Assembly: GCF_000381985.1 (NCBI RefSeq)
Contig: NZ_KB907349.1
Coordinates: 1-64,000 of the forward strand
DNA from: Novispirillum itersonii subsp. itersonii ATCC 12639
GTDB taxonomy: Bacteria; Pseudomonadota; Alphaproteobacteria; Rhodospirillales; Rhodospirillaceae
DNA length: 64,000 nucleotides
Direction of reading: 5' to 3'
Shown: one piece after another, positions 1 to 64,000 of the stretch
Layout: each line of letters opens with the position of its first letter
Position numbering within the stretch: position 1 is the first letter of the stretch
Translations under genes and position numbers: made by a program
The notes under the pieces: generated by a model
Told to the model about the DNA's origin: nothing
What the model saw: only the letters and a program-made list of their open reading frames with translations
The model's database searches: none

Positions 1-316
1 TCACCTGTGTGGTGGCGGCTTCGATATCCTCCCGCGTGTCCTGCAGCAGGGCCGCTGACAGCGCCGTCTGTTCGTCCAGCGCCACGCGGTGAATGGCGTA
101 GATCAGCAGGACGGGATCATCCGCAGACAGCGGGATGCCGGTGTCACTCATCAGCCTGCGACGCAGCTCATCCAGTGACAGACGCGGCACAATCTGACCG
201 GCGGACGGGCCGGAGGGGGTGGCAGGAGTGTTTTCCCTGTCGTCAAACCCGGTTTCCGGTCCGAAATCGTCATAGAAATCCGGGGGTGGCCCCCGATCAT
301 TCTCATAGGAGTGCAT
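1..316 (-). CDS. traM: TraM-like conjugal transfer protein, partial
   Basis: The frame starts with ATG 11 bases after the traL stop, behind a GAGGGG ribosome-binding site, and runs off the left edge after 105 codons. The visible part has an acidic, Pro/Gly-rich N-terminus (MHSYENDRGPPPDF) followed by a helical stretch (LSLDELRRRLM) and no transmembrane segment. In IncP plasmids such as RP4 the order traK-traL-traM runs away from oriT, and this frame takes the traM place. The call therefore rests mainly on position, because I do not recognise the sequence on its own. It is co-transcribed with traL by spacing. Confidence 0.55.
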   Translation of the reverse strand, partial: MHSYENDRGPPPDFYDDFGPETGFDDRENTPATPSGPSAGQIVPRLSLDELRRRLMSDTGIPLSADDPVLLIYAIHRVALDEQTALSAALLQDTREDIEAATTQV

Positions 317-327
317 CGCCCGGCCCC

Positions 328-1068
328 TCAGAAATTGGCGGCGGAGATGCGACCGTTGATCTGGCCCCAGACTTTCCGCAGGCGGCTGCGTTCAACAATC
401 CCGAAGGCTTCGGACGTGCTGGCTTCGGCGAAGGTCAGCCGGGCCGAGGTCATGCGCTTGATGTCTTCGCCGGTGGTCTGGGGCGGCACGGCGGGCAGCT
501 GGATGATGGCAGCGATGCGGGCCTTAAAGCGGGCGAAGAAGGGGCTCTGTTCGAAGGTGAGCGATCCCTTGTCGCTCTCGATCAGGATTTGGCCGAAGTA
601 CTCGTTAAGCCACACGACGATGGCCCCATTGGGGATAGCCTTCGCCAGATTGACCAGACCCTGAGCCGTATCGTGGAGCGCCTGCCCGCCGGTCAGGACG
701 GTGTGCAGGAACACGGTGTGCCCTGCGTCTTCCAGAACCTCGATAATATCAGCCTCAATCATGTACGCGATCAATGGCATGAAGGTCGCAGCGCCGTTGT
801 CTACGACAGCGACGGCATCGTCCGGGAGGACGAGCAGTGCCTGCATAAGGACGTCAAAATTGCGTGGATTGATCTCTCCTTCCTTTTCTCCCAGCCGGAC
901 TACGTGGGTCGAGAACGCCGCATAGCCCCCGAACGTCTGGTTCACCGGGTCGGTGTCGAAGCAGTGGGGGGTGATCCCCCGAGACAGGAAGTGCTGGGCC
1001 AAGAGCGCCGAAATAAAGGATTTACCGACGCCGCCCTTGCCCTGCAGCGTGAAATGGATCTGTGCCAT
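328..1068 (-). CDS. traL: TraL-like ParA/MinD-type ATPase of conjugal transfer
   Basis: A 246-aa P-loop ATPase with a deviant Walker A motif near the N-terminus (GKGGVGKS, about residues 10-17) and a Walker-B-like VAVVDNG near residue 90, as in ParA/MinD/ArsA proteins. TraL of the RP4 Tra1 core is a protein of this size and type, encoded between traK and traM, which is the order here. Its exact role in IncP transfer is poorly defined; it is not an essential mating-pair protein. There is no DNA-binding N-terminus as in plasmid ParA, which argues against a partition function. Confidence 0.8.
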   Translation of the reverse strand: MAQIHFTLQGKGGVGKSFISALLAQHFLSRGITPHCFDTDPVNQTFGGYAAFSTHVVRLGEKEGEINPRNFDVLMQALLVLPDDAVAVVDNGAATFMPLIAYMIEADIIEVLEDAGHTVFLHTVLTGGQALHDTAQGLVNLAKAIPNGAIVVWLNEYFGQILIESDKGSLTFEQSPFFARFKARIAAIIQLPAVPPQTTGEDIKRMTSARLTFAEASTSEAFGIVERSRLRKVWGQINGRISAANF

Positions 1069-1145
1069 TGTGGGGATCCCCGTTGTTTTAATGGATTGAA
1101 AGTGGACAGCCCCCGGCGGTCACAGCGACCGCAAGGGGTCGTGTG

Positions 1146-1499
1146 TCAGTTGGTGCCGTCGTCGTCGTCGCCCAGCATCAGGGGAGAGCCGTTCGGTGTG
1201 CCCGTCAGAGGTGTGGCGGGCTGGATCGTGGATTGATAAGGTGAGGGGAGAGCGCGCGGTGGTGATGCTGCGGTCTGGCGTTTTGTGCTGCCCGTGGTCA
1301 GATTTGACGGGGAGCGTCCTGTTTTCGCTTTGGGCTGAACCCAGCGAAAAAAAGAGGAGCGGCTGAACCCTTCAGCCTGTCCTTCGGCAACCAATGCGTC
1401 ATAAACAGCCGCTGCCGTTTCTCCGCTCTTGATGCGGCGTTCGATTTCTTTGCTCAGTACGGCGATGGCCGTCTTCGCTTTGCCCCATTGCTTCGACAT
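1146..1499 (-). CDS. traK: TraK-like oriT-binding relaxosome accessory protein
   Basis: A small basic protein. A helical, lysine-rich first half (AIAVLSKEIERRIKSG, then a FSRSSFFRWV motif) is followed by a low-complexity Pro/Ser/Thr tail ending in acidic residues (GDDDDGTN). This matches the layout of RP4 TraK, which wraps the oriT region between nic and its own gene to expose the nick site. The gene lies next to a nic-like sequence in the same orientation as in RP4. The start is unsure: the ATG used here gives 117 aa, and an in-frame GTG at 1532 gives 128 aa. Neither has a clear ribosome-binding site. Confidence 0.7.
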   Translation of the reverse strand: MSKQWGKAKTAIAVLSKEIERRIKSGETAAAVYDALVAEGQAEGFSRSSFFRWVQPKAKTGRSPSNLTTGSTKRQTAASPPRALPSPYQSTIQPATPLTGTPNGSPLMLGDDDDGTN

Positions 1500-1532
1500 G
1501 TATCTTGGCCCGCTTTTCGTGCGCCTTGACAC

Positions 1533-1620
1533 ATTGGTCGTTCGTATGGTTTGTTAAGGACAGGGCACGGCAGGATGCCTGTCCAATCAATGCAATGGCT
1601 CACTTGACGGTGGCCCCCGC
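1533..1620 (-). other. Candidate IncP-type oriT with nic-like core
   Basis: The minus strand reads CATCCTGCC at 1569-1577, containing ATCCTG followed by C, the core recognised by IncP (MOBP) relaxases. The predicted nick is between 1571 and 1570. The core lies inside a 7-bp inverted repeat, GGACAGG at 1558-1564 and CCTGTCC at 1578-1584. Orientation relative to traK is the same as in RP4. The traJ gene expected on the other side, and traI beyond it, are absent. This is therefore a relic, or an oriT usable only with a relaxase supplied from elsewhere. Confidence 0.55.
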
Positions 1621-1621
1621 A

Positions 1622-1663
1622 ACCAAAAATAAGCCGTCAACTCATCGAGTTGGCGGCTTATTT
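1622..1663. terminator. Bidirectional intrinsic terminator
   Basis: A near-perfect stem (AAGCCGTCAACTC, loop ATC, GAGTTGGCGGCTT; one mismatch) is flanked by A/T runs on both sides, so it can end transcription from either strand. On the minus strand it follows the stop at 1702. On the plus strand it would stop read-through from the oriT side into rfbA. The alternative is a protein-binding inverted repeat belonging to oriT. Confidence 0.6.
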
Positions 1664-1701
1664 GTTTGTGCCGAGCTGTTCCTGAACATTTGTACCAGCT
1701 G

Positions 1702-1863
1702 TCACCCTTCAAGAGCTTCATCGAGCATTGAGGAGAATTCGATATCCGGATATAGTTCAGCGACTTTTTGGCGTACTCTCTTAAGGTAGTCTCGCCGATA
1801 CAAACTTATCGTGTTCACGGCCGGAGCGCGAGCTTTCCTGACGGCCCCAAGGAATGTACTCAT
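1702..1863 (-). CDS. Small ORF or C-terminal gene remnant, unknown
   Basis: A 53-codon frame between the terminator and rfbA. Its ATG abuts the rfbA ATG back to back (CATATG). The product has a charged helical part (RRDYLKRVRQKVAELYPDIE) and ends MLDEALEG. It has no convincing ribosome-binding site, and the frame stays open upstream through antisense rfbA. The protein-like composition, and a terminator just after its stop, suggest the tail of a gene cut off when the polysaccharide genes arrived. I do not recognise a family, and it may be chance. Confidence 0.3.
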   Translation of the reverse strand: MSTFLGAVRKARAPAVNTISLYRRDYLKRVRQKVAELYPDIEFSSMLDEALEG

Positions 1864-2745
1864 ATGAAAGGCATCTTGTTGGCAGGCGGTAGCGGAACTC
1901 GGCTACTCCCTTTGACCCAGACCCTGTCAAAGCAGTTGCTGCCGGTCTATAACAAGCCCCTGATCTACTATCCGCTCAGCACCCTGATGCTGGCAGGTAT
2001 CAGGGAGATCCTGATTATCTCGACGCCGCGTGATCTTCCGATGATCGAGCGGCTGCTGGGGGATGGCAGTCAGATTGGCCTGTCGCTGCACTACGCCGTT
2101 CAGGAAAAGCCAAACGGAATCGCCGAAGCATTCACGATCGGTGCTGACTTCCTGCAGGGTGAACCCGTTTGCCTTGTCCTCGGCGACAACATCTTCCACA
2201 GTCATGAGTTACCCCATCTGCTGGCACGAGCCACAAACCGCAAGGAGGGGGCCTCGGTCCTTGCCTGCCGAGTCAGTAATCCTTCAGCCTATGGTGTGGT
2301 CGAGCTGGACGCCACTGGCAAGCCGATCCGACTGGTGGAAAAGCCTGCCAAGCCCGCGTCGAACTGGGCCGTCACAGGCCTGTATTTCTATGACGGTCAA
2401 GTGCATGACATTGCCCGCTCCTTGCGCCCCTCACAGCGCGGTGAACTGGAAATCACTGACATTAACCAAATCTATCTGGAGCGGGGCCAGCTGAACATTG
2501 AGTTCATGGGGCGGGGTGCCGCTTGGTTCGATGCCGGAACATTCGATAGCCTGCTAGGGGCCAGCCAGTACGTTCACATGCTGGAGGTCCGTCAGGGCCT
2601 GATGATCGGACTGCCCGAGGAAATTGCTTGGCGTATGAACTACATTTCCACCGATGACGTCCGTGCCACGGCTAAGGCCATGCGCAACAATCCGCTCGGC
2701 AATTACCTGCTGGGCCTGCTTGATGAGCCCCGCGCCCATGCTTGA
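1864..2745 (+). CDS. rfbA: Glucose-1-phosphate thymidylyltransferase
   Basis: Makes dTDP-glucose from glucose-1-phosphate and dTTP, the first step to dTDP-6-deoxyhexoses, in the cytoplasm. The 293-aa length is standard. The N-terminal nucleotide-binding motif LAGGSGTRLLPLT (about residues 5-17) and the VLGDNIF motif near residue 110 are intact. A longer frame starts at 1768, but the MKGILLAGG start is the family norm and is used here. It overlaps the next gene by 8 bases, so it heads a tightly packed set with the ketoisomerase and aminotransferase. The partner dehydratase rfbB is far away, at the end of the opposite arm. Confidence 0.95.
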   Translation: MKGILLAGGSGTRLLPLTQTLSKQLLPVYNKPLIYYPLSTLMLAGIREILIISTPRDLPMIERLLGDGSQIGLSLHYAVQEKPNGIAEAFTIGADFLQGEPVCLVLGDNIFHSHELPHLLARATNRKEGASVLACRVSNPSAYGVVELDATGKPIRLVEKPAKPASNWAVTGLYFYDGQVHDIARSLRPSQRGELEITDINQIYLERGQLNIEFMGRGAAWFDAGTFDSLLGASQYVHMLEVRQGLMIGLPEEIAWRMNYISTDDVRATAKAMRNNPLGNYLLGLLDEPRAHA

Positions 2746-3163
2746 CCACCTGGTCCGGATACTCCCCGTTACCACCATCAAGGATGAACGGGGTGCCTTG
2801 GGTATCGTCGAGCTGGCCCGGTCATGCGGCTTTTCCGCCAGCCGCTTTTATTTTCTGTACGACGTCAGAAAGCCGCGTGGCGGGCATGCCCACCGGCGTC
2901 TGCGCCAATGCTTCATCGCTTTTGCCGGGCGCGCTGAAATCACCGTGGATTCCGGTAGCGAACGGCGCACCATTGTTCTTGATTCACCCGAACAGGCGCT
3001 GATTATCAATCCGATGGTGTGGCGTGACCTAGACATGACCCCGGATACCGTCCTCGGCGTTCTGGCTTCGGAACCCTATGACGAAGCGGAATACATCCGC
3101 GATTACGAAACCTTCACCGCGCTGGCCTTGGAAAGAATCGGAAATGATTGTCCCGTTCGTTGA
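2738..3163 (+). CDS. fdtA: dTDP-4-keto-6-deoxyglucose 3,4-ketoisomerase (FdtA/QdtA-type)
   Basis: A 141-aa single-domain cupin of the WxcM/FdtA type. The [11 protein letters not shown] motif (about residues 46-56) contains the paired histidines of the active site, and the NPMVWRDL segment follows near residue 87. Such enzymes convert dTDP-4-keto-6-deoxy-D-glucose to the 3-keto isomer before transamination. Whether the product is the galacto (Fdt) or gluco (Qdt) form cannot be told by eye. It is translationally coupled to rfbA and overlaps the aminotransferase start by 20 bases. Confidence 0.85.
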
Positions 3164-4235
3164 TCTAAAAGCTCAATACCTTGCCATTCGCGACGAAGTC
3201 CGCGCTGCCATCGACACGGTATTCGACCAGTGCGAATTCGTTTTAGGCCAGGAGGTAACGGCATTTGAGGCCGAATTTGCCCGCTATTGCCATGCCAAAC
3301 ATGCTCTGGGCGTGGCCAATGGTCTGGACGCCCTGACACTGGTGGCGCGCGGCTTGGGTATCGGCCCTGGTGACGAAGTAATTGTGCCGGCCATGACCTT
3401 TATTGCCTCGGCCCTGGCATTCAGTCAGGTAGGGGCCACGCCGGTTCTGGTAGATGTGACCTCCGATAGCGCCCTGATTGATCCCGCCCGGATCGAAGCC
3501 GCCATCACCCCGCGGACGAAGGCTATTTGCGCCGTGCACCTTTATGGTCAGTGCGCGGACATGGCAGCCATCACTGCGGTCGCCGCCCGCCATGGGTTGC
3601 CGGTCATTGAAGATGCTGCACAGGCTCACGGTGCTGACGATAATGGTCTCCGTGCAGGCAGTTTGGGTCTTGCCGCCTGCTTCAGTTTTTATCCGGGCAA
3701 GAACTTGGGGGGCTATGGTGACGCCGGCGGTATCTGCACCAACGACGACGCTTTGAACGAACGGCTGTCCTCGCTGCGCAATTATGGTGCCAAGGTCAAG
3801 TACCACCATGAGCAACTGGGGGGGAACAGTCGCCTCGACTCCATTCAGGCAGCCATCCTGCGGGTCAAGCTGCGCTATCTGGATGGCTGGACCGCTGCTC
3901 GTCGCCAGCATGCAGCCCGTTATGATGCCGTACTGGCCGACCTGCCTCAGGTGCGTCGTACAATCTATCGGCCCGGCTCAGTCTATCACCTTTACGTCAT
4001 TCGGGTCGCCGACCGGGATGCCGCTCTGACTAAACTGCATCAGGCGGGGATCGGTGCTGGCATCCACTATCCCTTTGCCCTGCATCAGCAGGAATGTTAC
4101 CGCGATCTAGGCTACCAGCCTGGTGACTTTCCTAATGCCGAGGATTGGGCGGCCCATTCCATCAGTCTGCCGCTGTACGCTGAACTGCCCGAGGATGCTC
4201 CTGAACGGGTTGCTGCCGTGTTGAGGGTCCTTTGA
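3144..4235 (+). CDS. fdtB: dTDP-3-amino-3,6-dideoxyhexose transaminase (DegT/DnrJ/EryC1)
   Basis: A 363-aa PLP-dependent sugar aminotransferase. It shows the family's PFVDLKAQY start, the [14 protein letters not shown] loop, the [11 protein letters not shown] motif and the Schiff-base lysine in [15 protein letters not shown] (near residue 185). With the 3,4-ketoisomerase upstream it should transaminate dTDP-3-keto-6-deoxyhexose to give dTDP-Fuc3N or dTDP-Qui3N. A start 66 bases upstream is open but lacks family-like sequence, so MIVPFVDL was chosen. No FdtC/QdtC N-acetyltransferase follows. The next gene begins in its stop codon (TTGA overlap). Confidence 0.88.
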
Positions 4236-5191
4236 CCCGCGCGCCGCTCCACTGGGAGAAGCTGGGCCGGATTCTTGACCAGAACAGCCTCGACCTGCCT
4301 TGGTTTAAACGGAATGTCATGGTTCCGGTGCCGTATCTGCGCCGCGACGGCGTCCTGCGCATCTTTCTGTCGCTATGCGACCAGGACAATGTCAGCCGGA
4401 TCGGTTATGTGGATGTCAATCCTAACAATCCGCAGGAAATTCTGGGATACAGCCGTACCCCGGTTCTGGATATCGGTGTCCCTGGTGCCTTTGATGATAG
4501 CGGTGTCCTACCCGCCTCTCTGGTGGTGGATGGCGACCGCTTGGTTCTGTTCTATTCGGCCTACCAGTTACTGAAAAAGGCGCCTTATGCGATTTTCACC
4601 GGCATGGCTGTCAGTACTGACGATGGCGACAGTTTCACCCGCCTGTCGGGCGTACCTGTTTTAGAACGGCGCGACGATGAGCTGTTGATGCGGTCATCGG
4701 CGGTTTGCCAGCCCGATCGCAATGGCTTCCGTCTGTGGTATGCCGCCGGTGCCGGGTGGGATTCTTTTGGTGGCAAGGATGTGCCGCGATATGACATTCA
4801 GGTCTTGACCTCGGCCGATCTTCACCGTTGGGATGCAGTACCGCAAACCGCCATCAGTCTTGGGCGTGATGAGATTGGTCTGACCGTCCCATCCGTCTGG
4901 CGCGAGGATGGCCTTTATAAAGTGATCTATTCTGTCCGCCATCGTGAAAAAGGCTACCGCCTTGGCTATGCGGAGTCTATCGATGGTACCCACTTCACCC
5001 GCCAGGATTCCTTGGTTGGTCTGGACGTATCTCTCACCGGCTGGGACAGCGAAATGGTCTGTTTCGCCAACCGCATTACCTGTGGCGGTCGAACCTACCT
5101 GTTTTATTGCGGAAACCATTATGGTCTGGATGGGATGGGCTGTGCCGTCCTGATCCCCTCTGACCGCCGGGATGGTGCTGAAAATGTATAG
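4232..5191 (+). CDS. Five-bladed beta-propeller protein of glycosidase type
   Basis: A 319-aa cytoplasmic protein without a signal peptide, starting at TTG overlapping the previous stop. Repeated blade-like segments ([52 protein letters not shown]) and a C-terminal [15 protein letters not shown] match the GH43/GH32/GH130-like five-bladed propellers often found in O-antigen and exopolysaccharide clusters. Most such relatives have no proven activity. A role in trimming or making the glycan is inferred from position only. It overlaps the fusion gene downstream by 8 bases. Confidence 0.65.
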
Positions 5192-7109
5192 CATCATCCA
5201 TTACACCCCGGAGCGGCGCGACGAGTGGAATGCTTTTGTCGCCAGCAGCAAGAACGGTACGTTTTTGTTCGACCGGAACTACATGGATTATCATGCCGAC
5301 CGCTTCGCCGACGGGTCGTTGATGATCTACGAAAATGCAGGCAGTAAGCTGGTCTCGGTGCTGCCTGCGAACATCAAGGGTAAAGAAATGGTCAGCCATG
5401 GCGGCCTGACCTATGGTGGGCTCGTGGTGGGGCCTGCTATGACCACTCCCATGTTCCTTCAGATGTTCGAGGCGTTGTGCGATCATCTGCGCCAGTTGGG
5501 TCTGGACAGCTTTGTCTATAAGACTGTTCCAACCATTTACCACCGCTTGCCCGCCGAGGAAGACCGGTACGCCCTGTTTCTGTCCAAGGCGGTTCTGTTC
5601 CGCCGCGACACTCTATCGGTACGCCGTATCGGCAGTGGTGTGAAGATTCAGGAGCGCCGCCGCCGTGGCATGAAAAAGGCTACGAATGCCGGTCTGACCG
5701 TCCGCCTGAGCCACGATTACGCTGCCTTCTGGGAAATTCTTGAAGCCAATCTCAAGGAACAGCACGGCACCCGCCCGGTGCATAGTTTGGCTGAGATCAC
5801 CTTGCTCTCTGAGCGCTTCCCGAACAACATCCAGCTAGCTGCCTGTTATGATGGTGACCGTATGCTGGCCGGAACAGTTCTATACCGGACCCCCACCGTA
5901 CTGCATGCCCAATATATCGGCAGCAGCAAGGATGGGCGCGATGCCGGGGCCCTGGATCTGTTGTTTGGTTCAATCGAAACGTTTGCTCAAGATGAGATCT
6001 GGTTCGATTTCGGCATCTCGAATGAAGCCGGATCGGTCCTTAACTCCGGTCTTATCGAATTCAAGGAAGGTTTTGCCGCACGCACCGTGGTTCATGATTA
6101 TTACCGCGTGGACCTCAACGCCTGTCGGCCTGAACGGCCACGCTTCGCCTTGGGCGATGCCATCGAAATCGGCAATATCCCCAATGATCAGCCCATCCGC
6201 CTGACCGTCAACATCATCACCTATAACCAAAAGGACATGATCGGTCCGTTCCTGGACGACGTCATGGCTGAAGTCGGCACTATGGACGGTGTGGAGGTTC
6301 TGGTGGGCGATGATGGGTCGCAGGACGGCACTCAGGATGTGCTGCGTGACTATGTCGAACGCTGGCCCGGACGCCTGCGCGCTATCTTGGGCAACCGTAA
6401 CGTGGGCCCCTGCGCCAACGGCAACCGCAATATGGCCGCTTCCCGGGGGCAGTACGTTGCCTTGCTGGCCGGTGATGACAAGGTGCTGCCGGGAAAATTT
6501 CACCGCCAGATGGAGTTTTTGGACCGACACCCCGATGTCGGGCTGTGTTACCACGACATTTTGGTGGTGTCGTCCACCGGCGAGTTCGCTCCCTGGCGTT
6601 TTAGCGACCGTCATCCGATGTACCGCGGTAACGCTGCCACGGTGATTCGCCATGGCTCGTTCTTTTCGGCGCAAACGCCGATGGTCCGCCAAAGCTTGCT
6701 GCGGGAAGCTAACATGCGTCCTGAACTGGGGTGTTCGGGCGACACTGTGTTTTTCGCCGAAGCCCTGGAGCGGACAGGATTGCGCATCGACTTCGTCCCC
6801 GGCGTCTATATGCATTACATCAAGCATGGTCAGAATTTGACCATGGCCGCGACGGACCAGATTGCCACCGAGAAGGCACGGGAAATCGAAGTATTACGTG
6901 CTCTTTTCCCGCAGTACCCTAACGAGGTATCCTTGCGGGCTGCGGATCACGAATTCATTCTGGCCTTCCGCTGCCTGCGCAATATGAATATCGGTCCAGC
7001 TCTGTCCCATCTGATCAGAAGCATCGCCCTGTCCGGTTGGAAGTGGACAGCGCCTCGCATCATTGCCAGCGAGATTCTTTTTCGGATCAAACGGCTAAGA
7101 CATCAATAA
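5184..7109 (+). CDS. Fusion: FemAB-like GNAT acyltransferase + GT2 glycosyltransferase
   Basis: A 641-aa two-domain protein. Residues 1 to about 325 form a FemAB/BioF2-like acyltransferase (double GNAT fold): KNGTFLFDRNYMDYH near the N-terminus, then RRRRGMKKA and WFDFGISNEAG...LIEFKEGFAA. Residues about 336-580 are a GT-A glycosyltransferase of family 2 (LTVNIITYNQKD, VLVGDDGSQDGT, LLAGDDKVLPGKF; the GDD replaces the usual DXD). No transmembrane helices are evident. An ATG four codons upstream is possible, but the MYSII start fits the domain better. I infer that it may acylate the 3-amino sugar made by the upstream genes and transfer it. Confidence 0.8.
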   Translation: MYSIIHYTPERRDEWNAFVASSKNGTFLFDRNYMDYHADRFADGSLMIYENAGSKLVSVLPANIKGKEMVSHGGLTYGGLVVGPAMTTPMFLQMFEALCDHLRQLGLDSFVYKTVPTIYHRLPAEEDRYALFLSKAVLFRRDTLSVRRIGSGVKIQERRRRGMKKATNAGLTVRLSHDYAAFWEILEANLKEQHGTRPVHSLAEITLLSERFPNNIQLAACYDGDRMLAGTVLYRTPTVLHAQYIGSSKDGRDAGALDLLFGSIETFAQDEIWFDFGISNEAGSVLNSGLIEFKEGFAARTVVHDYYRVDLNACRPERPRFALGDAIEIGNIPNDQPIRLTVNIITYNQKDMIGPFLDDVMAEVGTMDGVEVLVGDDGSQDGTQDVLRDYVERWPGRLRAILGNRNVGPCANGNRNMAASRGQYVALLAGDDKVLPGKFHRQMEFLDRHPDVGLCYHDILVVSSTGEFAPWRFSDRHPMYRGNAATVIRHGSFFSAQTPMVRQSLLREANMRPELGCSGDTVFFAEALERTGLRIDFVPGVYMHYIKHGQNLTMAATDQIATEKAREIEVLRALFPQYPNEVSLRAADHEFILAFRCLRNMNIGPALSHLIRSIALSGWKWTAPRIIASEILFRIKRLRHQ

Positions 7110-7177
7110 GGTCTCTTGGCCGCCATTCTGGTGGTTAATAAGGCCCGGACCATAACGGCGAAGCCCGGAAGAAGATC

Positions 7178-7924
7178 ATGACCGAGAAGCATCACTTGAA
7201 ACATTCCAATCTTAACTTCGAGGAATTTCGCCGTCGTGCCTGCGACCCATCGCTCAGCGCCGAGGAAAAAATCGGGTTTCCCGATGCCTATCGTGCGGGT
7301 AAAGGCGGCGCGATCCTGAACGATATCATCGCCAAGGCATCTAATCTGACTGTGCCAGGCCGTCGTGTTCTGGATATCGGCATCGGTTGTGGGGAACTGG
7401 GGGCCAGCATTGCCCAGTACTGCAAGGCAAACGGCCACAGCTTGACCGCTATCGACTCACCTGAGATGCTGGCGAATTACGACAGCGACGTGCGCAAGAT
7501 CGGCGGGCGCTTCCCTGAGGAATGCGAACAGGCGCTAGGCGACGATGTTTTTGACGTCATTATTATCTATAGCGTCCTGCAATATGTGTTTGCCGATCAG
7601 AACATTTTCGCCTTTGTCGATGTTTGCCTGTCCCGTCTGGCTGATGGTGGCCAGCTGTTGATCGGTGACATTCCCAACACGTCCATGCGCAAGCGTTTCC
7701 TGGCCAGTCCCGCTGGGCTGCGTCATCATCAGGCGTCTTTCGACCCGAACGGCAGTCCGAACGTCACGTTCAATGTTCTGGAGCCTAAGGAAATCGACGA
7801 CGGCGTTCTGCTCGGTGTCCTCGCCCGTTGCCGGGCTGCCGGTTTCCATGCTTTCCTGCTGCCCCAGCCAATGCACCTGCCGATGGCAAATCGGCGGGAG
7901 GACATGGTTGTGATTCGTCCCTAA
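7178..7924 (+). CDS. Class I SAM-dependent methyltransferase
   Basis: A 248-aa protein with the glycine-rich SAM motif VLDIGIGCGELGASI (about residues 63-77), the acidic loop ALTAIDSPEM and a motif-III-like FADQNIFAFVDVCLSRLADGGQLLIGDIPN. It lies 68 bases after the fusion gene and closes the forward arm. The substrate is unknown; a glycan sugar, lipid carrier or amino group are all possible. There is no signal peptide, so it acts in the cytoplasm. Confidence 0.75.
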   Translation: MTEKHHLKHSNLNFEEFRRRACDPSLSAEEKIGFPDAYRAGKGGAILNDIIAKASNLTVPGRRVLDIGIGCGELGASIAQYCKANGHSLTAIDSPEMLANYDSDVRKIGGRFPEECEQALGDDVFDVIIIYSVLQYVFADQNIFAFVDVCLSRLADGGQLLIGDIPNTSMRKRFLASPAGLRHHQASFDPNGSPNVTFNVLEPKEIDDGVLLGVLARCRAAGFHAFLLPQPMHLPMANRREDMVVIRP

Positions 7925-8165
7925 AGCGTTTCACCCGGTTTAAAGCTCTTAGAGTAACATGACGCGATACCGCGTCGTGGGTGGGCCGGATAGTGGTGGT
8001 CTCCAGTAATCAAATAGCTGTTCTTCGCCACTTATTTTAAAGAATAAATCTTTTGGCGCCGTGAACTTTGGGCGAAAGCCCCGGGCTGTACGTCATTTAC
8101 AGTCTGTTAGCTGCCCCCGAACGGGACGGGTTTCGAGATCCGCAAAGAAACAATGACTTTGGCGC
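7925..8165. other. Intergenic spacer without a gene
   Basis: No credible gene is seen here. It contains short IS630-end-like words (AAAGCGTTTCA near 7924 and AAGCTCTTAGAG near 7945) and an AT-richer stretch around 8030-8055. It is probably scar tissue between the polysaccharide arm and the IS3 element. Confidence 0.4.
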
Positions 8166-9153
8166 TGACCTGAGATCGAAGTTTCCTCCGGTTATGGGTG
8201 GAGTCCCGTGTGGTTTTGATGCCCGAAGCGGGCGGTAATGGCAAGTAGGGCTGGGGTATGCCCCAGCCCTGCTTGCGTCGCGGCCTTGACGGCGGCTTCG
8301 GTGGGGGTGAGGCCACCGAGACCGGAGTGGGCCCGCACGTGATTGTAGTCGTCCTTCCAATCGGCCAAGACGCGATGAGCATGGGGCAGTGACGCAAACA
8401 GCGTCTCGTTGAGGTACTCATCGCGGAGCTTGCCGTTGAAGCTCTCGACGAAGCCATTCTGCATGGGCTTGCCCGGCGCGATGTAATGCCAGTCCACCTG
8501 GCGATCCTGGCTCCAGCGCAGCATGACCATGCTGGTGAACTCGGTGCCGTTGTCGCTGACGATCATCAGTGGCTTGCCGCGGCTGGCGAGCAAACCATCC
8601 AGTTCGCGGGCGACGCGGGCGCCTGACAACGAGGTGTCGGCCACCAGCGCCACGCATTCGCGGGTGAAGTCGTCCACCACGGTCAGGATGCGGAACCGCC
8701 GGCCGTCGCGGAAGGCCTCGGCGACAAAGTCCAGCAACCAGCGCTGGTTCAGCCCCTCCGGGATCGTCATCGGCGCCCCTGTGCCCAAAGCACGCTTGCG
8801 CCTGCACCGCCGCCGCACCTGGAGCTTTTGTTCTGCATACAATCGACGCTGCTTCTTCTGGTTCATGGCATGGCCCTCCCGGGCCAGCAGGAGATGAAGG
8901 CGGCGATATAGCTCGCGCAATCGCTCCTGATCTCGGTGTCATCGGGGGCCGGGAACGGTAGCGGATCGATGACCGATCCGCCTCCAGCACGAGACACGCC
9001 CGCCGCTGGCTCACGCCATGATTGGTACAGTTTGGCCTGCTCCTTGAGGATGCCGATGATCTGTTCTTCCGTGAACCGGCTGCGCTTCATAAGTCCGTCT
9101 CCGTAGATAGCGAACTCTACCCAAATTTGGAGGAGTTTTCCGGTCTCAGGTCA
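8166..9153 (-). mobile_element. IS3-family element with internal deletion
   Basis: Bounded by inverted ends that begin TGACCTGAGA on both sides (8166 on the plus strand, 9153 on the minus strand) and stay similar for about 17 bases. At 988 bp it is shorter than the usual 1.2-1.3 kb. The missing part is most of orfA: after MKRSRFTEEQIIGILKEQ the sequence jumps to the start of orfB. No clear target duplication flanks it. It has the ends but no intact transposase, so it could move only with help in trans. Confidence 0.8.
8192..9090 (-). pseudogene. IS3-family transposase OrfAB, deleted and frameshifted
   Basis: The OrfA start (MKRSRFTEEQIIGILKEQ) is fused by deletion to the OrfB N-terminus (SQRRACLVLEADRSSIRYRSR). 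The frame then shifts to PDDTEIRSD and again to [18 protein letters not shown] before a long intact part of 242 codons. That part carries the integrase core with [10 protein letters not shown] and [16 protein letters not shown], so the DDE residues survive in it. At least two frameshifts plus the orfA deletion make it non-functional as a full transposase. Confidence 0.85.
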
Positions 9154-9207
9154 GGGAGGCGTTCCTTGCCGATATTCGCCAGATTCTTGGTCCTTCTCTG
9201 CGGAAGG

Positions 9208-9486
9208 TGGGCATTGAATCTTCCGGCACACAAAACGCAGGAAGTTCAGGCGGCCATAAAAGCAACGGGCGTATAGTGTTTTTATCTGCCGCCATACTCC
9301 CCCGACATGAACCCCATTGAGATGGCTTTATCCAAACTCAAAGCCGCTGCTGCGGCAGGAACCACAGCGCACCATTGATGCGCTGTGGGATAAGGTTGGC
9401 AGACTTATCGAGTGTTTCTCTCCACGGCAGTGTGCAAATTTCTTCAAAGCAGCGGGTTATGTACACTCAATTTGAAAACGCTCTAT
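9208..9486 (+). mobile_element. IS630-family transposase remnant, copy A
   Basis: The C-terminal quarter of an IS630 transposase can be read: LNLPAHKTQEVQAAIKATG, then an in-frame TAG (9274-9276), then LPPYSPDMNPIEMALSKLK. A one-base frameshift near 9345 leads to RTIDALWDKVGRLIECFSP and the stop at 9473. The catalytic Asp before NLPAHK is lost (ALN for VDN). The right end TTGAAAACGCTCTA matches the end of copy B near 16.4 kb. The left part is gone. Confidence 0.8.
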
Positions 9487-9593
9487 GTCTCAGGCTGTTT
9501 ACCCGAGAGACCCATATTCGGCAGATCTTGGGAGTCCCCTCAGTGAGTCAATCTCACCGCTGACTGGTATAATATTACCCTTCCCTCGCAACA

Positions 9594-10946
9594 TTATCTT
9601 TGGCTCAATGCATCCAGCAGATCGGCGGGATTGATCTGATAATCGGCATGAATGTCATGATCCTTGGATGCTCCTAGGACGAATGAGACCTTGACGTCAA
9701 ATGGTCGGGCCATATTATCCCAGTAAAAATACGCGTTCTCCCGCTTTGCTGCTGCCAAGACGACCACGTTAGTATCTGGCTTACAGAACATCAGATTGGC
9801 TAGGGCCGCCCCGCCCGGCGCCACAATCCAGCGGGCGCCTGCCATGGCCGCGACTTGCTCGAGAAAAGACATCTGGCCCGTATCGATGGAGGTGAAACCC
9901 TGCTCCTCCAGAATCTTTTCGATCTCGTCGTTATTGAGCAAGCTGCGCATACTGCTTTGACGGCGGAGGTATAAGCGCTCTCCACAGTGTGGAAAGTCAG
10001 CTGCTGCCGTGTGCATAACGTGACGCATCTGCCTGAGGGCGTGACCATTAAAATGGCCCTCGACAAAATTATTACCCCGTTTGCCGCGAGACCCAGCGGG
10101 AGCATAGCCCACACTAGATGTCAAATGGAGACGCCCAACCTTAACGGAATATCGCGACGACAGAAGATAGAGCCTGCGCTCTGGCCCTGCAGCAACCCGG
10201 GCTGACTCCAGAATGGAAGCCGGTAGGCCATCATTCAGGATCAGAGGGACATCTTTGAACTGTGGCTGGCTACAGAACAGGACGATTTTAGGGAGAATTT
10301 CCGTAAGCCAATGAGCAAAATTCGCAGATGCAGTATCCGTGAAAGATGCAGCCTCAGGAATCTCGAGCGCCCACTTGGTTGGTAGGAACCAACTCGCAAA
10401 TTGATAATCCCAACAAAACCTTGTGTAACACCGATACTCTTCAAAAACGATTTCTTTTTTAATATTAATGCTGTCACTGTATATAGCATTCAGATCTTTA
10501 ACAATAATCCCCGTGCCCGCAAAAACCAAAGCATCTTCGATGACGCTGATATATGCAGGGGGCATCTCGTATTTATAATAGCTTTTAATTCCAAGTTCCT
10601 CAATGGCCCTGGAAGGAAAAATAGAAGGGCGTGGATTGCAAGTTTTATAAGAAGGCGCAACCTCAAGTCGAGCCCCTGTAAGCTGTGCGTATATATTCTG
10701 CTTTATGAGTTTGTATTTTTTCTTAGAAAGGTATCCATTTGTCTTGAAAAAAATGCGCATTGCGATCAGGACAACTGAGCGCAGAAGCCTATGCTTCTTG
10801 ATTCTTTTTCTATAAAAAACCGCGAACTTACTTTGAATAATAGCGTCCATCCACGACGCTCCCGACGCAGGTAAAGTATCCTGGCGAGGAATGACCGTAA
10901 TACGTGGATCCTCAAAGATCGTATCGTGGCTTTCGTGGATATTCAT
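9594..10946 (-). CDS. Glycosyltransferase family 61 (DUF563) protein
   Basis: A 450-aa protein with the family 61 core in its second half: a FTDTASANFAHWLTEILPK motif (about residues 205-223), ERLYLRRQ, a helical FLEQVAAMAGA and the terminal IVAPGGAALANLMFC motif. Such enzymes transfer pentoses or hexosamines in surface glycans. Codon and base use is clearly more AT-rich than in its neighbours, especially in the first 200 codons (KKHRLLRS, KTNGYLSKKKYKLIKQN), which points to a foreign source. It is followed by IS630 copy A. Confidence 0.75.
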   Translation of the reverse strand: MNIHESHDTIFEDPRITVIPRQDTLPASGASWMDAIIQSKFAVFYRKRIKKHRLLRSVVLIAMRIFFKTNGYLSKKKYKLIKQNIYAQLTGARLEVAPSYKTCNPRPSIFPSRAIEELGIKSYYKYEMPPAYISVIEDALVFAGTGIIVKDLNAIYSDSINIKKEIVFEEYRCYTRFCWDYQFASWFLPTKWALEIPEAASFTDTASANFAHWLTEILPKIVLFCSQPQFKDVPLILNDGLPASILESARVAAGPERRLYLLSSRYSVKVGRLHLTSSVGYAPAGSRGKRGNNFVEGHFNGHALRQMRHVMHTAAADFPHCGERLYLRRQSSMRSLLNNDEIEKILEEQGFTSIDTGQMSFLEQVAAMAGARWIVAPGGAALANLMFCKPDTNVVVLAAAKRENAYFYWDNMARPFDVKVSFVLGASKDHDIHADYQINPADLLDALSQR

Positions 10947-11056
10947 CGTAGGCGTCGTGACCGCTATCTCGGGAAAAGCTGACCCAGAGTTGCGGTCAGC
11001 GGCAGGGCTACTCTCCCAGGGGCTCTGTCGCCCCGCTTAGAGCGTTTACAGAAAAA

Positions 11057-11128
11057 GGAAACCGGTAGCGCCCAGACACGCTGCCCTATTCTAAAGAGCT
11101 GCGCCTTTTCTTCGACCAACCGGTTTCC
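11057..11128. repeat. Inverted repeat between ATP-grasp and GT61 genes
   Basis: GGAAACCGGT (11057-11066) and ACCGGTTTCC (11119-11128) form a perfect 10-bp inverted repeat 52 bases apart, in the 200-base gap between the two minus-strand genes. The word TAGAGCGTTTACA just outside it (11039-11051) resembles IS630 ends. It could be a regulatory hairpin or a small IS-derived palindrome. No protein is coded inside. Confidence 0.4.
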
Positions 11129-11146
11129 CTTTACTCAAAAAATGTC

Positions 11147-12226
11147 CTAAGCCTTGGTGTAGCTGTCGGGGATTTCCTGAGACAGTGCCTCTGGAGTGAT
11201 CAACCGGGGCAGACAGTCCATGGCACGCAGCCACAGCAGACCGTCGGGCAGCGGATTGATATTCTTTTCAAGGTTCGGCTTCTTTCCGTACAGACAGAGG
11301 TCTTTCAGGATGACCGGGAAGTTTACCCCGGCTTCCGCGAAGAACTGGATGGTGGTGAAGAACCGTGAGATGTTCATTTCCGTCGGACAGGGGACCCCGT
11401 GACGGTCATAGGTCATGTCTACGCCGAAGATACCATGCGGTCGGGGGCTGATGGCCCGTACAGCATCCAGCGCAACCTGATCGACTGTCGGCGACGAGCA
11501 GGTTTCACCGACCTTGGTAATGCCGGAAATGCCCGAGACGGTGGATGCCCCATAGGCCCAGCCGCGCCGACGCCGGGTCTGGGCAACAATCAGCTCACCT
11601 TCGTGCCAGATGGAGAGCCAGGTGATCGAATCCTCAGTCAGCAGTTCGGCAGCAAGGAAACTGCCCCAGCCCTTCCATCGCTCAATCCATTCGCGGGCGA
11701 TGTCAAAATCATTGGTCGGCAGGGAACCGCGTCCACCATTACCGATAGCCATCGACCGGAGCCAGATCGAGCCTTTATCGTCGCCCAGCTCCTTAAAAGC
11801 CCGACGCAAATCATCCTCGGTATGGATAATGATGTTTTCCGGCACCGGAACACCAGCAGCCTTGAACTTCACCCAGGATTTGTATTTGTGAACGCAGGTG
11901 TCGATGACGTCATAATCCGGCACAATCATGCGCACGCCAAGCGCCTCGATCTCGTCGCGGAACTGCAGGGCGATGGCAATTTCCACATCGTGCTGCAAGA
12001 TAATCATGTCCGGCCGTTCGTCCCGCAGGAAGCGCAACAGGCAGTCCTTGTATTCCGGCTTGCGGGCATGGGGAACCAGATAGCGACGGGGCGCCTTACA
12101 CAGGGCCAGATCGTGCAGATCCGAGCCGAGGCCAATGATTTCCTCGGGGCCCCCGCCCATCAGCAGGCAGTTAATGGTGCCGTTGGATTGGGCGCTTCCC
12201 GCCCCGGTGACCACAATTTTCTTCAT
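11147..12226 (-). CDS. ATP-grasp ligase-like protein
   Basis: A 359-aa protein with an N-terminal Rossmann-like part (KKIVVTGAGSAQSNGTINCL), a central CVHKYKSWVKFKAAGVPVPENII segment typical of the pre-ATP-grasp/ATP-grasp boundary in carbamoyl-phosphate-synthase-like ligases, and GIFGVDMTYDRHGVPCPTEMNISRFF carrying the metal-binding E and N. It should activate a carboxylate with ATP and join it to an amine or other nucleophile; the substrate is unknown. In this cluster it may modify a sugar. The start with an AGGAA ribosome-binding site was preferred over one 8 codons upstream, and lies 17 bases from the ABC gene stop. Confidence 0.72.
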   Translation of the reverse strand: MKKIVVTGAGSAQSNGTINCLLMGGGPEEIIGLGSDLHDLALCKAPRRYLVPHARKPEYKDCLLRFLRDERPDMIILQHDVEIAIALQFRDEIEALGVRMIVPDYDVIDTCVHKYKSWVKFKAAGVPVPENIIIHTEDDLRRAFKELGDDKGSIWLRSMAIGNGGRGSLPTNDFDIAREWIERWKGWGSFLAAELLTEDSITWLSIWHEGELIVAQTRRRRGWAYGASTVSGISGITKVGETCSSPTVDQVALDAVRAISPRPHGIFGVDMTYDRHGVPCPTEMNISRFFTTIQFFAEAGVNFPVILKDLCLYGKKPNLEKNINPLPDGLLWLRAMDCLPRLITPEALSQEIPDSYTKA

Positions 12227-12243
12227 TGGTTGGTTCCTAGAGA

Positions 12244-14109
12244 TCAACATGGGGTATTCGAAACTTCGTCGCCCTTCAGGCCCGACAATTCAACCAGATG
12301 GCGGAACGTGGCGTTCCGCGTGTACAGCTCATCAAACGGCCCGCTGTCCACCAACTTGCCACGATCCATCAAGATCAGCCGGTCGCAGGCCTGAAGCGTA
12401 GAGAGTCTGTGAGCGATGGCGATGATGGTCCGCGAACCCTTCAGTCCCTGCACTGTCTGGGAAATACGATATTCTGTATCAGGGTCAAGGGCTGATGTCG
12501 CTTCGTCAAGAATCAGCAATGTTGGTTCTTTGTAAAGGGCTCTGGCGATGGCCAGACGCTGGCGCTGACCGCCCGAGAAGCGTTTGCCATTTTCCCCGAC
12601 TGAGCTCTTCATGCCTTTTTCAAGACCCTGGACCGTTTCCCACAATTGGGCCTGACGTAACGCAAGCTCCACGCGGTCCGTGTCGATTTTGTCGAGGTCA
12701 ACGCCAAACGCGACATTCTCCATCACGCTGCCGTCAAAGATGAAAGGCTGTTGATCTACATAGCCGATGCTGGCGCGCAAACTACGGATGCGCTCATCGG
12801 TCATCTCCTGACCATCGACCCGATACGCTCCCTGATCGCCCTTGACGAGACCCAACAGAACAGCAACGAGAGTCGTCTTCCCTGAGCCCGAGGGGCCGAT
12901 AACACCGATAAACTCGCCCCGCGTCACCGTCAGATTAATGTCGTCCAAGGCCTTCTCACCCGCTTTGGGATAACTGAAGGACAGGTTTGTCAGCTCAAGC
13001 TGAGACCTGAGCGGGAGTGGTTGCGGCGGCGACTGTTGGCCCTCACCCGCTCCGGACGTGTCCCGTTTACCGTAACCAATCGTATCGGCTTCCGTAATCA
13101 GCAGGTGCAGCCCATAAAGCGCGCTGTTGATGTAGGAAAAAGAGGTCAGACCACGGTTAACCAACGGTATCAGCCGGAACAGCGTCAGTACGATCACCGC
13201 CAGGTCTTTGGTGATGGCCTGCGCTGTCTGGCCCGAGTGCACAATCAGGTTGAATGTCAGGATCGTCGTCAGCAGGACAATCAGTTCCGTGGTAGCACCC
13301 GGCAGGTTTTTCAGAAACAGAACGCGGCCTTCTGCACCAACAAGGTTATTGTTCGTGGTCTTGAAGATCGCTGCAAAGTATTCTTCTTTCAGATTGATCT
13401 TGGTTTCCTTGTAGGCACCAAGCCCTTGCTGCAGCGCAAACATATTCCTGCTGCTCAAGGCGGTGACTTCCTCACCTGCAGCCTGAATCCTTTTTTTGAT
13501 CATGGAATTTTGTGTGTAAAACAAAATAGCAAAAAACACAGCAATGATTAAAGTAATCATTGGATGTCTGTATACTAGAAATGAACAAATAAATATTGCC
13601 GTAAGCGCCTGAGAGCACAATGACAGTACGTGATATGTAAAGTCATTCAGGGTGCTGCTGATCGTGCTGGAAATCAGCGTAATAATTCCTGATGAGTTTC
13701 TCTGTGCGTGATAGTTATAATCCGCATCAAGATACTTTCGGAAGAACTCAAGGCCGATGGAAACCTTCCACCGCGACAACACACGGTGTTCCCAGCGTGA
13801 GAACCACACCTGGAAAAACGCTTTTGCCAGATAAAATCCGGCAACCATGCCACTGATGATCATGACGTAGGTGGGAATAGGTGGGGAGCCAAACAGTCGG
13901 TAGCCAAATCCCAACATCCCACCGCGAACAGCCCCGGCCGGATCGAGGACCAGTTCCAGCAACGGAAAGATCACGAAGATGGTCAGCGTCTCGAAGATGG
14001 CCAAAAGCACACTACCCAGCATGATCAACGTCATCGAAGGGCCGTAGCCCTTGCCGAAATAACGCAGAAACATCCGGAAATTGGCGATGATATTAGCTTT
14101 TTGGTTCAT
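12244..14109 (-). CDS. ABC exporter, PglK/MsbA-like (fused permease-ATPase)
   Basis: A 621-aa half-transporter. An N-terminal membrane domain with about six helices (from TLIMLGSVLLAIFETLTIFVIF to ITKDLAVIVLTLFRLIPLV) precedes a nucleotide-binding domain from about residue 365. The latter has Walker A IGPSGSGKTT, signature FSGGQRQR and Walker B LLILDEATSALD. In glycan clusters such proteins flip lipid-linked sugars (PglK type), which fits the absence of a Wzx here. It overlaps the stop of the small upstream gene (ATGA), so translation is coupled. Confidence 0.85.
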   Translation of the reverse strand: MNQKANIIANFRMFLRYFGKGYGPSMTLIMLGSVLLAIFETLTIFVIFPLLELVLDPAGAVRGGMLGFGYRLFGSPPIPTYVMIISGMVAGFYLAKAFFQVWFSRWEHRVLSRWKVSIGLEFFRKYLDADYNYHAQRNSSGIITLISSTISSTLNDFTYHVLSLCSQALTAIFICSFLVYRHPMITLIIAVFFAILFYTQNSMIKKRIQAAGEEVTALSSRNMFALQQGLGAYKETKINLKEEYFAAIFKTTNNNLVGAEGRVLFLKNLPGATTELIVLLTTILTFNLIVHSGQTAQAITKDLAVIVLTLFRLIPLVNRGLTSFSYINSALYGLHLLITEADTIGYGKRDTSGAGEGQQSPPQPLPLRSQLELTNLSFSYPKAGEKALDDINLTVTRGEFIGVIGPSGSGKTTLVAVLLGLVKGDQGAYRVDGQEMTDERIRSLRASIGYVDQQPFIFDGSVMENVAFGVDLDKIDTDRVELALRQAQLWETVQGLEKGMKSSVGENGKRFSGGQRQRLAIARALYKEPTLLILDEATSALDPDTEYRISQTVQGLKGSRTIIAIAHRLSTLQACDRLILMDRGKLVDSGPFDELYTRNATFRHLVELSGLKGDEVSNTPC

Positions 14110-14420
14110 TTAGGGCAGGTCGTCCCTATGGCAGTCGCACCCGGGGCCGGGAAGAGAGGCTGCAGCGAGACATCCGGGCTGCGGTAGCCGACACTGTTGA
14201 CCTGCACCTTTCCGTCTACCTGCGAGCGTGGCTTGTTAATGTAAAGATAATAAGGCAGATGCTCGATTTCAGGAATAACTGCCCTGTCAACTCTCTGCCC
14301 GGCTATGCCATCAATGGCGATGCTTCCAAGCGCGATATCCAGCGCGTCAGCCTCCGCTCTTGGAACCATGATGGCACAACCGATCAGACAGAATGCCCCG
14401 ATCGCCAAGAATGCTCTCAC
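14106..14420 (-). CDS. Small exported protein, possibly truncated
   Basis: A 104-aa protein with a signal peptide (MRAFLAIGAFCLIGCAIMV, cleavage after about AEA). The mature part has LPYYLYINKPRSQVDG followed by VNSVGYRSPDV. That pair resembles the start of membrane-anchored SGNH-hydrolase-like proteins of glycan clusters, whose catalytic domain would follow but is absent. It overlaps the ABC exporter start by four bases. It is either a short partner protein in its own right or the N-terminal stub of a deleted gene; I cannot decide. Confidence 0.5.
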   Translation of the reverse strand: MRAFLAIGAFCLIGCAIMVPRAEADALDIALGSIAIDGIAGQRVDRAVIPEIEHLPYYLYINKPRSQVDGKVQVNSVGYRSPDVSLQPLFPAPGATAIGTTCPK

Positions 14421-14506
14421 AGTAAGAAAACATTCACCGCAATCTTTACGGCAGAGTTCATTGATTTTTTGCGTGAAAGAACAGTATTAGGAGCAATGAG
14501 CGGCCC

Positions 14507-15523
14507 CTACGGTGTGTCCTGACCCCGCATCTTGCTTGCGTCGAGGTACCACTCCACGGTAGAGGCCAACCCCTCGGGGAAAGTGACCTGCGGTGTGAAA
14601 TCGAGTTCCCGGGTTGCCGTCGCGATATCAATCGCATAACGGTAATCGTGCCCCATCCGGTCAGTCACCATGCTGATCTGTGAGGTGTAGGACTGCTTGT
14701 CGCTGCGCGGGCGAATCCGATCCAAAATCGTGCAGATCTGTGTAACCAGATCAATGTTGCGCCATTCCGACTGCCCGCCAAAGCAATAATGTTCTCCCAC
14801 ACGGCCACGCTGCAGTGCGACCATCACCCCGGCGCAATGATCTTCAACGTGGATCCAGTCACGGATATTCTGCCCGGTACCATAAACAGGCAGCTGTTTG
14901 CCCGCAAGGGCGCAGGTGATCATATGGGGGATCAGCTTCTCAGGATGCTGACGCGGACCGTAATTGTTCGAGCAATGAGTGACGATGGTGGGCAGGCCAT
15001 AGGTGTGATGCCACGCCGACGCAAGATGGTCGGCTCCTGCCTTAGACGCCGAGTAGGGTGAGCGCGGTGCGTAAGGTGTGGTTTCGGTGAAGAAACCTTC
15101 TTCGCCCAGCGAACCGAACACTTCATCCGTGGAAATCTGGACAAAGCGGAAACCCTCACGGTCACCACCGGTTAGCGTCTGGTGATAATCCGACGCAGCA
15201 CGCAGTATGTGCATCGTGCCCAGTACATTCGTCTCGATAAAGGCGTCTGGCCCCGAAATGGACCGATCTACATGGGATTCCGCTGCAAAATTCAGGACTC
15301 CAGACGGCCGGTGCCGCTCCAGCAGAGAACGCACAAGGCTATAATCAGCGATGTCGCCCACCACAAGCTCAAACCTATCGGCAGGCAGCCCAGCCACATT
15401 ATCCGGAGAGCCCGCATAGGTCAGCTTATCCAGGCCAATTACCGCATAGCCTTGCTCCAAAGCGGTGCGCACGAATTGGCTGCCGACAAAGCCCGCAGCT
15501 CCCGTAACCAGCAATACCTCCAT
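14507..15523 (-). CDS. rfbB: dTDP-glucose 4,6-dehydratase
   Basis: A 338-aa NAD-dependent SDR enzyme converting dTDP-glucose to dTDP-4-keto-6-deoxyglucose. It has the nucleotide-binding TGAAGFVGSQFV at the N-terminus, VDRSISGP, the STDEVFGSLGE active-site loop, YSASKAGADHL (catalytic Tyr/Lys) and NNYGPRQHPEKLIPHMI. The start with an AAAGGG ribosome-binding site is used; the frame is open 22 codons further upstream. It supplies the substrate for the ketoisomerase and aminotransferase of the forward arm, so the two arms belong to one pathway. rmlC and rmlD are absent, so rhamnose is not made here. Confidence 0.95.
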   Translation of the reverse strand: MEVLLVTGAAGFVGSQFVRTALEQGYAVIGLDKLTYAGSPDNVAGLPADRFELVVGDIADYSLVRSLLERHRPSGVLNFAAESHVDRSISGPDAFIETNVLGTMHILRAASDYHQTLTGGDREGFRFVQISTDEVFGSLGEEGFFTETTPYAPRSPYSASKAGADHLASAWHHTYGLPTIVTHCSNNYGPRQHPEKLIPHMITCALAGKQLPVYGTGQNIRDWIHVEDHCAGVMVALQRGRVGEHYCFGGQSEWRNIDLVTQICTILDRIRPRSDKQSYTSQISMVTDRMGHDYRYAIDIATATRELDFTPQVTFPEGLASTVEWYLDASKMRGQDTP

Positions 15524-15599
15524 AAGTCGCCCTTTCTTGATCGCTGCCTCGCACGCAGGCGCGACGTTAAAGCTTTGCTCTGATACCATGTTAGTTATA

Positions 15600-15851
15600 A
15601 GCTGAGCAAGGAATAACTTTTCGCAGTAAAATCAATCATTAATTATTAAAATATTAAAATTTAAATTTATTTGAAAAATCTTTTAAATAAAAAAATACAT
15701 TTATCATTTATTTCAAAGCAATTAACTTTATATTATTTAAATTTATAATTAAACATGTCGTATTTAAATTTTTTAATTCATATTTCTTTTTATTAAGGGC
15801 GGATTTTATAAAGTAACAATTCTATCTGACCGACAAGCTCTTGCGCGTCTG
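15600..15851. other. Very AT-rich spacer upstream of rfbB
   Basis: About 250 bases almost without G or C (runs such as ATTATTAAAATATTAAAATT), in strong contrast to the surrounding GC-rich DNA. No reading frame of note is present. It lies upstream of rfbB and ends at IS630 copy B. Such islets are typical of horizontally gained surface-glycan genes and can act as promoters or as targets of silencing proteins; here that is inference. Confidence 0.6.
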
Positions 15852-16419
15852 GAGCATTTTTAAAATGACCGGAATCTGTATAGGATTCTCACCTGTACGG
15901 ACCCGTGATTCCGTGCTTCCGGATTTCGCGGACGTGCAGGTGACGCGATGGGTTGGCGACAGGGACAAAGCTCTCTTCTGATTTGCGGGCCCGGGTTCTG
16001 GCCGCAGTTGACGGTGGGATGCCGGCCAGACAGGCGGCCCTGCTGTTTCAGGTCAGTGTATCTTACATTTACAAGGCGTAGATCCGCCGGAGAAAGACGG
16101 GTGAAATCGAGGCGAGTACAGTGCGTGGGCATCGCCCCCGCAAACTGACGCCAGAACAGGAGCAGTGGCGGGGTCATCTGGCTGGTCATTGACCGACTGG
16201 GGCTGATGTTCAAAAAAACACTGCGTGCCAGAGAGCAAGAAAGGCCGAACGTTGCAAACCGGAGGCGGGTCTGGAAAGTCGTACAGCCCTATCTTGACCC
16301 TGAAAAGCTTGTTTTCCTTGATGAGACGGGCGTCAGCCTTATCGAGCGTTTCTCTCCACAGCAGTGTGCCAATTTCTTCAAAGCAGCGGCTTATGCACAC
16401 TCAATCTGAAAATGCTCTA
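15852..16419 (+). mobile_element. IS630-family element with internal deletion, copy B
   Basis: Left end GAGCATTTTTAAAATGA and right end (minus strand) GAGCATTTTCAGATTGA match at most positions. Inside, pieces of the transposase N-terminus can be read (VDGGMPARQAALLFQVSVSYIYKA, a stop, then IRRRKTGEIEASTVRGHRPRKLTPEQEQ). A frame from 16206 to 16409 joins RRRVWKVVQPYLDPEKLVFLDETG directly to SLIERFSPQQCANFFKAA. The middle third, with the second and third catalytic residues, is therefore deleted in frame. It is non-functional. Copy A near 9.2-9.5 kb is the same family in the same orientation. Confidence 0.8.
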
Positions 16420-16499
16420 TCCGCGTATTCGAGTCCTACGACCAGATCATTGCCCTCTGCTGCCAGCTCATCGACCATCCATGAAAGATCATGTCCATT

Positions 16500-16701
16500 G
16501 GTCTCCGCCAGTGGGCACATGAGTTTTAATCAGCCCGGGTTGGTATCAGACGAAAGGGAGGCGGTCGAACGAAGTTTTGCCGATGCCAAAGAGCTGCATG
16601 GGCATCGATATGCCCGCATGCGCGGACTTGCCAGAGTGACAGAGGAATGCCTGCTGGCGCTGCATCCCAGCCTGAATTTCCAGAAAAACAAACCCCGCTG
16701 A
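16500..16701 (+). mobile_element. IS1182-type transposase C-terminal remnant
   Basis: The frame reads DEREAVERSFADAKELHGHRYARMRG followed by LARVTEECLLALHPSLNFQKNK. This is the conserved tail of IS1182-family DDE transposases (ERSFADAKELHG...YAR, with the last catalytic Glu in VERSFAD). Upstream of about 16530 nothing of the transposase is left. It lies directly after IS630 copy B and ends just before the polysaccharide gene block on the minus strand. Confidence 0.7.
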
Positions 16702-16728
16702 AACACAACGGGGCTTGTCACCGCTCTT

Positions 16729-16754
16729 GGAAGGGCAATGCACATTGCCCTTCC
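16729..16754. terminator. Perfect hairpin downstream of the HAD gene
   Basis: GGAAGGGCAATG and CATTGCCCTTCC form a 12-bp perfect stem with a 2-base loop, placed directly beyond the HAD-gene stop on the minus strand. No strong T run follows on either strand, so it may be a weak terminator or an IS1182 end structure. Confidence 0.5.
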
Positions 16755-16761
16755 TTGATTA

Positions 16762-17379
16762 TCAAATAAGAGGTTCGATCTCCGTAACATCCTTAAGGAG
16801 TGTGTCTGGATTATATGTGTGCAGCCTGTCTGGTGAGAGTGGTCCAGTGAGGACGCCAGCCGTTTTGACCCCTAGCTCACGCCCGGCCAAGATGTCCTCC
16901 CCGCTATCGCCTACCATCCAGTCGTCGGGTGACGGGGTTAGGTGGCTGAGGACCAAGCTTGCCTTAGCCTTGCGCTGAGCGGTTACCAGGATGAGAGAGA
17001 AATACGCTGCCCAGCCTAGATGACCGATCTGATCGCGGGCGCGGTCGGCATGCTGGCGCCCGGTGACCAACACCAGCCGAGACCGACCGGCAACGCGTTC
17101 AAGGAAATCACCAACCCCGACCAGCGGCTGATCCAGAGCCAATCTATCGGGGTCTTCGACCCGTTCCATCCAGTCCAGTCGAAAGCGGTCGATCTGATCT
17201 GGATCCATTCCGCATTTATCACGCAGCAGATTGGGCTGCGACAGACCCTGCCGCTTTAGATCCCAGTATTGCTCGAATGACAGATCTGACGATGGTACCA
17301 GCTCCCGAAACAGCCCGTAAAGACGGCGGCGTGAATCAATCAGCGTCCCGTCGAAATCAAGAAGCAGGGTTCGGGTCAT
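16762..17379 (-). CDS. HAD-superfamily phosphatase
   Basis: A 205-aa haloacid-dehalogenase-type hydrolase: nucleophile motif LLLDFDGTLIDS at the N-terminus, motif II VLVTGRQ (near residue 107), a motif III Lys in the RKAKASLV region, and motif IV DDWMVGDSGEDI. It should dephosphorylate a small phosphorylated metabolite or sugar phosphate in the cytoplasm. It overlaps the end of the TPP-enzyme gene by 23 bases, so the two are expressed together. An upstream extension of 26 codons is open but not family-like. Confidence 0.8.
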   Translation of the reverse strand: MTRTLLLDFDGTLIDSRRRLYGLFRELVPSSDLSFEQYWDLKRQGLSQPNLLRDKCGMDPDQIDRFRLDWMERVEDPDRLALDQPLVGVGDFLERVAGRSRLVLVTGRQHADRARDQIGHLGWAAYFSLILVTAQRKAKASLVLSHLTPSPDDWMVGDSGEDILAGRELGVKTAGVLTGPLSPDRLHTYNPDTLLKDVTEIEPLI

Positions 17380-19069
17380 GGATTGTATTCGCTTCGAAAA
17401 CATGCAGCTCGTCATAGCGGTTGAGCAGAAGACTGTCAAAATCGACCCTGACATCAATCAGGCACGGACCCGTCTTGCGCAAAGCCGCAAGCACATCCGG
17501 AGCAGAGTCTTCGCTGGTGACCTTGATGTAATCAAGGCCAAACGCATAGGCCAATCGCTCGAGGTCGGGACACGAGAAACTTTCCTCATCCGCCCCGTAA
17601 TAACGTTCGCCATAATAACGCTTCTGAACTTCACGCATCATCCCAAGCGTATTGTTGTTCATGACAATACACTTGATGTTCAGCGCCTTATGGCCGATCA
17701 GGTTCAATTCCTGCAAATTCATTTGCAGTCCACCATCACCGGTGACGGCAATCACCTGAGCACTGTCGCTGGCGATGCGAGCCCCGATCGCTGCGGGCAA
17801 GGAGTAGCCCATTGCGCCCAGCCCGGACGAATTAAGAAGCCGCTGCTGTCCCCGCACTTTGAATGCCTGGGCCAGCCACATCTGATTCTGTCCCACATCG
17901 GCAGCAAAGATGGCATCGTCATCCGCCCCTTCGACCAAGGTCGTCAGGAACCTGACGGGGTCCAGTTCAGTCACGCTCACGTGAACGTTCTTGCCGAATT
18001 CACGCTGCCAACCGCGCAGCATCTCCCACCAGGTCGGCCAGTCCTGAGACAGGCCGGTGCCGACGGCCTCCGTCAGCGCCTCAATAAAGGTTCTGATATC
18101 GGCATGGATGACTGTGGAATCGGTGATGACCCGCCGCAGCTCTTCGGGGTCAATATCAACGTGGATCACGTGGGCATGGGTATATTTTTCAACCACTTTA
18201 CCGACTTGCCGCTGCCCAAGACGAGCCCCCAGCACCAGCAGAAGATCTGCATTGTACACGGCAAGATTGGCTTCTGTATTGCCATACAGCCCGGCGAAAC
18301 CAAGCCCACCTTCAATAACATCCAGCCCGTTCAGGGTTGTCACGACGGGCAGGCCGGTCGCGTCGATCAAGTGTCGCAGTGCCTGCTCGGCTTTGGCAAG
18401 GCGAACGCCACCACCTGCAAGGACAAGGGGGCGCCGTGCTCCGCGCAGGGCTGTCAGGACCGTTTCCAGATCTTTGGTGTGCACGGGAAGCGAGGGTTCC
18501 TGCGACGGCACATAGCCTTCCAGCTCTTCGGGAACGATCGTCTTAAACTGAATGTCGATGGGAAGGTCGATCAGGGTCGCGCCGGGGCGGCCATTGGCCG
18601 CCAGATAAAACGCCTTTTCCAATTCATAACGGATCCGGCTCGGATCCGTGACGGTGACGGCGTATTTGGTGATCGACTTAACAACGCTGACGATGTCCAG
18701 ATCCTGGAAACCATTCAGGCGACCCAGAGTTTTGCTGATATTGTGTGCGTAGTCTTGGCCGGTGATGAAAAGAACCGGGATCGAGTCCAGCTGGGCGTTG
18801 GCGATACCGGTGACCAGATTGGTTGCGCCGGGCCCTGACGTTGCCACCGCGACACCAACCTTGCCCGAAATACGGGCGGAACCGTCAGCAGCCAGAGCTG
18901 AAGCCTGCTCGTGGTAGTTCTGGACAAAGCGAATCCGACCGCCATTGACCATGGAATCGATGATTTTGGTTACGGCACCGCCTTGATATCCGAAAACATG
19001 ATCGATCCCTTTTCCGGCCAGGAACTCGGCCACGTAATCAGAAAGAACCATCGATATCGGCATCCCCAT
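17357..19069 (-). CDS. Thiamine-diphosphate enzyme, acetolactate-synthase-like
   Basis: A 570-aa protein with the three-domain layout of ThDP decarboxylases/ligases. The N-terminal Pyr domain has the catalytic Glu in FVQNYHEQAS. A central domain follows, then a C-terminal PP domain with the metal-binding motif VTGDGGLQMNLQEL...MNNNTLG. It is like the large subunit of acetolactate synthase, but no small subunit (ilvN) or ilvC is nearby and it lies in a glycan cluster with a HAD phosphatase. Relatives such as YerE attach a two-carbon unit to a keto-sugar, so that role is possible. The AAGGA ribosome-binding site supports this start. Confidence 0.8.
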   Translation of the reverse strand: MGMPISMVLSDYVAEFLAGKGIDHVFGYQGGAVTKIIDSMVNGGRIRFVQNYHEQASALAADGSARISGKVGVAVATSGPGATNLVTGIANAQLDSIPVLFITGQDYAHNISKTLGRLNGFQDLDIVSVVKSITKYAVTVTDPSRIRYELEKAFYLAANGRPGATLIDLPIDIQFKTIVPEELEGYVPSQEPSLPVHTKDLETVLTALRGARRPLVLAGGGVRLAKAEQALRHLIDATGLPVVTTLNGLDVIEGGLGFAGLYGNTEANLAVYNADLLLVLGARLGQRQVGKVVEKYTHAHVIHVDIDPEELRRVITDSTVIHADIRTFIEALTEAVGTGLSQDWPTWWEMLRGWQREFGKNVHVSVTELDPVRFLTTLVEGADDDAIFAADVGQNQMWLAQAFKVRGQQRLLNSSGLGAMGYSLPAAIGARIASDSAQVIAVTGDGGLQMNLQELNLIGHKALNIKCIVMNNNTLGMMREVQKRYYGERYYGADEESFSCPDLERLAYAFGLDYIKVTSEDSAPDVLAALRKTGPCLIDVRVDFDSLLLNRYDELHVFEANTIHDPNPAS

Positions 19070-19289
19070 TTTCCTTAATCCCACGACAAACCAACGGCAA
19101 AACTGACGGCGGAGGAGCGTCCCATGCCCCGCAATAACTGTCAACAACTGTAACTGTGAACGGATGTCAACATCTTATCATCCCCTTCTGAAGACTCATT
19201 TTTCCCTCTCCATCCCGGTCCCTTCCTGTATCGTGGCAGGGCTTGGGCTTTCGATGCTTTGGCAAATGGATCCCGGTGGCACGGGGAGG

Positions 19290-19830
19290 ATCTTTTGTCC
19301 GGCTCACCCGAAGATGCGGCTAGGCACCTGGTGTATCAGTACCAGGAGGGCGAGATCCTGCGGCAGGAGCGCGCTCTCCTGAAAAAAAAGCCGCAGCCTT
19401 CTTCGCGCAGGGGGTCATGAAATGAAGCTCAGGGTGATGATGTTGCTCGCGCATATCCTTGCCGAGCTCAAGGCGTTATGCCTCACTTTGATCGTGGCCG
19501 CCAATATTGCCTGGATAACGGTCAAGCCCCCCCGGTCAGTGGCGAATGCATTGCGCCTATGAGCGGCAAGGGCAAGTGCTGTGGCAGCGCAATGGCCGAA
19601 ACAGTGTTCAAAACGCTGAAGCCCGAGAGCATGGGGAGAACCGAACTCAAAGTCCGTTACGCTGCTGAAATTGTCATTGGCCGCTGCATTGAGGCCTTCT
19701 ATAACCTCAGGCGCAGGTATTCAGCCTTGGGCTTCAGCAGCCCGATCCAGTTTGAGAGTTCGTCTCTCAGGAAGGGCTGCATAACGACCCGTTTGCTTTC
19801 CGCTTTTCCGGGGAAAGTCCAAGCTGCGCT
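19290..19830 (+). mobile_element. IS3-family remnant
   Basis: Two pieces of an IS3-type transposase survive on the plus strand. An OrfA tail reads EGEILRQERALLKK, with the frame shifted in a run of eight A, then AAAFFAQGVMK and a stop. An OrfB C-terminus from about 19478 reads MPHFDRGRQYCLD, MSGKGKCCGSAMAETVFKTLK and FYNLRRRYSALGFSSPIQFE. The HSDRG motif is changed to HFDRG, and the region between the pieces is deleted. It lies at the border between the accessory polysaccharide genes and the native-looking asnB operon. Confidence 0.75.
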
Positions 19831-19880
19831 TTCTGTTCGACGTGGTCATGACTGGGCACTGTTTAGGGAAGGTCTTCTGA

Positions 19881-21818
19881 ATGTGTGGCTTTGTTGGGTT
19901 CCTGAACGGGGCAGGCCGGGGCGATGCAGATGCGGGGATTGCCCTGCGGATGGCCACAGCGATTGCCCACCGCGGGCCGGACGCCGATGCGGTCTGGGCG
20001 GAAGGGCCGGTTGCCTTTGGTCACCGGCGGCTGTCCATCGTTGATCTGTCGCCCGCCGGGGCGCAGCCGATGCTTTCACACTGTGGGCGGTATTCCATCG
20101 TCTACAATGGGGAAATCTATAACTACCGTGATATCCGGGCAGAGCTGGAGACCACCGCATACTTCACCGAGGTAGTGAAGGCATGGCGGGGGCACTCTGA
20201 TACCGAAGTGATGCTGGCGGCCTTCGCCGTCTGGGGCATCAAGGCAACCCTCAGCCGTCTGGTCGGTATGTTTGCCATTGCCCTGTGGGACCGGCAGACC
20301 CGGATCCTGACCATTGCCCGTGACCGGGCCGGGGAAAAGCCGGTTTACTATGCGCGGATCGGTGATGTGCTGATGTTTGGGTCGGAGCTGAAGGCACTCC
20401 GGGCTCATCCGTCGTTCCGGGCCGATATTGACCGTGGGGCCTTGGCCCTGTTCATGCGGCATAATTACATTCCGGCCCCCTATACCATTTACAGTGGGGT
20501 GAAAAAGCTGGGCGCGGGGATGGTCCTGACGGTTCTGCCATCGGGGCAGGAGGAGCTGGAAACCTTCTGGTCGCTGCCGGAGGTTCTGCGGACCGGTGAA
20601 AAGCGTCAGACGATCAGCGACCGGGATGCGATTGACGGTCTGGAGGCGGTTCTGTCCCGGGCAGTCGGAGAGCAGATGACGGCCGATGTGCCGCTGGGGG
20701 CTTTTCTGTCCGGCGGCATTGACTCCTCGACGGTTGTGGCCCTGATGCAGGCCCAGAGCGCGGTGCCGGTGCGGACCTTTTCGATCGGGTTCACCGAAGA
20801 CGGGTACGATGAGGCGCAGTACGCCCGGCAGGTCGCTGCCCATCTGAAAACGGATCATACAGAGCTGTATGTCTCGCCGCAGGAGGCGATGGCGGTGATC
20901 CCCCGGCTGCCGACGGTGTATGACGAGCCGTTCTCGGACTCATCGCAGATTCCGACATTTCTGGTCTCGCAGATGGCGCGCCGGGACGTGACTGTCTCCC
21001 TGTCCGGGGATGCCGGGGATGAGCTGTTCAGCGGCTATAGCCGCTATACGATGACCAGTGCCCTGTGGGGCCGGATTTCCCGGTTGCCCGTCCCGGTCCG
21101 GTCGGCCGCGGCGGCAGTGATCCGTGCGGTGCCGGTCGGGGCGTGGAATGCCCTTGGCAGAGTGGTCCCCCGGGCCGGAAACCGCTTTGGCGACCGTCTG
21201 CATAAGGGGGCCGGTGTGCTGTCGTGCGACAGTGTCGATGCGCTGTACCGCAGTCTGGTCTCGCATTGGCAGGAACCGGAGACGTTGGTGCGCGGCGGGC
21301 AGGAGCTGCCGACGGTGCTGACCGGCCTGCGTCCGGATCTGGGCGGACTGTCCGCGGTGGAGCGGATGATGGCTCTCGATTTCCTCAGCTATCTGCCGGA
21401 CGATATTCTGGTCAAGGTGGACCGGGCGGCGATGGCCAACAGTCTGGAGACCCGGGTCCCGATGCTGGATCACCGGGTGGTCGAATATGCCTGGTCACTG
21501 CCGCAGTCCGTGAAGATGCGGGATGGCGTCGGAAAGTGGGTTTTGCGGCAAGTCCTGTATCGCCATGTGCCGCAGGCGATGATTGAGCGCCCGAAAATGG
21601 GCTTTGGAGTGCCGATTGACAGCTGGCTGCGGGGGCCGCTGAAAGACTGGGCGGAGACGCTGCTGTCGGAAAGCCGACTGCGGCAGGATGGTTACTTTGA
21701 TCCCCGGCAGGTGCGTGTCTTGTGGGCCGACCATCTGAAAGGCGGGCGGAACTGGGCCTATCACCTGTGGGATGTCCTGATGTTTAATGCCTGGCTGGAT
21801 GCGCAGGCATCTGGATAA
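19881..21818 (+). CDS. asnB: Asparagine synthase, glutamine-hydrolysing
   Basis: A 645-aa class II glutamine amidotransferase/synthetase. Cys2 is the glutaminase nucleophile (MCGFVGFLNG), AHRGPDADA follows, and the synthetase domain has the PP-loop FLSGGIDSSTV (about residue 265) plus SLSGDAGDELFSGYSRY. The length is complete. In polysaccharide loci such proteins (for example WbpS-like) amidate uronic acids, which fits the adjacent UDP-sugar 6-dehydrogenase. A housekeeping role in asparagine synthesis is the alternative. GC content rises to the level of the rest of the window from here. Confidence 0.9.
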   Translation: MCGFVGFLNGAGRGDADAGIALRMATAIAHRGPDADAVWAEGPVAFGHRRLSIVDLSPAGAQPMLSHCGRYSIVYNGEIYNYRDIRAELETTAYFTEVVKAWRGHSDTEVMLAAFAVWGIKATLSRLVGMFAIALWDRQTRILTIARDRAGEKPVYYARIGDVLMFGSELKALRAHPSFRADIDRGALALFMRHNYIPAPYTIYSGVKKLGAGMVLTVLPSGQEELETFWSLPEVLRTGEKRQTISDRDAIDGLEAVLSRAVGEQMTADVPLGAFLSGGIDSSTVVALMQAQSAVPVRTFSIGFTEDGYDEAQYARQVAAHLKTDHTELYVSPQEAMAVIPRLPTVYDEPFSDSSQIPTFLVSQMARRDVTVSLSGDAGDELFSGYSRYTMTSALWGRISRLPVPVRSAAAAVIRAVPVGAWNALGRVVPRAGNRFGDRLHKGAGVLSCDSVDALYRSLVSHWQEPETLVRGGQELPTVLTGLRPDLGGLSAVERMMALDFLSYLPDDILVKVDRAAMANSLETRVPMLDHRVVEYAWSLPQSVKMRDGVGKWVLRQVLYRHVPQAMIERPKMGFGVPIDSWLRGPLKDWAETLLSESRLRQDGYFDPRQVRVLWADHLKGGRNWAYHLWDVLMFNAWLDAQASG

Positions 21819-21974
21819 CGCCTGTAACGATGATATAACGCTGCTGAGCTGAAAGATGCTAAGGCATTGGTTTAGGCGTTTACGGGTCGGCAGATTTACG
21901 CTATCCCCGGCCAGTGTCCTGTTTGCCGGACAGGGGTGTATGGATTTTCAGATTTTACCTTTGTGGGGCACCTG

Positions 21975-23252
21975 ATGGGTAACGCCAGCAAGAAGATCGC
22001 GATTATCGGACTGGGGTATGTCGGCTTGCCGCTGGCGGTCGAATTCGGCAAGCGCCGGACGGTGATCGGCTTCGACATCAATCAGGGACGGATCGCCGAG
22101 CTGCGTGCGGGCCGCGACAGCACGCTGGAAGTGCCGGAAGAGGAACTCGCTGAGGCGCGGCATCTGGTCTATTCCGCCGATAAGGCTGATCTTGCGGACT
22201 GCGATATTTTTATCGTTACGGTGCCGACGCCGATTGATAAGGCCAATCGCCCGGATCTGACGCCGCTGGTGAAGGCGAGCGAAACGGTCGGCAGCGTGAT
22301 GAAGCGCGGCGCGATTGTGATCTATGAGTCCACCGTCTACCCCGGTGCGACCGAAGAAGTGTGTGTGCCGGTGCTGGAAAAGCACAGCGGCCTGTCGTTC
22401 AACACCGATTTCTTCTGCGGTTACAGCCCGGAGCGGATCAACCCCGGCGATAAAGAACGGCGGCTGCCGACGATTAAAAAGGTTACCAGCGGCAGCACCC
22501 CAGCGATTGCCGAGGAGGTGAACGCCCTGTATGCCGGTATCATCACCGCAGGCACCTACAAGGCCAGCAGCATCAAGGTTGCCGAGGCGGCGAAGGTGAT
22601 TGAAAACACCCAGCGCGACCTGAACATCGCCCTGATGAATGAGCTGAGCCTGATTTTCCACCGTCTCGGCATTGATACGCTGGAAGTCCTGGAAGCCGCC
22701 GGGACCAAGTGGAACTTCCTGCCGTTCCGTCCCGGTCTGGTCGGGGGGCACTGCATCGGCGTTGATCCCTATTACCTGACGCACAAGGCGCAGGAAGTCG
22801 GATATCACCCGGAAGTGATTCTGGCCGGCCGCCGGATCAATGACAGCATGGCGTCGCATGTGGCGGATGAGACCGTCAAGCTGATGCTGCGCAAAGGTCT
22901 GCCGGTGCTGAACAGCCGGGTGCTGGTGCTGGGCCTGACTTTCAAGGAAAACTGCCCCGACCTGCGCAACACCAAGGTCGTCGATCTGATCGCGGCGCTG
23001 AAAGAGTATCATGCGCAGGTTGATGTCTATGACCCGTGGATCAGCGTTGCTGAAGCCCGCCATGAGTACGGTCTGGAGTGTCTGACAGAAGCCCCGGCGG
23101 CGGGACTCTATGACGCGGTTGTGCTGGCGGTCGGCCATCAGCAGTTTGTCGCGTTGGGGGCGGAGGGAATCCGCGCTTTCGGGCAGGCCGGGGCCGTGCT
23201 GTATGACGTGAAGAGCATTCTGCCGCTGGGGCAGGCTGACGGGCGTCTGTAA
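21975..23252 (+). CDS. tviB: UDP-N-acetylhexosamine 6-dehydrogenase (TviB/WbpO-like)
   Basis: A 425-aa nucleotide-sugar dehydrogenase of the UDP-GlcNAc/GalNAc subgroup. It has an N-terminal Rossmann motif IAIIGLGYVGLPLAVEFG, TVPTPIDKANRPDLTP, YESTVYPGATEEVC, KVIENTQRDLNIALMNEL and the catalytic Cys in GGHCIGVDPYYLTHKAQ (near residue 260). It oxidises C6 to a carboxylate with two NAD+. The start after GTGGGG is used, 13 codons inside the longest frame. Downstream is a strong terminator. It probably works with AsnB to give a uronamide. Confidence 0.88.
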   Translation: MGNASKKIAIIGLGYVGLPLAVEFGKRRTVIGFDINQGRIAELRAGRDSTLEVPEEELAEARHLVYSADKADLADCDIFIVTVPTPIDKANRPDLTPLVKASETVGSVMKRGAIVIYESTVYPGATEEVCVPVLEKHSGLSFNTDFFCGYSPERINPGDKERRLPTIKKVTSGSTPAIAEEVNALYAGIITAGTYKASSIKVAEAAKVIENTQRDLNIALMNELSLIFHRLGIDTLEVLEAAGTKWNFLPFRPGLVGGHCIGVDPYYLTHKAQEVGYHPEVILAGRRINDSMASHVADETVKLMLRKGLPVLNSRVLVLGLTFKENCPDLRNTKVVDLIAALKEYHAQVDVYDPWISVAEARHEYGLECLTEAPAAGLYDAVVLAVGHQQFVALGAEGIRAFGQAGAVLYDVKSILPLGQADGRL

Positions 23253-23318
23253 GACTGTTGTGGTGCCGTCTGACCGGGCGAAATCCGGCCTGTGGCGCCG
23301 TGGCTATACGTGAAGGCA

Positions 23319-23350
23319 CCCCTCCGGTTCTGCCGGAGGGGTTTGTTTTT
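23319..23350 (+). terminator. Intrinsic terminator after the dehydrogenase gene
   Basis: CCCCTCCGG, loop TTCTG, CCGGAGGGG form a perfect 9-bp stem followed by TTTGTTTTT. This is a textbook Rho-independent terminator between the dehydrogenase and the glycosyltransferase. Confidence 0.9.
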
Positions 23351-23425
23351 ATCTGAAGCGCTTTCAGGGCAGAGCAGGCCGTGTTTCGGCTTGTTCTTCT
23401 GCGGGGGTAGATAGGATCTGCTAAG

Positions 23426-24553
23426 ATGGCACAGGGCCGTAAACTTCTGCTTTTTGTCAATGATCCGGGCTTTCTGGTGTCGCACCGGCTGCCGGTGGCG
23501 CTGGCCGCGCGTGAGGCTGGATACGAGGTGCATACGGCAACGGCCGATGGCCCGGCAGTGGCGGAATTGCAGCGGCACGGGCTGATTACCCATGTCCTGC
23601 CGCTGTCCCGGCAGGGGCGGAACCCTTTGTCTGAACTCCGCCTGCTGGTGGTGCTGTGGCGGCTGCTGCGTCAGATCCGGCCGGATCTGCTGCATACTGT
23701 CACGATCAAGCCGGTGATCTATGGCGGTCTTGCCGGGCGTCTGGCCGGGGTTCGGGCTGTGGTGGCTGCGGTTTCCGGTCTGGGGGCGGTGTTCATCGCC
23801 ACCGGTTTTAAGGCCCGGCTGATCCGCACGGTGGTCACTGCGCTGTACCGTCTGGCCCTCCGTCGTCCCGGGCAGAAGGTCATTTTCCAGAATCCTGACG
23901 ACCGGGCGGCCTTCGTCGTGCAGAGGCTGGTCCGCGAGGCGGACTGTGTGATGATCCGGGGATCGGGGGTTGATCTGTCGGCCTATCCCTATGTGCCGGA
24001 GCCGGAAGGGGTGCCGGTGGTTATTTTTGCGGCCCGTCTGCTGCGTGATAAAGGGATTGAGGAGTTTATCGGGGCGGCACGTCTGCTGCGGCAGCAGGGT
24101 ATACAGGCCCACTTTCTGGTGGTCGGGGCCCCCGATCCCGGCAATCCGGCCAGCGTGACGGCGGCAGATGTTGCCCGCTGGCAGGCTGAGGGCGTGGTGG
24201 AGTGTCTGGGGCACCGCACCGATATTGCTGCTCTGTTTGCAGCGGCTAACCTTGTGGTGTTGCCGTCTTATCGGGAGGGGCTGCCCCGTGTGCTGGTCGA
24301 GGCGGCGGCCTGTGGCCGGGCGGTGGTAACCACGGATGTGCCGGGCTGCCGTTCAGCGATTGAGGCGGGTACGACCGGCCTGTTGGTGCCGGTGCGGGAT
24401 ACCGCCGGGCTGGCGGAGGGAATGCGGGCCCTGATCACCGATGCGCCCCGCCGCCGGGCAATGGGGCAGGCCGGACGGGCTTTGGCTGAGCGGGCCTTTG
24501 ATATCCACTCTGTCGTCGCTCAACATCTGGCTGTTTATCGTGATCTCCTCTGA
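23426..24553 (+). CDS. Glycosyltransferase family 4
   Basis: A 375-aa GT-B enzyme. The N-terminal acceptor domain (LLLFVNDPGFLVSHRLPVALAAREAG, LHTVTIKPVIYGGLAG, AAVSGLGAVF) resembles PglA/WbpT-like transferases. The C-terminal donor domain has FAARLLRDKGIEEFIGAA and the E-x7-E motif in YREGLPRVLVEAAACG. It should add an N-acetylated sugar to a lipid-linked intermediate at the inner face of the cytoplasmic membrane. It has its own terminator downstream and stands between two terminators, so it probably has its own promoter. Confidence 0.85.
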   Translation: MAQGRKLLLFVNDPGFLVSHRLPVALAAREAGYEVHTATADGPAVAELQRHGLITHVLPLSRQGRNPLSELRLLVVLWRLLRQIRPDLLHTVTIKPVIYGGLAGRLAGVRAVVAAVSGLGAVFIATGFKARLIRTVVTALYRLALRRPGQKVIFQNPDDRAAFVVQRLVREADCVMIRGSGVDLSAYPYVPEPEGVPVVIFAARLLRDKGIEEFIGAARLLRQQGIQAHFLVVGAPDPGNPASVTAADVARWQAEGVVECLGHRTDIAALFAAANLVVLPSYREGLPRVLVEAAACGRAVVTTDVPGCRSAIEAGTTGLLVPVRDTAGLAEGMRALITDAPRRRAMGQAGRALAERAFDIHSVVAQHLAVYRDLL

Positions 24554-24610
24554 GGTCGCTTCTTGATGCGGTGAAGAGAGCCCCTGAGAGTGATCTGACG
24601 ACCAGAAAAA

Positions 24611-24637
24611 AGCCCGGCTGAAGAGCCGGGCTTTTTC
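24611..24637. terminator. Bidirectional terminator between GT4 and dctM
   Basis: AGCCCGGCT, loop GAAG, AGCCGGGCT with AAAAAA before and TTTTT after. It serves the plus-strand glycosyltransferase and the convergent minus-strand TRAP operon. Confidence 0.9.
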
Positions 24638-24655
24638 ATGAGGTGCTGGAAAGCG

Positions 24656-26236
24656 TTATTCGAACAGGATGCGGGGCAGGGTGGTCGCCACCGCCGGGAA
24701 TAGGTAAATCACCAGCATGGCAACGATCTGCATCAGCACGAAGGGGATAACCCCTTTGTAGATGTCCAGTGTCGAGATGCTCTTCGGCGTTGCCCCCCGC
24801 AGATAGAACAGCGAGAAGCCGAACGGCGGGGTCAGGAACGACGTCTGCAGATTGATCGCCAGCAGGACTGCCAGCCAGATCGGGTCCATCCCCATGCCCA
24901 GCAGGATGGGAACGGTGATCGGCAGCACGATGACGGCGATTTCAACGAAGTCCATCACGAAACCGAGCAGGAACACCACCACCATCACAAACAGCAGGGC
25001 GCCGGTTTCGCCGCCCGGCATATTGGTCAGGAATTCTTCAACCCGGGCATCACCGCCCAGACCCCGGAAGACCAGAGAGAACAGGCTGGCCCCGATCATC
25101 ATCGCAAAGATCATTGAGGTGACGGTCAGGGTGGAGCGCAGGGTCGGCACCAGAACCCCGGCCCGCAGGAACCGCAGCAGTGCCACCAGAATTCCATACC
25201 CGGCGACAATGCTCAGCAGGGCCGCAAGTCCGATCATCACCGCGTCGGATGTCGGAATCTCGGAGCGCCCGATGCGGAGATCAAAGAACTGGCGCATCAG
25301 CAGCAGCGCGACCACAGCAAGGCCGGTCAGACGGAACGGCCATGGCGAGGCCCCGGGGATCACCCGGGGGGCGGCCAGCAGCAGGGCGCCAAGCGCACCG
25401 ACGGCAGCGCCTTCGGTCGGGGTCGTGATCCCGCCAAGAATAGAGCCGAGAACGGCAATGATCAGCACAATCGGCGGCACCAGAACCGTTCCGAGGTGGC
25501 GCAGGGTCTGGCTGAGCGGCTGAACATCCCGGGGCGGCATTGCCGGGGCCAGCGATGGCTTCAGGAAGGAGGCGATCAGCACATAGGCAATATAAATGCC
25601 GACAATGCAGAAGCCGGGGATCAGGGCCGCGGCGAAGACTTCCCCGACGCTGATGGTTTCGATACTGAACTTCCCCGATGCGAACTGGGCCTGCTGATAG
25701 CCGGATGACATCACTTCGGCGAGGATGATCAGCATGGTTGATGGCGGAATGATCTGTCCCAGCGTACCGGAAGAGGCGATGACCCCACAGCACAGAGACT
25801 TATCATAGCCATAACGCAGCATGGTCGGCAGGGCGATCATTGCCATTGCCACCACGGTGGCCCCGACAATCCCGGTGGACGCCGCCAGCAGTGCCCCGAC
25901 CAGAATGACGGAAACCGCCAGACCGCCGCGCACGCCGCCAAACAGCTTGCCCATTTCTTCCAGCAGTTCCTCCGCCATGCGCGACCGTTCAAGGATCACG
26001 CCCATCAGCACAAACAGAGGGATCGCCAGCAGAACTTCATTGGTCATGGTGCTGAACACCCGGGGGGCCAGCGCCTTCAGCAGGTTCAGGTCAAAAACAT
26101 CAAGGCTGACGCCAAGCACGGCAAAGATCACGGCGACCCCTGCCAGCGTGAACACAACCGGAAAGCCGATCAGAATGCCGGCGCACATGCCGACAAACAT
26201 CAGGATATCGAGAGAGTTACTCAGCAGATCAAGCAT
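24656..26236 (-). CDS. dctM: TRAP transporter large permease DctM
   Basis: A 526-aa very hydrophobic protein with a dozen or more membrane segments. It contains family motifs such as IPLFVLMGVILERS, a long GVIASSGTLGQIIPPS loop, GGITTPTEGAAVGALGAL, and the C-terminal LQTSFLTPPFGFSLFYLRG. It forms the Na+-coupled channel part of a tripartite ATP-independent transporter. It is longer than the usual 425 aa because of an inserted membrane region around residues 270-350, as in the mannitol/keto-acid type subgroup. It starts inside the dctQ stop (ATGCTTGA overlap) behind a GGAGG site. Confidence 0.92.
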   Translation of the reverse strand: MLDLLSNSLDILMFVGMCAGILIGFPVVFTLAGVAVIFAVLGVSLDVFDLNLLKALAPRVFSTMTNEVLLAIPLFVLMGVILERSRMAEELLEEMGKLFGGVRGGLAVSVILVGALLAASTGIVGATVVAMAMIALPTMLRYGYDKSLCCGVIASSGTLGQIIPPSTMLIILAEVMSSGYQQAQFASGKFSIETISVGEVFAAALIPGFCIVGIYIAYVLIASFLKPSLAPAMPPRDVQPLSQTLRHLGTVLVPPIVLIIAVLGSILGGITTPTEGAAVGALGALLLAAPRVIPGASPWPFRLTGLAVVALLLMRQFFDLRIGRSEIPTSDAVMIGLAALLSIVAGYGILVALLRFLRAGVLVPTLRSTLTVTSMIFAMMIGASLFSLVFRGLGGDARVEEFLTNMPGGETGALLFVMVVVFLLGFVMDFVEIAVIVLPITVPILLGMGMDPIWLAVLLAINLQTSFLTPPFGFSLFYLRGATPKSISTLDIYKGVIPFVLMQIVAMLVIYLFPAVATTLPRILFE

Positions 26237-26768
26237 GGCTGTCCTCCGGGTCAACGGTCGCACCGGACAGCAGAAGGCCGAGGTTGCGCAGCATCAGGCT
26301 GATGCCCTGCAGCAGGATCAATCCGCCAAAAGCCGGGATCAGGGTTTTCAGCAGGAACGAGGCCGGGATACCCCCGACAGAAATCGCCCCTTCACGGATC
26401 GCCCACGCCTTAGACACAAACGGCCAGGTGAAATACAGCAGCACAAGGCAGGAAGGAACCAGCAGGACCAGCGTGCCGATCAGGTCGATCCACAGACGGG
26501 TGCGATACCGGGCGGTGCCATAAAAAATATCAACACGGACATGGCCATCTTTCAGCAGAGTGTAGCCGCCGCCGAGCATGAACAGGGTGCCGTGAAAATA
26601 CAGTTCAGTTTCATTCAGGAAAATATAACTGATACCAAAGATATAACGCAGAACAACAATGACAAACATCACCAGCATCATGCCAACGGCGGACCACATG
26701 GCAATATTGCCTATGGCACTGTTGACCTGATTCAGCAGGCCACTGACCCGCAGCAGGGGGGAGGACAT
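26229..26768 (-). CDS. dctQ: TRAP transporter small permease DctQ
   Basis: A 179-aa protein with four membrane segments. It has the typical pattern of a first helix (MWSAVGMMLVMFVIVVLRYIFG), the conserved ETELYFHGTLFMLGGGYTLLKDGHVRVDIFY motif, and a last helix near IPAFGGLILLQGISLML. It joins DctM in the membrane complex. An AAGGGA site precedes the chosen ATG. It lies between dctP and dctM in one operon. Confidence 0.9.
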   Translation of the reverse strand: MSSPLLRVSGLLNQVNSAIGNIAMWSAVGMMLVMFVIVVLRYIFGISYIFLNETELYFHGTLFMLGGGYTLLKDGHVRVDIFYGTARYRTRLWIDLIGTLVLLVPSCLVLLYFTWPFVSKAWAIREGAISVGGIPASFLLKTLIPAFGGLILLQGISLMLRNLGLLLSGATVDPEDSHA

Positions 26769-26884
26769 CGGTAAGTCCCTTCTCGCGCCACCAGCCGCAT
26801 GCGGGGGCATCCGGCTGGCTCGGTTTTTCTTGTTATCCGGTCCGGGGCAGGATGCGCCCGGACCGGAAGGGCAGGCGAAGGGGG

Positions 26885-27988
26885 TTATTCCCCGTAGTTG
26901 TACTTCAGGCCCCGGGCCGCGAAGACGGCGGCATCAGCATAGGCCATGTAGCTGTGCGACAGCTTACGGTATTCAAGGTAAGAGGCCGTAACAGCGCGGA
27001 CCAGATCATCGCTGTGGTCGCGCAGGCCCTTGATCACCTCGCCGGCGGCGTTGCCGATGGCGACGATCACGTCGTCGGGCAGACGCTTCAGCTGCACGCC
27101 ATGCTTTTCAACCATCAGCTGCAGTGCTTTGGCATTGTTGGTGTTGTATTCGGTCAGAACCTGATCGTGCAGCGACTGACAGGCAACGCGGATCACCATC
27201 TTCAGGTCGTCAGACAGGGCGTCGTAGGCTTCCTTATTGACGCCGCACTCTTCCGCCGAGGACGGTTCCCCGATGCAGGGGTAATAGTAGTTTTTGGCGA
27301 TCTGATAGAAGCCAAGGGCACTGTCCGACCACGGGCCGATGAATTCCCCGGCGTCGAGCGAGCCGGACTGCAGCGCCTGGAACATTTCTCCGCCGCCCAT
27401 TGCCTGTACGGCGACCCCCAGCTTGGACAGCACTTCGCTGTTCAGGCCGGTGGTGCGGAAGCGCAGGCCGCGCAGATCATCGACAGAATTGATTTCCTTA
27501 CGGAACCAGCCAAAGAACTGGGCGCCGGAGTTGCCGCACAGGAACGGCTTAATGTTGAACTTGCCGTACAGCTTGTCATACAGCGCCTGCCCGCCGCCGT
27601 GGTTCAGCCAGCCGGACTGTTCGACAGCGGTCAGGCCGAAGGGCTGGGATCCGAACAGCAGAAAGGCCGGGGACTTTGATCCCCAGTACGCCGGGACGGA
27701 ATGGTAAAGCTGGGCGGTGCCGTCTGACACGGCATCAAACACGCCCCGGCCGGGGACCAGTTCTCCGGCGGCGGACACTTTCACCTGCAGGCGACCGCCG
27801 GACAGGTTGGAAATACGCTCGGCCAGCATATTGGCGGCCAGACCCGGGCCGGGCAGATTCTTCGGCCAGCTGGTGACCATGGTCCACTGCTGAAGGCCCT
27901 TGGACAGTGCCGGAGTGGCCAGAACGGAGCCGGTGGCGGCAACGGCAGAGCCGACGGCTGCCGTTTTCAGAAAATCGCGACGGTTCAT
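26885..27988 (-). CDS. dctP: TRAP transporter solute receptor DctP, Tat-exported
   Basis: A 367-aa periplasmic receptor with a twin-arginine signal (MNRRDFLKTAAVGSAVA). The ligand region has LRFRTTGLNSEVLSKLGV followed by AMGGGEMFQALQSGSLDAGEFIGPW, which is the TakP-like subgroup that binds keto or hydroxy acids as calcium or sodium salts. It heads the dctP-dctQ-dctM operon. Its place beside the hut cluster suggests uptake of histidine-related or keto-acid substrates, but that is only context. Confidence 0.9.
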   Translation of the reverse strand: MNRRDFLKTAAVGSAVAATGSVLATPALSKGLQQWTMVTSWPKNLPGPGLAANMLAERISNLSGGRLQVKVSAAGELVPGRGVFDAVSDGTAQLYHSVPAYWGSKSPAFLLFGSQPFGLTAVEQSGWLNHGGGQALYDKLYGKFNIKPFLCGNSGAQFFGWFRKEINSVDDLRGLRFRTTGLNSEVLSKLGVAVQAMGGGEMFQALQSGSLDAGEFIGPWSDSALGFYQIAKNYYYPCIGEPSSAEECGVNKEAYDALSDDLKMVIRVACQSLHDQVLTEYNTNNAKALQLMVEKHGVQLKRLPDDVIVAIGNAAGEVIKGLRDHSDDLVRAVTASYLEYRKLSHSYMAYADAAVFAARGLKYNYGE

Positions 27989-28143
27989 TGTGAGAGATGC
28001 TCCCTGTTTTCAATGGTGGGGTGAAAATCTGAGCAAGTTTTTTTCTTTTGCGGTGCGCCCGGAAGAGGGAAACCGGCGATACCTCCCATAAAGGACACTC
28101 CTGTCCCCTGTACCGCCGGTGTCCTCAGTCCGTTTGACAAAAT

Positions 28144-28182
28144 CCGTCCCGCAGGGTGCGCGCCGATGCCCCTGCGGGACGG
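28144..28182 (-). terminator. Terminator downstream of hutU
   Basis: A 13-bp GC-rich stem (CCGTCCCGCAGGG with CCCTGCGGGACGG, loop about 13 bases), followed on the minus strand by ATTTTGTC. It ends the hutU transcript before the TRAP operon promoter region. Confidence 0.75.
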
Positions 28183-28196
28183 TGTACCGCCGGTCC

Positions 28197-29870
28197 TTAT
28201 TTCAGGAACGGCAGAGTCAGGCCCTGTTCTGCGGCGCAGGTCCGGGCGATTTCATAGCCGGCATCAGCATGACGCATCACGCCGGTGGCCGGGTCATTCC
28301 ACAGCACCCGGCCAACGCGGCGGGCGGCGGCTTCGGTGCCGTCACAGACGATCACCACGCCGGAATGCTGCGAGAAGCCCATGCCAACGCCGCCGCCATG
28401 ATGCAGGCTGACCCAGGTGGCGCCGCCGGCGGTGTTGAGCAGGGCATTCAGCAGCGGCCAGTCAGAGACCGCATCAGAGCCGTCCATCATCGCTTCGGTT
28501 TCGCGGTTGGGGCTGGCGACGGAGCCGGAGTCGAGGTGATCGCGCCCGATTACGATCGGGCCCTTCAGCTCGCCGTTGGCGACCATTTCGTTGAAGGCAA
28601 GGCCAAGGCGGTGGCGCTGCCCCAGACCAACCCAGCAGATGCGGGCGGGAAGGCCCTGGAAGTGGATCTTCTGGGCGGCCATATCCAGCCAGCGGTGCAG
28701 GTGCGGATCGTCGGGGATCAGTTCCTTCACCTTGGCATCGGTCTTGGCAATGTCTTCCGGGTCGCCGGACAGGGCCACCCAGCGGAACGGGCCGATACCC
28801 TTGCAGAACAGCGGGCGGATGTAGGCCGGGACGAAGCCGGGGAAGTCAAAGGCGTTGTCCAGCCCTTCTTCCTGCGCCATCTGGCGGATGTTGTTGCCGT
28901 AATCGAAGGTGGGGATCCCCATCTTCTGGAAGGCCAGCATCGCCTCGACCTGCACCTTCATGCTGGCACGGGCGGCTTTTTCGACGGCCTTCGGGTCAGA
29001 GACGCGCTTGGCTTCCCATTCTTCCAGCGTCCAGCCGACCGGCAGGTAGCCGTTGATCGGGTCGTGGGCGGAGGTCTGGTCGGTCACCGCATCCGGGCGG
29101 ACACCCCGGCGCACCAGTTCCGGGAACACCTCGGCGGCATTGCCGAGCAGGCCGACGGAAATGGCTTCGCCCTTGGCGCAGGCGTCGTTGATCCACGCCA
29201 GCGCTTCATCGAGAGAGGCGGTGGACTTGTCGAGGTAGCCGGTGCGCAGGCGCATGTCGATGCTGCTCGGCTGGCATTCCACCGCCAGCATGCAGGCCCC
29301 GGCCATGGTGGCGGCCAGCGGCTGGGCCCCGCCCATGCCGCCGAGGCCGCCGGTCAGGATCCACTTGCCGGTCAGGCTGCCGTTGTAATGCTGGCGGCCC
29401 ATTTCAACGAAGGTTTCGTAGGTGCCCTGCACGATGCCCTGCGAACCGATGTAGATCCACGACCCGGCGGTCATCTGGCCGTACATCATCAGACCCTTCC
29501 GGTCGAGTTCGTGGAACTTGTCCCACGTCGCCCAGTGCGGCACCAGATTGGAGTTGGCGATCAGCACGCGCGGGGCATCGGCATGGGTCTTGAACACACC
29601 GACCGGCTTGCCGGACTGCACCAGCAGGGTTTCATCGTCTTCCAGCTGACGCAGGGTTTCGACGATGCGGTCAAAGTGTTCCCAGCTGCGGGCGGCGCGG
29701 CCAATGCCGCCATAAACAACCAGCTCCTGCGGGCGTTCCGCCACATCGGGGTCAAGGTTGTTCATCAGCATGCGCAGGGCGGCTTCGGTCAGCCAGCTCT
29801 TGCAGGTCTTTTCGCTGCCGTGCGGGGCACGGATCACGCGCTGGTTATCAAGACGGGTGAAGGCGGTCAT
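28197..29870 (-). CDS. hutU: Urocanate hydratase
   Basis: A 557-aa NAD+-containing enzyme, second step of histidine degradation (urocanate to imidazolone propionate). Conserved segments include [15 protein letters not shown], the NAD-binding [41 protein letters not shown] and the C-terminal [17 protein letters not shown]. The length is standard. The start with GGAGA upstream was chosen; 15 further codons are open. It stands apart from hutF-H-G-D but on the same strand and side as hutI-hutC. Confidence 0.96.
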
Positions 29871-30005
29871 GGTGTATCGTCTCCAACAGAATGGTCTGGT
29901 TGCTTTGGCGCGCAAACAGGGGTCTGCGTCCGCCGCAGGGCAGACGCAGGGAATAAATCTGGCCGGGCTGAGGGCAGCGCGGCGGACAGGAAAACAGCAG
30001 CCGGG

Positions 30006-30761
30006 TTACAGGGCAGCCAGCATCGGGACGCTGGCGGCATGGACCCTGAAGGTGGAACTCAGGCGGAAGCGGCTTCCCGGGTGCAGCAGATGCGCCACGG
30101 TTACCACCTGACTGCCCCGCAGCGTGCGGCGGATCAGCCGCAGGCAGGGTTCAGCCGGGGTAATGCCCAGCAGGTGGGCCGCCGTCATGTCAGGCAGGGT
30201 TGCTTCGATCACATGCTCGACAAGCGGGCTGGCTTCCAACCGGGTCAGGTATTCGGTGGGGGTGATGCGGGTAAAGTCCTGCTTCAGGTACTGCGGGGCC
30301 ACCTGCGGATTGACCCAGCGGTCTTCCAGCTGCAGCGGCACCTCATTTTCCAGATGCACCACCCGGGAATGGAACAGCCGGGATCCGGCGGGCAGATTGA
30401 ACTGCCGGGCCAGCGTGCCATCGGCAATGATGTCTTCCAGCAGCTCAACGCGGCACGAATGACGGTTACCCCGGGCGGTGATCTCGTCAGAGACCGCCCG
30501 CAGCTCCAGCGCATCCATACGGGCGGCCTGTTCAGCGACAAAGGTGCCGACGCCCTGCACCCGGGTCAGCAGGCCTTCTTCCGTCAGTTCCCGCAGGGCG
30601 CGGTGGACGGTCATCCGGCTGACACTGAAGTCCTCCAGAAGTTTCAGCTCTGACGGTAGCTGGCTGCCTTCCGCCCAGTCGCCGGAGGTGATCCGGTGGC
30701 GGATGGCATCCTTGATCTGCCGGTACCGTGGCTGCGACTGGGAAATTTTCGGTTCGGTCAT
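30006..30761 (-). CDS. hutC: Histidine-utilisation repressor (GntR/HutC family)
   Basis: A 251-aa regulator. An N-terminal winged helix ([26 protein letters not shown], then [31 protein letters not shown]) is followed by a UTRA effector domain from about residue 95 to the end. HutC represses hut operons until urocanate binds. It starts in the hutI stop (ATGA overlap), so it is co-transcribed with hutI and likely autoregulated through the divergent operator upstream of hutI. Confidence 0.94.
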
Positions 30762-31993
30762 CGGTCCCTCCACCGCAGGGTGCCGCCGGTCATGGTCGCG
30801 GCACAGGGGTTCAGGCCGATGGAATAGGCCAGTTCTGCCGGATGGTCCACTCGCCACAGGGCCAGATCGGCCCGCAGGCCGGGGGCAATCTGCCCGCGGT
30901 CACTGAGACCAAGGGCTTTGGCGGCATGGCGGGTGACCCCGGCCAGCGCTTCTTCCGGGGTCAGGCGGAACAGGGTGCAGGCCATCGAGAGCATCAGGGT
31001 CATGGAGGTGACCGGCGAGGTGCCGGGGTTGCAGTCGGTGGAAACCGCCATCGGCACGCCATACTGCCGCAGCAGATCCATCGGCGGCAGTTTGGTTTCC
31101 CGCAGGCAGTAAAAGGCCCCCGGCAGCAGCACGGCGACGGTTCCGGCAGCGGCCATGGCCTGCACACCGGCTTCGTCGAGATGTTCGATGTGGTCAGCGG
31201 ACAGACCATTAAAGGCGGCAACCAGCGCGGAGCCGCCGAGATTGGACAGTTGCTCGGCATGCAGCTTCACCGGCAGCCCGAGGGCGCGGGCGGCCTCAAA
31301 CAGGCGGCGGGTCTGGGCGACAGAAAAGCCGATACCCTCGCAGAAGGCATCCACCGCATCGACCAGCCCCTCGGCTGCCAGCGCAGGCAGCATGTCGGTA
31401 CAGAGATGGTCGATATAGGCATCAGCCTGTCCGGTGTATTCCGGCGGCAGGGCATGGGCACCCAGAAACGTGGTGCGGATGTCTACAGGCCGTTCTGTCG
31501 CCAGACGGCGGGCGACGCGCAGCATTTTCCGTTCCGACTCCGTGGTCAGGCCATAGCCGGACTTGATTTCCACGGTGGTGACGCCATCCGCCAGCAGCGC
31601 ATCCAGCCGGGTCAGGGCACTGGCTGTCAGGGCGTCGTCATCGGCGGCGCGGGTGGCCCGGACCGTGGAAATGATCCCGCCGCCGCGCCGGGCAATGTCT
31701 TCATAGGGCACGCCGGTCAGGCGCATTTCAAATTCAGCGGCGCGGTTGCCGCCATAGACCAGATGGGTGTGGCAGTCGATCAGGCCGGGAGTAACCAGCA
31801 TGCCGTGCCCGTCAGTCACCGTGCGGGCAAGGTTTTCCGGCGCGTCGGGCAATGCGCTGCGCGGGCCGCTGTAGGTGATCAGACCGTTCTGCACCGCCAC
31901 GGCGGCATCCGGGCACAGGCCATAGGCTGCGTCGCCGGGCACCATGGTGGCGGCAGTGACGTTGATCAGCAGGCTGTCCCACGGGGCGGTCAT
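30758..31993 (-). CDS. hutI: Imidazolonepropionase
   Basis: A 411-aa zinc/iron amidohydrolase for the third step of histidine degradation (4-imidazolone-5-propionate to formimidoylglutamate). It has the metal-binding [12 protein letters not shown] (about residues 74-85), [47 protein letters not shown] and [10 protein letters not shown]. Standard length. It is transcribed divergently from hutF across a 107-base promoter region. Confidence 0.95.
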
Positions 31994-32051
31994 CGGGCGA
32001 AATCCTCGGCAGTCGGGATGATGAGACGCATTATGAGAGGGCCTTGCGTTG

Positions 32052-32081
32052 TTGTCTAGTGTTGTATAGGCTTGTCTATAA
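32052..32081. promoter_or_regulatory. Candidate HutC operator: three 10-bp direct repeats
   Basis: Three abutting 10-mers, TTGTCTAGTG, TTGTATAGGC and TTGTCTATAA, lie in the hutI/hutF divergent gap, each starting TTGTMTA and each one helical turn apart. The last runs into TATAAG, a possible -10 for hutF. Position between divergent hut operons makes HutC the likely ligand; other HutC sites are usually described as palindromic. Confidence 0.55.
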
Positions 32082-32100
32082 GAATTCTGGGAGGAGCGCG

Positions 32101-33489
32101 ATGCGCCTGTTGTTTTTTGACCGTACCCTGCTGGGAGGCGGGGAAGAAACCCGTTGGGCAGAGCAGGTTCTGATCACCGTTGATGCCGCCGGAATGATCG
32201 CGGCGGTGGAGGAGGGCGCGGCCTGCCCGCCACAGGCGGAGCGCTGGTCCGGTCCGGCCCTGCCGGGGATGGCCAATCTGCATTCTCATGCCCATCAGCG
32301 GGCGATTGCCGGGCTGGGGGAGCGGTCGGGTGAGGGGGCAGACAGCTTCTGGAGCTGGCGCGATGCCATGTACCGCGCTGTCCGCCGGATGGATCCCGAT
32401 GCGTTTCAGGCGGTGGCGGCGTGGCTGTATGTCGAGATGCTGAAGGCGGGCTATACCGCTGTCGGTGAGTTCCATTATCTGCATCATGATTTTGACGGCA
32501 CGCCCTACGCCGATCCGGCGGAAATGAGCCACCGCTGTGTGGCGGCGGCGCGGGAGGCCGGGATACCGATCACCCTGCTGCCGGTGCTGTACAATACCTC
32601 AGGATTCGGGGCGACGCCGCCGACTGATGGGCAGAAGCGTTTTATCCATCAGGGCGATGCCTTTCTGGCGCTGATGCAGCGGCTGAACACCGCTTATGGT
32701 GCGGCCCCTGACGTGCGGCTGGGCATTGCCCCGCATTCTCTGCGGGCGGTGCCGCCGGATCTTCTGGCGGCGGTGCTGCCGGAGGTGAACCGCCTGTTGC
32801 CCGGCTGCCCGGTCCATATCCACATTGCCGAACAGGTGAAGGAAGTTGAGGACTGTCTGGCCCATACCGGTCAGCGCCCGGTGGAATGGCTGCTGGATCA
32901 CGCCCCGGTTGATGACCGCTGGTGTCTGATTCATGCCACTCATGTCACCACGCCGGAAGTGACCGGCATGGCCCGGTCCGGCGCGGTGGTCGGTCTGTGT
33001 CTGACCACCGAGGCCAATCTGGGGGACGGTCTGTTCCCGGCGGAAGAGTATCTGGCGGCAGGCGGTCGTTTTGGTGTCGGCTCCGACAGCCATATCTCGG
33101 TATCCCCGGTGGAAGAGCTGCGCTGGCTGGAATATGGGGCGCGGCTGACCTCCCGCCGCCGGACGGTGCTGACCGGCGGGCCGCTGCGTTCCACCGGGCG
33201 TCGCCTGTTTGATGCCGCCCGCAGCGGCGGGGCACAGGCCTGCGGTTTTGCCAGTGGCCGGATCGCCGCCGGATACCGTGCCGATATCATCACCCTTAAC
33301 GCAGACTCGCCGCTGCTGGCGGCCTGCACCGGGGATTCCCTGCTCGACGGCTGGGTGTTTTCCGGCAACGTGCCGGTGGTCAAGGATGTGCTGATCGCCG
33401 GTCAGGCGGTTGTGCGCGATGGCCGCCACCCTCACGAAGATACCCTCAGCCGTCGCTACCGCCATACTCTTGAAAGGTTGTTCTCATGA
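32101..33489 (+). CDS. hutF: Formimidoylglutamate deiminase
   Basis: A 462-aa amidohydrolase turning N-formimidoyl-glutamate into N-formylglutamate plus ammonia. It has the metal-binding [13 protein letters not shown] near residue 60, [12 protein letters not shown], the [10 protein letters not shown] loop, [14 protein letters not shown] and [12 protein letters not shown]. The ATG has a GGAGGAG ribosome-binding site 8 bases upstream. It overlaps hutH by four bases (ATGA). With the deformylase HutG downstream it completes the five-step form of the pathway. Confidence 0.94.
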
Positions 33490-35018
33490 GCGACACCATC
33501 ATCCTGTCCCCCGGTTCCCTCAGCCTTGATGCCCTGCGCCGGATTTACCGCGATGGCGCGCCGCTGGCCCTGAATGATGAAGCCCGGGCCCGCATGGCGA
33601 AATCCCGCGCCATCGTCGAGACCATCGCCGCCGGGGACGAGGCCGTTTACGGCATCAACACCGGCTTCGGGAAATTAGCGCAGAAGCGTATTGCCGCCGA
33701 AGATCTTGATCTGCTGCAGAAGAACCTGATCCTGTCGCATGCCACCGGCGTCGGTGCGCCGATGAGCGACGGGGTGGTGCGGCTGATTCTGGCGACCAAG
33801 GCCGCCAGCATGGCGGTCGGGGCCTCCGGTGTGCGGCCCGAACTGGTCGAGGCCCTGCTCGACCTGTACCACAAGGGGGTCTATCCGGTGATCCCGTCGA
33901 AGGGGTCGGTCGGGGCTTCCGGCGATCTGGCGCCGCTGGCGCATATGTGCGGTGTGTTGCTGGGGATCGGCCATGTGCGGGTCAACGGGCAGACCGTTGC
34001 GGCCACCGAAGGTCTGCAGGCCGCCGGGATTCCGCTGTTTGACCTGAAGGCCAAGGAAGGTCTGGGCCTGATCAACGGCACGCAGGTATCCACCGCGCTG
34101 GCGCTGGCCGGTCTGTTTGAGATCGAGCGTGTCTATAAGGCGGCGATCATTTCCGGGGCGCTGTCGGTTGAGGCAGTCAAGGGCAGCCACCGCCCGTTTG
34201 ATGCCCGTATTTCCGCCCTGCGCGGCCAGCCGGGCCAGATGGATGTCGCCGCCACCTTCCGCGATCTGCTGGCGGGCAGCACCATCCACAGCAGCCATCA
34301 GGGCGAAGCCTGTCACCGCGTGCAGGATCCCTACTGCCTGCGCTGCCAGCCGCAGGTGATGGGGGCGATCCTTGATCAGATGCGGATGGCCGCCCGCACG
34401 CTGGTGATCGAAGCCAACGGCGTCACCGACAATCCGCTGGTGATGGTCGATACCGGCGAGGTGATTTCCGGCGGCAACTTCCATGCCGAGCCGGTGGCGA
34501 TGGCCGCTGACCAGCTTGCGATTGCCGCGTCGGAAATCGGGGCGCTGTCCGAACGCCGGATCGCGATGCTGATCGACACCACCATCAGCGGCCTGCCGCC
34601 GTTTTTGGTGGCAGAGCCGGGCCTGAACTCCGGGTTCATGATCGCCCATGTCACGGCGGCGGCGCTGGCGTCGGAAAACAAGACCCTTGCCCATCCGGCC
34701 AGCGTTGACAGCCTGCCGACCTCGGCCAATCAGGAAGATCACGTGTCGATGGCGACCTTCGCCGCCCGCCGTCTGGGCGATATCGCCGAAAACATCGCCA
34801 CCATTGTCGGGATTGAGCTGCTGGCGGCGGCGCAGGGGCTGGAAACCTGGCGTCCGCTGGAAACGTCACCGCGTCTGGAGGCGGCGATGACCACCATCCG
34901 CGCCGCCGTGCCGCGCTATGATGTTGACCGTTACTTCGCCCCCGATCTGGCTGCCATCGGTACGCTGGTGCAGACCGGCGGCTTTGACGGGGCTGTCAGC
35001 TTCGATATGTCGCTGTAA
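33486..35018 (+). CDS. hutH: Histidine ammonia-lyase
   Basis: A 510-aa lyase releasing ammonia from histidine to give urocanate, the first step and inducer source of the pathway. The Ala-Ser-Gly triad that cyclises to the MIO prosthetic group is in GSVGASGDLAPLAH (about residues 140-153). YGINTGFGKLA, QDPYCLRCQPQVMGA and the C-terminal QEDHVSMATFAARR are also intact. Translation is coupled to hutF by ATGA overlap. Confidence 0.97.
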   Translation: MSDTIILSPGSLSLDALRRIYRDGAPLALNDEARARMAKSRAIVETIAAGDEAVYGINTGFGKLAQKRIAAEDLDLLQKNLILSHATGVGAPMSDGVVRLILATKAASMAVGASGVRPELVEALLDLYHKGVYPVIPSKGSVGASGDLAPLAHMCGVLLGIGHVRVNGQTVAATEGLQAAGIPLFDLKAKEGLGLINGTQVSTALALAGLFEIERVYKAAIISGALSVEAVKGSHRPFDARISALRGQPGQMDVAATFRDLLAGSTIHSSHQGEACHRVQDPYCLRCQPQVMGAILDQMRMAARTLVIEANGVTDNPLVMVDTGEVISGGNFHAEPVAMAADQLAIAASEIGALSERRIAMLIDTTISGLPPFLVAEPGLNSGFMIAHVTAAALASENKTLAHPASVDSLPTSANQEDHVSMATFAARRLGDIAENIATIVGIELLAAAQGLETWRPLETSPRLEAAMTTIRAAVPRYDVDRYFAPDLAAIGTLVQTGGFDGAVSFDMSL

Positions 35019-35087
35019 GAAAAAAAAACGGTACAGGCCGGGCGGATGCCGTTCCGCCCGGCCCTGTCTGAGCAGAAGGAAGCCGGG

Positions 35088-35903
35088 ATGACCGCCGCTG
35101 TTTTCGATCTGGTGCCGGGCGACAGCCCGCTGGTGATCAGCATGCCGCATTGTGGCACCGACCTGTCCCCCGGTCTGGCTGACCGCCTGACCCCGGAGGC
35201 ACTGACCCTGCGCGATACCGACTGGTTCGTACCGCGTCTGTATGATTTTGCGCGGGAGTTCGGGGCGACCCTGATCAGCGCCCGCTATTCCCGCTATGTG
35301 GTCGATCTCAACCGTCCGGCCAGCGGAGAAAGTCTGTATCCCGGGCAGGCCACCACCGGCCTGTGCCCGGAGACCCTGTTTGACGGGCGTCCGCTGTACC
35401 GTGACGGCATGGCCCCCGATGCGGCAGAAACGGCGCAGCGGGTGGAAACCTATTGGAAACCCTATCATGACGCGCTGGAGTCGGCGCTGGCTGCGGCGCA
35501 GGCCCGGCATGGCTATGCCCTGCTTTATGATGCCCATTCCATCGCCGCCCGGGTGCCCCGCCTGTTTGACGGCGTGCTGCCGGATCTGAACCTTGGGACG
35601 GTCAAAGGGGTCAGTGTGCCCCCGGCGTTGCGGGACCGGCTGGGGATGGTCCTCGATTCGGCGGCGGAAGATGGCTTTACCAGCGTCACAGACGGCCGTT
35701 TTATCGGCGGTTACATTACCCGGGCCCATGGTCGCCCGCAGGAAAACCGGCTGGCAATCCAGATGGAGCTGTCGCAGGAGACCTATATGCAGGAAGAGGG
35801 GTCTGGAAATTCCCTGCGGTTCACGTACCGTGAAGACCGGGCCGTTCGCATTCAGGCGGTCTTGCGTCGCCTGTTGAAGGTCTATACTGATTGGCGTCCG
35901 TAA
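35088..35903 (+). CDS. hutG: N-formylglutamate deformylase
   Basis: A 271-aa N-formylglutamate amidohydrolase giving glutamate and formate, the last step after HutF. Metal-binding motif VISMPHCGTDLSP, then DTDWFVPRLYDFA, the SARYSRYVVDLNRP segment and LYDAHSIAARVPRLF are present. An AAGGAAG site precedes the ATG chosen. This is the deformylase type of HutG; an unrelated arginase-type formimidoylglutamase occurs at 54 kb. Confidence 0.93.
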   Translation: MTAAVFDLVPGDSPLVISMPHCGTDLSPGLADRLTPEALTLRDTDWFVPRLYDFAREFGATLISARYSRYVVDLNRPASGESLYPGQATTGLCPETLFDGRPLYRDGMAPDAAETAQRVETYWKPYHDALESALAAAQARHGYALLYDAHSIAARVPRLFDGVLPDLNLGTVKGVSVPPALRDRLGMVLDSAAEDGFTSVTDGRFIGGYITRAHGRPQENRLAIQMELSQETYMQEEGSGNSLRFTYREDRAVRIQAVLRRLLKVYTDWRP

Positions 35904-36036
35904 TCCGCTGGCGGGGGTAATCTTCCGGCGGGTCCCGGACTGGCAGACAACCCGGCAGGCAAACGAAGGGCCCGACAGAGGCCCTGCCGCCGATCCCACC
36001 GGCCCACCCGGTGGGGCTGTGTGAGGAGATGGGGGA

Positions 36037-36642
36037 ATGAGCCGGATTAAGGTACTTGGTCCCAAAGACTATCAGCGGATGCCCTGGAAAAACGGGCAGG
36101 GTATGACCACCGAGATTGCCCGCTTTCCGCCGGATGGCTTTGGCCGTTTTCAGTGGCGGGTCAGCATTGCCGATGTGGTCAGCGCCGGGGCGTTTTCCGC
36201 CTTCACCGGCTATGACCGCCTGATCGCCTGTATTGAAGGCGAAGGCATGCGTCTGGTGGTGGATGGCGGAGAGCCGGAGGCTGTGGCGCGTGATGCCCGG
36301 CCTTTTTTCTTTTCCGGCGATGCCGCCGTCACCTGCGATCTGATCGGCGGCCCGACCCGCGACTTTAACCTGATCGTTGACCGGGCGCGGATGCGCGGCG
36401 AGATGATCCGCCTGCGGGCCGGGGAAAGCTGGACCGGCGGGGCAGACGACACCATTGTCGTGGTCTATTCCCTGCGTGGATCAGTCCGGATTCACGCCGG
36501 GGATGCCGACACCCGCCTGACGGAAGATCATACGGCCCGCATTGATGATGAAGGGGTGACGGTCACCGCAGGGCCGGGGGCGGAGGCGCTGATCTCGGTG
36601 GTGACCATCCTGCCGCAGGACGGCGACGGCGAAGACGCCTGA
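36037..36642 (+). CDS. hutD: HutD/Ves-family protein
   Basis: A 201-aa double-cupin protein with the family's MPWKNGQGMTTEIARFP start, FQWRVSIADVVSAGAFSAFTGYDR, and DFNLIVDRARMRGEM. HutD is found in many hut operons and is thought to limit their expression, possibly by binding formylglutamate or urocanate; its exact role is unsettled. The 133-base gap after hutG holds two small hairpins. The last 115 bases overlap the end of the convergent ABC ATPase gene. Confidence 0.88.
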   Translation: MSRIKVLGPKDYQRMPWKNGQGMTTEIARFPPDGFGRFQWRVSIADVVSAGAFSAFTGYDRLIACIEGEGMRLVVDGGEPEAVARDARPFFFSGDAAVTCDLIGGPTRDFNLIVDRARMRGEMIRLRAGESWTGGADDTIVVVYSLRGSVRIHAGDADTRLTEDHTARIDDEGVTVTAGPGAEALISVVTILPQDGDGEDA

Positions 36643-37400
36643 TCCGGGTTCCCGACAGGCAGAATGACCGGCTGACCGGCGACCGTGCCGGTCACAAAAC
36701 AGGTGCCGTACAACCGTGTCAGCCGGGATGCGGTCAGGGCTTCTGCCGGTGGGGCTGCGGTGATCATCCGCCCCCGGTCCAGCAGAAGCACCTGATCGCA
36801 GAACCGGGCCGCCAGCGTCAGGTCGTGCAGCACCATCACCACCGTACATCCGGCGGCGGCCTGCTGTCGCAGCAGCGCCATCACGGCAAGCTGGTGCGCG
36901 GGGTCCAGCGCCGCCACCGGCTCATCGGCCAGAATCACCGCCGGGTCTCCGGCCAGAACCCGGGCCAGATGCACCCGGGCCTGTTCTCCGCCGGAGAGTG
37001 CGGTGGCCGGGCGGTCGGCCAGCGTCCTGACATCGGTGGCTGTCATCGCCCGGTCGACGATGGTGCCAGCGTCTGGCCGGTGCTGCCGGGCCAGCAGGCC
37101 GAGGCGGACCACCTCCCGCACCGGCAGCGGCCAGTGCAGGCGCTGATCCTGCGGCAGATAGCCGATCAGGCGGGCGCGGTCCCCGGGGCTCAGGGCCGTC
37201 AGATCGGTGGTTCCCAGCGTAACCCCGCCCCGGTGGGGCAGCAGCCCGGCCAGAGCTTTCAGCAGAGTGGTCTTTCCTGCACCGTTGGGGCCGAGGATGC
37301 CGGTGATGGTGCCAGCCGCACAGGCAACGGTCAGCGGATGCAGGGCCGTCCGGCCCTGCCGGAGAACCGTAACGCCGGTTAAGAGAAGGGACTGGCTCAT
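36528..37400 (-). CDS. btuD: ABC transporter ATP-binding protein, BtuD/FecE-type
   Basis: A 290-aa ATPase with Walker A ILGPNGAGKTT (about residues 36-46), Q-loop YLPQDQRLHWP, signature ALSGGEQARVHLARVLAGDP, Walker B VILADEP and the switch His in VMVLHDL. It belongs to the cobalamin/iron-siderophore importer class. The last 30 or so residues (Ser/Pro-rich, after VILPVGNPDQ) go past the usual family end and lie inside the region overlapping hutD. A longer in-frame extension upstream is rejected because the permease gene covers it. The start overlaps the permease stop (ATGA). Confidence 0.88.
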   Translation of the reverse strand: MSQSLLLTGVTVLRQGRTALHPLTVACAAGTITGILGPNGAGKTTLLKALAGLLPHRGGVTLGTTDLTALSPGDRARLIGYLPQDQRLHWPLPVREVVRLGLLARQHRPDAGTIVDRAMTATDVRTLADRPATALSGGEQARVHLARVLAGDPAVILADEPVAALDPAHQLAVMALLRQQAAAGCTVVMVLHDLTLAARFCDQVLLLDRGRMITAAPPAEALTASRLTRLYGTCFVTGTVAGQPVILPVGNPDQASSPSPSCGRMVTTEISASAPGPAVTVTPSSSMRAV

Positions 37401-38386
37401 GGCAGGGCCTCGCGCAGGTGACGCCGCAGCAGCAGCAGCAGAAAAAAGGGTGCCCCGATCAGGGCGGTGATGACGCCGACCATCAGTTCCTGCGGGGTCG
37501 GCAACAGGCGGACCGCCAGATCGGCGGCACAGACCAGCAGGGCCCCGCCGAGGGCGCTGGGCAGCAGCAGGCGGGCCGGATCGTGGCCGGTCAGCGGGCG
37601 CAGCAGATGCGGCACCAGCAGACCGACAAATCCGATCGACCCCGCAACCGTGACGGCCCCGCCGATCATTGCCGCCGTGCCGCCAACCACCCGCAGGTAC
37701 AGGGCAGGCAGGCGGATCCCCAGGGTGGTGGCGGTGTCCTCGCCCAGAGTCAGCGCCCGCAGCCCCCGGGGCGCGGTCAGGATCAGCAGACTGCCGCAGG
37801 CGATCAGCGGGGCAGCGGTGGCGGCATCGTGCAGGGACCGGTCTTTGAGGGACCCCATCAGCCACAGCACCATCTCTGACAGGGCGTAAGGGTTGGGGGC
37901 CAGCGCCATCGCCAGCGAGGTCAGGGCCACCGCCAGACTGGACAGGGCAATGCCCGACAGGATCACGGACAGCGTATCGCCGCGCCGTGTCAGCGTCAGC
38001 AGCAGGGCCGTGGCGAGCCCCGCCCCGGTCAGGCTGCTGGCTGCCGGGGCCAGTGCCCATACTCCGGCGAGACCGAAGTAGAGGGCGATGACGGCCCCCA
38101 GACCGGCACTGGCAGAAACGCCGATCAGGCCGGGTTCGGCCAGCGGATTGCGCAGCAGGGCTTGCAGGGCGGCCCCGCCAAGCCCCAGCGCCCAGCCGAC
38201 AAGGACGGCCAGAAGCACCCGGGGCAGACGGATTTCCAGCAGGATCAGCCGGTGGCGTGGGTCACCTTCCCCCATCGCGGCCAGCAGGAGGTCGGCGGCG
38301 GGCAATGGGCTGCCGACGGTCAGGCTGACGGCGCCGCATACCAGCAGGCCGAGCAGCAGAACAAAAATCAGGGTGCGGTCCTGCAT
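37397..38386 (-). CDS. btuC: ABC transporter permease, BtuC/FecCD family
   Basis: A 329-aa integral membrane protein with about ten helices. Family motifs include LPRVLLAVLVGWALGLGGAALQALLRNPLAEPGLIGVSASAGLGAV and GSIGFVGLLVPHLLRPLTGHDPARLLLPSALGGALLV. It forms the channel of a vitamin B12 or siderophore importer. The B12 reading rests on the cobalamin riboswitch and btuB in the same minus-strand operon. Confidence 0.92.
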   Translation of the reverse strand: MQDRTLIFVLLLGLLVCGAVSLTVGSPLPAADLLLAAMGEGDPRHRLILLEIRLPRVLLAVLVGWALGLGGAALQALLRNPLAEPGLIGVSASAGLGAVIALYFGLAGVWALAPAASSLTGAGLATALLLTLTRRGDTLSVILSGIALSSLAVALTSLAMALAPNPYALSEMVLWLMGSLKDRSLHDAATAAPLIACGSLLILTAPRGLRALTLGEDTATTLGIRLPALYLRVVGGTAAMIGGAVTVAGSIGFVGLLVPHLLRPLTGHDPARLLLPSALGGALLVCAADLAVRLLPTPQELMVGVITALIGAPFFLLLLLRRHLREALP

Positions 38387-38392
38387 GATCGG

Positions 38393-39229
38393 TCATCTCC
38401 GCCCGCGAAGGGTTAACAGGGCCTGCGACAGGGTTTCCGCCGCCATTGCCAGCCCCCAGTTGCCGCAGACCCACTGCGCACCGGGGACGGTGACCACCGG
38501 CCCGCTGAAGGCATAGGCCCCGCCCCGGCCGCGCTGACCGCGCAGGGAAAAGGCGGTCCGGTCAAAAAAGCTGTGGATCATCACGGCGGGCGGATCGAGG
38601 ATCAGGGCCTCCGCCGGAACACCCGTCCATCCGCTCAGGCCGTAATGCCGGGCCTGATTGTCCAGACCGTTCAGGTCCATGATCCAGCCGACGAAAGTGC
38701 CCCCGGCGGCGGTGCCGCCATCCGGGCGCAGGTACAGGGCGGTCTGCCCGTTTCCGGCGGCGGCCCTCTGGACTGCGGCCAGCCGGGCCCGGACCTCTGC
38801 AATCAGGGTCTCGCCCCGCTGCGGGTGGCCGAGCGCCTCTGCGGCGCTGCGGATCATCGTCTCGACCCCGGCCTGATCATTGGTCAGCGGAAGCCGCAGG
38901 ACCCTGACGCCCAGCCGTTCCAGCAGTCCGGCGGTGGCCTGCCCGGTCCAGGCGTCGGTGATCATCAGATCCGCTCCGGCGGCAAGATAGGCTTCGGCCC
39001 CGGCGGTCTGGGCCGGATAGGACCGGGCGGCGTCAACCAGCAGGGACAGGGTGGGGTCGTGGGCCTGTGGGGACAGACTGATGATCTGCCCCGGGTCTGC
39101 CAGCCGGAGGACCAGCTGGTCAGCGCACAGGGTGGCGCTGGCGACCCGGGGCAGGTCAGCCGCCGCCGCCGGGGTACAGGCAAGGCATGCCGTCAGGGCC
39201 AGAACCCGGCCCGGCAGGTGGCGGAGCAT
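38393..39229 (-). CDS. btuF: Periplasmic B12-binding protein, BtuF-like
   Basis: A 278-aa exported receptor (signal peptide MLRHLPGRVLALTACLACTP, cleavage near AAA). It has the two-lobe helical-backbone fold of the class: RVASATLCADQLVLRLADPGQIISLS and GADLMITDAWT. It lacks an obvious lipobox. It delivers the substrate to BtuC-BtuD, six bases separate it from the permease start, and the operon context indicates cobalamin or a corrinoid. Confidence 0.85.
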   Translation of the reverse strand: MLRHLPGRVLALTACLACTPAAAADLPRVASATLCADQLVLRLADPGQIISLSPQAHDPTLSLLVDAARSYPAQTAGAEAYLAAGADLMITDAWTGQATAGLLERLGVRVLRLPLTNDQAGVETMIRSAAEALGHPQRGETLIAEVRARLAAVQRAAAGNGQTALYLRPDGGTAAGGTFVGWIMDLNGLDNQARHYGLSGWTGVPAEALILDPPAVMIHSFFDRTAFSLRGQRGRGGAYAFSGPVVTVPGAQWVCGNWGLAMAAETLSQALLTLRGRR

Positions 39230-39232
39230 CGC

Positions 39233-39847
39233 TTATCCCCCGCAGGGAAAGCCGGTGGCGGTGCGGTCCAGCGGGTCCGGCGGCAGCCCAAGATAGCGTT
39301 CCCGCACGGCGTCCCACAGGGCAAGACGGCTGTAATCCGGCTGTTTGAGGATCTTGTCATTGTCCCTCAGCAGCGGGTTGGGGAAGAAAACCGTCAGCTG
39401 GTTTTCATTGGCCCCGTTGAACAGCCGCAGGCCCCAGCTGCGCGGGGTGCCGTCGCGGCTGATGGCGCGGTACAGCTCTGCCCGGCCGGTGCGGCGCAGG
39501 CGACCCAGGCCGTCGTCGGTCGGGTTGCGCGAAGACCCCCGGTTCAGGCCGATGCAGACGTGAAAATGCCACAGTCCGAAATCGACGGTCAGATAGCCGT
39601 CGTGGCAGCGCACCCGCCGGGGCGGGGCCGGAACCCGGATTTCAAACACCGCCCCCTGTATCAGGGTGCCGAAGACAATTTTGTCCCAGTGGTTGACGAA
39701 CAGATCGTCGAGCAGAACCAGCAGAAAATCCTGATCGGTCGGCAGCGGGAAGATATCGACATCACCGCTGCCGGGCTCATGGACCCGGACCGGCGGGGCG
39801 GGCAGGGTCGGGGTCATTGCCGGAGAAATATGGGGAAGAGAGGACAT
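39233..39847 (-). CDS. Unrecognised conserved-looking protein of the B12 operon
   Basis: A 204-aa soluble protein with no signal peptide or membrane helix, between btuB and btuF, with an AAAGG ribosome-binding site. Notable parts are DIFPLPTDQDFLLVLLDDLFVNHW, LTVDFGLWHFHVCIGLN with an H-x-H-x-C cluster near residue 116, and an Arg-rich segment (GRLRRTGRAELYRAISRDG) before NENQLTVFFPNP. It ends in FPCGG. I do not recognise a domain with certainty; proteins like it may occur next to B12 genes in other alphaproteobacteria. The HxHxC cluster and corrinoid context suggest metal or corrinoid handling, which is inference. Confidence 0.6.
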   Translation of the reverse strand: MSSLPHISPAMTPTLPAPPVRVHEPGSGDVDIFPLPTDQDFLLVLLDDLFVNHWDKIVFGTLIQGAVFEIRVPAPPRRVRCHDGYLTVDFGLWHFHVCIGLNRGSSRNPTDDGLGRLRRTGRAELYRAISRDGTPRSWGLRLFNGANENQLTVFFPNPLLRDNDKILKQPDYSRLALWDAVRERYLGLPPDPLDRTATGFPCGG

Positions 39848-39883
39848 GATGGGAACCTTTTGAGTCTGGAGACAGAAGGGGCC

Positions 39884-41788
39884 TCAGAACGAGACGGTGA
39901 CACCGGCATAGCCGGACCGGCCGGGGGTGCCGTATCCGGGGTCTTCCTCGTAGCGGGCGTTGAACAGGTTCTCGATGCGCAGATGCAGGTTGACCGCTTC
40001 GGTCACGTCCCACGCGGCCCGCAGATCGGCGGTCCAGAATTCGTCGGCCCGCCCGGTCCAGCTGTTGGTGGTGTTGTCGCGGTAGTGCAGACTGGTGCCG
40101 ACGGACACATCCTTGCGCAGCTGCCAGTCAAGGCCGCCCCCGGCCTGATGCAGCGGGCGGTCCCGCAGGCGGGTGCCGGTCAGGGCGTTGTCGGCCTGCA
40201 TCCACGTATAGCTGGCGGTGGCGCGCAGGGTATCGGTCAGCTGCAGGGCGCTTTCCCATTCCACCCCTTTGACCTTGGTGCGGTTGAGGTTGACATAGCC
40301 GCCGCCGTTACAGCCTGCCCGCAGGGCTGCGCCGCCCTGAAAGGCGATTTCATCCTCGGTGGTGGTCCGGAACAGGCTGACCCCGCTTTTCACCCGGTTG
40401 TTCAGCAGGCTCTGGTCAAGCCCGATGTCCCAGCCTTTCGCCGTCTCCGGGCGCAGGCTGTCGCGGCCATAGCAGGGATCAAAGCGTTCATACAGCGATG
40501 GGGTCTGCCAGCTGGTGCCGTAGCTGCCGCGCAGGGTGGTGCCGGTGGCGGCGATGGTATAGGCGCTGCCCAGCCGCCATGTGCCCTTGCCGCCGAAATC
40601 ATCATGGGTGTCGCCGCGCACGGTGGCCGACAGATTCAGATTTTCCAGCGGTGTGACGCCAAGGGTGGTGAAGGCCCCTTTTTTCCAGAAATGGGCATCC
40701 AGCGGCCCGGCGGTGGGGGCAAAGCCGGGGGTGCGCTGCTCGATCCGCTCGCGGGTGGCATCGCCCCCGAAGGCAAGGCTGACGGTGTCGGTCAGGGCAT
40801 AGGTGCCGGTGTAATCCAGCCGGGTCTTGCCGCCGTCGTAGGTGTCGCCTTTGGTCCCGAACCCCCAGTACTGGCGGGTGGTGAGGGTATCGGCAATGCC
40901 GAACTGGCTGATCAGCGCCCCGGACAGGGCGCTGTGGGTGCCACCCAACCGCAGGGCCTGTTCGGTTTCATCCCGGTCCCAGTCCCGGTCCTGCGTGGAG
41001 GCATCGTAGAACACGTCCCGGCGTTGATACCGGGCGACGGCCTGCAGGTGCAGGGTGTCGCTGGCCTGAACCCCGACGGTGGCGTTCAGGCCCCATTGGT
41101 GAAAGGGATCGTCTTTTTCGCCGCCCTTAAAGTCTGAATAGCCGCCGATATCAGCCCCGGAGGCCGACAGCCGCCAGTCCACCGGCCCCTGAAGGCCGGA
41201 GGCATTGGCGAAGGCGCGTTTGGTTTTGTAGCTGCCCGCCTCAAGTCCGGCCTGCCCGGCGAGCGGGGCGGTGGGGCGGCGGGTGGTGATGACGATGACC
41301 CCGCCGCCGGTGTCGGCCCCATACCGTCCGGTCTGCGGGCCGCGCAGCACATCGACGCTCTCGATATCCCGCAGATTGATTTCAGTCAGCTTGTACTGGG
41401 ACTGAGCCTGACTGGTGTCGCTCATCTCCATGCCATCGACAAACACCCGGACCCCACGGGCCCCGATGCCGCGCAGGCTGACGGCCCGCTCCAGTCCGGC
41501 GCCGCGCTGCGGGCCGAGGGTGACGCCGGGGATGTCGCGCAGCACGTCTTCCAGCCGCCGGGCCTGCCGCTGGTCAAGTGTGGTCGCGGTGACGGTGGAG
41601 CGGGCGGTGCTGCTGCTTTCCTGCGGGACGGACCCGGCACGGGCCTGTGTCTCTGCCGCGGTGACAGCCGGGCTGGCATTGACGGACAGAGGGGGGAGCG
41701 GCTGCGGGCCTGTCTGCGCCAGTGCCGGGGGGATCGCCAGCAGGGTCAAAAACAGGGAAGAGGGGAGAAGAAACCGAAACGTCATCAT
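39884..41788 (-). CDS. btuB: TonB-dependent outer-membrane receptor, BtuB-like
   Basis: A 634-aa receptor. It has a signal peptide (LLPSSLFLTLLAIPPALAQ), a plug domain (about residues 50-165: RLEDVLRDIPGVTL, VSLRGIGARGVRVFVDGMEM, VDVLRGPQTGRYGADTGGGVIVITTRR), then a 22-strand barrel ending in the required aromatic residue (GYAGVTVSF). The C-terminal LHLRIENLFNARYEEDPGY is typical of the cobalamin/siderophore class. The riboswitch upstream on the same strand identifies B12 as the likely ligand. Energy would come from TonB-ExbBD, encoded at 51-53 kb. Confidence 0.93.
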   Translation of the reverse strand: MMTFRFLLPSSLFLTLLAIPPALAQTGPQPLPPLSVNASPAVTAAETQARAGSVPQESSSTARSTVTATTLDQRQARRLEDVLRDIPGVTLGPQRGAGLERAVSLRGIGARGVRVFVDGMEMSDTSQAQSQYKLTEINLRDIESVDVLRGPQTGRYGADTGGGVIVITTRRPTAPLAGQAGLEAGSYKTKRAFANASGLQGPVDWRLSASGADIGGYSDFKGGEKDDPFHQWGLNATVGVQASDTLHLQAVARYQRRDVFYDASTQDRDWDRDETEQALRLGGTHSALSGALISQFGIADTLTTRQYWGFGTKGDTYDGGKTRLDYTGTYALTDTVSLAFGGDATRERIEQRTPGFAPTAGPLDAHFWKKGAFTTLGVTPLENLNLSATVRGDTHDDFGGKGTWRLGSAYTIAATGTTLRGSYGTSWQTPSLYERFDPCYGRDSLRPETAKGWDIGLDQSLLNNRVKSGVSLFRTTTEDEIAFQGGAALRAGCNGGGYVNLNRTKVKGVEWESALQLTDTLRATASYTWMQADNALTGTRLRDRPLHQAGGGLDWQLRKDVSVGTSLHYRDNTTNSWTGRADEFWTADLRAAWDVTEAVNLHLRIENLFNARYEEDPGYGTPGRSGYAGVTVSF

Positions 41789-41853
41789 TGCATTCCCGGT
41801 AAGGGAACGGGCGCGGTGGCCCGCCCCGGTGAAGGACAGGCACCAATGACGGC

Positions 41854-41985
41854 TCAGGCAGGGCTGCTGGACTGCGGACGCACGGGGGCGTCCGGGAGGA
41901 CGCAGAAGCCCGGACCCGTGGTGCCGACATCGGTGATGCGCGCCACCACAACGGGCTTACCGCACCCCTGGCACACCCCGACCAA
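41854..41985 (-). CDS. Possible micro-ORF with CxxC...C between riboswitch and btuB
   Basis: A 43-codon frame from TTG, directly downstream of the B12 box. It reads LVGVCQGCGKPVVVARI and then TDVGTTGPGFCVLPDAPV, with Cys at 5, 8 and 28 like half of a zinc ribbon. A stop lies just before the frame inside the riboswitch, so it must start at TTG or GTG. No good ribosome-binding site is seen. The regular Cys and Gly spacing looks protein-like, but chance cannot be excluded. Confidence 0.35.
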   Translation of the reverse strand: MVGVCQGCGKPVVVARITDVGTTGPGFCVLPDAPVRPQSSSPA

Positions 41986-42004
41986 AGGTAAAGTGACGCT
42001 GTCT

Positions 42005-42175
42005 GCGGCAGGTCTCCTGGCTCACGGGTCATCATCCGCTGCCGCCTTCCCGGCTGCCGACGCAGGGTCGGGCCAGTGGCATTGTGACAGGGACTCGCCG
42101 TTCACAGTTGCGGGGACAGCCACGGCTTGAGAGTCGGAGTCCGTTCCTCTCTTCCGTCGTTCCCTTTTAATCCCC
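42005..42175 (-). ncRNA. Cobalamin riboswitch
   Basis: The minus strand carries AAAAGGGAACG at the 5' side, then CCGTGGCTGTCCCCGCAACTG, GCCACTGG, CCGGGAAGGCGGCA and the B12 box GCCAGGAGACCTGCC (plus-strand positions 42007-42021). This is the conserved order of a cobalamin riboswitch. It lies in the btuB leader, so high adenosyl- or methylcobalamin should switch off the btuB operon. Confidence 0.96.
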
Positions 42176-42260
42176 CGGCGTTTGACCGTAGGGGGAACCG
42201 TAGACAGCTTCAGCGCTACCGAATTCACCCCCGGATTGTCAAGGGAAAGAGAGGCTGATG

Positions 42261-42282
42261 GTGATTGTTGTATATTAATCAC
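42261..42282. promoter_or_regulatory. Promoter region between btuB leader and ABC-exporter leader
   Basis: AT-rich stretch with the inverted repeat GTGATT / AATCAC around TTGTATATT. Minus-strand words such as TATACAA could be the -10 of the riboswitch transcript, whose 5' end lies about 90 bases away. It separates two divergent leaders. Confidence 0.35.
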
Positions 42283-42389
42283 ATAATCGGCGATAAATGT
42301 CACAGTCCGGGCTTTTGGGGCTTGGCTCTGCGGGGCGAACGCGCTATATCGAAAGCATTAACGCAACTGTCGGTTAAAGGAGACGGTCC

Positions 42390-42461
42390 ATGAGCGCATT
42401 TTCCGGTCTGTCCGTATCCGCCATCCGGTCAGGCAGCGTGCATCACAAACGCACCGCCTGA
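42390..42461 (+). CDS. Leader peptide of 23 aa
   Basis: An ATG with a strong AAAGGAGA site 7 bases upstream, coding 23 residues: MSAFSGLSVSAIRS, then GSVHHKRTA and TGA. It is Ser-rich with a His-His-Lys-Arg end. It lies 200-340 bases before the ABC exporter gene, with hairpins and a terminator between, so a role in attenuation is plausible. It matches no leader peptide that I know. Confidence 0.5.
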   Translation: MSAFSGLSVSAIRSGSVHHKRTA

Positions 42462-42613
42462 TCAGGCCACCGACGAGCCCACGGGCCCCTCTGCGGTTCT
42501 GCGGCTCCGGCTGATGCCGGGCTGCTTTCACGACAAAACCGAATGCCAGCCGCTTCTGCCGAAGCGGGGATGACGGTCCGGTGCGGCGCTGCCGCCATCG
42601 GTTAGGACGCCCC

Positions 42614-42645
42614 GGGGGCGATCCTCCGCAGGATACCCGTTTTTC
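42614..42645 (+). terminator. Attenuator-like terminator in the ABC-exporter leader
   Basis: GGGCGATCCT, loop CCGC, AGGATACCC followed by GTTTTTCTT, just upstream of the exporter start. The stem has one mismatch. With the leader peptide upstream and several other hairpins between (for example GCTTC-TGCC-GAAGC near 42552), it looks like a regulated terminator. Confidence 0.5.
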
Positions 42646-42727
42646 TTCACCGGACGCCGGAGTCTTCATGCTTCGCCGTCCCTGTTGCAGGACCCTGCCC
42701 GGAGGACCCGGACGGGGCAAAACTGAC

Positions 42728-44635
42728 ATGACTGATATCGGACTTCCCCCCGGCCCGGCGGCTCCGTCGGCGCTGTCGGGGCAAAATACCGCTCAAAAGA
42801 CTGCCCAGACGATGGGGCCTGAAGGGGGGCTGGCTGCCGCTGCGCCGCTGGCCGAGACCCTGAAGCCGACCCTGCGCCGGACGTGGCGCTTTGTGGTGAT
42901 GCACTGGCGCCGTCACTGGGGACTGGTGCTGGCGATTGCGCTGGCCACCACGCTGGCGGCGGTGCTGGAAATCATTCTGCCGGTGTTTGCCGGAAAACTG
43001 GTGGATGCCCTCAGCCATACCCAGACACTGGGCCGCGATGCAGTGCTGGATCTGGCCCTGTCGGCGCTGGGCATGATGGTCGGCCTTGGCGTTGGCATGC
43101 TGCTGCTGCGGATCGGGGTCTATGCCGGTCTGACGGCCCTGACCCCCCGGATGATGACCGATGCGGCGCTGGATACCTTCCGGCGGGTCCAGAAACTGTC
43201 CACGGACTGGCATGCGAACACCTTCGTCGGCAGCACCGTGCGCAAAATCGGGCGCGGCAGCTGGGGGTTTGATGAGCTGAATGATGCCATTCTGCTGGCC
43301 ATGCTTCCGTCCTGCGCCGTGCTGGTCGGGGCGGTGGTGATGTTTGCCCTGCACTGGTCGCTGCTGGGGGCTGTGGTGCTGGGGGGGGCGGCGATGTATG
43401 TGGCGGTGACGGTCAGCCTGTCTCTGCTGTATGTTGCCCCCTATGCCACCCGGGCCAACCGCTGGGACAGCCGGATGAGTGCGGTGATGGCCGATGCGAT
43501 CGGCTGTAATGCCGTGGTCAAGGGATTCGGGGCGGAGGAGCGGGAGGAACGCCGCCTGCGCCGGGTGCAGACCGGCTGGAAGCGCCGCACCCGCGCCACC
43601 TGGCTGCGGGGCACCCGCTCGGCACTGGTGCAGCAGGTGATGCTGGTGACCCTGCATGCCACGATTGTCGGGCTGGTGGTGTGGTTCTGGTGGCAGGGGC
43701 GGGCCTCTGCCGGGGATCTGACGCTGGCCCTGACCGCCTACGGGGTGATCCATGCCCACCTCAGCGACATCGGCCACCATATCCGGACCTTCCAGCGGGC
43801 CATGAACGATCTGGAAGATATGGCGGTGCTGGCTGACTGGCCGCTGGGGGTGGAGGACCGGCCCGGGGCACCGGCGTTGCCGAGGCCCCGGGGAGAGATC
43901 CGTTTTGAAACGGTTTCTTTCACCTATCCGGCCCAGCAGCGCACGGTGTACCGCGATTTCAGCCTGACGATTCCGGCGGGGCAGCGGGTCGGGCTGGTCG
44001 GGCCGTCCGGTTCCGGCAAGACCACTTTCATCAAGCTGGTGCAGCGCCTGTATGACGTTGACAGCGGTGCGGTGCTGCTGGACGACATCGATGTGCGGGC
44101 CGTGACACAGGCCAGCCTGCGGCGGCAGATTGCCATCGTGCAGCAGGAGCCGTTGCTGTTCCACCGTTCGCTGGCTGACAACATCCGCTATGCCCGGCCT
44201 GATGCCAGTATGGCAGAGGTCGAGGCTGCGGCGGCGCTGGCCCATGCCGATGTGTTCATCCGCCGTCTGCCGGACGGTTATGCCACGCCGGTCGGCGAAC
44301 GCGGGGTAAAACTCTCCGGCGGGGAACGGCAGCGGGTGGCTCTGGCCCGGGCTTTTCTGGCGGATGCGCCGATCCTGATTCTCGATGAGGCGACCTCCAG
44401 CCTCGACAGCGAGTCGGAGGCGATGATTCAGGATGCGATGGAGCGGCTGATGCAGGGCCGGACCACGCTGGTGGTGGCGCACCGCCTGTCCACCATCCGC
44501 AGTCTGGACCGTATTCTGGTGTTCGATCAGGGTGTTATCCGCGAGGATGGCAACCACGACACCCTGATGCGGATCTCCGGCGGGCTGTACCGCCGTCTGG
44601 TGGACCGCCAGAACGGCGGCCTGATCGACGGCTGA
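42728..44635 (+). CDS. ABC exporter, fused permease-ATPase
   Basis: A 635-aa half-transporter. A Pro/Ala-rich N-terminus is followed by a membrane domain of about six helices from residue 55 (WGLVLAIALATTLAAVLEIILPVFAGKLVDAL) to about 325. The ATPase has Walker A VGPSGSGKTTF, IAIVQQEPLLFHRSLADNIRYARP, signature LSGGERQRVALARAF and Walker B ILILDEATSSLD. The substrate is unknown. An in-frame ATG 60 bases upstream with a GGAG site (MLRRPCCRTL) is an equally possible start. It is preceded by a leader peptide and terminator. Confidence 0.85.
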   Translation: MTDIGLPPGPAAPSALSGQNTAQKTAQTMGPEGGLAAAAPLAETLKPTLRRTWRFVVMHWRRHWGLVLAIALATTLAAVLEIILPVFAGKLVDALSHTQTLGRDAVLDLALSALGMMVGLGVGMLLLRIGVYAGLTALTPRMMTDAALDTFRRVQKLSTDWHANTFVGSTVRKIGRGSWGFDELNDAILLAMLPSCAVLVGAVVMFALHWSLLGAVVLGGAAMYVAVTVSLSLLYVAPYATRANRWDSRMSAVMADAIGCNAVVKGFGAEEREERRLRRVQTGWKRRTRATWLRGTRSALVQQVMLVTLHATIVGLVVWFWWQGRASAGDLTLALTAYGVIHAHLSDIGHHIRTFQRAMNDLEDMAVLADWPLGVEDRPGAPALPRPRGEIRFETVSFTYPAQQRTVYRDFSLTIPAGQRVGLVGPSGSGKTTFIKLVQRLYDVDSGAVLLDDIDVRAVTQASLRRQIAIVQQEPLLFHRSLADNIRYARPDASMAEVEAAAALAHADVFIRRLPDGYATPVGERGVKLSGGERQRVALARAFLADAPILILDEATSSLDSESEAMIQDAMERLMQGRTTLVVAHRLSTIRSLDRILVFDQGVIREDGNHDTLMRISGGLYRRLVDRQNGGLIDG

Positions 44636-44692
44636 GACCGGAAGGGGGGCGGAAGAGAAGGGCGGGAATGCCGGACTCTTCCGTACCTCGAA

Positions 44693-44706
44693 TTGATTAT
44701 AATCAA
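44693..44706. promoter_or_regulatory. Perfect FNR box
   Basis: TTGAT-TATA-ATCAA, an exact match to the FNR/ANR consensus. A class II promoter using it would start near 44741. It lies upstream of a terminator and of ubiT, so it controls either ubiTUV by read-through or a short RNA. Confidence 0.85.
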
Positions 44707-44740
44707 TGTCAGGCCGAAGGGGTTTGCTTAGGGTGCGCTC

Positions 44741-44880
44741 CGCCCGTGCCGGAGTCTCCGCGCGGGGTTTCCGGTGGCGGACCTCCCTCCCTGCCGGAAA
44801 AATCGAAACGGCTTTCCTGCGTGCCGTGCTGGCCGCCCCTCCGGTTCCTGCCGGGCCGGAGGGCGGCCTATTTTTCTTTC
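44741..44880 (+). ncRNA. Candidate FNR-activated small RNA or attenuated leader
   Basis: Between the FNR box and a terminator lies about 140 bases without a good gene. It includes an exposed-looking CCTCCCTCCC element (near 44784) of the anti-Shine-Dalgarno kind seen in many alphaproteobacterial small RNAs, flanked by complementary GC-rich segments. The 5' end is deduced from FNR spacing only. The alternative is an attenuated leader of ubiTUV. Confidence 0.35.
44831..44878 (+). terminator. Terminator between the FNR box and ubiT
   Basis: GGCCGCCCCTCCGG and CCGGAGGGCGGCC form a long stem with one bulge, loop about 10 bases, followed by TATTTTTCTTTC. Confidence 0.8.
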
Positions 44881-44907
44881 TGACAGAAAAATAATAACAA
44901 TTACAAT
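44880..44907 (+). promoter_or_regulatory. Candidate sigma-70-type promoter for ubiT
   Basis: CTGACA and TACAAT with 16 bases between, directly after the terminator and about 100 bases before the ubiT ATG. Its presence would allow ubiTUV expression independent of the FNR box transcript. Confidence 0.4.
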
Positions 44908-45013
44908 ATGTTGCCGATTTATCCGGCGACATCGCCCGCCGCTGTACCCCGGCGTTATGGTGCGCCCTTCTGTTTCCGGTATCCGGTTGGAGACCCGAAG
45001 GGAGACCCCGAGA

Positions 45014-45679
45014 ATGCCCCTGTCCCGCCTGCTTGCGGCGGCGTTGCCGCCGGTTCCGTCCCAGATTCCTCTTCCCGGGCTTGACCGCCTGCTGTCCCCC
45101 CGTCTGGGCGGACGGCTGGACGGGATGACCGGCGAAGTTCTGATCCGCCCGACCGATCTGCCGCCCGCTGCCACCGGTGGGGTGCCGCTGGCGGTCAGCG
45201 TGCGGATCGGGGCCGGGGGACGTCTGCGCTGCCGGGTGGTGCTGCGCCCCACCCAGACGGCCGAGGCGGAAATTCATGCGCCGCTGGCGACCCTGTGGAC
45301 GCTGATGTTCGGCGGCGGGCTGGATGGTGACGGCAGCTTCTTCGCCCGTACCCTGCGGATGGAGGGGGATACCGCTCTTGCGATGGCCTTGCGCTATGCG
45401 CTGGAAGACGCCGATCTGACCCCTTCAGAGGTGCTTGCGGCCCTGCCGCCGCTGCCGGAGCGGCTGACCCGCCCGCTGGCCGACCGTCTGATCCACCATG
45501 GCCGGACCGTCGGCACCGTTCTGCGCCGCTGGCAGGATCGCCTGCTGGAGCCGCTGGCCCGGCGGATGCAGCGGCTTGAGCATGACATGGCGGGTCTGGA
45601 AGGGACGGTGACCGCCCTGTCCGCCCGGGCCAGCCGGATGGATGCCCGCCGGGCCCGGCCCACGGAGGGCCTGCAATGA
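45014..45679 (+). CDS. ubiT: UbiT, SCP2-domain factor of O2-independent ubiquinone synthesis
   Basis: A 221-aa protein with an SCP2 lipid-binding domain in its middle: PLAVSVRIGAGGRLRCRVVLRP, then ATLWTLMFGGGLDGDGSFFARTLRMEGDTALAMALRYALED. It is followed by a helical tail (LLEPLARRMQRLEHDMAGLEGTVTALSAR). UbiT binds the prenylated intermediates and works with UbiU-UbiV, which is exactly the downstream gene pair. It starts after GGGAGA and overlaps ubiU by ATGA. Confidence 0.85.
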   Translation: MPLSRLLAAALPPVPSQIPLPGLDRLLSPRLGGRLDGMTGEVLIRPTDLPPAATGGVPLAVSVRIGAGGRLRCRVVLRPTQTAEAEIHAPLATLWTLMFGGGLDGDGSFFARTLRMEGDTALAMALRYALEDADLTPSEVLAALPPLPERLTRPLADRLIHHGRTVGTVLRRWQDRLLEPLARRMQRLEHDMAGLEGTVTALSARASRMDARRARPTEGLQ

Positions 45680-46665
45680 CGCCCCCCCGTCCGATGCCGG
45701 AACTGGTTTGCCCGGCGGGAACCCCTGCCGCCCTGAAGGCTGCGGTCGATGCCGGGGCCGATGCGGTGTACTTCGGCTTCCGGGACCGCACCAACGCCCG
45801 TAATTTTCCCGGACTGAATTTCTCGCATGAGGAAGTCCGCGATGCGGTGGCATTCTGTCACCGGACCGGCGTGCGGCCGATGGTCGCCATCAACACGTTC
45901 CCCGATGCAACCGATGAAACACCGTGGCACCGGGCGGTGGATACCGCTGCCCGGGCCGGGGCCCATGCGGTGATTGTCGCGGATGCCGGGGTGGCGGCCT
46001 ATGCCGCCCGGACGTGGCCGGATCTGCGCCTGCATCTGTCGGTGCAGGCATCCGCCGCCAACCCGGAGGCGATCCGCTGGTACCGGGATGCCTTTGGCAT
46101 CAGCCGGGTGGTGCTGCCGCGTGTATTCACCGTCGATCAGGTGCGGGACACCATTGCCGCCGTGCCGGATGTGGAGATGGAGGTCTTCGTGTTCGGCGGC
46201 CTGTGCGTGATGGCTGAGGGCCGCTGTTCGCTGTCGTCCTATGCCGCCGGACGGTCCCCCAACAAGGATGGGGTCTGCTCTCCGGCGGAGCGGGTGCGCT
46301 ATGAGCAGGACGGGGCGGTGATGGTGTCGCGGCTGGGGCCGCATGTGATCAACCGCTTCGGACCGGGGGAGGAAGCGGGGTATCCCACCCTGTGCAAGGG
46401 CCGGTTCAAGGCCGGGGGGCAGGCGGGGTACCTGTTTGAGGATCCGGTCAGTCTGGATGCCGGGCCGATTCTGCCGGATCTGGCGGCTGCCGGGGTTGCC
46501 GCTTTCAAGATAGAGGGCCGCCAGCGTGGCAAAGCCTACATCAGTGCGGTGGTGAAATCGCTGCGGGAGACTCTGGGCGGTGGCACCGCCAGGGTGGCGG
46601 ACCGTCAGCGCTTTCTGGAAGGGGGCCGCGCCACCGAGGGCGCGTACCGGAAAAGCTGGCGGTGA
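45676..46665 (+). CDS. ubiU: UbiU, U32-family subunit of O2-independent ubiquinone hydroxylase
   Basis: A 329-aa peptidase-U32-family protein (YhbU). The four [4Fe-4S] cysteines are present as GLC, GRC, GVC and TLC with spacings of 7, 17 and 39 residues, the same as in the E. coli protein. MPELVCPAGTPAALKAAVDAGADAVYFGF opens the fold. With UbiV it hydroxylates the ubiquinone ring with prephenate as oxygen donor when O2 is absent. It is translationally coupled to ubiT. Confidence 0.95.
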   Translation: MTPPRPMPELVCPAGTPAALKAAVDAGADAVYFGFRDRTNARNFPGLNFSHEEVRDAVAFCHRTGVRPMVAINTFPDATDETPWHRAVDTAARAGAHAVIVADAGVAAYAARTWPDLRLHLSVQASAANPEAIRWYRDAFGISRVVLPRVFTVDQVRDTIAAVPDVEMEVFVFGGLCVMAEGRCSLSSYAAGRSPNKDGVCSPAERVRYEQDGAVMVSRLGPHVINRFGPGEEAGYPTLCKGRFKAGGQAGYLFEDPVSLDAGPILPDLAAAGVAAFKIEGRQRGKAYISAVVKSLRETLGGGTARVADRQRFLEGGRATEGAYRKSWR

Positions 46666-46679
46666 CGGAGGCACGAGAC

Positions 46680-47582
46680 ATGACCCTGCATCTGACTTTG
46701 GGGCCGGTTCAGTACAACTGGCCGGTGGAGCGCCGGAGGGAATTTTACCGGCAGATTGCCGCCTCGGCGGTGGATACCGTGGTGCTGGGGGAGACGGTCT
46801 GTTTCCGTCGCAGCCCGTTCCTGCGGGAGGCGATGGCCGAAGAGGCTGCCCTGTTATTGGCCGCCGGGAAACGGGTGGTGCTGTCAACGCTGGCGCTGGC
46901 GGTCTCGGCGGCGGAGCGGGCCGATGTGGCCGCCCTGTGCGGACAGGCTGACCTGCTGACGGAGGCCAATGATGCCGGGGCGCTGTATCATCTGCGCGGG
47001 CGGCCCCACTGGGCCGGGCCATTCCTGAACACCTATGCCCCCGGGACGCTGGCGGTGCTGGCGGCCAACGGGGCAGAGCAGGTCTGCCTGCCGTGGGAGC
47101 TGTCGCTGGACAGTCTGCGCCCGCTGGGCCGGACGGCGGCAGGCCTGCGGCTGGAGGTGCCGGTGTTCGGGCGGGTGCCTCTGGCGATTTCGGCCCGGTG
47201 CTATCATGCCCGCCTGCATGGCCTTGCCAAGGATGGCTGCCAGTACGTCTGTGACCGCGATCCCGCCGGGCTGACGGTGGAAACGCTGGAAGGGGCCGAT
47301 TTCCTGCGGATTAACGGGGTCCAGACCCTGTCAGGGGCGGTCCATGCCGCCATTCATGAGGTTGCCGCCCTGCGGGAGGCCGGGGTGGAATCCCTGCGCC
47401 TGATGCCGGAGGCCGGGGACATGGTGGCGGTGATTGCCGCCTTCCGGGCTGTGGCGGACGGGCAGGCTGACCCTGAGACCGCCGAGCGGGTGATCCGGGA
47501 AGCGACCGGCGGCGAGCCCCTGTGCAACGGCTTCCTGCACGGGGTTGACGGTACCGCCTGGGTGGGGGAGGCCGCGGCCTGA
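46680..47582 (+). CDS. ubiV: UbiV, U32-family subunit of O2-independent ubiquinone hydroxylase
   Basis: A 300-aa U32-family protein (YhbV). LHLTLGPVQYNW opens it, LGETVCFRRS carries the first cluster Cys, and SARCYHARLHGLAKDGCQYVCDRD the other three with spacings of 13 and 4, as in E. coli UbiV. The ATG with a GGAGG site is used; a GTG 18 bases upstream overlaps the ubiU stop and is possible. It forms the heterodimer with UbiU. Confidence 0.94.
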   Translation: MTLHLTLGPVQYNWPVERRREFYRQIAASAVDTVVLGETVCFRRSPFLREAMAEEAALLLAAGKRVVLSTLALAVSAAERADVAALCGQADLLTEANDAGALYHLRGRPHWAGPFLNTYAPGTLAVLAANGAEQVCLPWELSLDSLRPLGRTAAGLRLEVPVFGRVPLAISARCYHARLHGLAKDGCQYVCDRDPAGLTVETLEGADFLRINGVQTLSGAVHAAIHEVAALREAGVESLRLMPEAGDMVAVIAAFRAVADGQADPETAERVIREATGGEPLCNGFLHGVDGTAWVGEAAA

Positions 47583-47589
47583 GGGGGCG

Positions 47590-47603
47590 TTGATACAGGT
47601 CAA
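47590..47603. promoter_or_regulatory. FNR/DNR-type box upstream of two Crp/Fnr regulators
   Basis: TTGAT-ACAG-GTCAA, one base away from the FNR consensus and typical of DNR/NNR or FNR sites. It lies 76 bases before the first regulator's ATG, so anaerobic control or autoregulation is likely. Confidence 0.75.
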
Positions 47604-47665
47604 CGTCAGATTTGCCGCGTTGCGGCATGCTGGGGGCCTGTCCGGTTGAGTCCGTGAGTGCCCCG

Positions 47666-48406
47666 ATGTCTACCGTCCAGACTGATCTGTTGCCATGTGC
47701 CCCGCATGATGCGGCCTGCCTGCCTGTTGATCCGGCGGTGGAAGCAACGGCTGCGGCGTGGGAACGGGTCTTCCCCGATCCGGCTTTACGCAGCCGGGTG
47801 CCCCGGGGGGCGGTTCTGGCCGACCCCGGAATGCCGGTTACGGCGGTGAAGGTCTGTCTGGGCGGATTAGTGCTGATTTCCGGTCAAATGGCCGGGGTGT
47901 TCGCCCCGGTAGAACAGGCCGGGCGCGGCTATGTCGCCGGTCTTGAGGCTCTGGGGTCCGGCGGGGAAACCGGCCTGCACCGCTGGCAGGTGCGGGCGGT
48001 GACGCCGGTGGACGTGCTGACGGTGCCAGCGTCACGGGCTCTGGCAGCACTGGCCGCCGACCCGGTTCTGGGCCTGACGGTGCTGGCCGGGCTGACCCGG
48101 CGCCTGCATGACGGACTGGCGGCGGTTGAGGCCCAGAAGCATGTTCCGGCCCGGCTGCGGCTGGCACGGTATCTGCTGGGCGTGCTTGACGGTGGCAGCC
48201 GGGTCTTGCCCCTGCCGAAAAAAGATGTGGCAGGATTGCTGGGAATGACCCAGCAAAGCCTGTCGCGCCTGCTGCGTGAGTTGCGGCAGGATGGGGTTGA
48301 TGTGCAGGGGGCGGTCATCCGCTGTGATGACCGCGACCGTCTGCGGCGGCTGTGCGACCCTGAAGATCTGTGGTCTGACAAGGATTTTGCCGATGCCGGA
48401 GACTGA
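47666..48406 (+). CDS. Crp/Fnr-family transcription regulator 1
   Basis: A 246-aa regulator. An N-terminal cyclic-nucleotide-type beta-roll (VPRGAVLADPGMPVTAVKVCLGGLVLIS, then GYVAGLEALGSGGETGLHRWQV) precedes a long dimer helix (RLRLARYLLGVL) and a C-terminal winged helix with KKDVAGLLGMTQQSLSRLLRELRQDGV. The recognition helix lacks the E-x-x-S-R of FNR (Q-x-x-L-S-R here). There is no FNR-like four-cysteine N-terminus, although Cys residues occur near the start. It is co-transcribed with a second family member. The start at 47666 was preferred; a longer frame opens at 47612. Confidence 0.82.
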   Translation: MSTVQTDLLPCAPHDAACLPVDPAVEATAAAWERVFPDPALRSRVPRGAVLADPGMPVTAVKVCLGGLVLISGQMAGVFAPVEQAGRGYVAGLEALGSGGETGLHRWQVRAVTPVDVLTVPASRALAALAADPVLGLTVLAGLTRRLHDGLAAVEAQKHVPARLRLARYLLGVLDGGSRVLPLPKKDVAGLLGMTQQSLSRLLRELRQDGVDVQGAVIRCDDRDRLRRLCDPEDLWSDKDFADAGD

Positions 48407-49058
48407 TCTGTTTTCCGGTCTGCTGACCGCAGGCGCGCGGCAGGTGGTCGCTGCCGGGCATCCGCTGTTTGTGGCCGGGGATCCGGCGGAACAGCTGTTT
48501 TATGTCTGCGCCGGAACCGTCAAACTGTTCGGGGCGGCGGGGGCGGAAAACGTGCTGCATGTCGCGGCTGCGGGCGACTGGATCGGCCTGTCCGCGCTGG
48601 TGGATGGCCGGGCTTACGCGCTGGGGGCGGAGGCGCTGGAAACCGCCACGGTTCTGCCGCTGCGTCGTGGGGATGTCCTGCGCTGGCTGCGGGCCCATCC
48701 GGTGGCGGTGACGCAGGCACTGGCCCGTCTGAGTGCCCGTTATCAGGACATGGCGGACGACCTTCTTGCCCTGAAGGTGCTGACCCCCCGTCAGCGTCTG
48801 TGCCGGTATCTGGTGCAGCAGATCGGGGAGGAGCCGGTGTCGGGGCCGGCGGACGTGGTGCTGACCGAACGGCATGCGGTGATTGCGGCGCGGATCGGCC
48901 TGACACCGGAGAACCTGAGCCGGGCTTTCACCCGTCTGCGCGGCGACGGAGTCGCCCTGCATCACCGCCGGGTGGCGGTTGCGGACACTGCCGCCCTCCG
49001 TCTTCTGGCCGGGAGACAGGGGGCTGAACAGGCCGATTGTGCGGATTTTCATGACTGA
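48393..49058 (+). CDS. Crp/Fnr-family transcription regulator 2
   Basis: A 221-aa regulator with a beta-roll (HPLFVAGDPAEQLFYVCAGTVKLFGAAGAENVLHVAAAGDWIGLSAL), a dimerisation helix, and a winged helix with RHAVIAARIGLTPENLSRAFTRLRGDGV, an E-x-x-S-R recognition helix as in FNR/DNR. It lacks an iron-sulfur cysteine set, which fits DNR-like NO sensors. Its ATG lies inside the end of the preceding regulator gene. It may bind TTGAT-N4-ATCAA-like sites such as those before ubiT and before this operon. Confidence 0.82.
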   Translation: MPETDLFSGLLTAGARQVVAAGHPLFVAGDPAEQLFYVCAGTVKLFGAAGAENVLHVAAAGDWIGLSALVDGRAYALGAEALETATVLPLRRGDVLRWLRAHPVAVTQALARLSARYQDMADDLLALKVLTPRQRLCRYLVQQIGEEPVSGPADVVLTERHAVIAARIGLTPENLSRAFTRLRGDGVALHHRRVAVADTAALRLLAGRQGAEQADCADFHD

Positions 49059-49171
49059 TCGGTATAAAATGCATTCGGGGAATTGCCGGATCGGCCAAAC
49101 CGCATTATCTCTGGCACGAACTGATGGCGGGACAGGACCTGCCCGGGCGACTTTCGGGGATAGGTGTGCAA

Positions 49172-50434
49172 ATGCGAGTTGTTGCGGCCCGCAAGGGTAA
49201 AGCGGTTATGGCGGTGTCGGCTCTGGTGATGCTTGCGGCCTGTTCGCAGGTGCCCGACTACACCCCCGAGACGGGCCCGCTGCCGGGTGCCTGGCACAAT
49301 CCCGGCGTTTCGCCGCTGGCTTCTGCGGTGGTGACCGATACGGCAGTGATCGCCCCGGAAGACCGCTGGTGGGAAAGCTTCGGCAGCGCCGAACTGAACC
49401 GGCTGATCGAACAGGCCCTGTCGGACGGCAATGATCTGAAAGCGGCCGTGGCGCGGATCCGGCAGGCGCAGGCCCAGCTGGGCACTGCCGAAGCCCCGGA
49501 ATGGCCGAGTCTGTCGGTCAGCGGCGGTGAGACCGCAGCCAAGCGGTCGGCCAGCTCCCGCACCACCAGCGGCGACAGCGCCCGCAGCTATTCTCTTGGG
49601 CTCAGCGCCAGCTACGAAGTTGATTTCTGGGGTAAGCGGGCCGCGTCGGTGCTGTCGGCGGAAAATGCCCAGCAGCGCAGCGCCGTGGCCCAGATCCGCA
49701 CCCAGATCGCGGCGCTGGAGCTTCAGCATGCGCAGGCCCTGAACGCGCTGGCGGCCCTGCTCGGCAAGTCTGCCGGTGAAATCAACGTGCAGGCCCCCGG
49801 CCTGTCCGGGGTGGTCCTGCCGCCGGTAAAGCCGGGTCTGCCGTCTGACATCCTGCGCCGCCGCCCGGATCTGCGCGCGGCGGAAGCCCGCCTGCTGGCG
49901 GCCAATGCCAACATCGGCGAAGCGCGGGCCCGCTATTACCCGTCCCTGACGCTGACGGCGGAACGTGGCTTCTCCAGCGCGGCTCTGTCGTCGCTGCTGA
50001 CCCCGGCCAGTGCCATCTGGTCGATCGGGGGCAGTCTTGCCGCGCCGCTGTTTGACAACGGTGCGATTGACAGCGCGGTTGATCAGGCCAATGCCCGCCG
50101 TGAAGAACTGGCGGCGACCTATCGCCAGAGTGTGATCGACGCCCTGCGCGATACTGAAGATGCGCTGGCGGCCAACCGTTGGCTGACCGAGCAGGAAGAC
50201 CGTCAGGGTGAGGTGGTGACCGCCTCGCGCGAAGCGCGGCGTCTGGCCGATATCCGTTACCGGGGTGGGGCGGTTGCCTACATGACGGTGCTGGATGCGG
50301 AACGGACCCTGCTGCAGGCTGAAGATGCGTCGATTCTGGTGCGTCTGTCGCGCCTGAATGCCGGGGTGAACCTGAGCCGTGCCGTTGGCGGCAGTCTGTC
50401 GCTGCCCGCAGTGGAACCGGCTGCCAAGCCGTAA
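49172..50434 (+). CDS. TolC-family outer-membrane efflux lipoprotein, apparently shortened
   Basis: A 420-aa NodT/OprM-like protein with a lipoprotein signal (LVMLAACSQ, lipid-modified Cys), RWWESFGSAELNRLIEQALSDGNDLKAAVARIRQAQAQLG, YEVDFWGKRAASVLSAENAQ and the second-repeat GLPSDILRRRPDLRAAEARLLAANANIGEARARYYPSLTLTA. Compared with the usual 460-500 aa, about 60 residues are missing after SVLSAEN, where family members have VASSYFQLLALD-type sequence. The first repeat would lose part of its coiled coil and barrel strands. No RND pump or adaptor gene is adjacent. Confidence 0.8.
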   Translation: MRVVAARKGKAVMAVSALVMLAACSQVPDYTPETGPLPGAWHNPGVSPLASAVVTDTAVIAPEDRWWESFGSAELNRLIEQALSDGNDLKAAVARIRQAQAQLGTAEAPEWPSLSVSGGETAAKRSASSRTTSGDSARSYSLGLSASYEVDFWGKRAASVLSAENAQQRSAVAQIRTQIAALELQHAQALNALAALLGKSAGEINVQAPGLSGVVLPPVKPGLPSDILRRRPDLRAAEARLLAANANIGEARARYYPSLTLTAERGFSSAALSSLLTPASAIWSIGGSLAAPLFDNGAIDSAVDQANARREELAATYRQSVIDALRDTEDALAANRWLTEQEDRQGEVVTASREARRLADIRYRGGAVAYMTVLDAERTLLQAEDASILVRLSRLNAGVNLSRAVGGSLSLPAVEPAAKP

Positions 50435-50467
50435 GCAACACCCTTTAGGTGTATGTGTTATAAAAAA

Positions 50468-50499
50468 AACCGGCCCGGAGTGTTCTGGGTCGGTTTTTT
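50468..50499 (+). terminator. Intrinsic terminator after the efflux lipoprotein gene
   Basis: AACCGGCCCGGAG, loop TGTT, CTGGGTCGGTT with G-U pairs, followed by seven T. It isolates the gene from hemP. Confidence 0.85.
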
Positions 50500-50506
50500 T
50501 GACTTT

Positions 50507-50525
50507 AATATTGAGAATCAGTGTT
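50507..50525. promoter_or_regulatory. Fur-box-like site upstream of hemP
   Basis: AATATTGAGAATCAGTGTT matches the 19-bp Fur consensus at 13 positions, about 60 bases before hemP. Iron control of hemP-exbBD-tonB is usual; Fur, Irr or RirA could be the binder in an alphaproteobacterium. Confidence 0.55.
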
Positions 50526-50588
50526 AATTGCAGTATGGCGAAGGGATAAAATATAGAATTCAGCGCTCAGTGATGAAAGGCAGCCGTG

Positions 50589-50828
50589 ATGACCACTTCC
50601 TCCCCGGGCCGGTCCGGGCCGGAGCAGGCGTCGCCGGGGTCCACAGCAGACTCCGGGCCTGACCCTGTGCTGCAAAGAGGGACGGAGAACGGGCCGTCGG
50701 GGACAGGGGCCGGTCTGGTCCGTCTGACCGACCTGCTTGGTACCCGCCGTGAGATTTCCATCCTGCATGGGGACGCGGTGTATACCCTGCGTCTGACGTC
50801 GAACAACCGCCTGATCCTGACCAAATAG
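50589..50828 (+). CDS. hemP: Hemin uptake protein HemP
   Basis: A 79-aa protein. A disordered Ser/Gly/Pro-rich first half is followed by the conserved HemP domain LVRLTDLLGTRREISILHGD, then YTLRLTSNNRLILTK at the C-terminus. HemP/HmuP acts in the cytoplasm as a helper or activator of heme/siderophore uptake genes. AAAGG lies 8 bases upstream. It precedes exbB by about 300 bases. Confidence 0.92.
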   Translation: MTTSSPGRSGPEQASPGSTADSGPDPVLQRGTENGPSGTGAGLVRLTDLLGTRREISILHGDAVYTLRLTSNNRLILTK

Positions 50829-51126
50829 GGGCCTGCGGTGCTGTTTTTGTGAAAACCGCTGAACCGGATTGCCGGTGAAGCGTTAGGACTGACAGGGCAA
50901 GCCAGCCAGTTTCTCTGCCACAGGTTTCAGTGATGAGGCCGGGGTGGGGCCGCCAGCCAGCCTGACAGCCGTGGTTTCCGGGGTGCTGTACGCGACAGCC
51001 GGAAGCCACACCAAAAATGTGGATTGCGGGCTGTGGATCGGGGACAATGCCCCGTCACAGACATCCGCTGATCAATGGCTGTAGACCGGACCGCTGACGG
51101 TGCCGGGCTGATGGAGTTGAGGACTG
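50829..51126. other. Spacer between hemP and exbB, no gene seen
   Basis: About 300 bases without a credible coding frame. It contains repeats of CCAGCC/CAGCC and the segment GTGGATTGCGGGCTGTGGATC. No clear terminator or second Fur box is visible, so read-through from hemP to exbB is possible. Confidence 0.4.
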
Positions 51127-51804
51127 ATGCAAGCCCACGATCTCTCCCTGATCGGACTGTTTATGCAGGCTGATCTGCTTGTGAAGGCAGTGATGATTCT
51201 GCTGGTTCTGGCCTCGGTGGCGAGCTGGAGCATTATTCTTGACCGCAGCATCCGCCTGATCCGCCTGAAGCGTCAGGCGGCGCGGTTTGAGGATGAGGCC
51301 GCCCACGCCCCGCTGGATGCCCTGTCGCACGGCCCGCTGGCTGACAGCATCCTGTCGGCGGCGCAGACCGCCTGGCAGGACCGCACCGCCGATGAAACCC
51401 GCAGCGAGGTACGCGACCGTATTGAGCGGTCGATGCGGTCGGCGCTGGCCCGCAACCTGCGCCATCTGGAATCCGGCCTGCCGTTTCTGGCCACCATCGG
51501 CTCTGCCGCGCCGTTTATCGGTCTGTTCGGCACTGTGTGGGGGATCATGAACAGCTTTACCGCCATCGCCAAGTCGCAGGATACCAGTCTGGCGGTGGTG
51601 GCCCCCGGTATTGCCGAGGCGCTGTTTGCCACGGCGATCGGTCTGGCGGCGGCGATCCCGGCGGTGATGGCCTATAACAAGCTGGCTGTTGATCTGGGCC
51701 GGGTGGCGGCGCAGATGGAAGAGGCGATTTCGGCCATCGGCAACCGTCTGGCCCGTCAGGCGGTGCGCCCGTCTTCTGCGGGTCTGTCGCAGGCGGCGGA
51801 GTAA
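51127..51804 (+). CDS. exbB: ExbB/TolQ-type proton-channel protein
   Basis: A 225-aa inner-membrane protein with three helices: LLVKAVMILLVLASVASWSIIL (about 17-38), GLPFLATIGSAAPFIGLFGTVWGIMNSF (about 118-145), and LFATAIGLAAAIPAVMAYNKL (about 160-180). The GLFGTVWGIM and ATAIGLAAAIPAV motifs define the MotA/TolQ/ExbB family. The adjacent exbD and tonB make ExbB more likely than TolQ. It powers TonB for transport through receptors such as BtuB. Its stop is 4 bases before exbD. Confidence 0.92.
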   Translation: MQAHDLSLIGLFMQADLLVKAVMILLVLASVASWSIILDRSIRLIRLKRQAARFEDEAAHAPLDALSHGPLADSILSAAQTAWQDRTADETRSEVRDRIERSMRSALARNLRHLESGLPFLATIGSAAPFIGLFGTVWGIMNSFTAIAKSQDTSLAVVAPGIAEALFATAIGLAAAIPAVMAYNKLAVDLGRVAAQMEEAISAIGNRLARQAVRPSSAGLSQAAE

Positions 51805-51808
51805 GATC

Positions 51809-52252
51809 ATGGGCATGGGTGTCGGAGGGCCGTCAGGCGGGCGGGACAGTTACCGTCCGCTGTCAGAAATCAACGTGACCCCGCTGGTTGACGTGATGCT
51901 GGTGCTGCTGATCATTTTCATGGTCGCGGCACCGCTGATGACGGTCGGGGTCCCGGTGGATCTGCCGAAAACGACGGCGGAGCCGGTCAAGCCGCCGAAA
52001 GACCCGGTGGTGGTGACGTTGACGAAAGACGGCAAACTGTTTCTGCTGGAACAGGAAGTCCCGGCTGACCAGCTTGATCAGCGCCTGAAGGCGCTGGCGG
52101 CGGAAGATCCGTCCCGGCTGGCCTATGTCCGGGCTGACCGTGGCCTGGATTACGGGCAGGTGATTGATCTGATGGGCCGGATCGGCCAGAGCGGTTTCTC
52201 CAAAGTCTCGCTGATGGCGGAAATGCCGCAGGGTGGAGGCGCCCAGCCGTGA
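51809..52252 (+). CDS. exbD: ExbD/TolR-type protein
   Basis: A 147-aa protein with a short cytoplasmic start (PLSEINVTPLVDVMLVLLIIFMVAAP: the Asp in LVDVML is the proton-path residue), one membrane helix and a periplasmic domain (VVTLTKDGKLFLLEQEVPADQL, VRADRGLDYGQVIDLMGRIGQSG). It forms the ExbB-ExbD motor. The tonB GTG start overlaps its stop. Confidence 0.93.
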   Translation: MGMGVGGPSGGRDSYRPLSEINVTPLVDVMLVLLIIFMVAAPLMTVGVPVDLPKTTAEPVKPPKDPVVVTLTKDGKLFLLEQEVPADQLDQRLKALAAEDPSRLAYVRADRGLDYGQVIDLMGRIGQSGFSKVSLMAEMPQGGGAQP

Positions 52253-53043
52253 CGGCCGACAGTGCGGTTATGCCCATGATGACGGCGGTTCCTGCCGGTT
52301 CGCCCCGTCCCCGCTGGGCGGCAGCCGGGACGGCTGCGTCGCTGGTCGTTCATGGCGGCCTGCTTGGCGTGCTGGTCTGGGGCACCCTGCGGGAGCCCCC
52401 GCCGCCGCAGATGCCGTCAGAACAGCCGGTTGAGATGGTGTTTGTTGCCCCACCTCCGCCGCCTGCTCCGCCGGTGCCGCAGCCGGTGACCGAACCGCCG
52501 CCGGAACCGCCGCCGCCCCAGCCGGTGCCGCCGGAGCCCCCGGTCATTGAGCCGCCGCCGCCGGTGATCACCAGTGCTGCGGCGGTTGCCCCGCCACTGG
52601 CCAAGCCACCGGAAAAGAAGAAGCCGCCACCGAAGAAAAAAGAACCCCCGCCGCCGCCTGCTCCTGCAGCTCCGGTGCCGGTGGTGGAAACGCCGCCGGT
52701 GCAGGCCCCGGTTTCTCCGGCCCCGCCTGCGCCGCCGCAGATCCGGGGTCCGGTCTCGGCAACGCCTGACTATCTGGGGCTGGCATCGGCCCATCTGCAG
52801 AAGTACCGCGACTATCCCCGGGCAGCGCAGCGCCGGGGGATTCAGGGGCGTGGGGCGGTGCTGATCGTGCTTGGCCGTGACGGTCATGTGCGGTCGGTCA
52901 CGGTGCGTCAGTCCACCGGCAGTGATCTGCTGGATGAAGCGATGCTGAAAACGGTCGAACGTGCCAATCCGCTGCCGCCGAATCCGCAGGCGGATGGACC
53001 GGATCTGGAACTGCTGCTGCCCTTTGATTACGGTCTGCGCTAA
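52249..53043 (+). CDS. tonB: TonB energy-transducing protein
   Basis: A 264-aa protein. It has an N-terminal membrane anchor (about residues 25-45, AGTAASLVVHGGLLGVLVWG), a long Pro/Glu/Lys-rich rod that spans the periplasm (alternating PPP, EPP and KKK runs, about 55-160), and a C-terminal TonB fold with DYPRAAQRRGIQGRGAVLIV and VRQSTGSDLLDEAMLKTVERA, preceding NPLPPNP. The GTG start overlaps exbD; an ATG 21 bases later is possible. It is the partner of BtuB and of other TonB-dependent receptors. Confidence 0.94.
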   Translation: MTADSAVMPMMTAVPAGSPRPRWAAAGTAASLVVHGGLLGVLVWGTLREPPPPQMPSEQPVEMVFVAPPPPPAPPVPQPVTEPPPEPPPPQPVPPEPPVIEPPPPVITSAAAVAPPLAKPPEKKKPPPKKKEPPPPPAPAAPVPVVETPPVQAPVSPAPPAPPQIRGPVSATPDYLGLASAHLQKYRDYPRAAQRRGIQGRGAVLIVLGRDGHVRSVTVRQSTGSDLLDEAMLKTVERANPLPPNPQADGPDLELLLPFDYGLR

Positions 53044-53091
53044 GGCCGGGGCTGAGCCCGATTCTGTGCCGATCATGGGGACAACGACATC

Positions 53092-53127
53092 AACCGGCTT
53101 TCCGACCTCGGGAAGCCGGTTGTTTTA
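53092..53127 (+). terminator. Terminator after tonB
   Basis: AACCGGCTTTCC, loop about 6, GGGAAGCCGGTT followed by GTTTTATGG. It ends the hemP-exbBD-tonB operon. Confidence 0.8.
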
Positions 53128-53179
53128 TGGAAAACAGATCGCCGACTGCGGGCGGTGAGGGGGCTGACGGGTCCGGGTC

Positions 53180-53248
53180 TTCCCGTAAAGTGGGAATGTC
53201 TGAACTTAATATGCCGGTCGGGAAAATTATTTTCCCGTAATATGGGAC
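53180..53248. promoter_or_regulatory. Two palindromic operators upstream of the IclR gene
   Basis: TTCCCGTAAAGTGGGAA (53180-53196) and TTCCCGTAATATGGGAC (53232-53248) share TTCCC-N7-GGGA. Their centres are 52 bases apart, five helical turns. They resemble IclR-family operators and are probably bound by the regulator encoded just downstream. Confidence 0.6.
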
Positions 53249-53324
53249 TATCGTCTTTTCTGACTGTCGGTGTGCGGATTACAGTCCGGCTATTGACAGA
53301 CGCCGTCAGCGGAGGGGAGAGACC

Positions 53325-54053
53325 ATGCCGACACCGTCCTGCCCGATGCCGGAACGGGCTTTCCTGATTTTGCAGCAGATTGCCGCCGCACCGTCGGCGC
53401 TGACGGTGCGGGCTCTGGCGGCAACGCTTGGGATGCCGCTGTCCAGCACCTACCGCCATATCGCCGTGCTGGTGCGCTGGGGGCTGGTGGTGGAGCTGGG
53501 GCAGAGCGGGCGCTACACCGCCGGTCCCTTGTGCCTGCAGCTGTCGATGCACTTTCAGGACCGGAATGCGCTGGTGCTGCAATCCCGGCCGGAAATGGTC
53601 CGGCTGGCGGAAAGCAGCGGTGAGACGGTCGCTCTGATGGTGGCGACCCACTATCAGGCGATCTGCATAGATATGATTGAAAGCCGCCAGACCCTGCGCT
53701 GTGCTTTTGCGCCGGGGAAAGGTCAGCCCCTGTCAAAAGGGGCGACGGCGATGACCCTGCTGGCTTTTATGCCCGAAGGTCAGCGGCAGGTGGCGCTGGA
53801 CGCGTATCCGCATCAGGGGGGAGAGGCCGCCCTGTTGGAAACAGTGCGTCAGCAGGGCTATGCCGAAAGCGACAGCATGCTGGATCCGGGGGTGTGGGGC
53901 GTCTGCGCCCCGCTGCTGGCGGATGGCGGGCGTCTGGCCGGGGCCCTGACCCTGATGGCCCCTTCCGGTCGGGGCAATCAGGACCGTGAACGCCTGATCA
54001 GCCTGACCCTGCGGGCGGCGGGCAGGATCAGCGCGGCCCTGACCGTAGACTGA
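53325..54053 (+). CDS. IclR-family transcription regulator
   Basis: A 242-aa regulator: an N-terminal winged helix (FLILQQIAAAPSALTVRALAATLGMPLSSTYRHIAVLVRWGLV), then an effector domain (about 85-240) with PLSKGATAMTLLAFMP and GVWGVCAPLL, followed by GALTLMAPS. It is followed by an arginase-type formimidoylglutamase and GltS, so the effector may be formimidoylglutamate, glutamate or another hut intermediate. It probably binds the two palindromes upstream. Confidence 0.85.
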   Translation: MPTPSCPMPERAFLILQQIAAAPSALTVRALAATLGMPLSSTYRHIAVLVRWGLVVELGQSGRYTAGPLCLQLSMHFQDRNALVLQSRPEMVRLAESSGETVALMVATHYQAICIDMIESRQTLRCAFAPGKGQPLSKGATAMTLLAFMPEGQRQVALDAYPHQGGEAALLETVRQQGYAESDSMLDPGVWGVCAPLLADGGRLAGALTLMAPSGRGNQDRERLISLTLRAAGRISAALTVD

Positions 54054-54081
54054 TTTCCTCTGTTTGAAGGACTGACACAGA

Positions 54082-55017
54082 ATGCATGTGGCGCCGGACA
54101 TGGGCCGCTGGAGCGGACGTATTGACTCTGAAGGGGATCTGGCCCGGCGCTGGCATCAGGTGATTGCCCCGTGGACGGAGCTGTCCGCCCCCGGGGTGGC
54201 CCTGCTGGGGCTGGCCAGTGATGAAGGGGTACGCCGGAATCAGGGCCGCCCCGGGGCAGCCGAAGGCCCTGCGGCGTTGCGCCGGGCTCTGGCCGGGGTG
54301 CCGGTGCACGGTTCCCGCCCGCTCTGGGATGCCGGTGATGTCGTGTGCGAGGATGGCAATCTTGAGGCGGCGCAGCAGGCTGCGGCGCAGCAGGTGGCCT
54401 GTCTGCTGGCGAACGGGCAGTTTCCCGTTGTGATCGGCGGCGGCCACGAGGTGGCCTATGCAACCTTCTGTGGTCTGGAGGCGTTTCTGGGCTCTCCGGC
54501 GGATACTCCCCGCATCGGGATTATCAATTTTGATGCCCATTTTGATCTGCGGCAGGCCGGAGAAAGCACGTCGGGCACGCCGTTTGCGCAGATCGCGGAG
54601 CGGTGTGCAGCCCGGGGCTGGCCGTTCCGCTATCTGTGTCTGGGCGTGGCGGAAACCGGCAACACCGGCGCGCTGTATGCCACGGCCCGCCGTCTGGGGG
54701 TGCAGTGGATCAGTGACGGGGCCCTGACCGGCTGGCGCCTGACAGAGGCGGAGCAGGCGGTGGATGCCTTTATGGCCGATTGTGACCACCTGTACCTGAG
54801 CATTGATCTGGATGTGTTTCCCGCCGGGCAGGCCCCGGGGGTCAGTGCCCCGGCGGCCTGCGGTGTGGCCGTGCCGGTGGTGGAGGCCCTGATTGAGCGG
54901 ATCAGGGCCAGCGGGCGGCTGCGGCTGGCGGATATTGCCGAACTTAACCCCCGCTTTGATCAGGACGGGCATACCGCCCGGCTGGCGGCCCGGCTGGTGC
55001 ACCATCTGTACCGCTAA
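54082..55017 (+). CDS. hutG: Formimidoylglutamase (arginase/ureohydrolase family)
   Basis: A 311-aa binuclear manganese hydrolase. Metal ligands lie in VVIGGGHEVAYATF (His), NFDAHFDLR (Asp, His, Asp) and LSIDLDVF (two Asp). GRPGAAEGPAALRRAL near the start and GVSAPAACGVAVPVVE are typical of formimidoylglutamase rather than arginase or agmatinase. It cleaves formimidoylglutamate directly to glutamate and formamide. It is unrelated to the deformylase called hutG at 35 kb, and duplicates the HutF-HutG route by different chemistry. AAGGA precedes the ATG. Confidence 0.88.
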   Translation: MHVAPDMGRWSGRIDSEGDLARRWHQVIAPWTELSAPGVALLGLASDEGVRRNQGRPGAAEGPAALRRALAGVPVHGSRPLWDAGDVVCEDGNLEAAQQAAAQQVACLLANGQFPVVIGGGHEVAYATFCGLEAFLGSPADTPRIGIINFDAHFDLRQAGESTSGTPFAQIAERCAARGWPFRYLCLGVAETGNTGALYATARRLGVQWISDGALTGWRLTEAEQAVDAFMADCDHLYLSIDLDVFPAGQAPGVSAPAACGVAVPVVEALIERIRASGRLRLADIAELNPRFDQDGHTARLAARLVHHLYR

Positions 55018-55062
55018 AAAGCCGCAGGAAAACAACAGGATGATAACAGGAGGGATCGTATC

Positions 55063-56268
55063 ATGATTGAAATCAGCCTTGATGCCGTGCAGACCACGGC
55101 GCTGGCCGTACTGCTGCTGCTGCTGGGACAGGTGATCAAGCGGCGTGTCGGCGTGCTGGAGCGGTTCTGCATACCGGCTCCGGTGATCGGTGGCTTTGGT
55201 ATGGCACTGCTGATGCTGCTGTTCCGGGAAACCGGACTGGTGAAGGTCACCTTCAATACCGCATTGCAGACGCCGTTCATGGTGGCCTTTTTCACCACGG
55301 TCGGCATTGGCGGCAGCATCGCGCTGCTGCGGACCGGCGGGGTGATCCTGTTTGTCTATCTCGGGGTCTGCTGGACGGTCGCGCTGTTCCAGAACACCTT
55401 TGGTCCGCTGGTCGCCTCGCTGGTCGGTCTTGATCCGGTGCAGGGGGTGATGGCCGGTGCGGTCTCGCTGCTGGGCGGGCATGGCGGGGCTGCGGCCTTC
55501 GGCCCGATGGCAGAGCAGATGGGGCATCCCGGTTCGACCACCGTGGCGATTACCGCCGCCACCTTCGGTCTGGTGTCGGGCAGCCTGCTCGGCGGGCCGC
55601 TGGGGGCCTGGCTGGTCCGGCGGCATGGGGTTGAGATTGCAGCCGTTGATGTGAAATCGGCAGCGCCCGCATTCCACGATCATGATGATGATGTCAGCGT
55701 CACCAGCCAGTCGCTGATCGCCATGACCGGCCTTGTGCTGGTGCTGATGGTGATCGGGGCGCTGCTGTCGGGCTGGGTGCAGCAGGCGACGGCCTTTGTG
55801 CTGCCCGCCTATGTCGGGGCGATGGTGGCGGCGATTATTGCCCGTAACCTGAACGATGGCCTCGGCCTGATCCGCCTGAACACCAAAGCGCTGGATGCGC
55901 TGTCGGACCTGACGCTCGGGGTGTTCCTGACCATGGCGATGATGACGCTGAAAATCTGGGAACTCTATGATCTGGCCCTGCCACTGATGGTGGTGCTGGT
56001 GGCGCAGGTTCTGGCCCTGCTTCTGCTGGCCGCGTTTGTGGTGTTCCGCCTGCTGGGCCGGAACTATGATGCGGCGGTGATGTGTGCCGGGCTGATCGGG
56101 CATGGTCTGGGGGCGACCCCCAACGCCATTGCCAATATGAGCGCCATGGCCCAGCGGTTTGGGCTGGCCTCGCCGCGGGCGCTGATGATTGTGCCGCTGT
56201 GCGGTGCGGTGCTGGTCGATATCGTCGCCATCCCGTTCCATGCCTACATGATCAATATCCTCAGCTGA
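55063..56268 (+). CDS. gltS: Sodium/glutamate symporter GltS
   Basis: A 401-aa membrane protein with about ten to twelve helices in two inverted repeats. Family motifs include IPAPVIGGFGMALLMLLFRE, SLLGGHGGAAAFGPM (first selectivity loop), AMMTLKIWELYDLALPL and GLIGHGLGATPNAIANMSAM (second loop). It takes up glutamate, or here possibly formimidoylglutamate or another relative, with Na+. It follows the formimidoylglutamase by 45 bases behind a GGAGGG site. Confidence 0.93.
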   Translation: MIEISLDAVQTTALAVLLLLLGQVIKRRVGVLERFCIPAPVIGGFGMALLMLLFRETGLVKVTFNTALQTPFMVAFFTTVGIGGSIALLRTGGVILFVYLGVCWTVALFQNTFGPLVASLVGLDPVQGVMAGAVSLLGGHGGAAAFGPMAEQMGHPGSTTVAITAATFGLVSGSLLGGPLGAWLVRRHGVEIAAVDVKSAAPAFHDHDDDVSVTSQSLIAMTGLVLVLMVIGALLSGWVQQATAFVLPAYVGAMVAAIIARNLNDGLGLIRLNTKALDALSDLTLGVFLTMAMMTLKIWELYDLALPLMVVLVAQVLALLLLAAFVVFRLLGRNYDAAVMCAGLIGHGLGATPNAIANMSAMAQRFGLASPRALMIVPLCGAVLVDIVAIPFHAYMINILS

Positions 56269-56397
56269 GGCTGAGCCGCTTCCGCCGCCGGGCCATAATC
56301 CCGGCGGCGGAACGGCATGATGCTGGCGGCCCATGGACACCGGGGGCATTTTCCGCGACCATGAAGGGTCTGTGATCTGCCGCCGGAGGACACGGTG

Positions 56398-56802
56398 ATG
56401 CGTTTACTGTGGATCATGCTCGGCTGGGTGTTTATGGCGCTGGCGGTGCTGGGGGTTATTCTGCCCGGTCTGCCGACCACCCCCTTTGTGTTACTGGCGG
56501 CATGGGCTTTCCATAAAGGCAGCCGCCGCTGGGCACAGTGGCTGGAACAGCACCGGCTGTTCGGCCCCCTGCTGCTGAACTGGCAGCGCCACCGGGTCAT
56601 TCCCCGCCATGCCAAGGTTGCCGCCATGACCATGATGGCGGTGTCGCTGGTGTATCTGACAGTCTGGTCTGAGGTGCCGGGGCTGGCGGTGGCCGCCATC
56701 GGTGCGGTGATGCTGGGCAGTGCATCCTGGATGCTGTGGTGCCCCAGCGCCAAACCACAGCAGACGGAGGGTGCGGCCGAGCGCCCCGGCGACCCGGTAT
56801 AA
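56398..56802 (+). CDS. DUF454/YbaN-family small membrane protein
   Basis: A 134-aa protein with membrane segments at about 3-35 (LLWIMLGWVFMALAVLGVILPGLPTTPFVLLAAWAF) and 80-115. It has the family's GxILPGLPTTPFxLLAAWAF motif and KGSRRWAQWLEQHRLFGPLLLNWQRHRVIP. The function is unknown in general; YbaN-like proteins are often near respiratory or iron genes. A GGAGG site supports this ATG over the GTG one codon before. It lies alone between gltS and the sigma-54 activator. Confidence 0.85.
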   Translation: MRLLWIMLGWVFMALAVLGVILPGLPTTPFVLLAAWAFHKGSRRWAQWLEQHRLFGPLLLNWQRHRVIPRHAKVAAMTMMAVSLVYLTVWSEVPGLAVAAIGAVMLGSASWMLWCPSAKPQQTEGAAERPGDPV

Positions 56803-56945
56803 ACCCTGTGCCAGCACCGGCGCTTTGTGGTTGAATGCCGGTGTCGTCTTTGCGGTCCGGGCAGACCGGCCGCGTGACCGTCACCGGAAGGTTCGCATCC
56901 TATGGCACAGCACTCTGACCCGGGCCGGTGTCCGTGACCCGCAGC

Positions 56946-58394
56946 ATGACCGAAGCGGAGGTCCGGCGTTACGCCGCCCGTGCCCTTTCTGAGCTGTTTG
57001 ACAGCCTGTATGAAGGGGCCTTCGCCATTGATACCGGCGGGCGGGTGACGTGGATGAATCACAAGTTTAAGGCCCTGATCGGCTGGAACGGCACCGAAGC
57101 CATCGAAGGGCAGCCGATTGATGAGGTATTGCCGCACAGCCAGATGAACCGGGTGCTGGAGACCGGGCGGGCTGACCTGCTGGACATCGTTCCGCTGGGG
57201 CGGCGTCAGCTGACGGTTTCGCGCCTGCCGCTGCTGAAAGAAGACGGCAGCCTGATCGGGGCGATGGGGGTGATCCTCTATGACCGCCTGAATTCCCTGC
57301 GGCCATTGGTTGACCGGTTCCAGTCCCTGCAAAGTGAGCTCGACACCGCCCGGAAGGAGCTGGCCCGCAGCCGCGCCGCCAAATACAGTCTGGCGATGTA
57401 TGTCGGGGCTTCGGCTGCGGTGCGGACCCTGAAGCTGAAGGCCCGCCGGGCGGCGGAGCGGGATGTGCCGGTGCTGATTACCGGCGAGACCGGTGTGGGC
57501 AAGGAACTGCTGGCTCATGGGATTCATGCGGCCTCGGGCCGCGCCGGAAAGCCGATGGTGCGGATCAACGTCTCGGCGATTCCGGAAGGGCTGCTGGAGG
57601 CGGAACTGTTCGGGGCGGCCCCCGGTGCCTATACCGGGGCAGACCGCAAAGGCCGCGAAGGCAAGGTCCGGCTGGCCGATGGCGGTACGCTGTTTCTCGA
57701 TGAAATCGGTGACATGCCGGTGCCGTTGCAGACCAAGCTGCTGCGGGTTCTGCAGGAGCAGGAAATCGAGCCGCTGGGGGCGAACACCGTCATTCCGGTT
57801 GATGTGCGGGTGATCAGCGCCACCAGCCGCGATCTGAAGGCAATGGTCGAGGCCGGACAGTTCCGCGCGGATCTGTATTATCGCCTGAACGTGCTGCCGC
57901 TGCATGCCCCGCCGCTGCGCGACCGGCGGGAAGATCTGCCGCTGCTGTGCGATACCCTGCTGGAAGAGATTGCCACCCGCTCCGGCGGGGTCCCTCCGGC
58001 GCTGACCACTGCGGCGCTGGACCGTCTGGCCGCCCATCTCTGGCCCGGCAATGTGCGGGAGCTGCGCAATGTGCTGGAGCAGGCGGTGGCGGAAACCGAC
58101 GGTGAAACGCTGGATGTCGGTGCGGTTGTGCCGCTTCTGCCGGTCCCGGTCCCGGTTCCGGCCCCGCCGCTTATCCCCCCTGCGCAGGGTGTGCCGCCGT
58201 CATCCGCCGGTCCGGTCCGGCCCCTGCGCGATGTTCTTGCTGCGGCGGAGCGGGACGCGATCCGCGCTGCTCTGGCCGAAGCGGGCGGAGTCCGCAGTCA
58301 GGCAGCACGCCTGCTGGGCATTTCGCGTGCGCAGTTTTATGAAAAACTGGCGGCGCATGGCCTGATGGAGGGGGACCGGACCCCGGCGGAATAA
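56946..58394 (+). CDS. PAS-AAA+ sigma-54-dependent activator
   Basis: A 482-aa enhancer-binding protein. A PAS domain (about 15-110: [31 protein letters not shown]) precedes a coiled linker, then an AAA+ domain with Walker [18 protein letters not shown], the sigma-54 loop GAYTGA (GAFTGA variant) in [14 protein letters not shown], and Walker [14 protein letters not shown]. After a Pro/Val-rich linker comes a Fis-type helix-turn-helix ([29 protein letters not shown]). A GTG six codons upstream is possible. It may control a sigma-54 promoter such as the one at 60.48 kb; that is inference. Confidence 0.9.
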
Positions 58395-58480
58395 CAGGAT
58401 TTCTGCGGTCTTTCGCCGGATCGGGAAATGGGGTAGGGGAAGGGCCAAACCTTTCTGCCCCCTGTCAGGGATCGTACACG

Positions 58481-59038
58481 ATGATCAAAGTTGTCCGGGC
58501 CAAGCTACATGGCCTGTGGGTCACCAATGCCGAGCTGCACTACCATGGCTCGATCACGCTTGACCCGGAAATCTGCCTGCGTGCGGGTATTTATCCGCTG
58601 GAATTTGTTGAAATCTGGAATAAGGCCAGCGGGGCCCGCATTTCCACCTATGTGATTTTCGGCGAGCCGGGGTCACGCTGCTGCATTCTGAACGGGGCGG
58701 CGGCCCGGACCTGTCAGGCCGGGGATGAGGTGATCATCGCCGCTTCCAGCTATGTGCAGCCGAAGGAGCTGTATGATCTGCGCCCGAAGGTCCTGACCTT
58801 CCACCGGGATAACAGCGTGGCCGAGGAGCTGTCGTATTCGGTGACCGAGACCCCGGCCAATCCGTTCCATTTTGAAATCCATGAAGACGCGGTGTTCGCC
58901 GGGGCGGATCCGGCCCAGCAGGCGCACAGCCAGCGGCGGGATGAGATGAAGCGTGACATGATGGCGGCAGGGCTGAGCGAGCATCAGGCCCTTGACCTGC
59001 TGGCCAAACACTTTTCAGAAGCGGATCCCGTTCTGTAA
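58481..59038 (+). CDS. panD: Aspartate 1-decarboxylase, C-terminally extended
   Basis: A 185-aa pyruvoyl enzyme precursor making beta-alanine from aspartate for pantothenate. Self-cleavage should occur at Gly23-Ser24 (YHGSITLDP); [17 protein letters not shown] and [26 protein letters not shown] keep the active site. The usual length is about 126 aa; here some 55-60 extra residues form a charged helical tail ([22 protein letters not shown], then a [13 protein letters not shown] motif). It lies between a sigma-54 activator and an antiporter rather than with panBC. Confidence 0.85.
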
Positions 59039-59049
59039 CAGGACATGCC

Positions 59050-60354
59050 ATGCTGCCCTTCCTGACCGATCTCGCCGTTTTTCTGCTGCTGCCGCTGTTG
59101 GTCTGGCGGCTGGTGCGGCCTGTGGTGCCGCTGGCGGTGGTGCCGGTTCTGGTCGGTCTGGCGGTGGCGGGGCTGGCGGCGTTGAACGGTCAGCAGGGGC
59201 CGCAGTTTCTGGCCCCGACGGCGGTGGGGGATGCCCTCGGGATGTTGGGGGTGATTTTGCTGGCCTTTTCCGCCGGTCTGGAAGGGCGGGATCCGGGGCA
59301 TCTGACGCCGGGGCATCTGGCTTCGGGGCTGGCGGAAAGGGCCCCGTCGTCACCGGGGCGCATTCTGCGGTCTGCCGGGGTGGCGCTGGCGTTGCCGTTC
59401 GTCGCCGGAACGGCGCTGGCATGGGGCCTGCTGTCAGTGGCAGAGGGCTGGCAACCTGATGGGCTGCCGAAAGAACTGGCGGCAGCGTCGATCGGCCTGT
59501 GCCTGGCGGTCAGTGCTCTGCCGGTTCTGGTGGCTCTGCTGCGGGAGCTGCCGTCGGGCCTGCGCCCGTTGGGGGCGGTGGCGGTCCGGGTGGCGGCGCT
59601 GGACGACATGGCGCTGTGGCTGGGCCTTGGTCTGCTGATGGCGTTGGGGCGGTCGCAGGCGGTCAGCGTCGGGTTTGGTCCGGCGGATGTGCTGGCCCTG
59701 CTGGTTCTGGGGACGCTGCCGTTTCTTCTGTCATTTTTGGGGCAGGTAAGAGGAGGGAGCGGTCCGGGGCATCCGCTGCCGGTATGGGGCGGGGCGGCGG
59801 TGGTGCTGACCGTTTCGTCACTGGCCACTGCGCAACTGGGCCTGCACGCGGTGCTGGGCGCGTATTTCGCCGGGATGATCCTGCCCGCCCGGTGGGCGGC
59901 GCGGCTGCCGGAACAGACCATTGGCCGGTGGGCCCTGCTGGGGTTGGCCCCTTTGTTTTTCGGGCATCGCGGGCTGGCCATTGATCCCCGGCTGCTGACC
60001 CCGGATGTACTGGGGTGGGTGGCCCTGCTGTTGCTGGTGTCGATGGTCACCAAGATTGTGGCGGTTCAGTGGGTGCCGCCGGTGCCCGGCCTGTCCCGGC
60101 ACCGGCGGCTGACGCTGGGGGTGTTCCTGCAATGCAAGGGGCTGATGGAAATCGTTGCTGCGACCCTGCTGATGAACAGCGGTCTGCTGACCGCGACCAC
60201 TTATGCGGCGCTGGTGATGCTGGCACTGGTTTCCACCACGCTGACCGCCCCGTTGATCCGTCTGCTGACGCCGGGATGTTTAGAGCCGGAAACAGCTAAG
60301 ATGTCCGGGATTCCGGACGGATGCCGGGTGTCCGGAAAATCAGACATCGCCTGA
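59050..60354 (+). CDS. Cation:proton antiporter, CPA2-type
   Basis: A 434-aa protein with about twelve membrane segments in the Na+/H+ exchanger fold: LGMLGVILLAFSAGLEG near residue 60-76 and AVRVAALDDMALWLGLGLLM with the paired Asp of the ion site (near residue 178), LGLHAVLGAYFAGMI, and LQCKGLMEIVAATLLMNSG. It lacks the cytoplasmic RCK/TrkA domain of KefB/KefC. It starts 11 bases after panD behind an AGGA site. The ion is unknown. Confidence 0.85.
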   Translation: MLPFLTDLAVFLLLPLLVWRLVRPVVPLAVVPVLVGLAVAGLAALNGQQGPQFLAPTAVGDALGMLGVILLAFSAGLEGRDPGHLTPGHLASGLAERAPSSPGRILRSAGVALALPFVAGTALAWGLLSVAEGWQPDGLPKELAAASIGLCLAVSALPVLVALLRELPSGLRPLGAVAVRVAALDDMALWLGLGLLMALGRSQAVSVGFGPADVLALLVLGTLPFLLSFLGQVRGGSGPGHPLPVWGGAAVVLTVSSLATAQLGLHAVLGAYFAGMILPARWAARLPEQTIGRWALLGLAPLFFGHRGLAIDPRLLTPDVLGWVALLLLVSMVTKIVAVQWVPPVPGLSRHRRLTLGVFLQCKGLMEIVAATLLMNSGLLTATTYAALVMLALVSTTLTAPLIRLLTPGCLEPETAKMSGIPDGCRVSGKSDIA

Positions 60355-60393
60355 AACTATATTAAAATCAGTAGAGTATCCCATTTTTCTTCA

Positions 60394-60419
60394 GGACTGT
60401 CCGGTTTTCAGGACAGTCC
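60394..60419. promoter_or_regulatory. Perfect palindrome, candidate upstream activating sequence
   Basis: GGACTGTCC and GGACAGTCC, 8 bases apart. There is no T run, so it is not a terminator. Its centre is about 100 bases before the start predicted from the sigma-54 promoter, the normal place for an enhancer-binding protein site. Confidence 0.55.
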
Positions 60420-60480
60420 CACTCTGGGGTGAAGATCCGCTGAGATCCGCGAACCCCCCGGTTTTCCGCCTTTTTTATGG

Positions 60481-60498
60481 TTGGCATGACCCTTGCGT
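60481..60498 (+). promoter_or_regulatory. Sigma-54 promoter
   Basis: TTGGCATGACCCTTGCGT has the -24 GG (60483-60484) and -12 GC (60495-60496) with exactly 10 bases between, close to the consensus TGGCAC-N5-TTGC. It lies about 80 bases before the ABC receptor gene. Confidence 0.75.
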
Positions 60499-60576
60499 AA
60501 GCAGCAGGCAAGACCCGGACATCGGGCTTGGCCTGCCCGCCTGAGGCAAGGCCGCAACCATGGGAGGATATTCCGG

Positions 60577-61797
60577 ATGCTTAAGACCCGCCTGACGGGG
60601 GTGATGCCCCATGCCGTGCGCCTGACGCTGGCCGCCGCGCTGCTGGCCGCTGGCAGTGTTGCCGCCACCGCCGCTGATACCCTGAAGATTGCCCATGTCT
60701 ATGACAAGACCGGCCCGCTGGAAGCCTACGCCAAGCAGTCCTCCACCGGCCTGATGCTGGGGCTGGAATATCTGACCGGCGGCACGATGGAGGTGGCCGG
60801 AAAGAAACTTGAGGTCATTGAGAAGGATACGCAGGGCAAGCCGGATGTCGGGAAGGCGATGCTGGCGGAAGCCTTTGGCGATGATGATGCCGACATTGCC
60901 GTTGGTCCGGTGTCCAGCGGGGTGGCGCTGGCGATGCTGCCGGTGGCGCAGGAGTTCGGCAAGGTGCTGGTGGTGGAACCGGCGGTGGCTGACAGCATCA
61001 CCGGGGCCAACTGGAACCGCTTTGTGTTCCGGACCGGCCGCAATTCCTCGCAGGATGCCATTGCCAATGCGGTGGCGCTGGGCAGGCCGGGGGTGAAAAT
61101 TGCCACGCTGGCGCAGGATTATGCCTTTGGCCGCGATGGTGTTGCCGCCTTTAAGGAGGCCCTGAAAAGCACCGGGGCCGATATCGTCCATGAAGAATAT
61201 GTGCCGACGGATACCAAGGATTTCACGGCGTCCGGTCAGCGGGTGTTTGATGCCCTGAAGGACCAGAAAGGCGAGCGGATCGTATTCGTGATCTGGGCCG
61301 GTGGTAACAACCCGATCGGCAAGCTGAAGGCGATGGCCCCGGAACGGCTGGAGATCAGGCTGGCCAGCGGTGGCAACATCCTGCCCGCGATGGCCGCCTA
61401 TAAGGACATTCCGGGGATGGAAGGGGCGACGTATTACTATTACGAAATCCCGAAGAATCCGATGAATGACTGGCTGATTGCCGAACATCAGAAGCGCTTC
61501 AGCAGCCCGCCTGATTTCTTCACCGCCGGGGGCTTTTCTGCCGCCAGCGCGATTGTTACCGCCCTGAAGGCCAGTAAAGGCAAGGCGGATGGCGAAACCC
61601 TGATCAAGACCATGGAAGGGATGAGCTTCGAGACCCCGAAGGGCACCATGCAGTTCCGGAAGGAGGACCATCAGGCCCTGCAGGAAATGTATCACTTCCG
61701 CATCGCCGTGAAGGACGGTGTGGCTTGGGGCATCCCCGAACTGGTGCGGGTGCTGAAGATCGGCGACATGGCCGTTCCGGTACAGAACAAGCGTTGA
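60577..61797 (+). CDS. ABC transporter substrate-binding protein, Liv/amide type
   Basis: A 406-aa periplasmic receptor with a signal peptide (VRLTLAAALLAAGSVAATAAD) and the type I two-lobe fold: LKIAHVYDKTGPLEAYAKQSSTGLMLGLEYLTGG, DADIAVGPVSSGVALAMLPVAQEFG, and KIATLAQDYAFGRDGVAAFKEAL. It belongs to the branched-chain amino acid/amide/aromatic acid receptors; the ligand is not clear. A GGGAGGA site supports this start. It heads an operon with two ATPases and permeases, controlled by a sigma-54 promoter, which hints at nitrogen or carbon-source control. Confidence 0.88.
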   Translation: MLKTRLTGVMPHAVRLTLAAALLAAGSVAATAADTLKIAHVYDKTGPLEAYAKQSSTGLMLGLEYLTGGTMEVAGKKLEVIEKDTQGKPDVGKAMLAEAFGDDDADIAVGPVSSGVALAMLPVAQEFGKVLVVEPAVADSITGANWNRFVFRTGRNSSQDAIANAVALGRPGVKIATLAQDYAFGRDGVAAFKEALKSTGADIVHEEYVPTDTKDFTASGQRVFDALKDQKGERIVFVIWAGGNNPIGKLKAMAPERLEIRLASGGNILPAMAAYKDIPGMEGATYYYYEIPKNPMNDWLIAEHQKRFSSPPDFFTAGGFSAASAIVTALKASKGKADGETLIKTMEGMSFETPKGTMQFRKEDHQALQEMYHFRIAVKDGVAWGIPELVRVLKIGDMAVPVQNKR

Positions 61798-61875
61798 TCC
61801 CCGTCCGCCGCCGGACAGGGCCTGTTTCCGGCGGCGGTTTCCTCTGCGTTCTGACTGTACCTGAAGGGGTAATCC

Positions 61876-62652
61876 ATGACCCATGCCGAACATCCTGTTC
61901 TGGCGACGGACGGGCTGACGGTCCGCTTTGGCGGGCATGTGGCCGTCAATGATGTCACCTGTGCTTTCCACCGGGGGACCCTGACGGCGATTGTCGGGCC
62001 GAACGGAGCCGGAAAGACCACCTATTTCAACCTGATTTCCGGGCAGCTGAAGGCGACCGCCGGGCGGGTCTTCGTCAATGGCGAGGACGTCACCCGCTTT
62101 CCGGCCCCCCGCCGGACCGAGCGTGGGATCGGCCGGGCTTTTCAGCTGACCAATCTGTTTCCCAACCTCAGCGTTCTGGAAAATGTCCGGCTGGCGGTGC
62201 AGGCCCGCAGTGCCCACGGCTTCAGCCTGTTTTCGATGGCCAGCCGCCATGTGGAGCTGATCGAACAGGCCGAGCATGTTCTGGCCCGGGTCGGGCTGCT
62301 GGACCGGGCCGGGGCGGTGGCCGCCACCCTGTCACATGGCGACAAGCGGAAGCTGGAAGTCGGCATGATGCTGGCGTTGGAGCGGGACATTCTGATGTTT
62401 GATGAACCCACTGCGGGCATGAGTGTTGATGAAGCCCCGGTGATCCTTGATCTGATCCGTCAGATTAAGGCTGACACCAGCAAGACCATTCTGCTGGTGG
62501 AACACAAGATGGATGTGATCCGGTCGCTGGCAGACCGCATTATCGTGCTGCACAACGGGTATCTGGTCGCCGATGGCGCCCCGGCAGAGGTGATGTCTTC
62601 CCCCATTGTGCAGGAAGCCTATCTGGGGACGGGAGTGGCTGACCATGTCTGA
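61876..62652 (+). CDS. livG: ABC transporter ATP-binding protein, LivG type
   Basis: A 258-aa ATPase with Walker A IVGPNGAGKTTYFNLISG, AFQLTNLFPNLSVLENVRLAVQAR, signature LSHGDKRKLEVGMMLALE (SHG variant usual for LivG), Walker B ILMFDEPTAGMS and VEHKMDVIRSLADRI. It lies 78 bases after the receptor and overlaps the livF start (ATGTCTGA). Confidence 0.93.
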   Translation: MTHAEHPVLATDGLTVRFGGHVAVNDVTCAFHRGTLTAIVGPNGAGKTTYFNLISGQLKATAGRVFVNGEDVTRFPAPRRTERGIGRAFQLTNLFPNLSVLENVRLAVQARSAHGFSLFSMASRHVELIEQAEHVLARVGLLDRAGAVAATLSHGDKRKLEVGMMLALERDILMFDEPTAGMSVDEAPVILDLIRQIKADTSKTILLVEHKMDVIRSLADRIIVLHNGYLVADGAPAEVMSSPIVQEAYLGTGVADHV

Positions 62653-63400
62653 CCGCCTTACGCACGGCACGCCGCTGCGCCCGCCGTTGCTGTCGCTGTC
62701 CGGGGTGCATACCCACATCGGGCAATATCATATTCTGCAGGGGGTCGATCTCGACATCCCCGAAGGTCAGCTGACCATGCTGCTGGGTCGCAATGGGGCG
62801 GGCAAAACCACCACCATGCGCACCATTATGGGGCTGTGGCAGCCGTCCCGCGGCGAGATCCGGTTTGACGGTGCCGGGCTGGCCGGGCTTCCCACCCCGG
62901 AGATTGCCCGGCGCGGTATTGCCTATGTGCCGGAAAATATGGGGATCTTCGGGGCGTTGACAGTGCAGGAGAACATGCATCTGGCCGCCCGCAGCGGCCC
63001 GATGGATAGCGCCCGGCTGGACTGGCTGTTCGAGGTGTTTCCGGCCCTGAAGAAATTCTGGAAAAGCCCGGCGGGATCGCTGTCCGGCGGACAGAAGCAG
63101 ATGCTGGCGATTGCCCGGGCGGTGATCGAGCCGTCGCGCCTGCTGCTGATTGACGAGCCGACCAAGGGGCTGGCCCCGGCGATTGTCTCAGCCCTGACCG
63201 GGGCCATCCTGCAGCTTAAAAGCTTCGGGGCCACCATTCTGATGGTGGAACAGAACTTCGCCATGGCCCGGGCGGTGGGGGATACGGTGGCGGTGATGGA
63301 TGACGGGCGTATCGTCCACCGTGGACTGATGGCCGATCTGGCCGCAGACAAGGCCTTGCAGGAGCGGCTCCTCGGCCTCAGCATGGATATGCATCAATGA
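62645..63400 (+). CDS. livF: ABC transporter ATP-binding protein, LivF type
   Basis: A 251-aa ATPase with Walker A LLGRNGAGKTTTMRTIMG, RGIAYVPENMGIFGALTVQENM, signature LSGGQKQMLAIARAVIEPSRLLLIDEPTKGLAP and VEQNFAMARAVGD. It pairs with LivG. The chosen ATG lies inside the livG stop; its own stop overlaps the permease start (ATGA). Confidence 0.93.
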   Translation: MSDRLTHGTPLRPPLLSLSGVHTHIGQYHILQGVDLDIPEGQLTMLLGRNGAGKTTTMRTIMGLWQPSRGEIRFDGAGLAGLPTPEIARRGIAYVPENMGIFGALTVQENMHLAARSGPMDSARLDWLFEVFPALKKFWKSPAGSLSGGQKQMLAIARAVIEPSRLLLIDEPTKGLAPAIVSALTGAILQLKSFGATILMVEQNFAMARAVGDTVAVMDDGRIVHRGLMADLAADKALQERLLGLSMDMHQ

Positions 63401-64000
63401 GCGGGTCTTTTGAAAGTCTTCTGGCCCGCCTGCGCGGCGGGGATGGGGCGCGGCGCTCCGGTCTGCTGCTGATCGTTGCCCTGATGCTGCTGGCGCTGGC
63501 CGGGGTCGGGTCCCTGCCGACATGGATCACCCTGACGCTGGCCGGGTTGGCGATGGGGATGATGGTCTTTATCATGGCATCGGGCCTGACGCTGGTGTTC
63601 GGCCTGATGGATGTCCTCAACTTCGGGCACGGGGCTTTCATTTCGCTGGGGGCTTTTGTCGGCGTCAGTGTCATGGCGGCGCTGGGCCCGTGGATGGAGT
63701 CCGCCTCGCTGGCGGTGAATCTGGCGGCAGTGCTCGCCGGGGCAATCATCGGCATGGTGGTGACCGGGCTGTTCGGCTACGTGTTCGAGCGGCTGGTGGT
63801 GATGCCGGTCTATGGCAATCACCTGAAACAGATCCTGATCACCATGGGCGGGCTGATCGTGGTGGAGCAGCTGATCTACGTGGTGTGGGGGCCGGATGCG
63901 ATCCCGATTCCCCGCCCGGAAACCCTGAAAGGGGCCCTGACCTTCGGCGATGTGGTGCTGGAAAAGTACCGTCTGCTGGCGGTGGCGGTCGGTCTGGTGA
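63397..64000 (+). CDS. livH: ABC transporter permease, LivH type, partial
   Basis: The 201 codons visible before the window end code a membrane protein with at least five helices. They include ITLTLAGLAMGMMVFIMASG followed by LTLVFGLMDVLNFGHGAFISLGAF, the conserved LivH signature (GLMDVLNFGHGAF), and a later ILITMGGLIVVEQLIYVVWG. A cytoplasmic N-terminus of about 20 residues precedes the first helix. It is translationally coupled to livF; a livM gene would be expected next, outside the window. Confidence 0.9.
   Translation, partial: MSGSFESLLARLRGGDGARRSGLLLIVALMLLALAGVGSLPTWITLTLAGLAMGMMVFIMASGLTLVFGLMDVLNFGHGAFISLGAFVGVSVMAALGPWMESASLAVNLAAVLAGAIIGMVVTGLFGYVFERLVVMPVYGNHLKQILITMGGLIVVEQLIYVVWGPDAIPIPRPETLKGALTFGDVVLEKYRLLAVAVGLV

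Follow-up and report, generated by a model that had tools for sequence, protein, structure and literature searches.

The right end of a probable integrated conjugative element at a tRNA-fMet gene in Novispirillum itersonii

Introduction

What ended a run of IncP-like transfer genes beside a polysaccharide gene cluster in Novispirillum itersonii subsp. itersonii ATCC 12639? The window, meaning the whole stretch of DNA analyzed here, comprises bases 1 to 64000 of contig C13 (114,813 bp) in a genome of 4.29 Mb and 34 contigs (G000). Base 1 of the window is also the start of the contig, so that the sequence further left is unreadable there. A sequence-only reading of this border saw either the relic of an IncP-type oriT or the scar of an integrated element. 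We examined the border against the genus mate N. itersonii DSM 11590 (G019) and against further relatives; contig numbers are each genome's own, and C22 denotes a different contig in each of the two N. itersonii genomes. Very probably (about 0.9), bases 1 to 1612 form the right (traK) end of an integrated conjugative element (ICE) that inserted at the 3' end of tRNA-fMet, the last gene of an rRNA operon (Table 1). This reading rests on the 13-bp copy of the tRNA at the junction, the adjacent host hairpin, the empty orthologous site in the genus mate, and relatives that have both ends of such an element.

Table 1. Features of the window around the junction and of the adjoining chromosome
Feature	Position	Strand	Basis or reading
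Probable ICE right end	1..1612		C13 starts at base 1; near-identical copy on C6; same segment of relatives lies between att and virB
Frame in TraM position, truncated by the contig start	2..316	-	Open frame; placed as traM is in pBS228 and pAKD4
traL-like ATPase gene	328..1068	-	NCBIfam TraL NF010461; plasmid TraL proteins
traK-like gene	1146..1499 (ATG at 1499)	-	TraK-sized frame upstream of traL
Outward TTGACA-N15-TG box	1526..1548	+	-35-like, no convincing -10; putative promoter or protein-binding site
7-bp inverted repeat with ATCCTG/C (nic of the sequence-only reading)	1558..1584	-	Probably chance
attR core GCCCCCGCAACCA, copy of the tRNA-fMet 3' end	1613..1625		Matched at the intact tRNA-fMet of relatives
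Host hairpin resembling a terminator (tRNA-fMet/rRNA operon), outside the ICE	1629..1661	+	Common to C6 (56 columns, 94.6%)
Polysaccharide-type genes, chromosome outside the ICE	1864..19880		Read from translations; 1864-2745 and 8192-8920 family-scanned
Chromosomal block syntenic with the DSM 11590 empty site	19881..35018		DSM 11590 L203 6478-19999

Results

Transfer genes at the contig end

TraL is clear. It matches the NCBIfam model NF010461 with an E value of 3e-67 and 226.5 bits, under the model cut-off of 360; its best plasmid protein match, from Thalassospira marina, is 51% identical, and the copies in N. itersonii DSM 11590 are 81% and 67% identical. TraK and TraM, which the sequence-only reading had named together with TraL, are recognizable mainly by size and place. 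The traK-like frame matches DUF5338 with an E value of 0.083, below the cut-off; its Thalassospira counterpart reaches 9e-5, below the cut-off too, and an NCBIfam profile search of the frame in the TraM position gave no match.

A second copy of window 1-1254 lies at C6:1-1248 with 95% identity, likewise at a contig start; the two ends are identical over 1-588, with the first mismatch at 589. The TraL proteins of the C13 and C6 copies are 95% identical, whereas their TraK proteins are 47% identical, and the relaxase modules on contigs C22 and C23 of the same genome also differ from each other, suggesting that traK and the relaxase may vary together as a specificity module. Other genes can stand between traK and traL: a topoisomerase-like frame, recognized by eye, separates them in DSM 11590 (L031 8011-9996), and a single-stranded-DNA-binding protein gene does so in the relative G038 (L206 1947-2345).

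The border is a probable tRNA-fMet junction

The regions upstream of traK in relatives have one word in common, GGTTGCGGGG, next to a hairpin of variable sequence. Within the ATCC 12639 genome, the pattern GGTTGCGGGGNC has 15 matches, compared with 4 for the reversed control. Judged by context, 11 of the 15 are neither tRNA nor att; of the other four, three are att-like copies (C13:1613, C6:1634 and C18:13536) and one, at C18:46234, forms the 3' end of an intact tRNA-fMet gene. Both attR sites of DSM 11590 (L030 and L031) have hairpins beside them that recur behind native tRNA-fMet genes at other places in its genome, indicating that the hairpin at 1629-1661 belongs to the host operon. A terminator scan listed the C6 counterpart of this hairpin and not the window hairpin itself, and Rfam gave no match on window 1-3000 at E values up to 1. 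A small RNA running from about 1526 to the hairpin was considered and dropped, because GGTTGCGGGG corresponds to the 3' end of tRNA-fMet and the hairpin belongs to the host operon.

Right ends of this type were surveyed from 57 TraL loci, which are part of a larger table and include two rows for the same T. marina locus. The exact core accompanies 27 of them; L031 was added by hand because of the topoisomerase-like frame between its traK and traL, and the resulting 28 reduce to 25 distinct right ends. No exact att core lies within 1500 bp of 29 of the 57 loci (2 of these 29 offered less than 1000 bp), suggesting that TraKLM occurs in other settings too. Over a fixed 150-bp interval, an outward TTGACA is present in 24 of the 25 right ends and TTGAC[AG]-N15-TG in 21, with 0.1 expected from shuffles, many of the 25 being close Thalassospira relatives and so not independent. 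The promoter scan of window 1000-2000 did not call the box at 1526. It may be a promoter that reaches a rep gene in the circular form only, or a site for TraK or the recombinase.

Host side: an empty site and a variable glycan locus

The orthologous locus on contig C22 of DSM 11590 holds no element; it reads, in order, the end of 23S, 5S, tRNA-fMet, a hairpin and host DNA. Further along, window 19881-35018 and DSM 11590 contig C22 6478-19999 share nine predicted frames with 70-98% amino-acid identity, the C13 frame 23426-24553 having no counterpart in the DSM 11590 block. The interval from the tRNA to this syntenic block measures 5.8 kb in DSM 11590 versus 18.3 kb in C13, and in DSM 11590 it is occupied by other glycan frames, which are glycosyltransferase-, flippase- and methyltransferase-like as read from translations. 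Different glycan-type frames between tRNA and syntenic block in both genomes indicate that the glycan cluster is a variable polysaccharide locus of the chromosome beside the rRNA operon, and the ICE appears to have landed between both. An IS3-type transposase gene with an integrase core domain lies inside the cluster at 8192-8920. Beside the C6 copy, iron-transport genes are common to DSM 11590 (78-91% over three frames), whose ICE has the same neighborhood.

The suggestion of a scar left by an integrated conjugative element, one with IncP-like TraK and TraL, thus agrees with the att copy, the empty site and the relatives with both ends. Its companion idea, that the element brought the polysaccharide cluster, does not hold: the cluster lies outside the att site, in a chromosome whose flank DSM 11590 shares. 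The relaxase side was not replaced by glycan genes; the appearance of a replacement arises from reading one side of an insertion at a contig end.

Relatives carry both ends of the element

On the chromosome of G286, the core beside traK at 2832574 and a direct-orientation intact tRNA-fMet gene at 2869883, after 23S-5S, are 37.3 kb apart. The G268 chromosome has an intact tRNA-fMet gene at 260106 and the far repeat at 335152, a distance of 75.0 kb of which only the two ends were read, and the same flanking repeats enclose 41.5 kb on contig C71 of G038 (1416-42946). The counterpart of window 1-1612 is placed between att and virB genes in G286 and G038. Direct repeats and an empty site in a relative are therefore both on record for this kind of element; for the window copy, the right junction is the one that was read.

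The G286 element encodes a TraI above the model cut-off, a VirB4 above the Pfam cut-off, and a serine recombinase whose best NCBIfam matches, CcrB and CcrC, are far below cut-off. Large serine recombinases are also present in G038 and T. marina. VirB4 occupies its expected place in DSM 11590 (L030) and in G286, and these VirB4 proteins match TIGR00929 with E values of 6e-75 and 3e-68, below the model cut-off. In T. marina, the annotated order on pCSC3H3 is TraL, VirB2, VirB4, VirB8, VirB9, VirB10, a VirB11-type ATPase, VirD4, ArdC, an RHH protein and TraI, all on one strand except one hypothetical gene; in the relatives read, traJ-traI stand at the far end of such a one-directional tra cluster.

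The T. marina element lies on a 908-kb plasmid (pCSC3H3, NZ_CP024200.1), where it runs from 895598 through the record start to about 40068. Its cargo includes kdp genes and an MZA-associated protein, and the surroundings of its left end gave no exact match to the att core. PLSDB types pCSC3H3 as "non-mobilizable," a label showing that elements of this kind can be overlooked.

Probable further parts of the element in the ATCC 12639 genome

Two further contigs of this genome carry genes of the kind expected towards the other end. On C22, CagX (VirB9), TrbI (VirB10), T2SSE (VirB11) and VirD4 proteins exceed the Pfam cut-offs, and a TraI/MobP relaxase above its model cut-off is accompanied by a TraJ-like protein below and an ArdC-Toprim protein. 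On C23, a TraI/MobP relaxase again exceeds its cut-off and a TraJ-like protein falls below. Each contig has a large serine recombinase, both start inside secretion genes and are identical over 1-6975, and both end in a RepC-like gene, which is found on C18 too. VirB4 was not found in this assembly by the Pfam model or by a T. marina protein search, of which the Pfam model is weak for this subfamily (the VirB4 of G038 is just below cut-off) and the protein search less so. The simplest reason would be that a stretch identical in two ICEs was collapsed and lost.

Among their genes are a traJ-like gene, traI and several mating-pair genes, of the kind that the sequence-only reading proposed to look for in the rest of the replicon. 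They also hold a traJ-traI set in another arrangement; that reading had named such a set, immediately left of the window, as evidence against itself, and the set is seen on other contigs. The left half of the window ICE is not physically linked to the window, and C22 and C23 are assignable to neither C13 nor C6, since contig breaks hide the links between the C13/C6 ends and C22/C23. The identity of C13 and C6 over their first 588 bases, and of C22 and C23 over 6975, could stem from a recent exchange, or from an assembly that ran the contig ends into a repeat it had collapsed.

The missing links to the left half also suit a degraded remnant, with one end left and the element immobile, and remnants may exist in this genome: the RepC-like ICE end on C18 is without recognizable tra genes up to the contig end in the translations read. 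For the window copy we consider this unlikely, because the traK and traL frames are intact, the two relaxase modules are without internal stops, and the identical contig ends fit two near-identical elements collapsed in assembly.

C18 also shows other occupants of the region. A 32.7-kb stretch at 13536-46276 (L053, L119 and L120), with frames that look phage-like by eye, separates an att copy from the intact tRNA-fMet gene. It has its own large serine recombinase beside the tRNA, which matches the C22, C23 and G038 recombinases at 39-41% over 283-342 aa; the tRNA-fMet site appears to be used by prophage and ICE alike. At C18 6156-12535, genes for a JetA (Wadjet) protein, an SMC-like ATPase and a KfrA-type protein adjoin the RepC-like ICE end.

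The candidate oriT

The nic-like core described in the sequence-only reading is present: ATCCTG followed by C is found on the minus strand at 1576-1570, within the repeat GGACAGG (1558-1564)/CCTGTCC (1578-1584), and its direction relative to traK is the same as in pBS228 and pAKD4. Chance alone gives ATCCTG, on one strand or the other, in 3.85% of 2,000 shuffled versions of the 114-bp interval, and ATCCTGC in 1.3%. The core occurs in 1 of the 25 distinct right ends, the window itself. Alignment with MOBP oriTs had been set as the test of this claim, and 1497-1660 shows no similarity to the two IncP oriTs used: against the traJ-traK regions of pBS228 and pAKD4, 156/200 and 194/200 shuffles reach the score. 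As a control, those two regions aligned with each other score 107, compared with a shuffle mean of 12.5, and 0/200 shuffles reach 107. This alignment speaks against an IncP oriT at 1497-1660, and the presence of the core in a single right end together with the failed alignment suggests that it is probably a chance occurrence. A second candidate nic, in a TCCTGA motif of the left ends, was rejected as well; it was present in all five of the left ends first read and not at that place in L174, L176, L179, L180 and L187.

It is accordingly very improbable that the border is an orphan or relic IncP-type oriT, mobilizable in trans, whose traJ-traI side was replaced by the glycan cluster. TraK and TraL and an inverted repeat in IncP-like direction would suit such a relic, but the att core, the host hairpin and the empty site already explain the border, traJ-traI belong at the far cluster end in relatives, and MOBP relaxases are present in this genome on C22 and C23.

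Left ends: a rep gene and a predicted antisense RNA

An att core accompanies 11 of 30 RepC-like loci. L178 and L188, with the core at the locus edge, and L184, a short match without tRNA context, were left out; the eight others, together with G286 and G265, make 10 left ends. An intact tRNA-fMet gene is present in 5 of the 10 (L164/L172, L181, L187, G286 and G265), the stretches of L179 and L180 begin almost at the core, and L199 on C18 joins the prophage. The left ends L174 (of G038), L176 and L209 join apparent 3' halves of other tRNAs ending in CCCCGCAACCA; ARAGORN found no tRNA at these three ends, of which L209 starts at a contig end.

In none of the 10 distinct left ends does the sense strand carry a TTGAC box in the stretch read after the core, which reached up to 300 bases. 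On the opposite strand, all 10 have a TTGACA box with a hairpin and T-run behind it, the hairpins having been identified by eye and from the fold. The gene behind this antisense RNA, reading away from the core, is RepC-like in 8 of the 10 and encodes an HTH_36 protein in G286 and G265. The predicted RNA forms two helices, and 12 of its 22 pairs have a change on both sides in at least one of the 10 sequences, covariation that supports the prediction. In L164, the one left end scanned, both a promoter (TTGACA-17-CAGAAT) and a terminator with a 12-pair stem were found. Rfam identified a tRNA alone at gathering score in five left-end loci, with two matches below; one sub-threshold match is to RNAI (25.6 versus 47 bits, E value of 0.34) and covers the antisense-RNA region on the L157 minus strand. 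A countertranscript RNA (ctRNA) restrains rep in repABC plasmids, and we read the antisense RNA as a predicted countertranscript that would do the same here.

A further step, which we regard as doubtful, would join the two ends: rep would lack a promoter at its own end and be driven by the outward box of the traK end, across attP, only in the circle, and upon integration the host rRNA-operon terminator beside attR would stop the transcript and the antisense RNA would silence rep. If true, integration itself would be the off-switch for replication.

It is highly improbable that the window is part of a conjugative plasmid or chromid, with a tra region that finishes here, the RepC-like gene and the plasmid-borne T. 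marina relative being outweighed by the tRNA-fMet junctions at left ends, the empty site in DSM 11590, the chromosomal copies in G286 and G268, and the RNase P RNA gene that C13 also carries.

Discussion

The probable ICE end in the window belongs to an outlined family of ICEs in Novispirillum, Thalassospira and relatives, which have the same gene order and use tRNA-fMet genes at rRNA operon ends. The family probably integrates via a large serine recombinase, pairs an IncP-like TraKLM with a VirB-type channel, and has a RepC-like gene in most left ends read. Two cautions follow for the reading of draft genomes: a contig starting at an ICE end can mimic gene replacement, and a hexamer that looks like a nic next to traK lends weak support to an oriT.

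Excision, transfer and replication of the window ICE are predicted steps. The large serine recombinase would recombine the two copies of the tRNA 3' end and so release the ICE in circular form, a MOBP TraI with TraJ would nick a putative oriT, and TraG/VirD4 with a VirB-type channel would export the strand. In the recipient, the circle would re-insert at the tRNA-fMet 3' end, rebuilding an intact tRNA at the left end and leaving the copy at 1613-1625 at the right end. In such a layout, traK-L-M would be the first genes of a one-directional transfer cluster and traJ-traI the last. Maintenance of the circle probably falls to the RepC-like gene of the left end, which the putative antisense RNA would restrain.

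Among the matches listed in a literature search, none of the titles and abstract starts describes this ICE family, ICE databases and subscription literature being outside its scope. In the available text of PMC11104534, the word "tRNA" is absent from the main text; the available part of PMC4741004 suggests ICEs in Sphingopyxis and has the initiator tRNA in its methods only.

Three known systems resemble parts of the element. With repABC replicons of Alphaproteobacteria, it has two features in common: a RepC N-terminal domain that exceeds the Pfam cut-off, and an antisense RNA predicted to lie upstream of the rep gene. However, the ICE gene scores 37.8 bits against NCBIfam RepABC_RepC, far below the cut-off of 150, no repA-repB was recognized by eye beside it, its antisense RNA is without an Rfam match at gathering score, and in G286 and G265 the left-end gene encodes the HTH_36 protein, not RepC.

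The likeness to IncP plasmids (RP4/RK2 group, including pBS228 and pAKD4) lies in the transfer genes: the same traK-traL-traM order, a homologous TraL (45-49% to IncP-type TraL proteins among the matches listed), the same TraI/MobP relaxase family with a TraJ-like protein, and a C22 coupling protein nearest the TraG model (525.8 bits, below the cut-off of 586). The arrangement differs. In pBS228 and pAKD4, traJ-traI diverge from traK across oriT, whereas in the ICE relatives they end a one-way cluster; at the right end in the window, divergent traJ-traI across this region are not present, and an att site and host DNA stand there instead. The ICE further differs in its chromosomal integration at a tRNA and in showing no IncP oriT sequence.

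ICEs with tyrosine integrases provide examples of integration at tRNA 3' ends. The element resembles them in its junctions, where the far one carries a duplicate of the tRNA 3' end and the near one an intact tRNA. It differs from these tyrosine-integrase examples in its enzyme, the integrase-type gene found here being that of a large serine recombinase.
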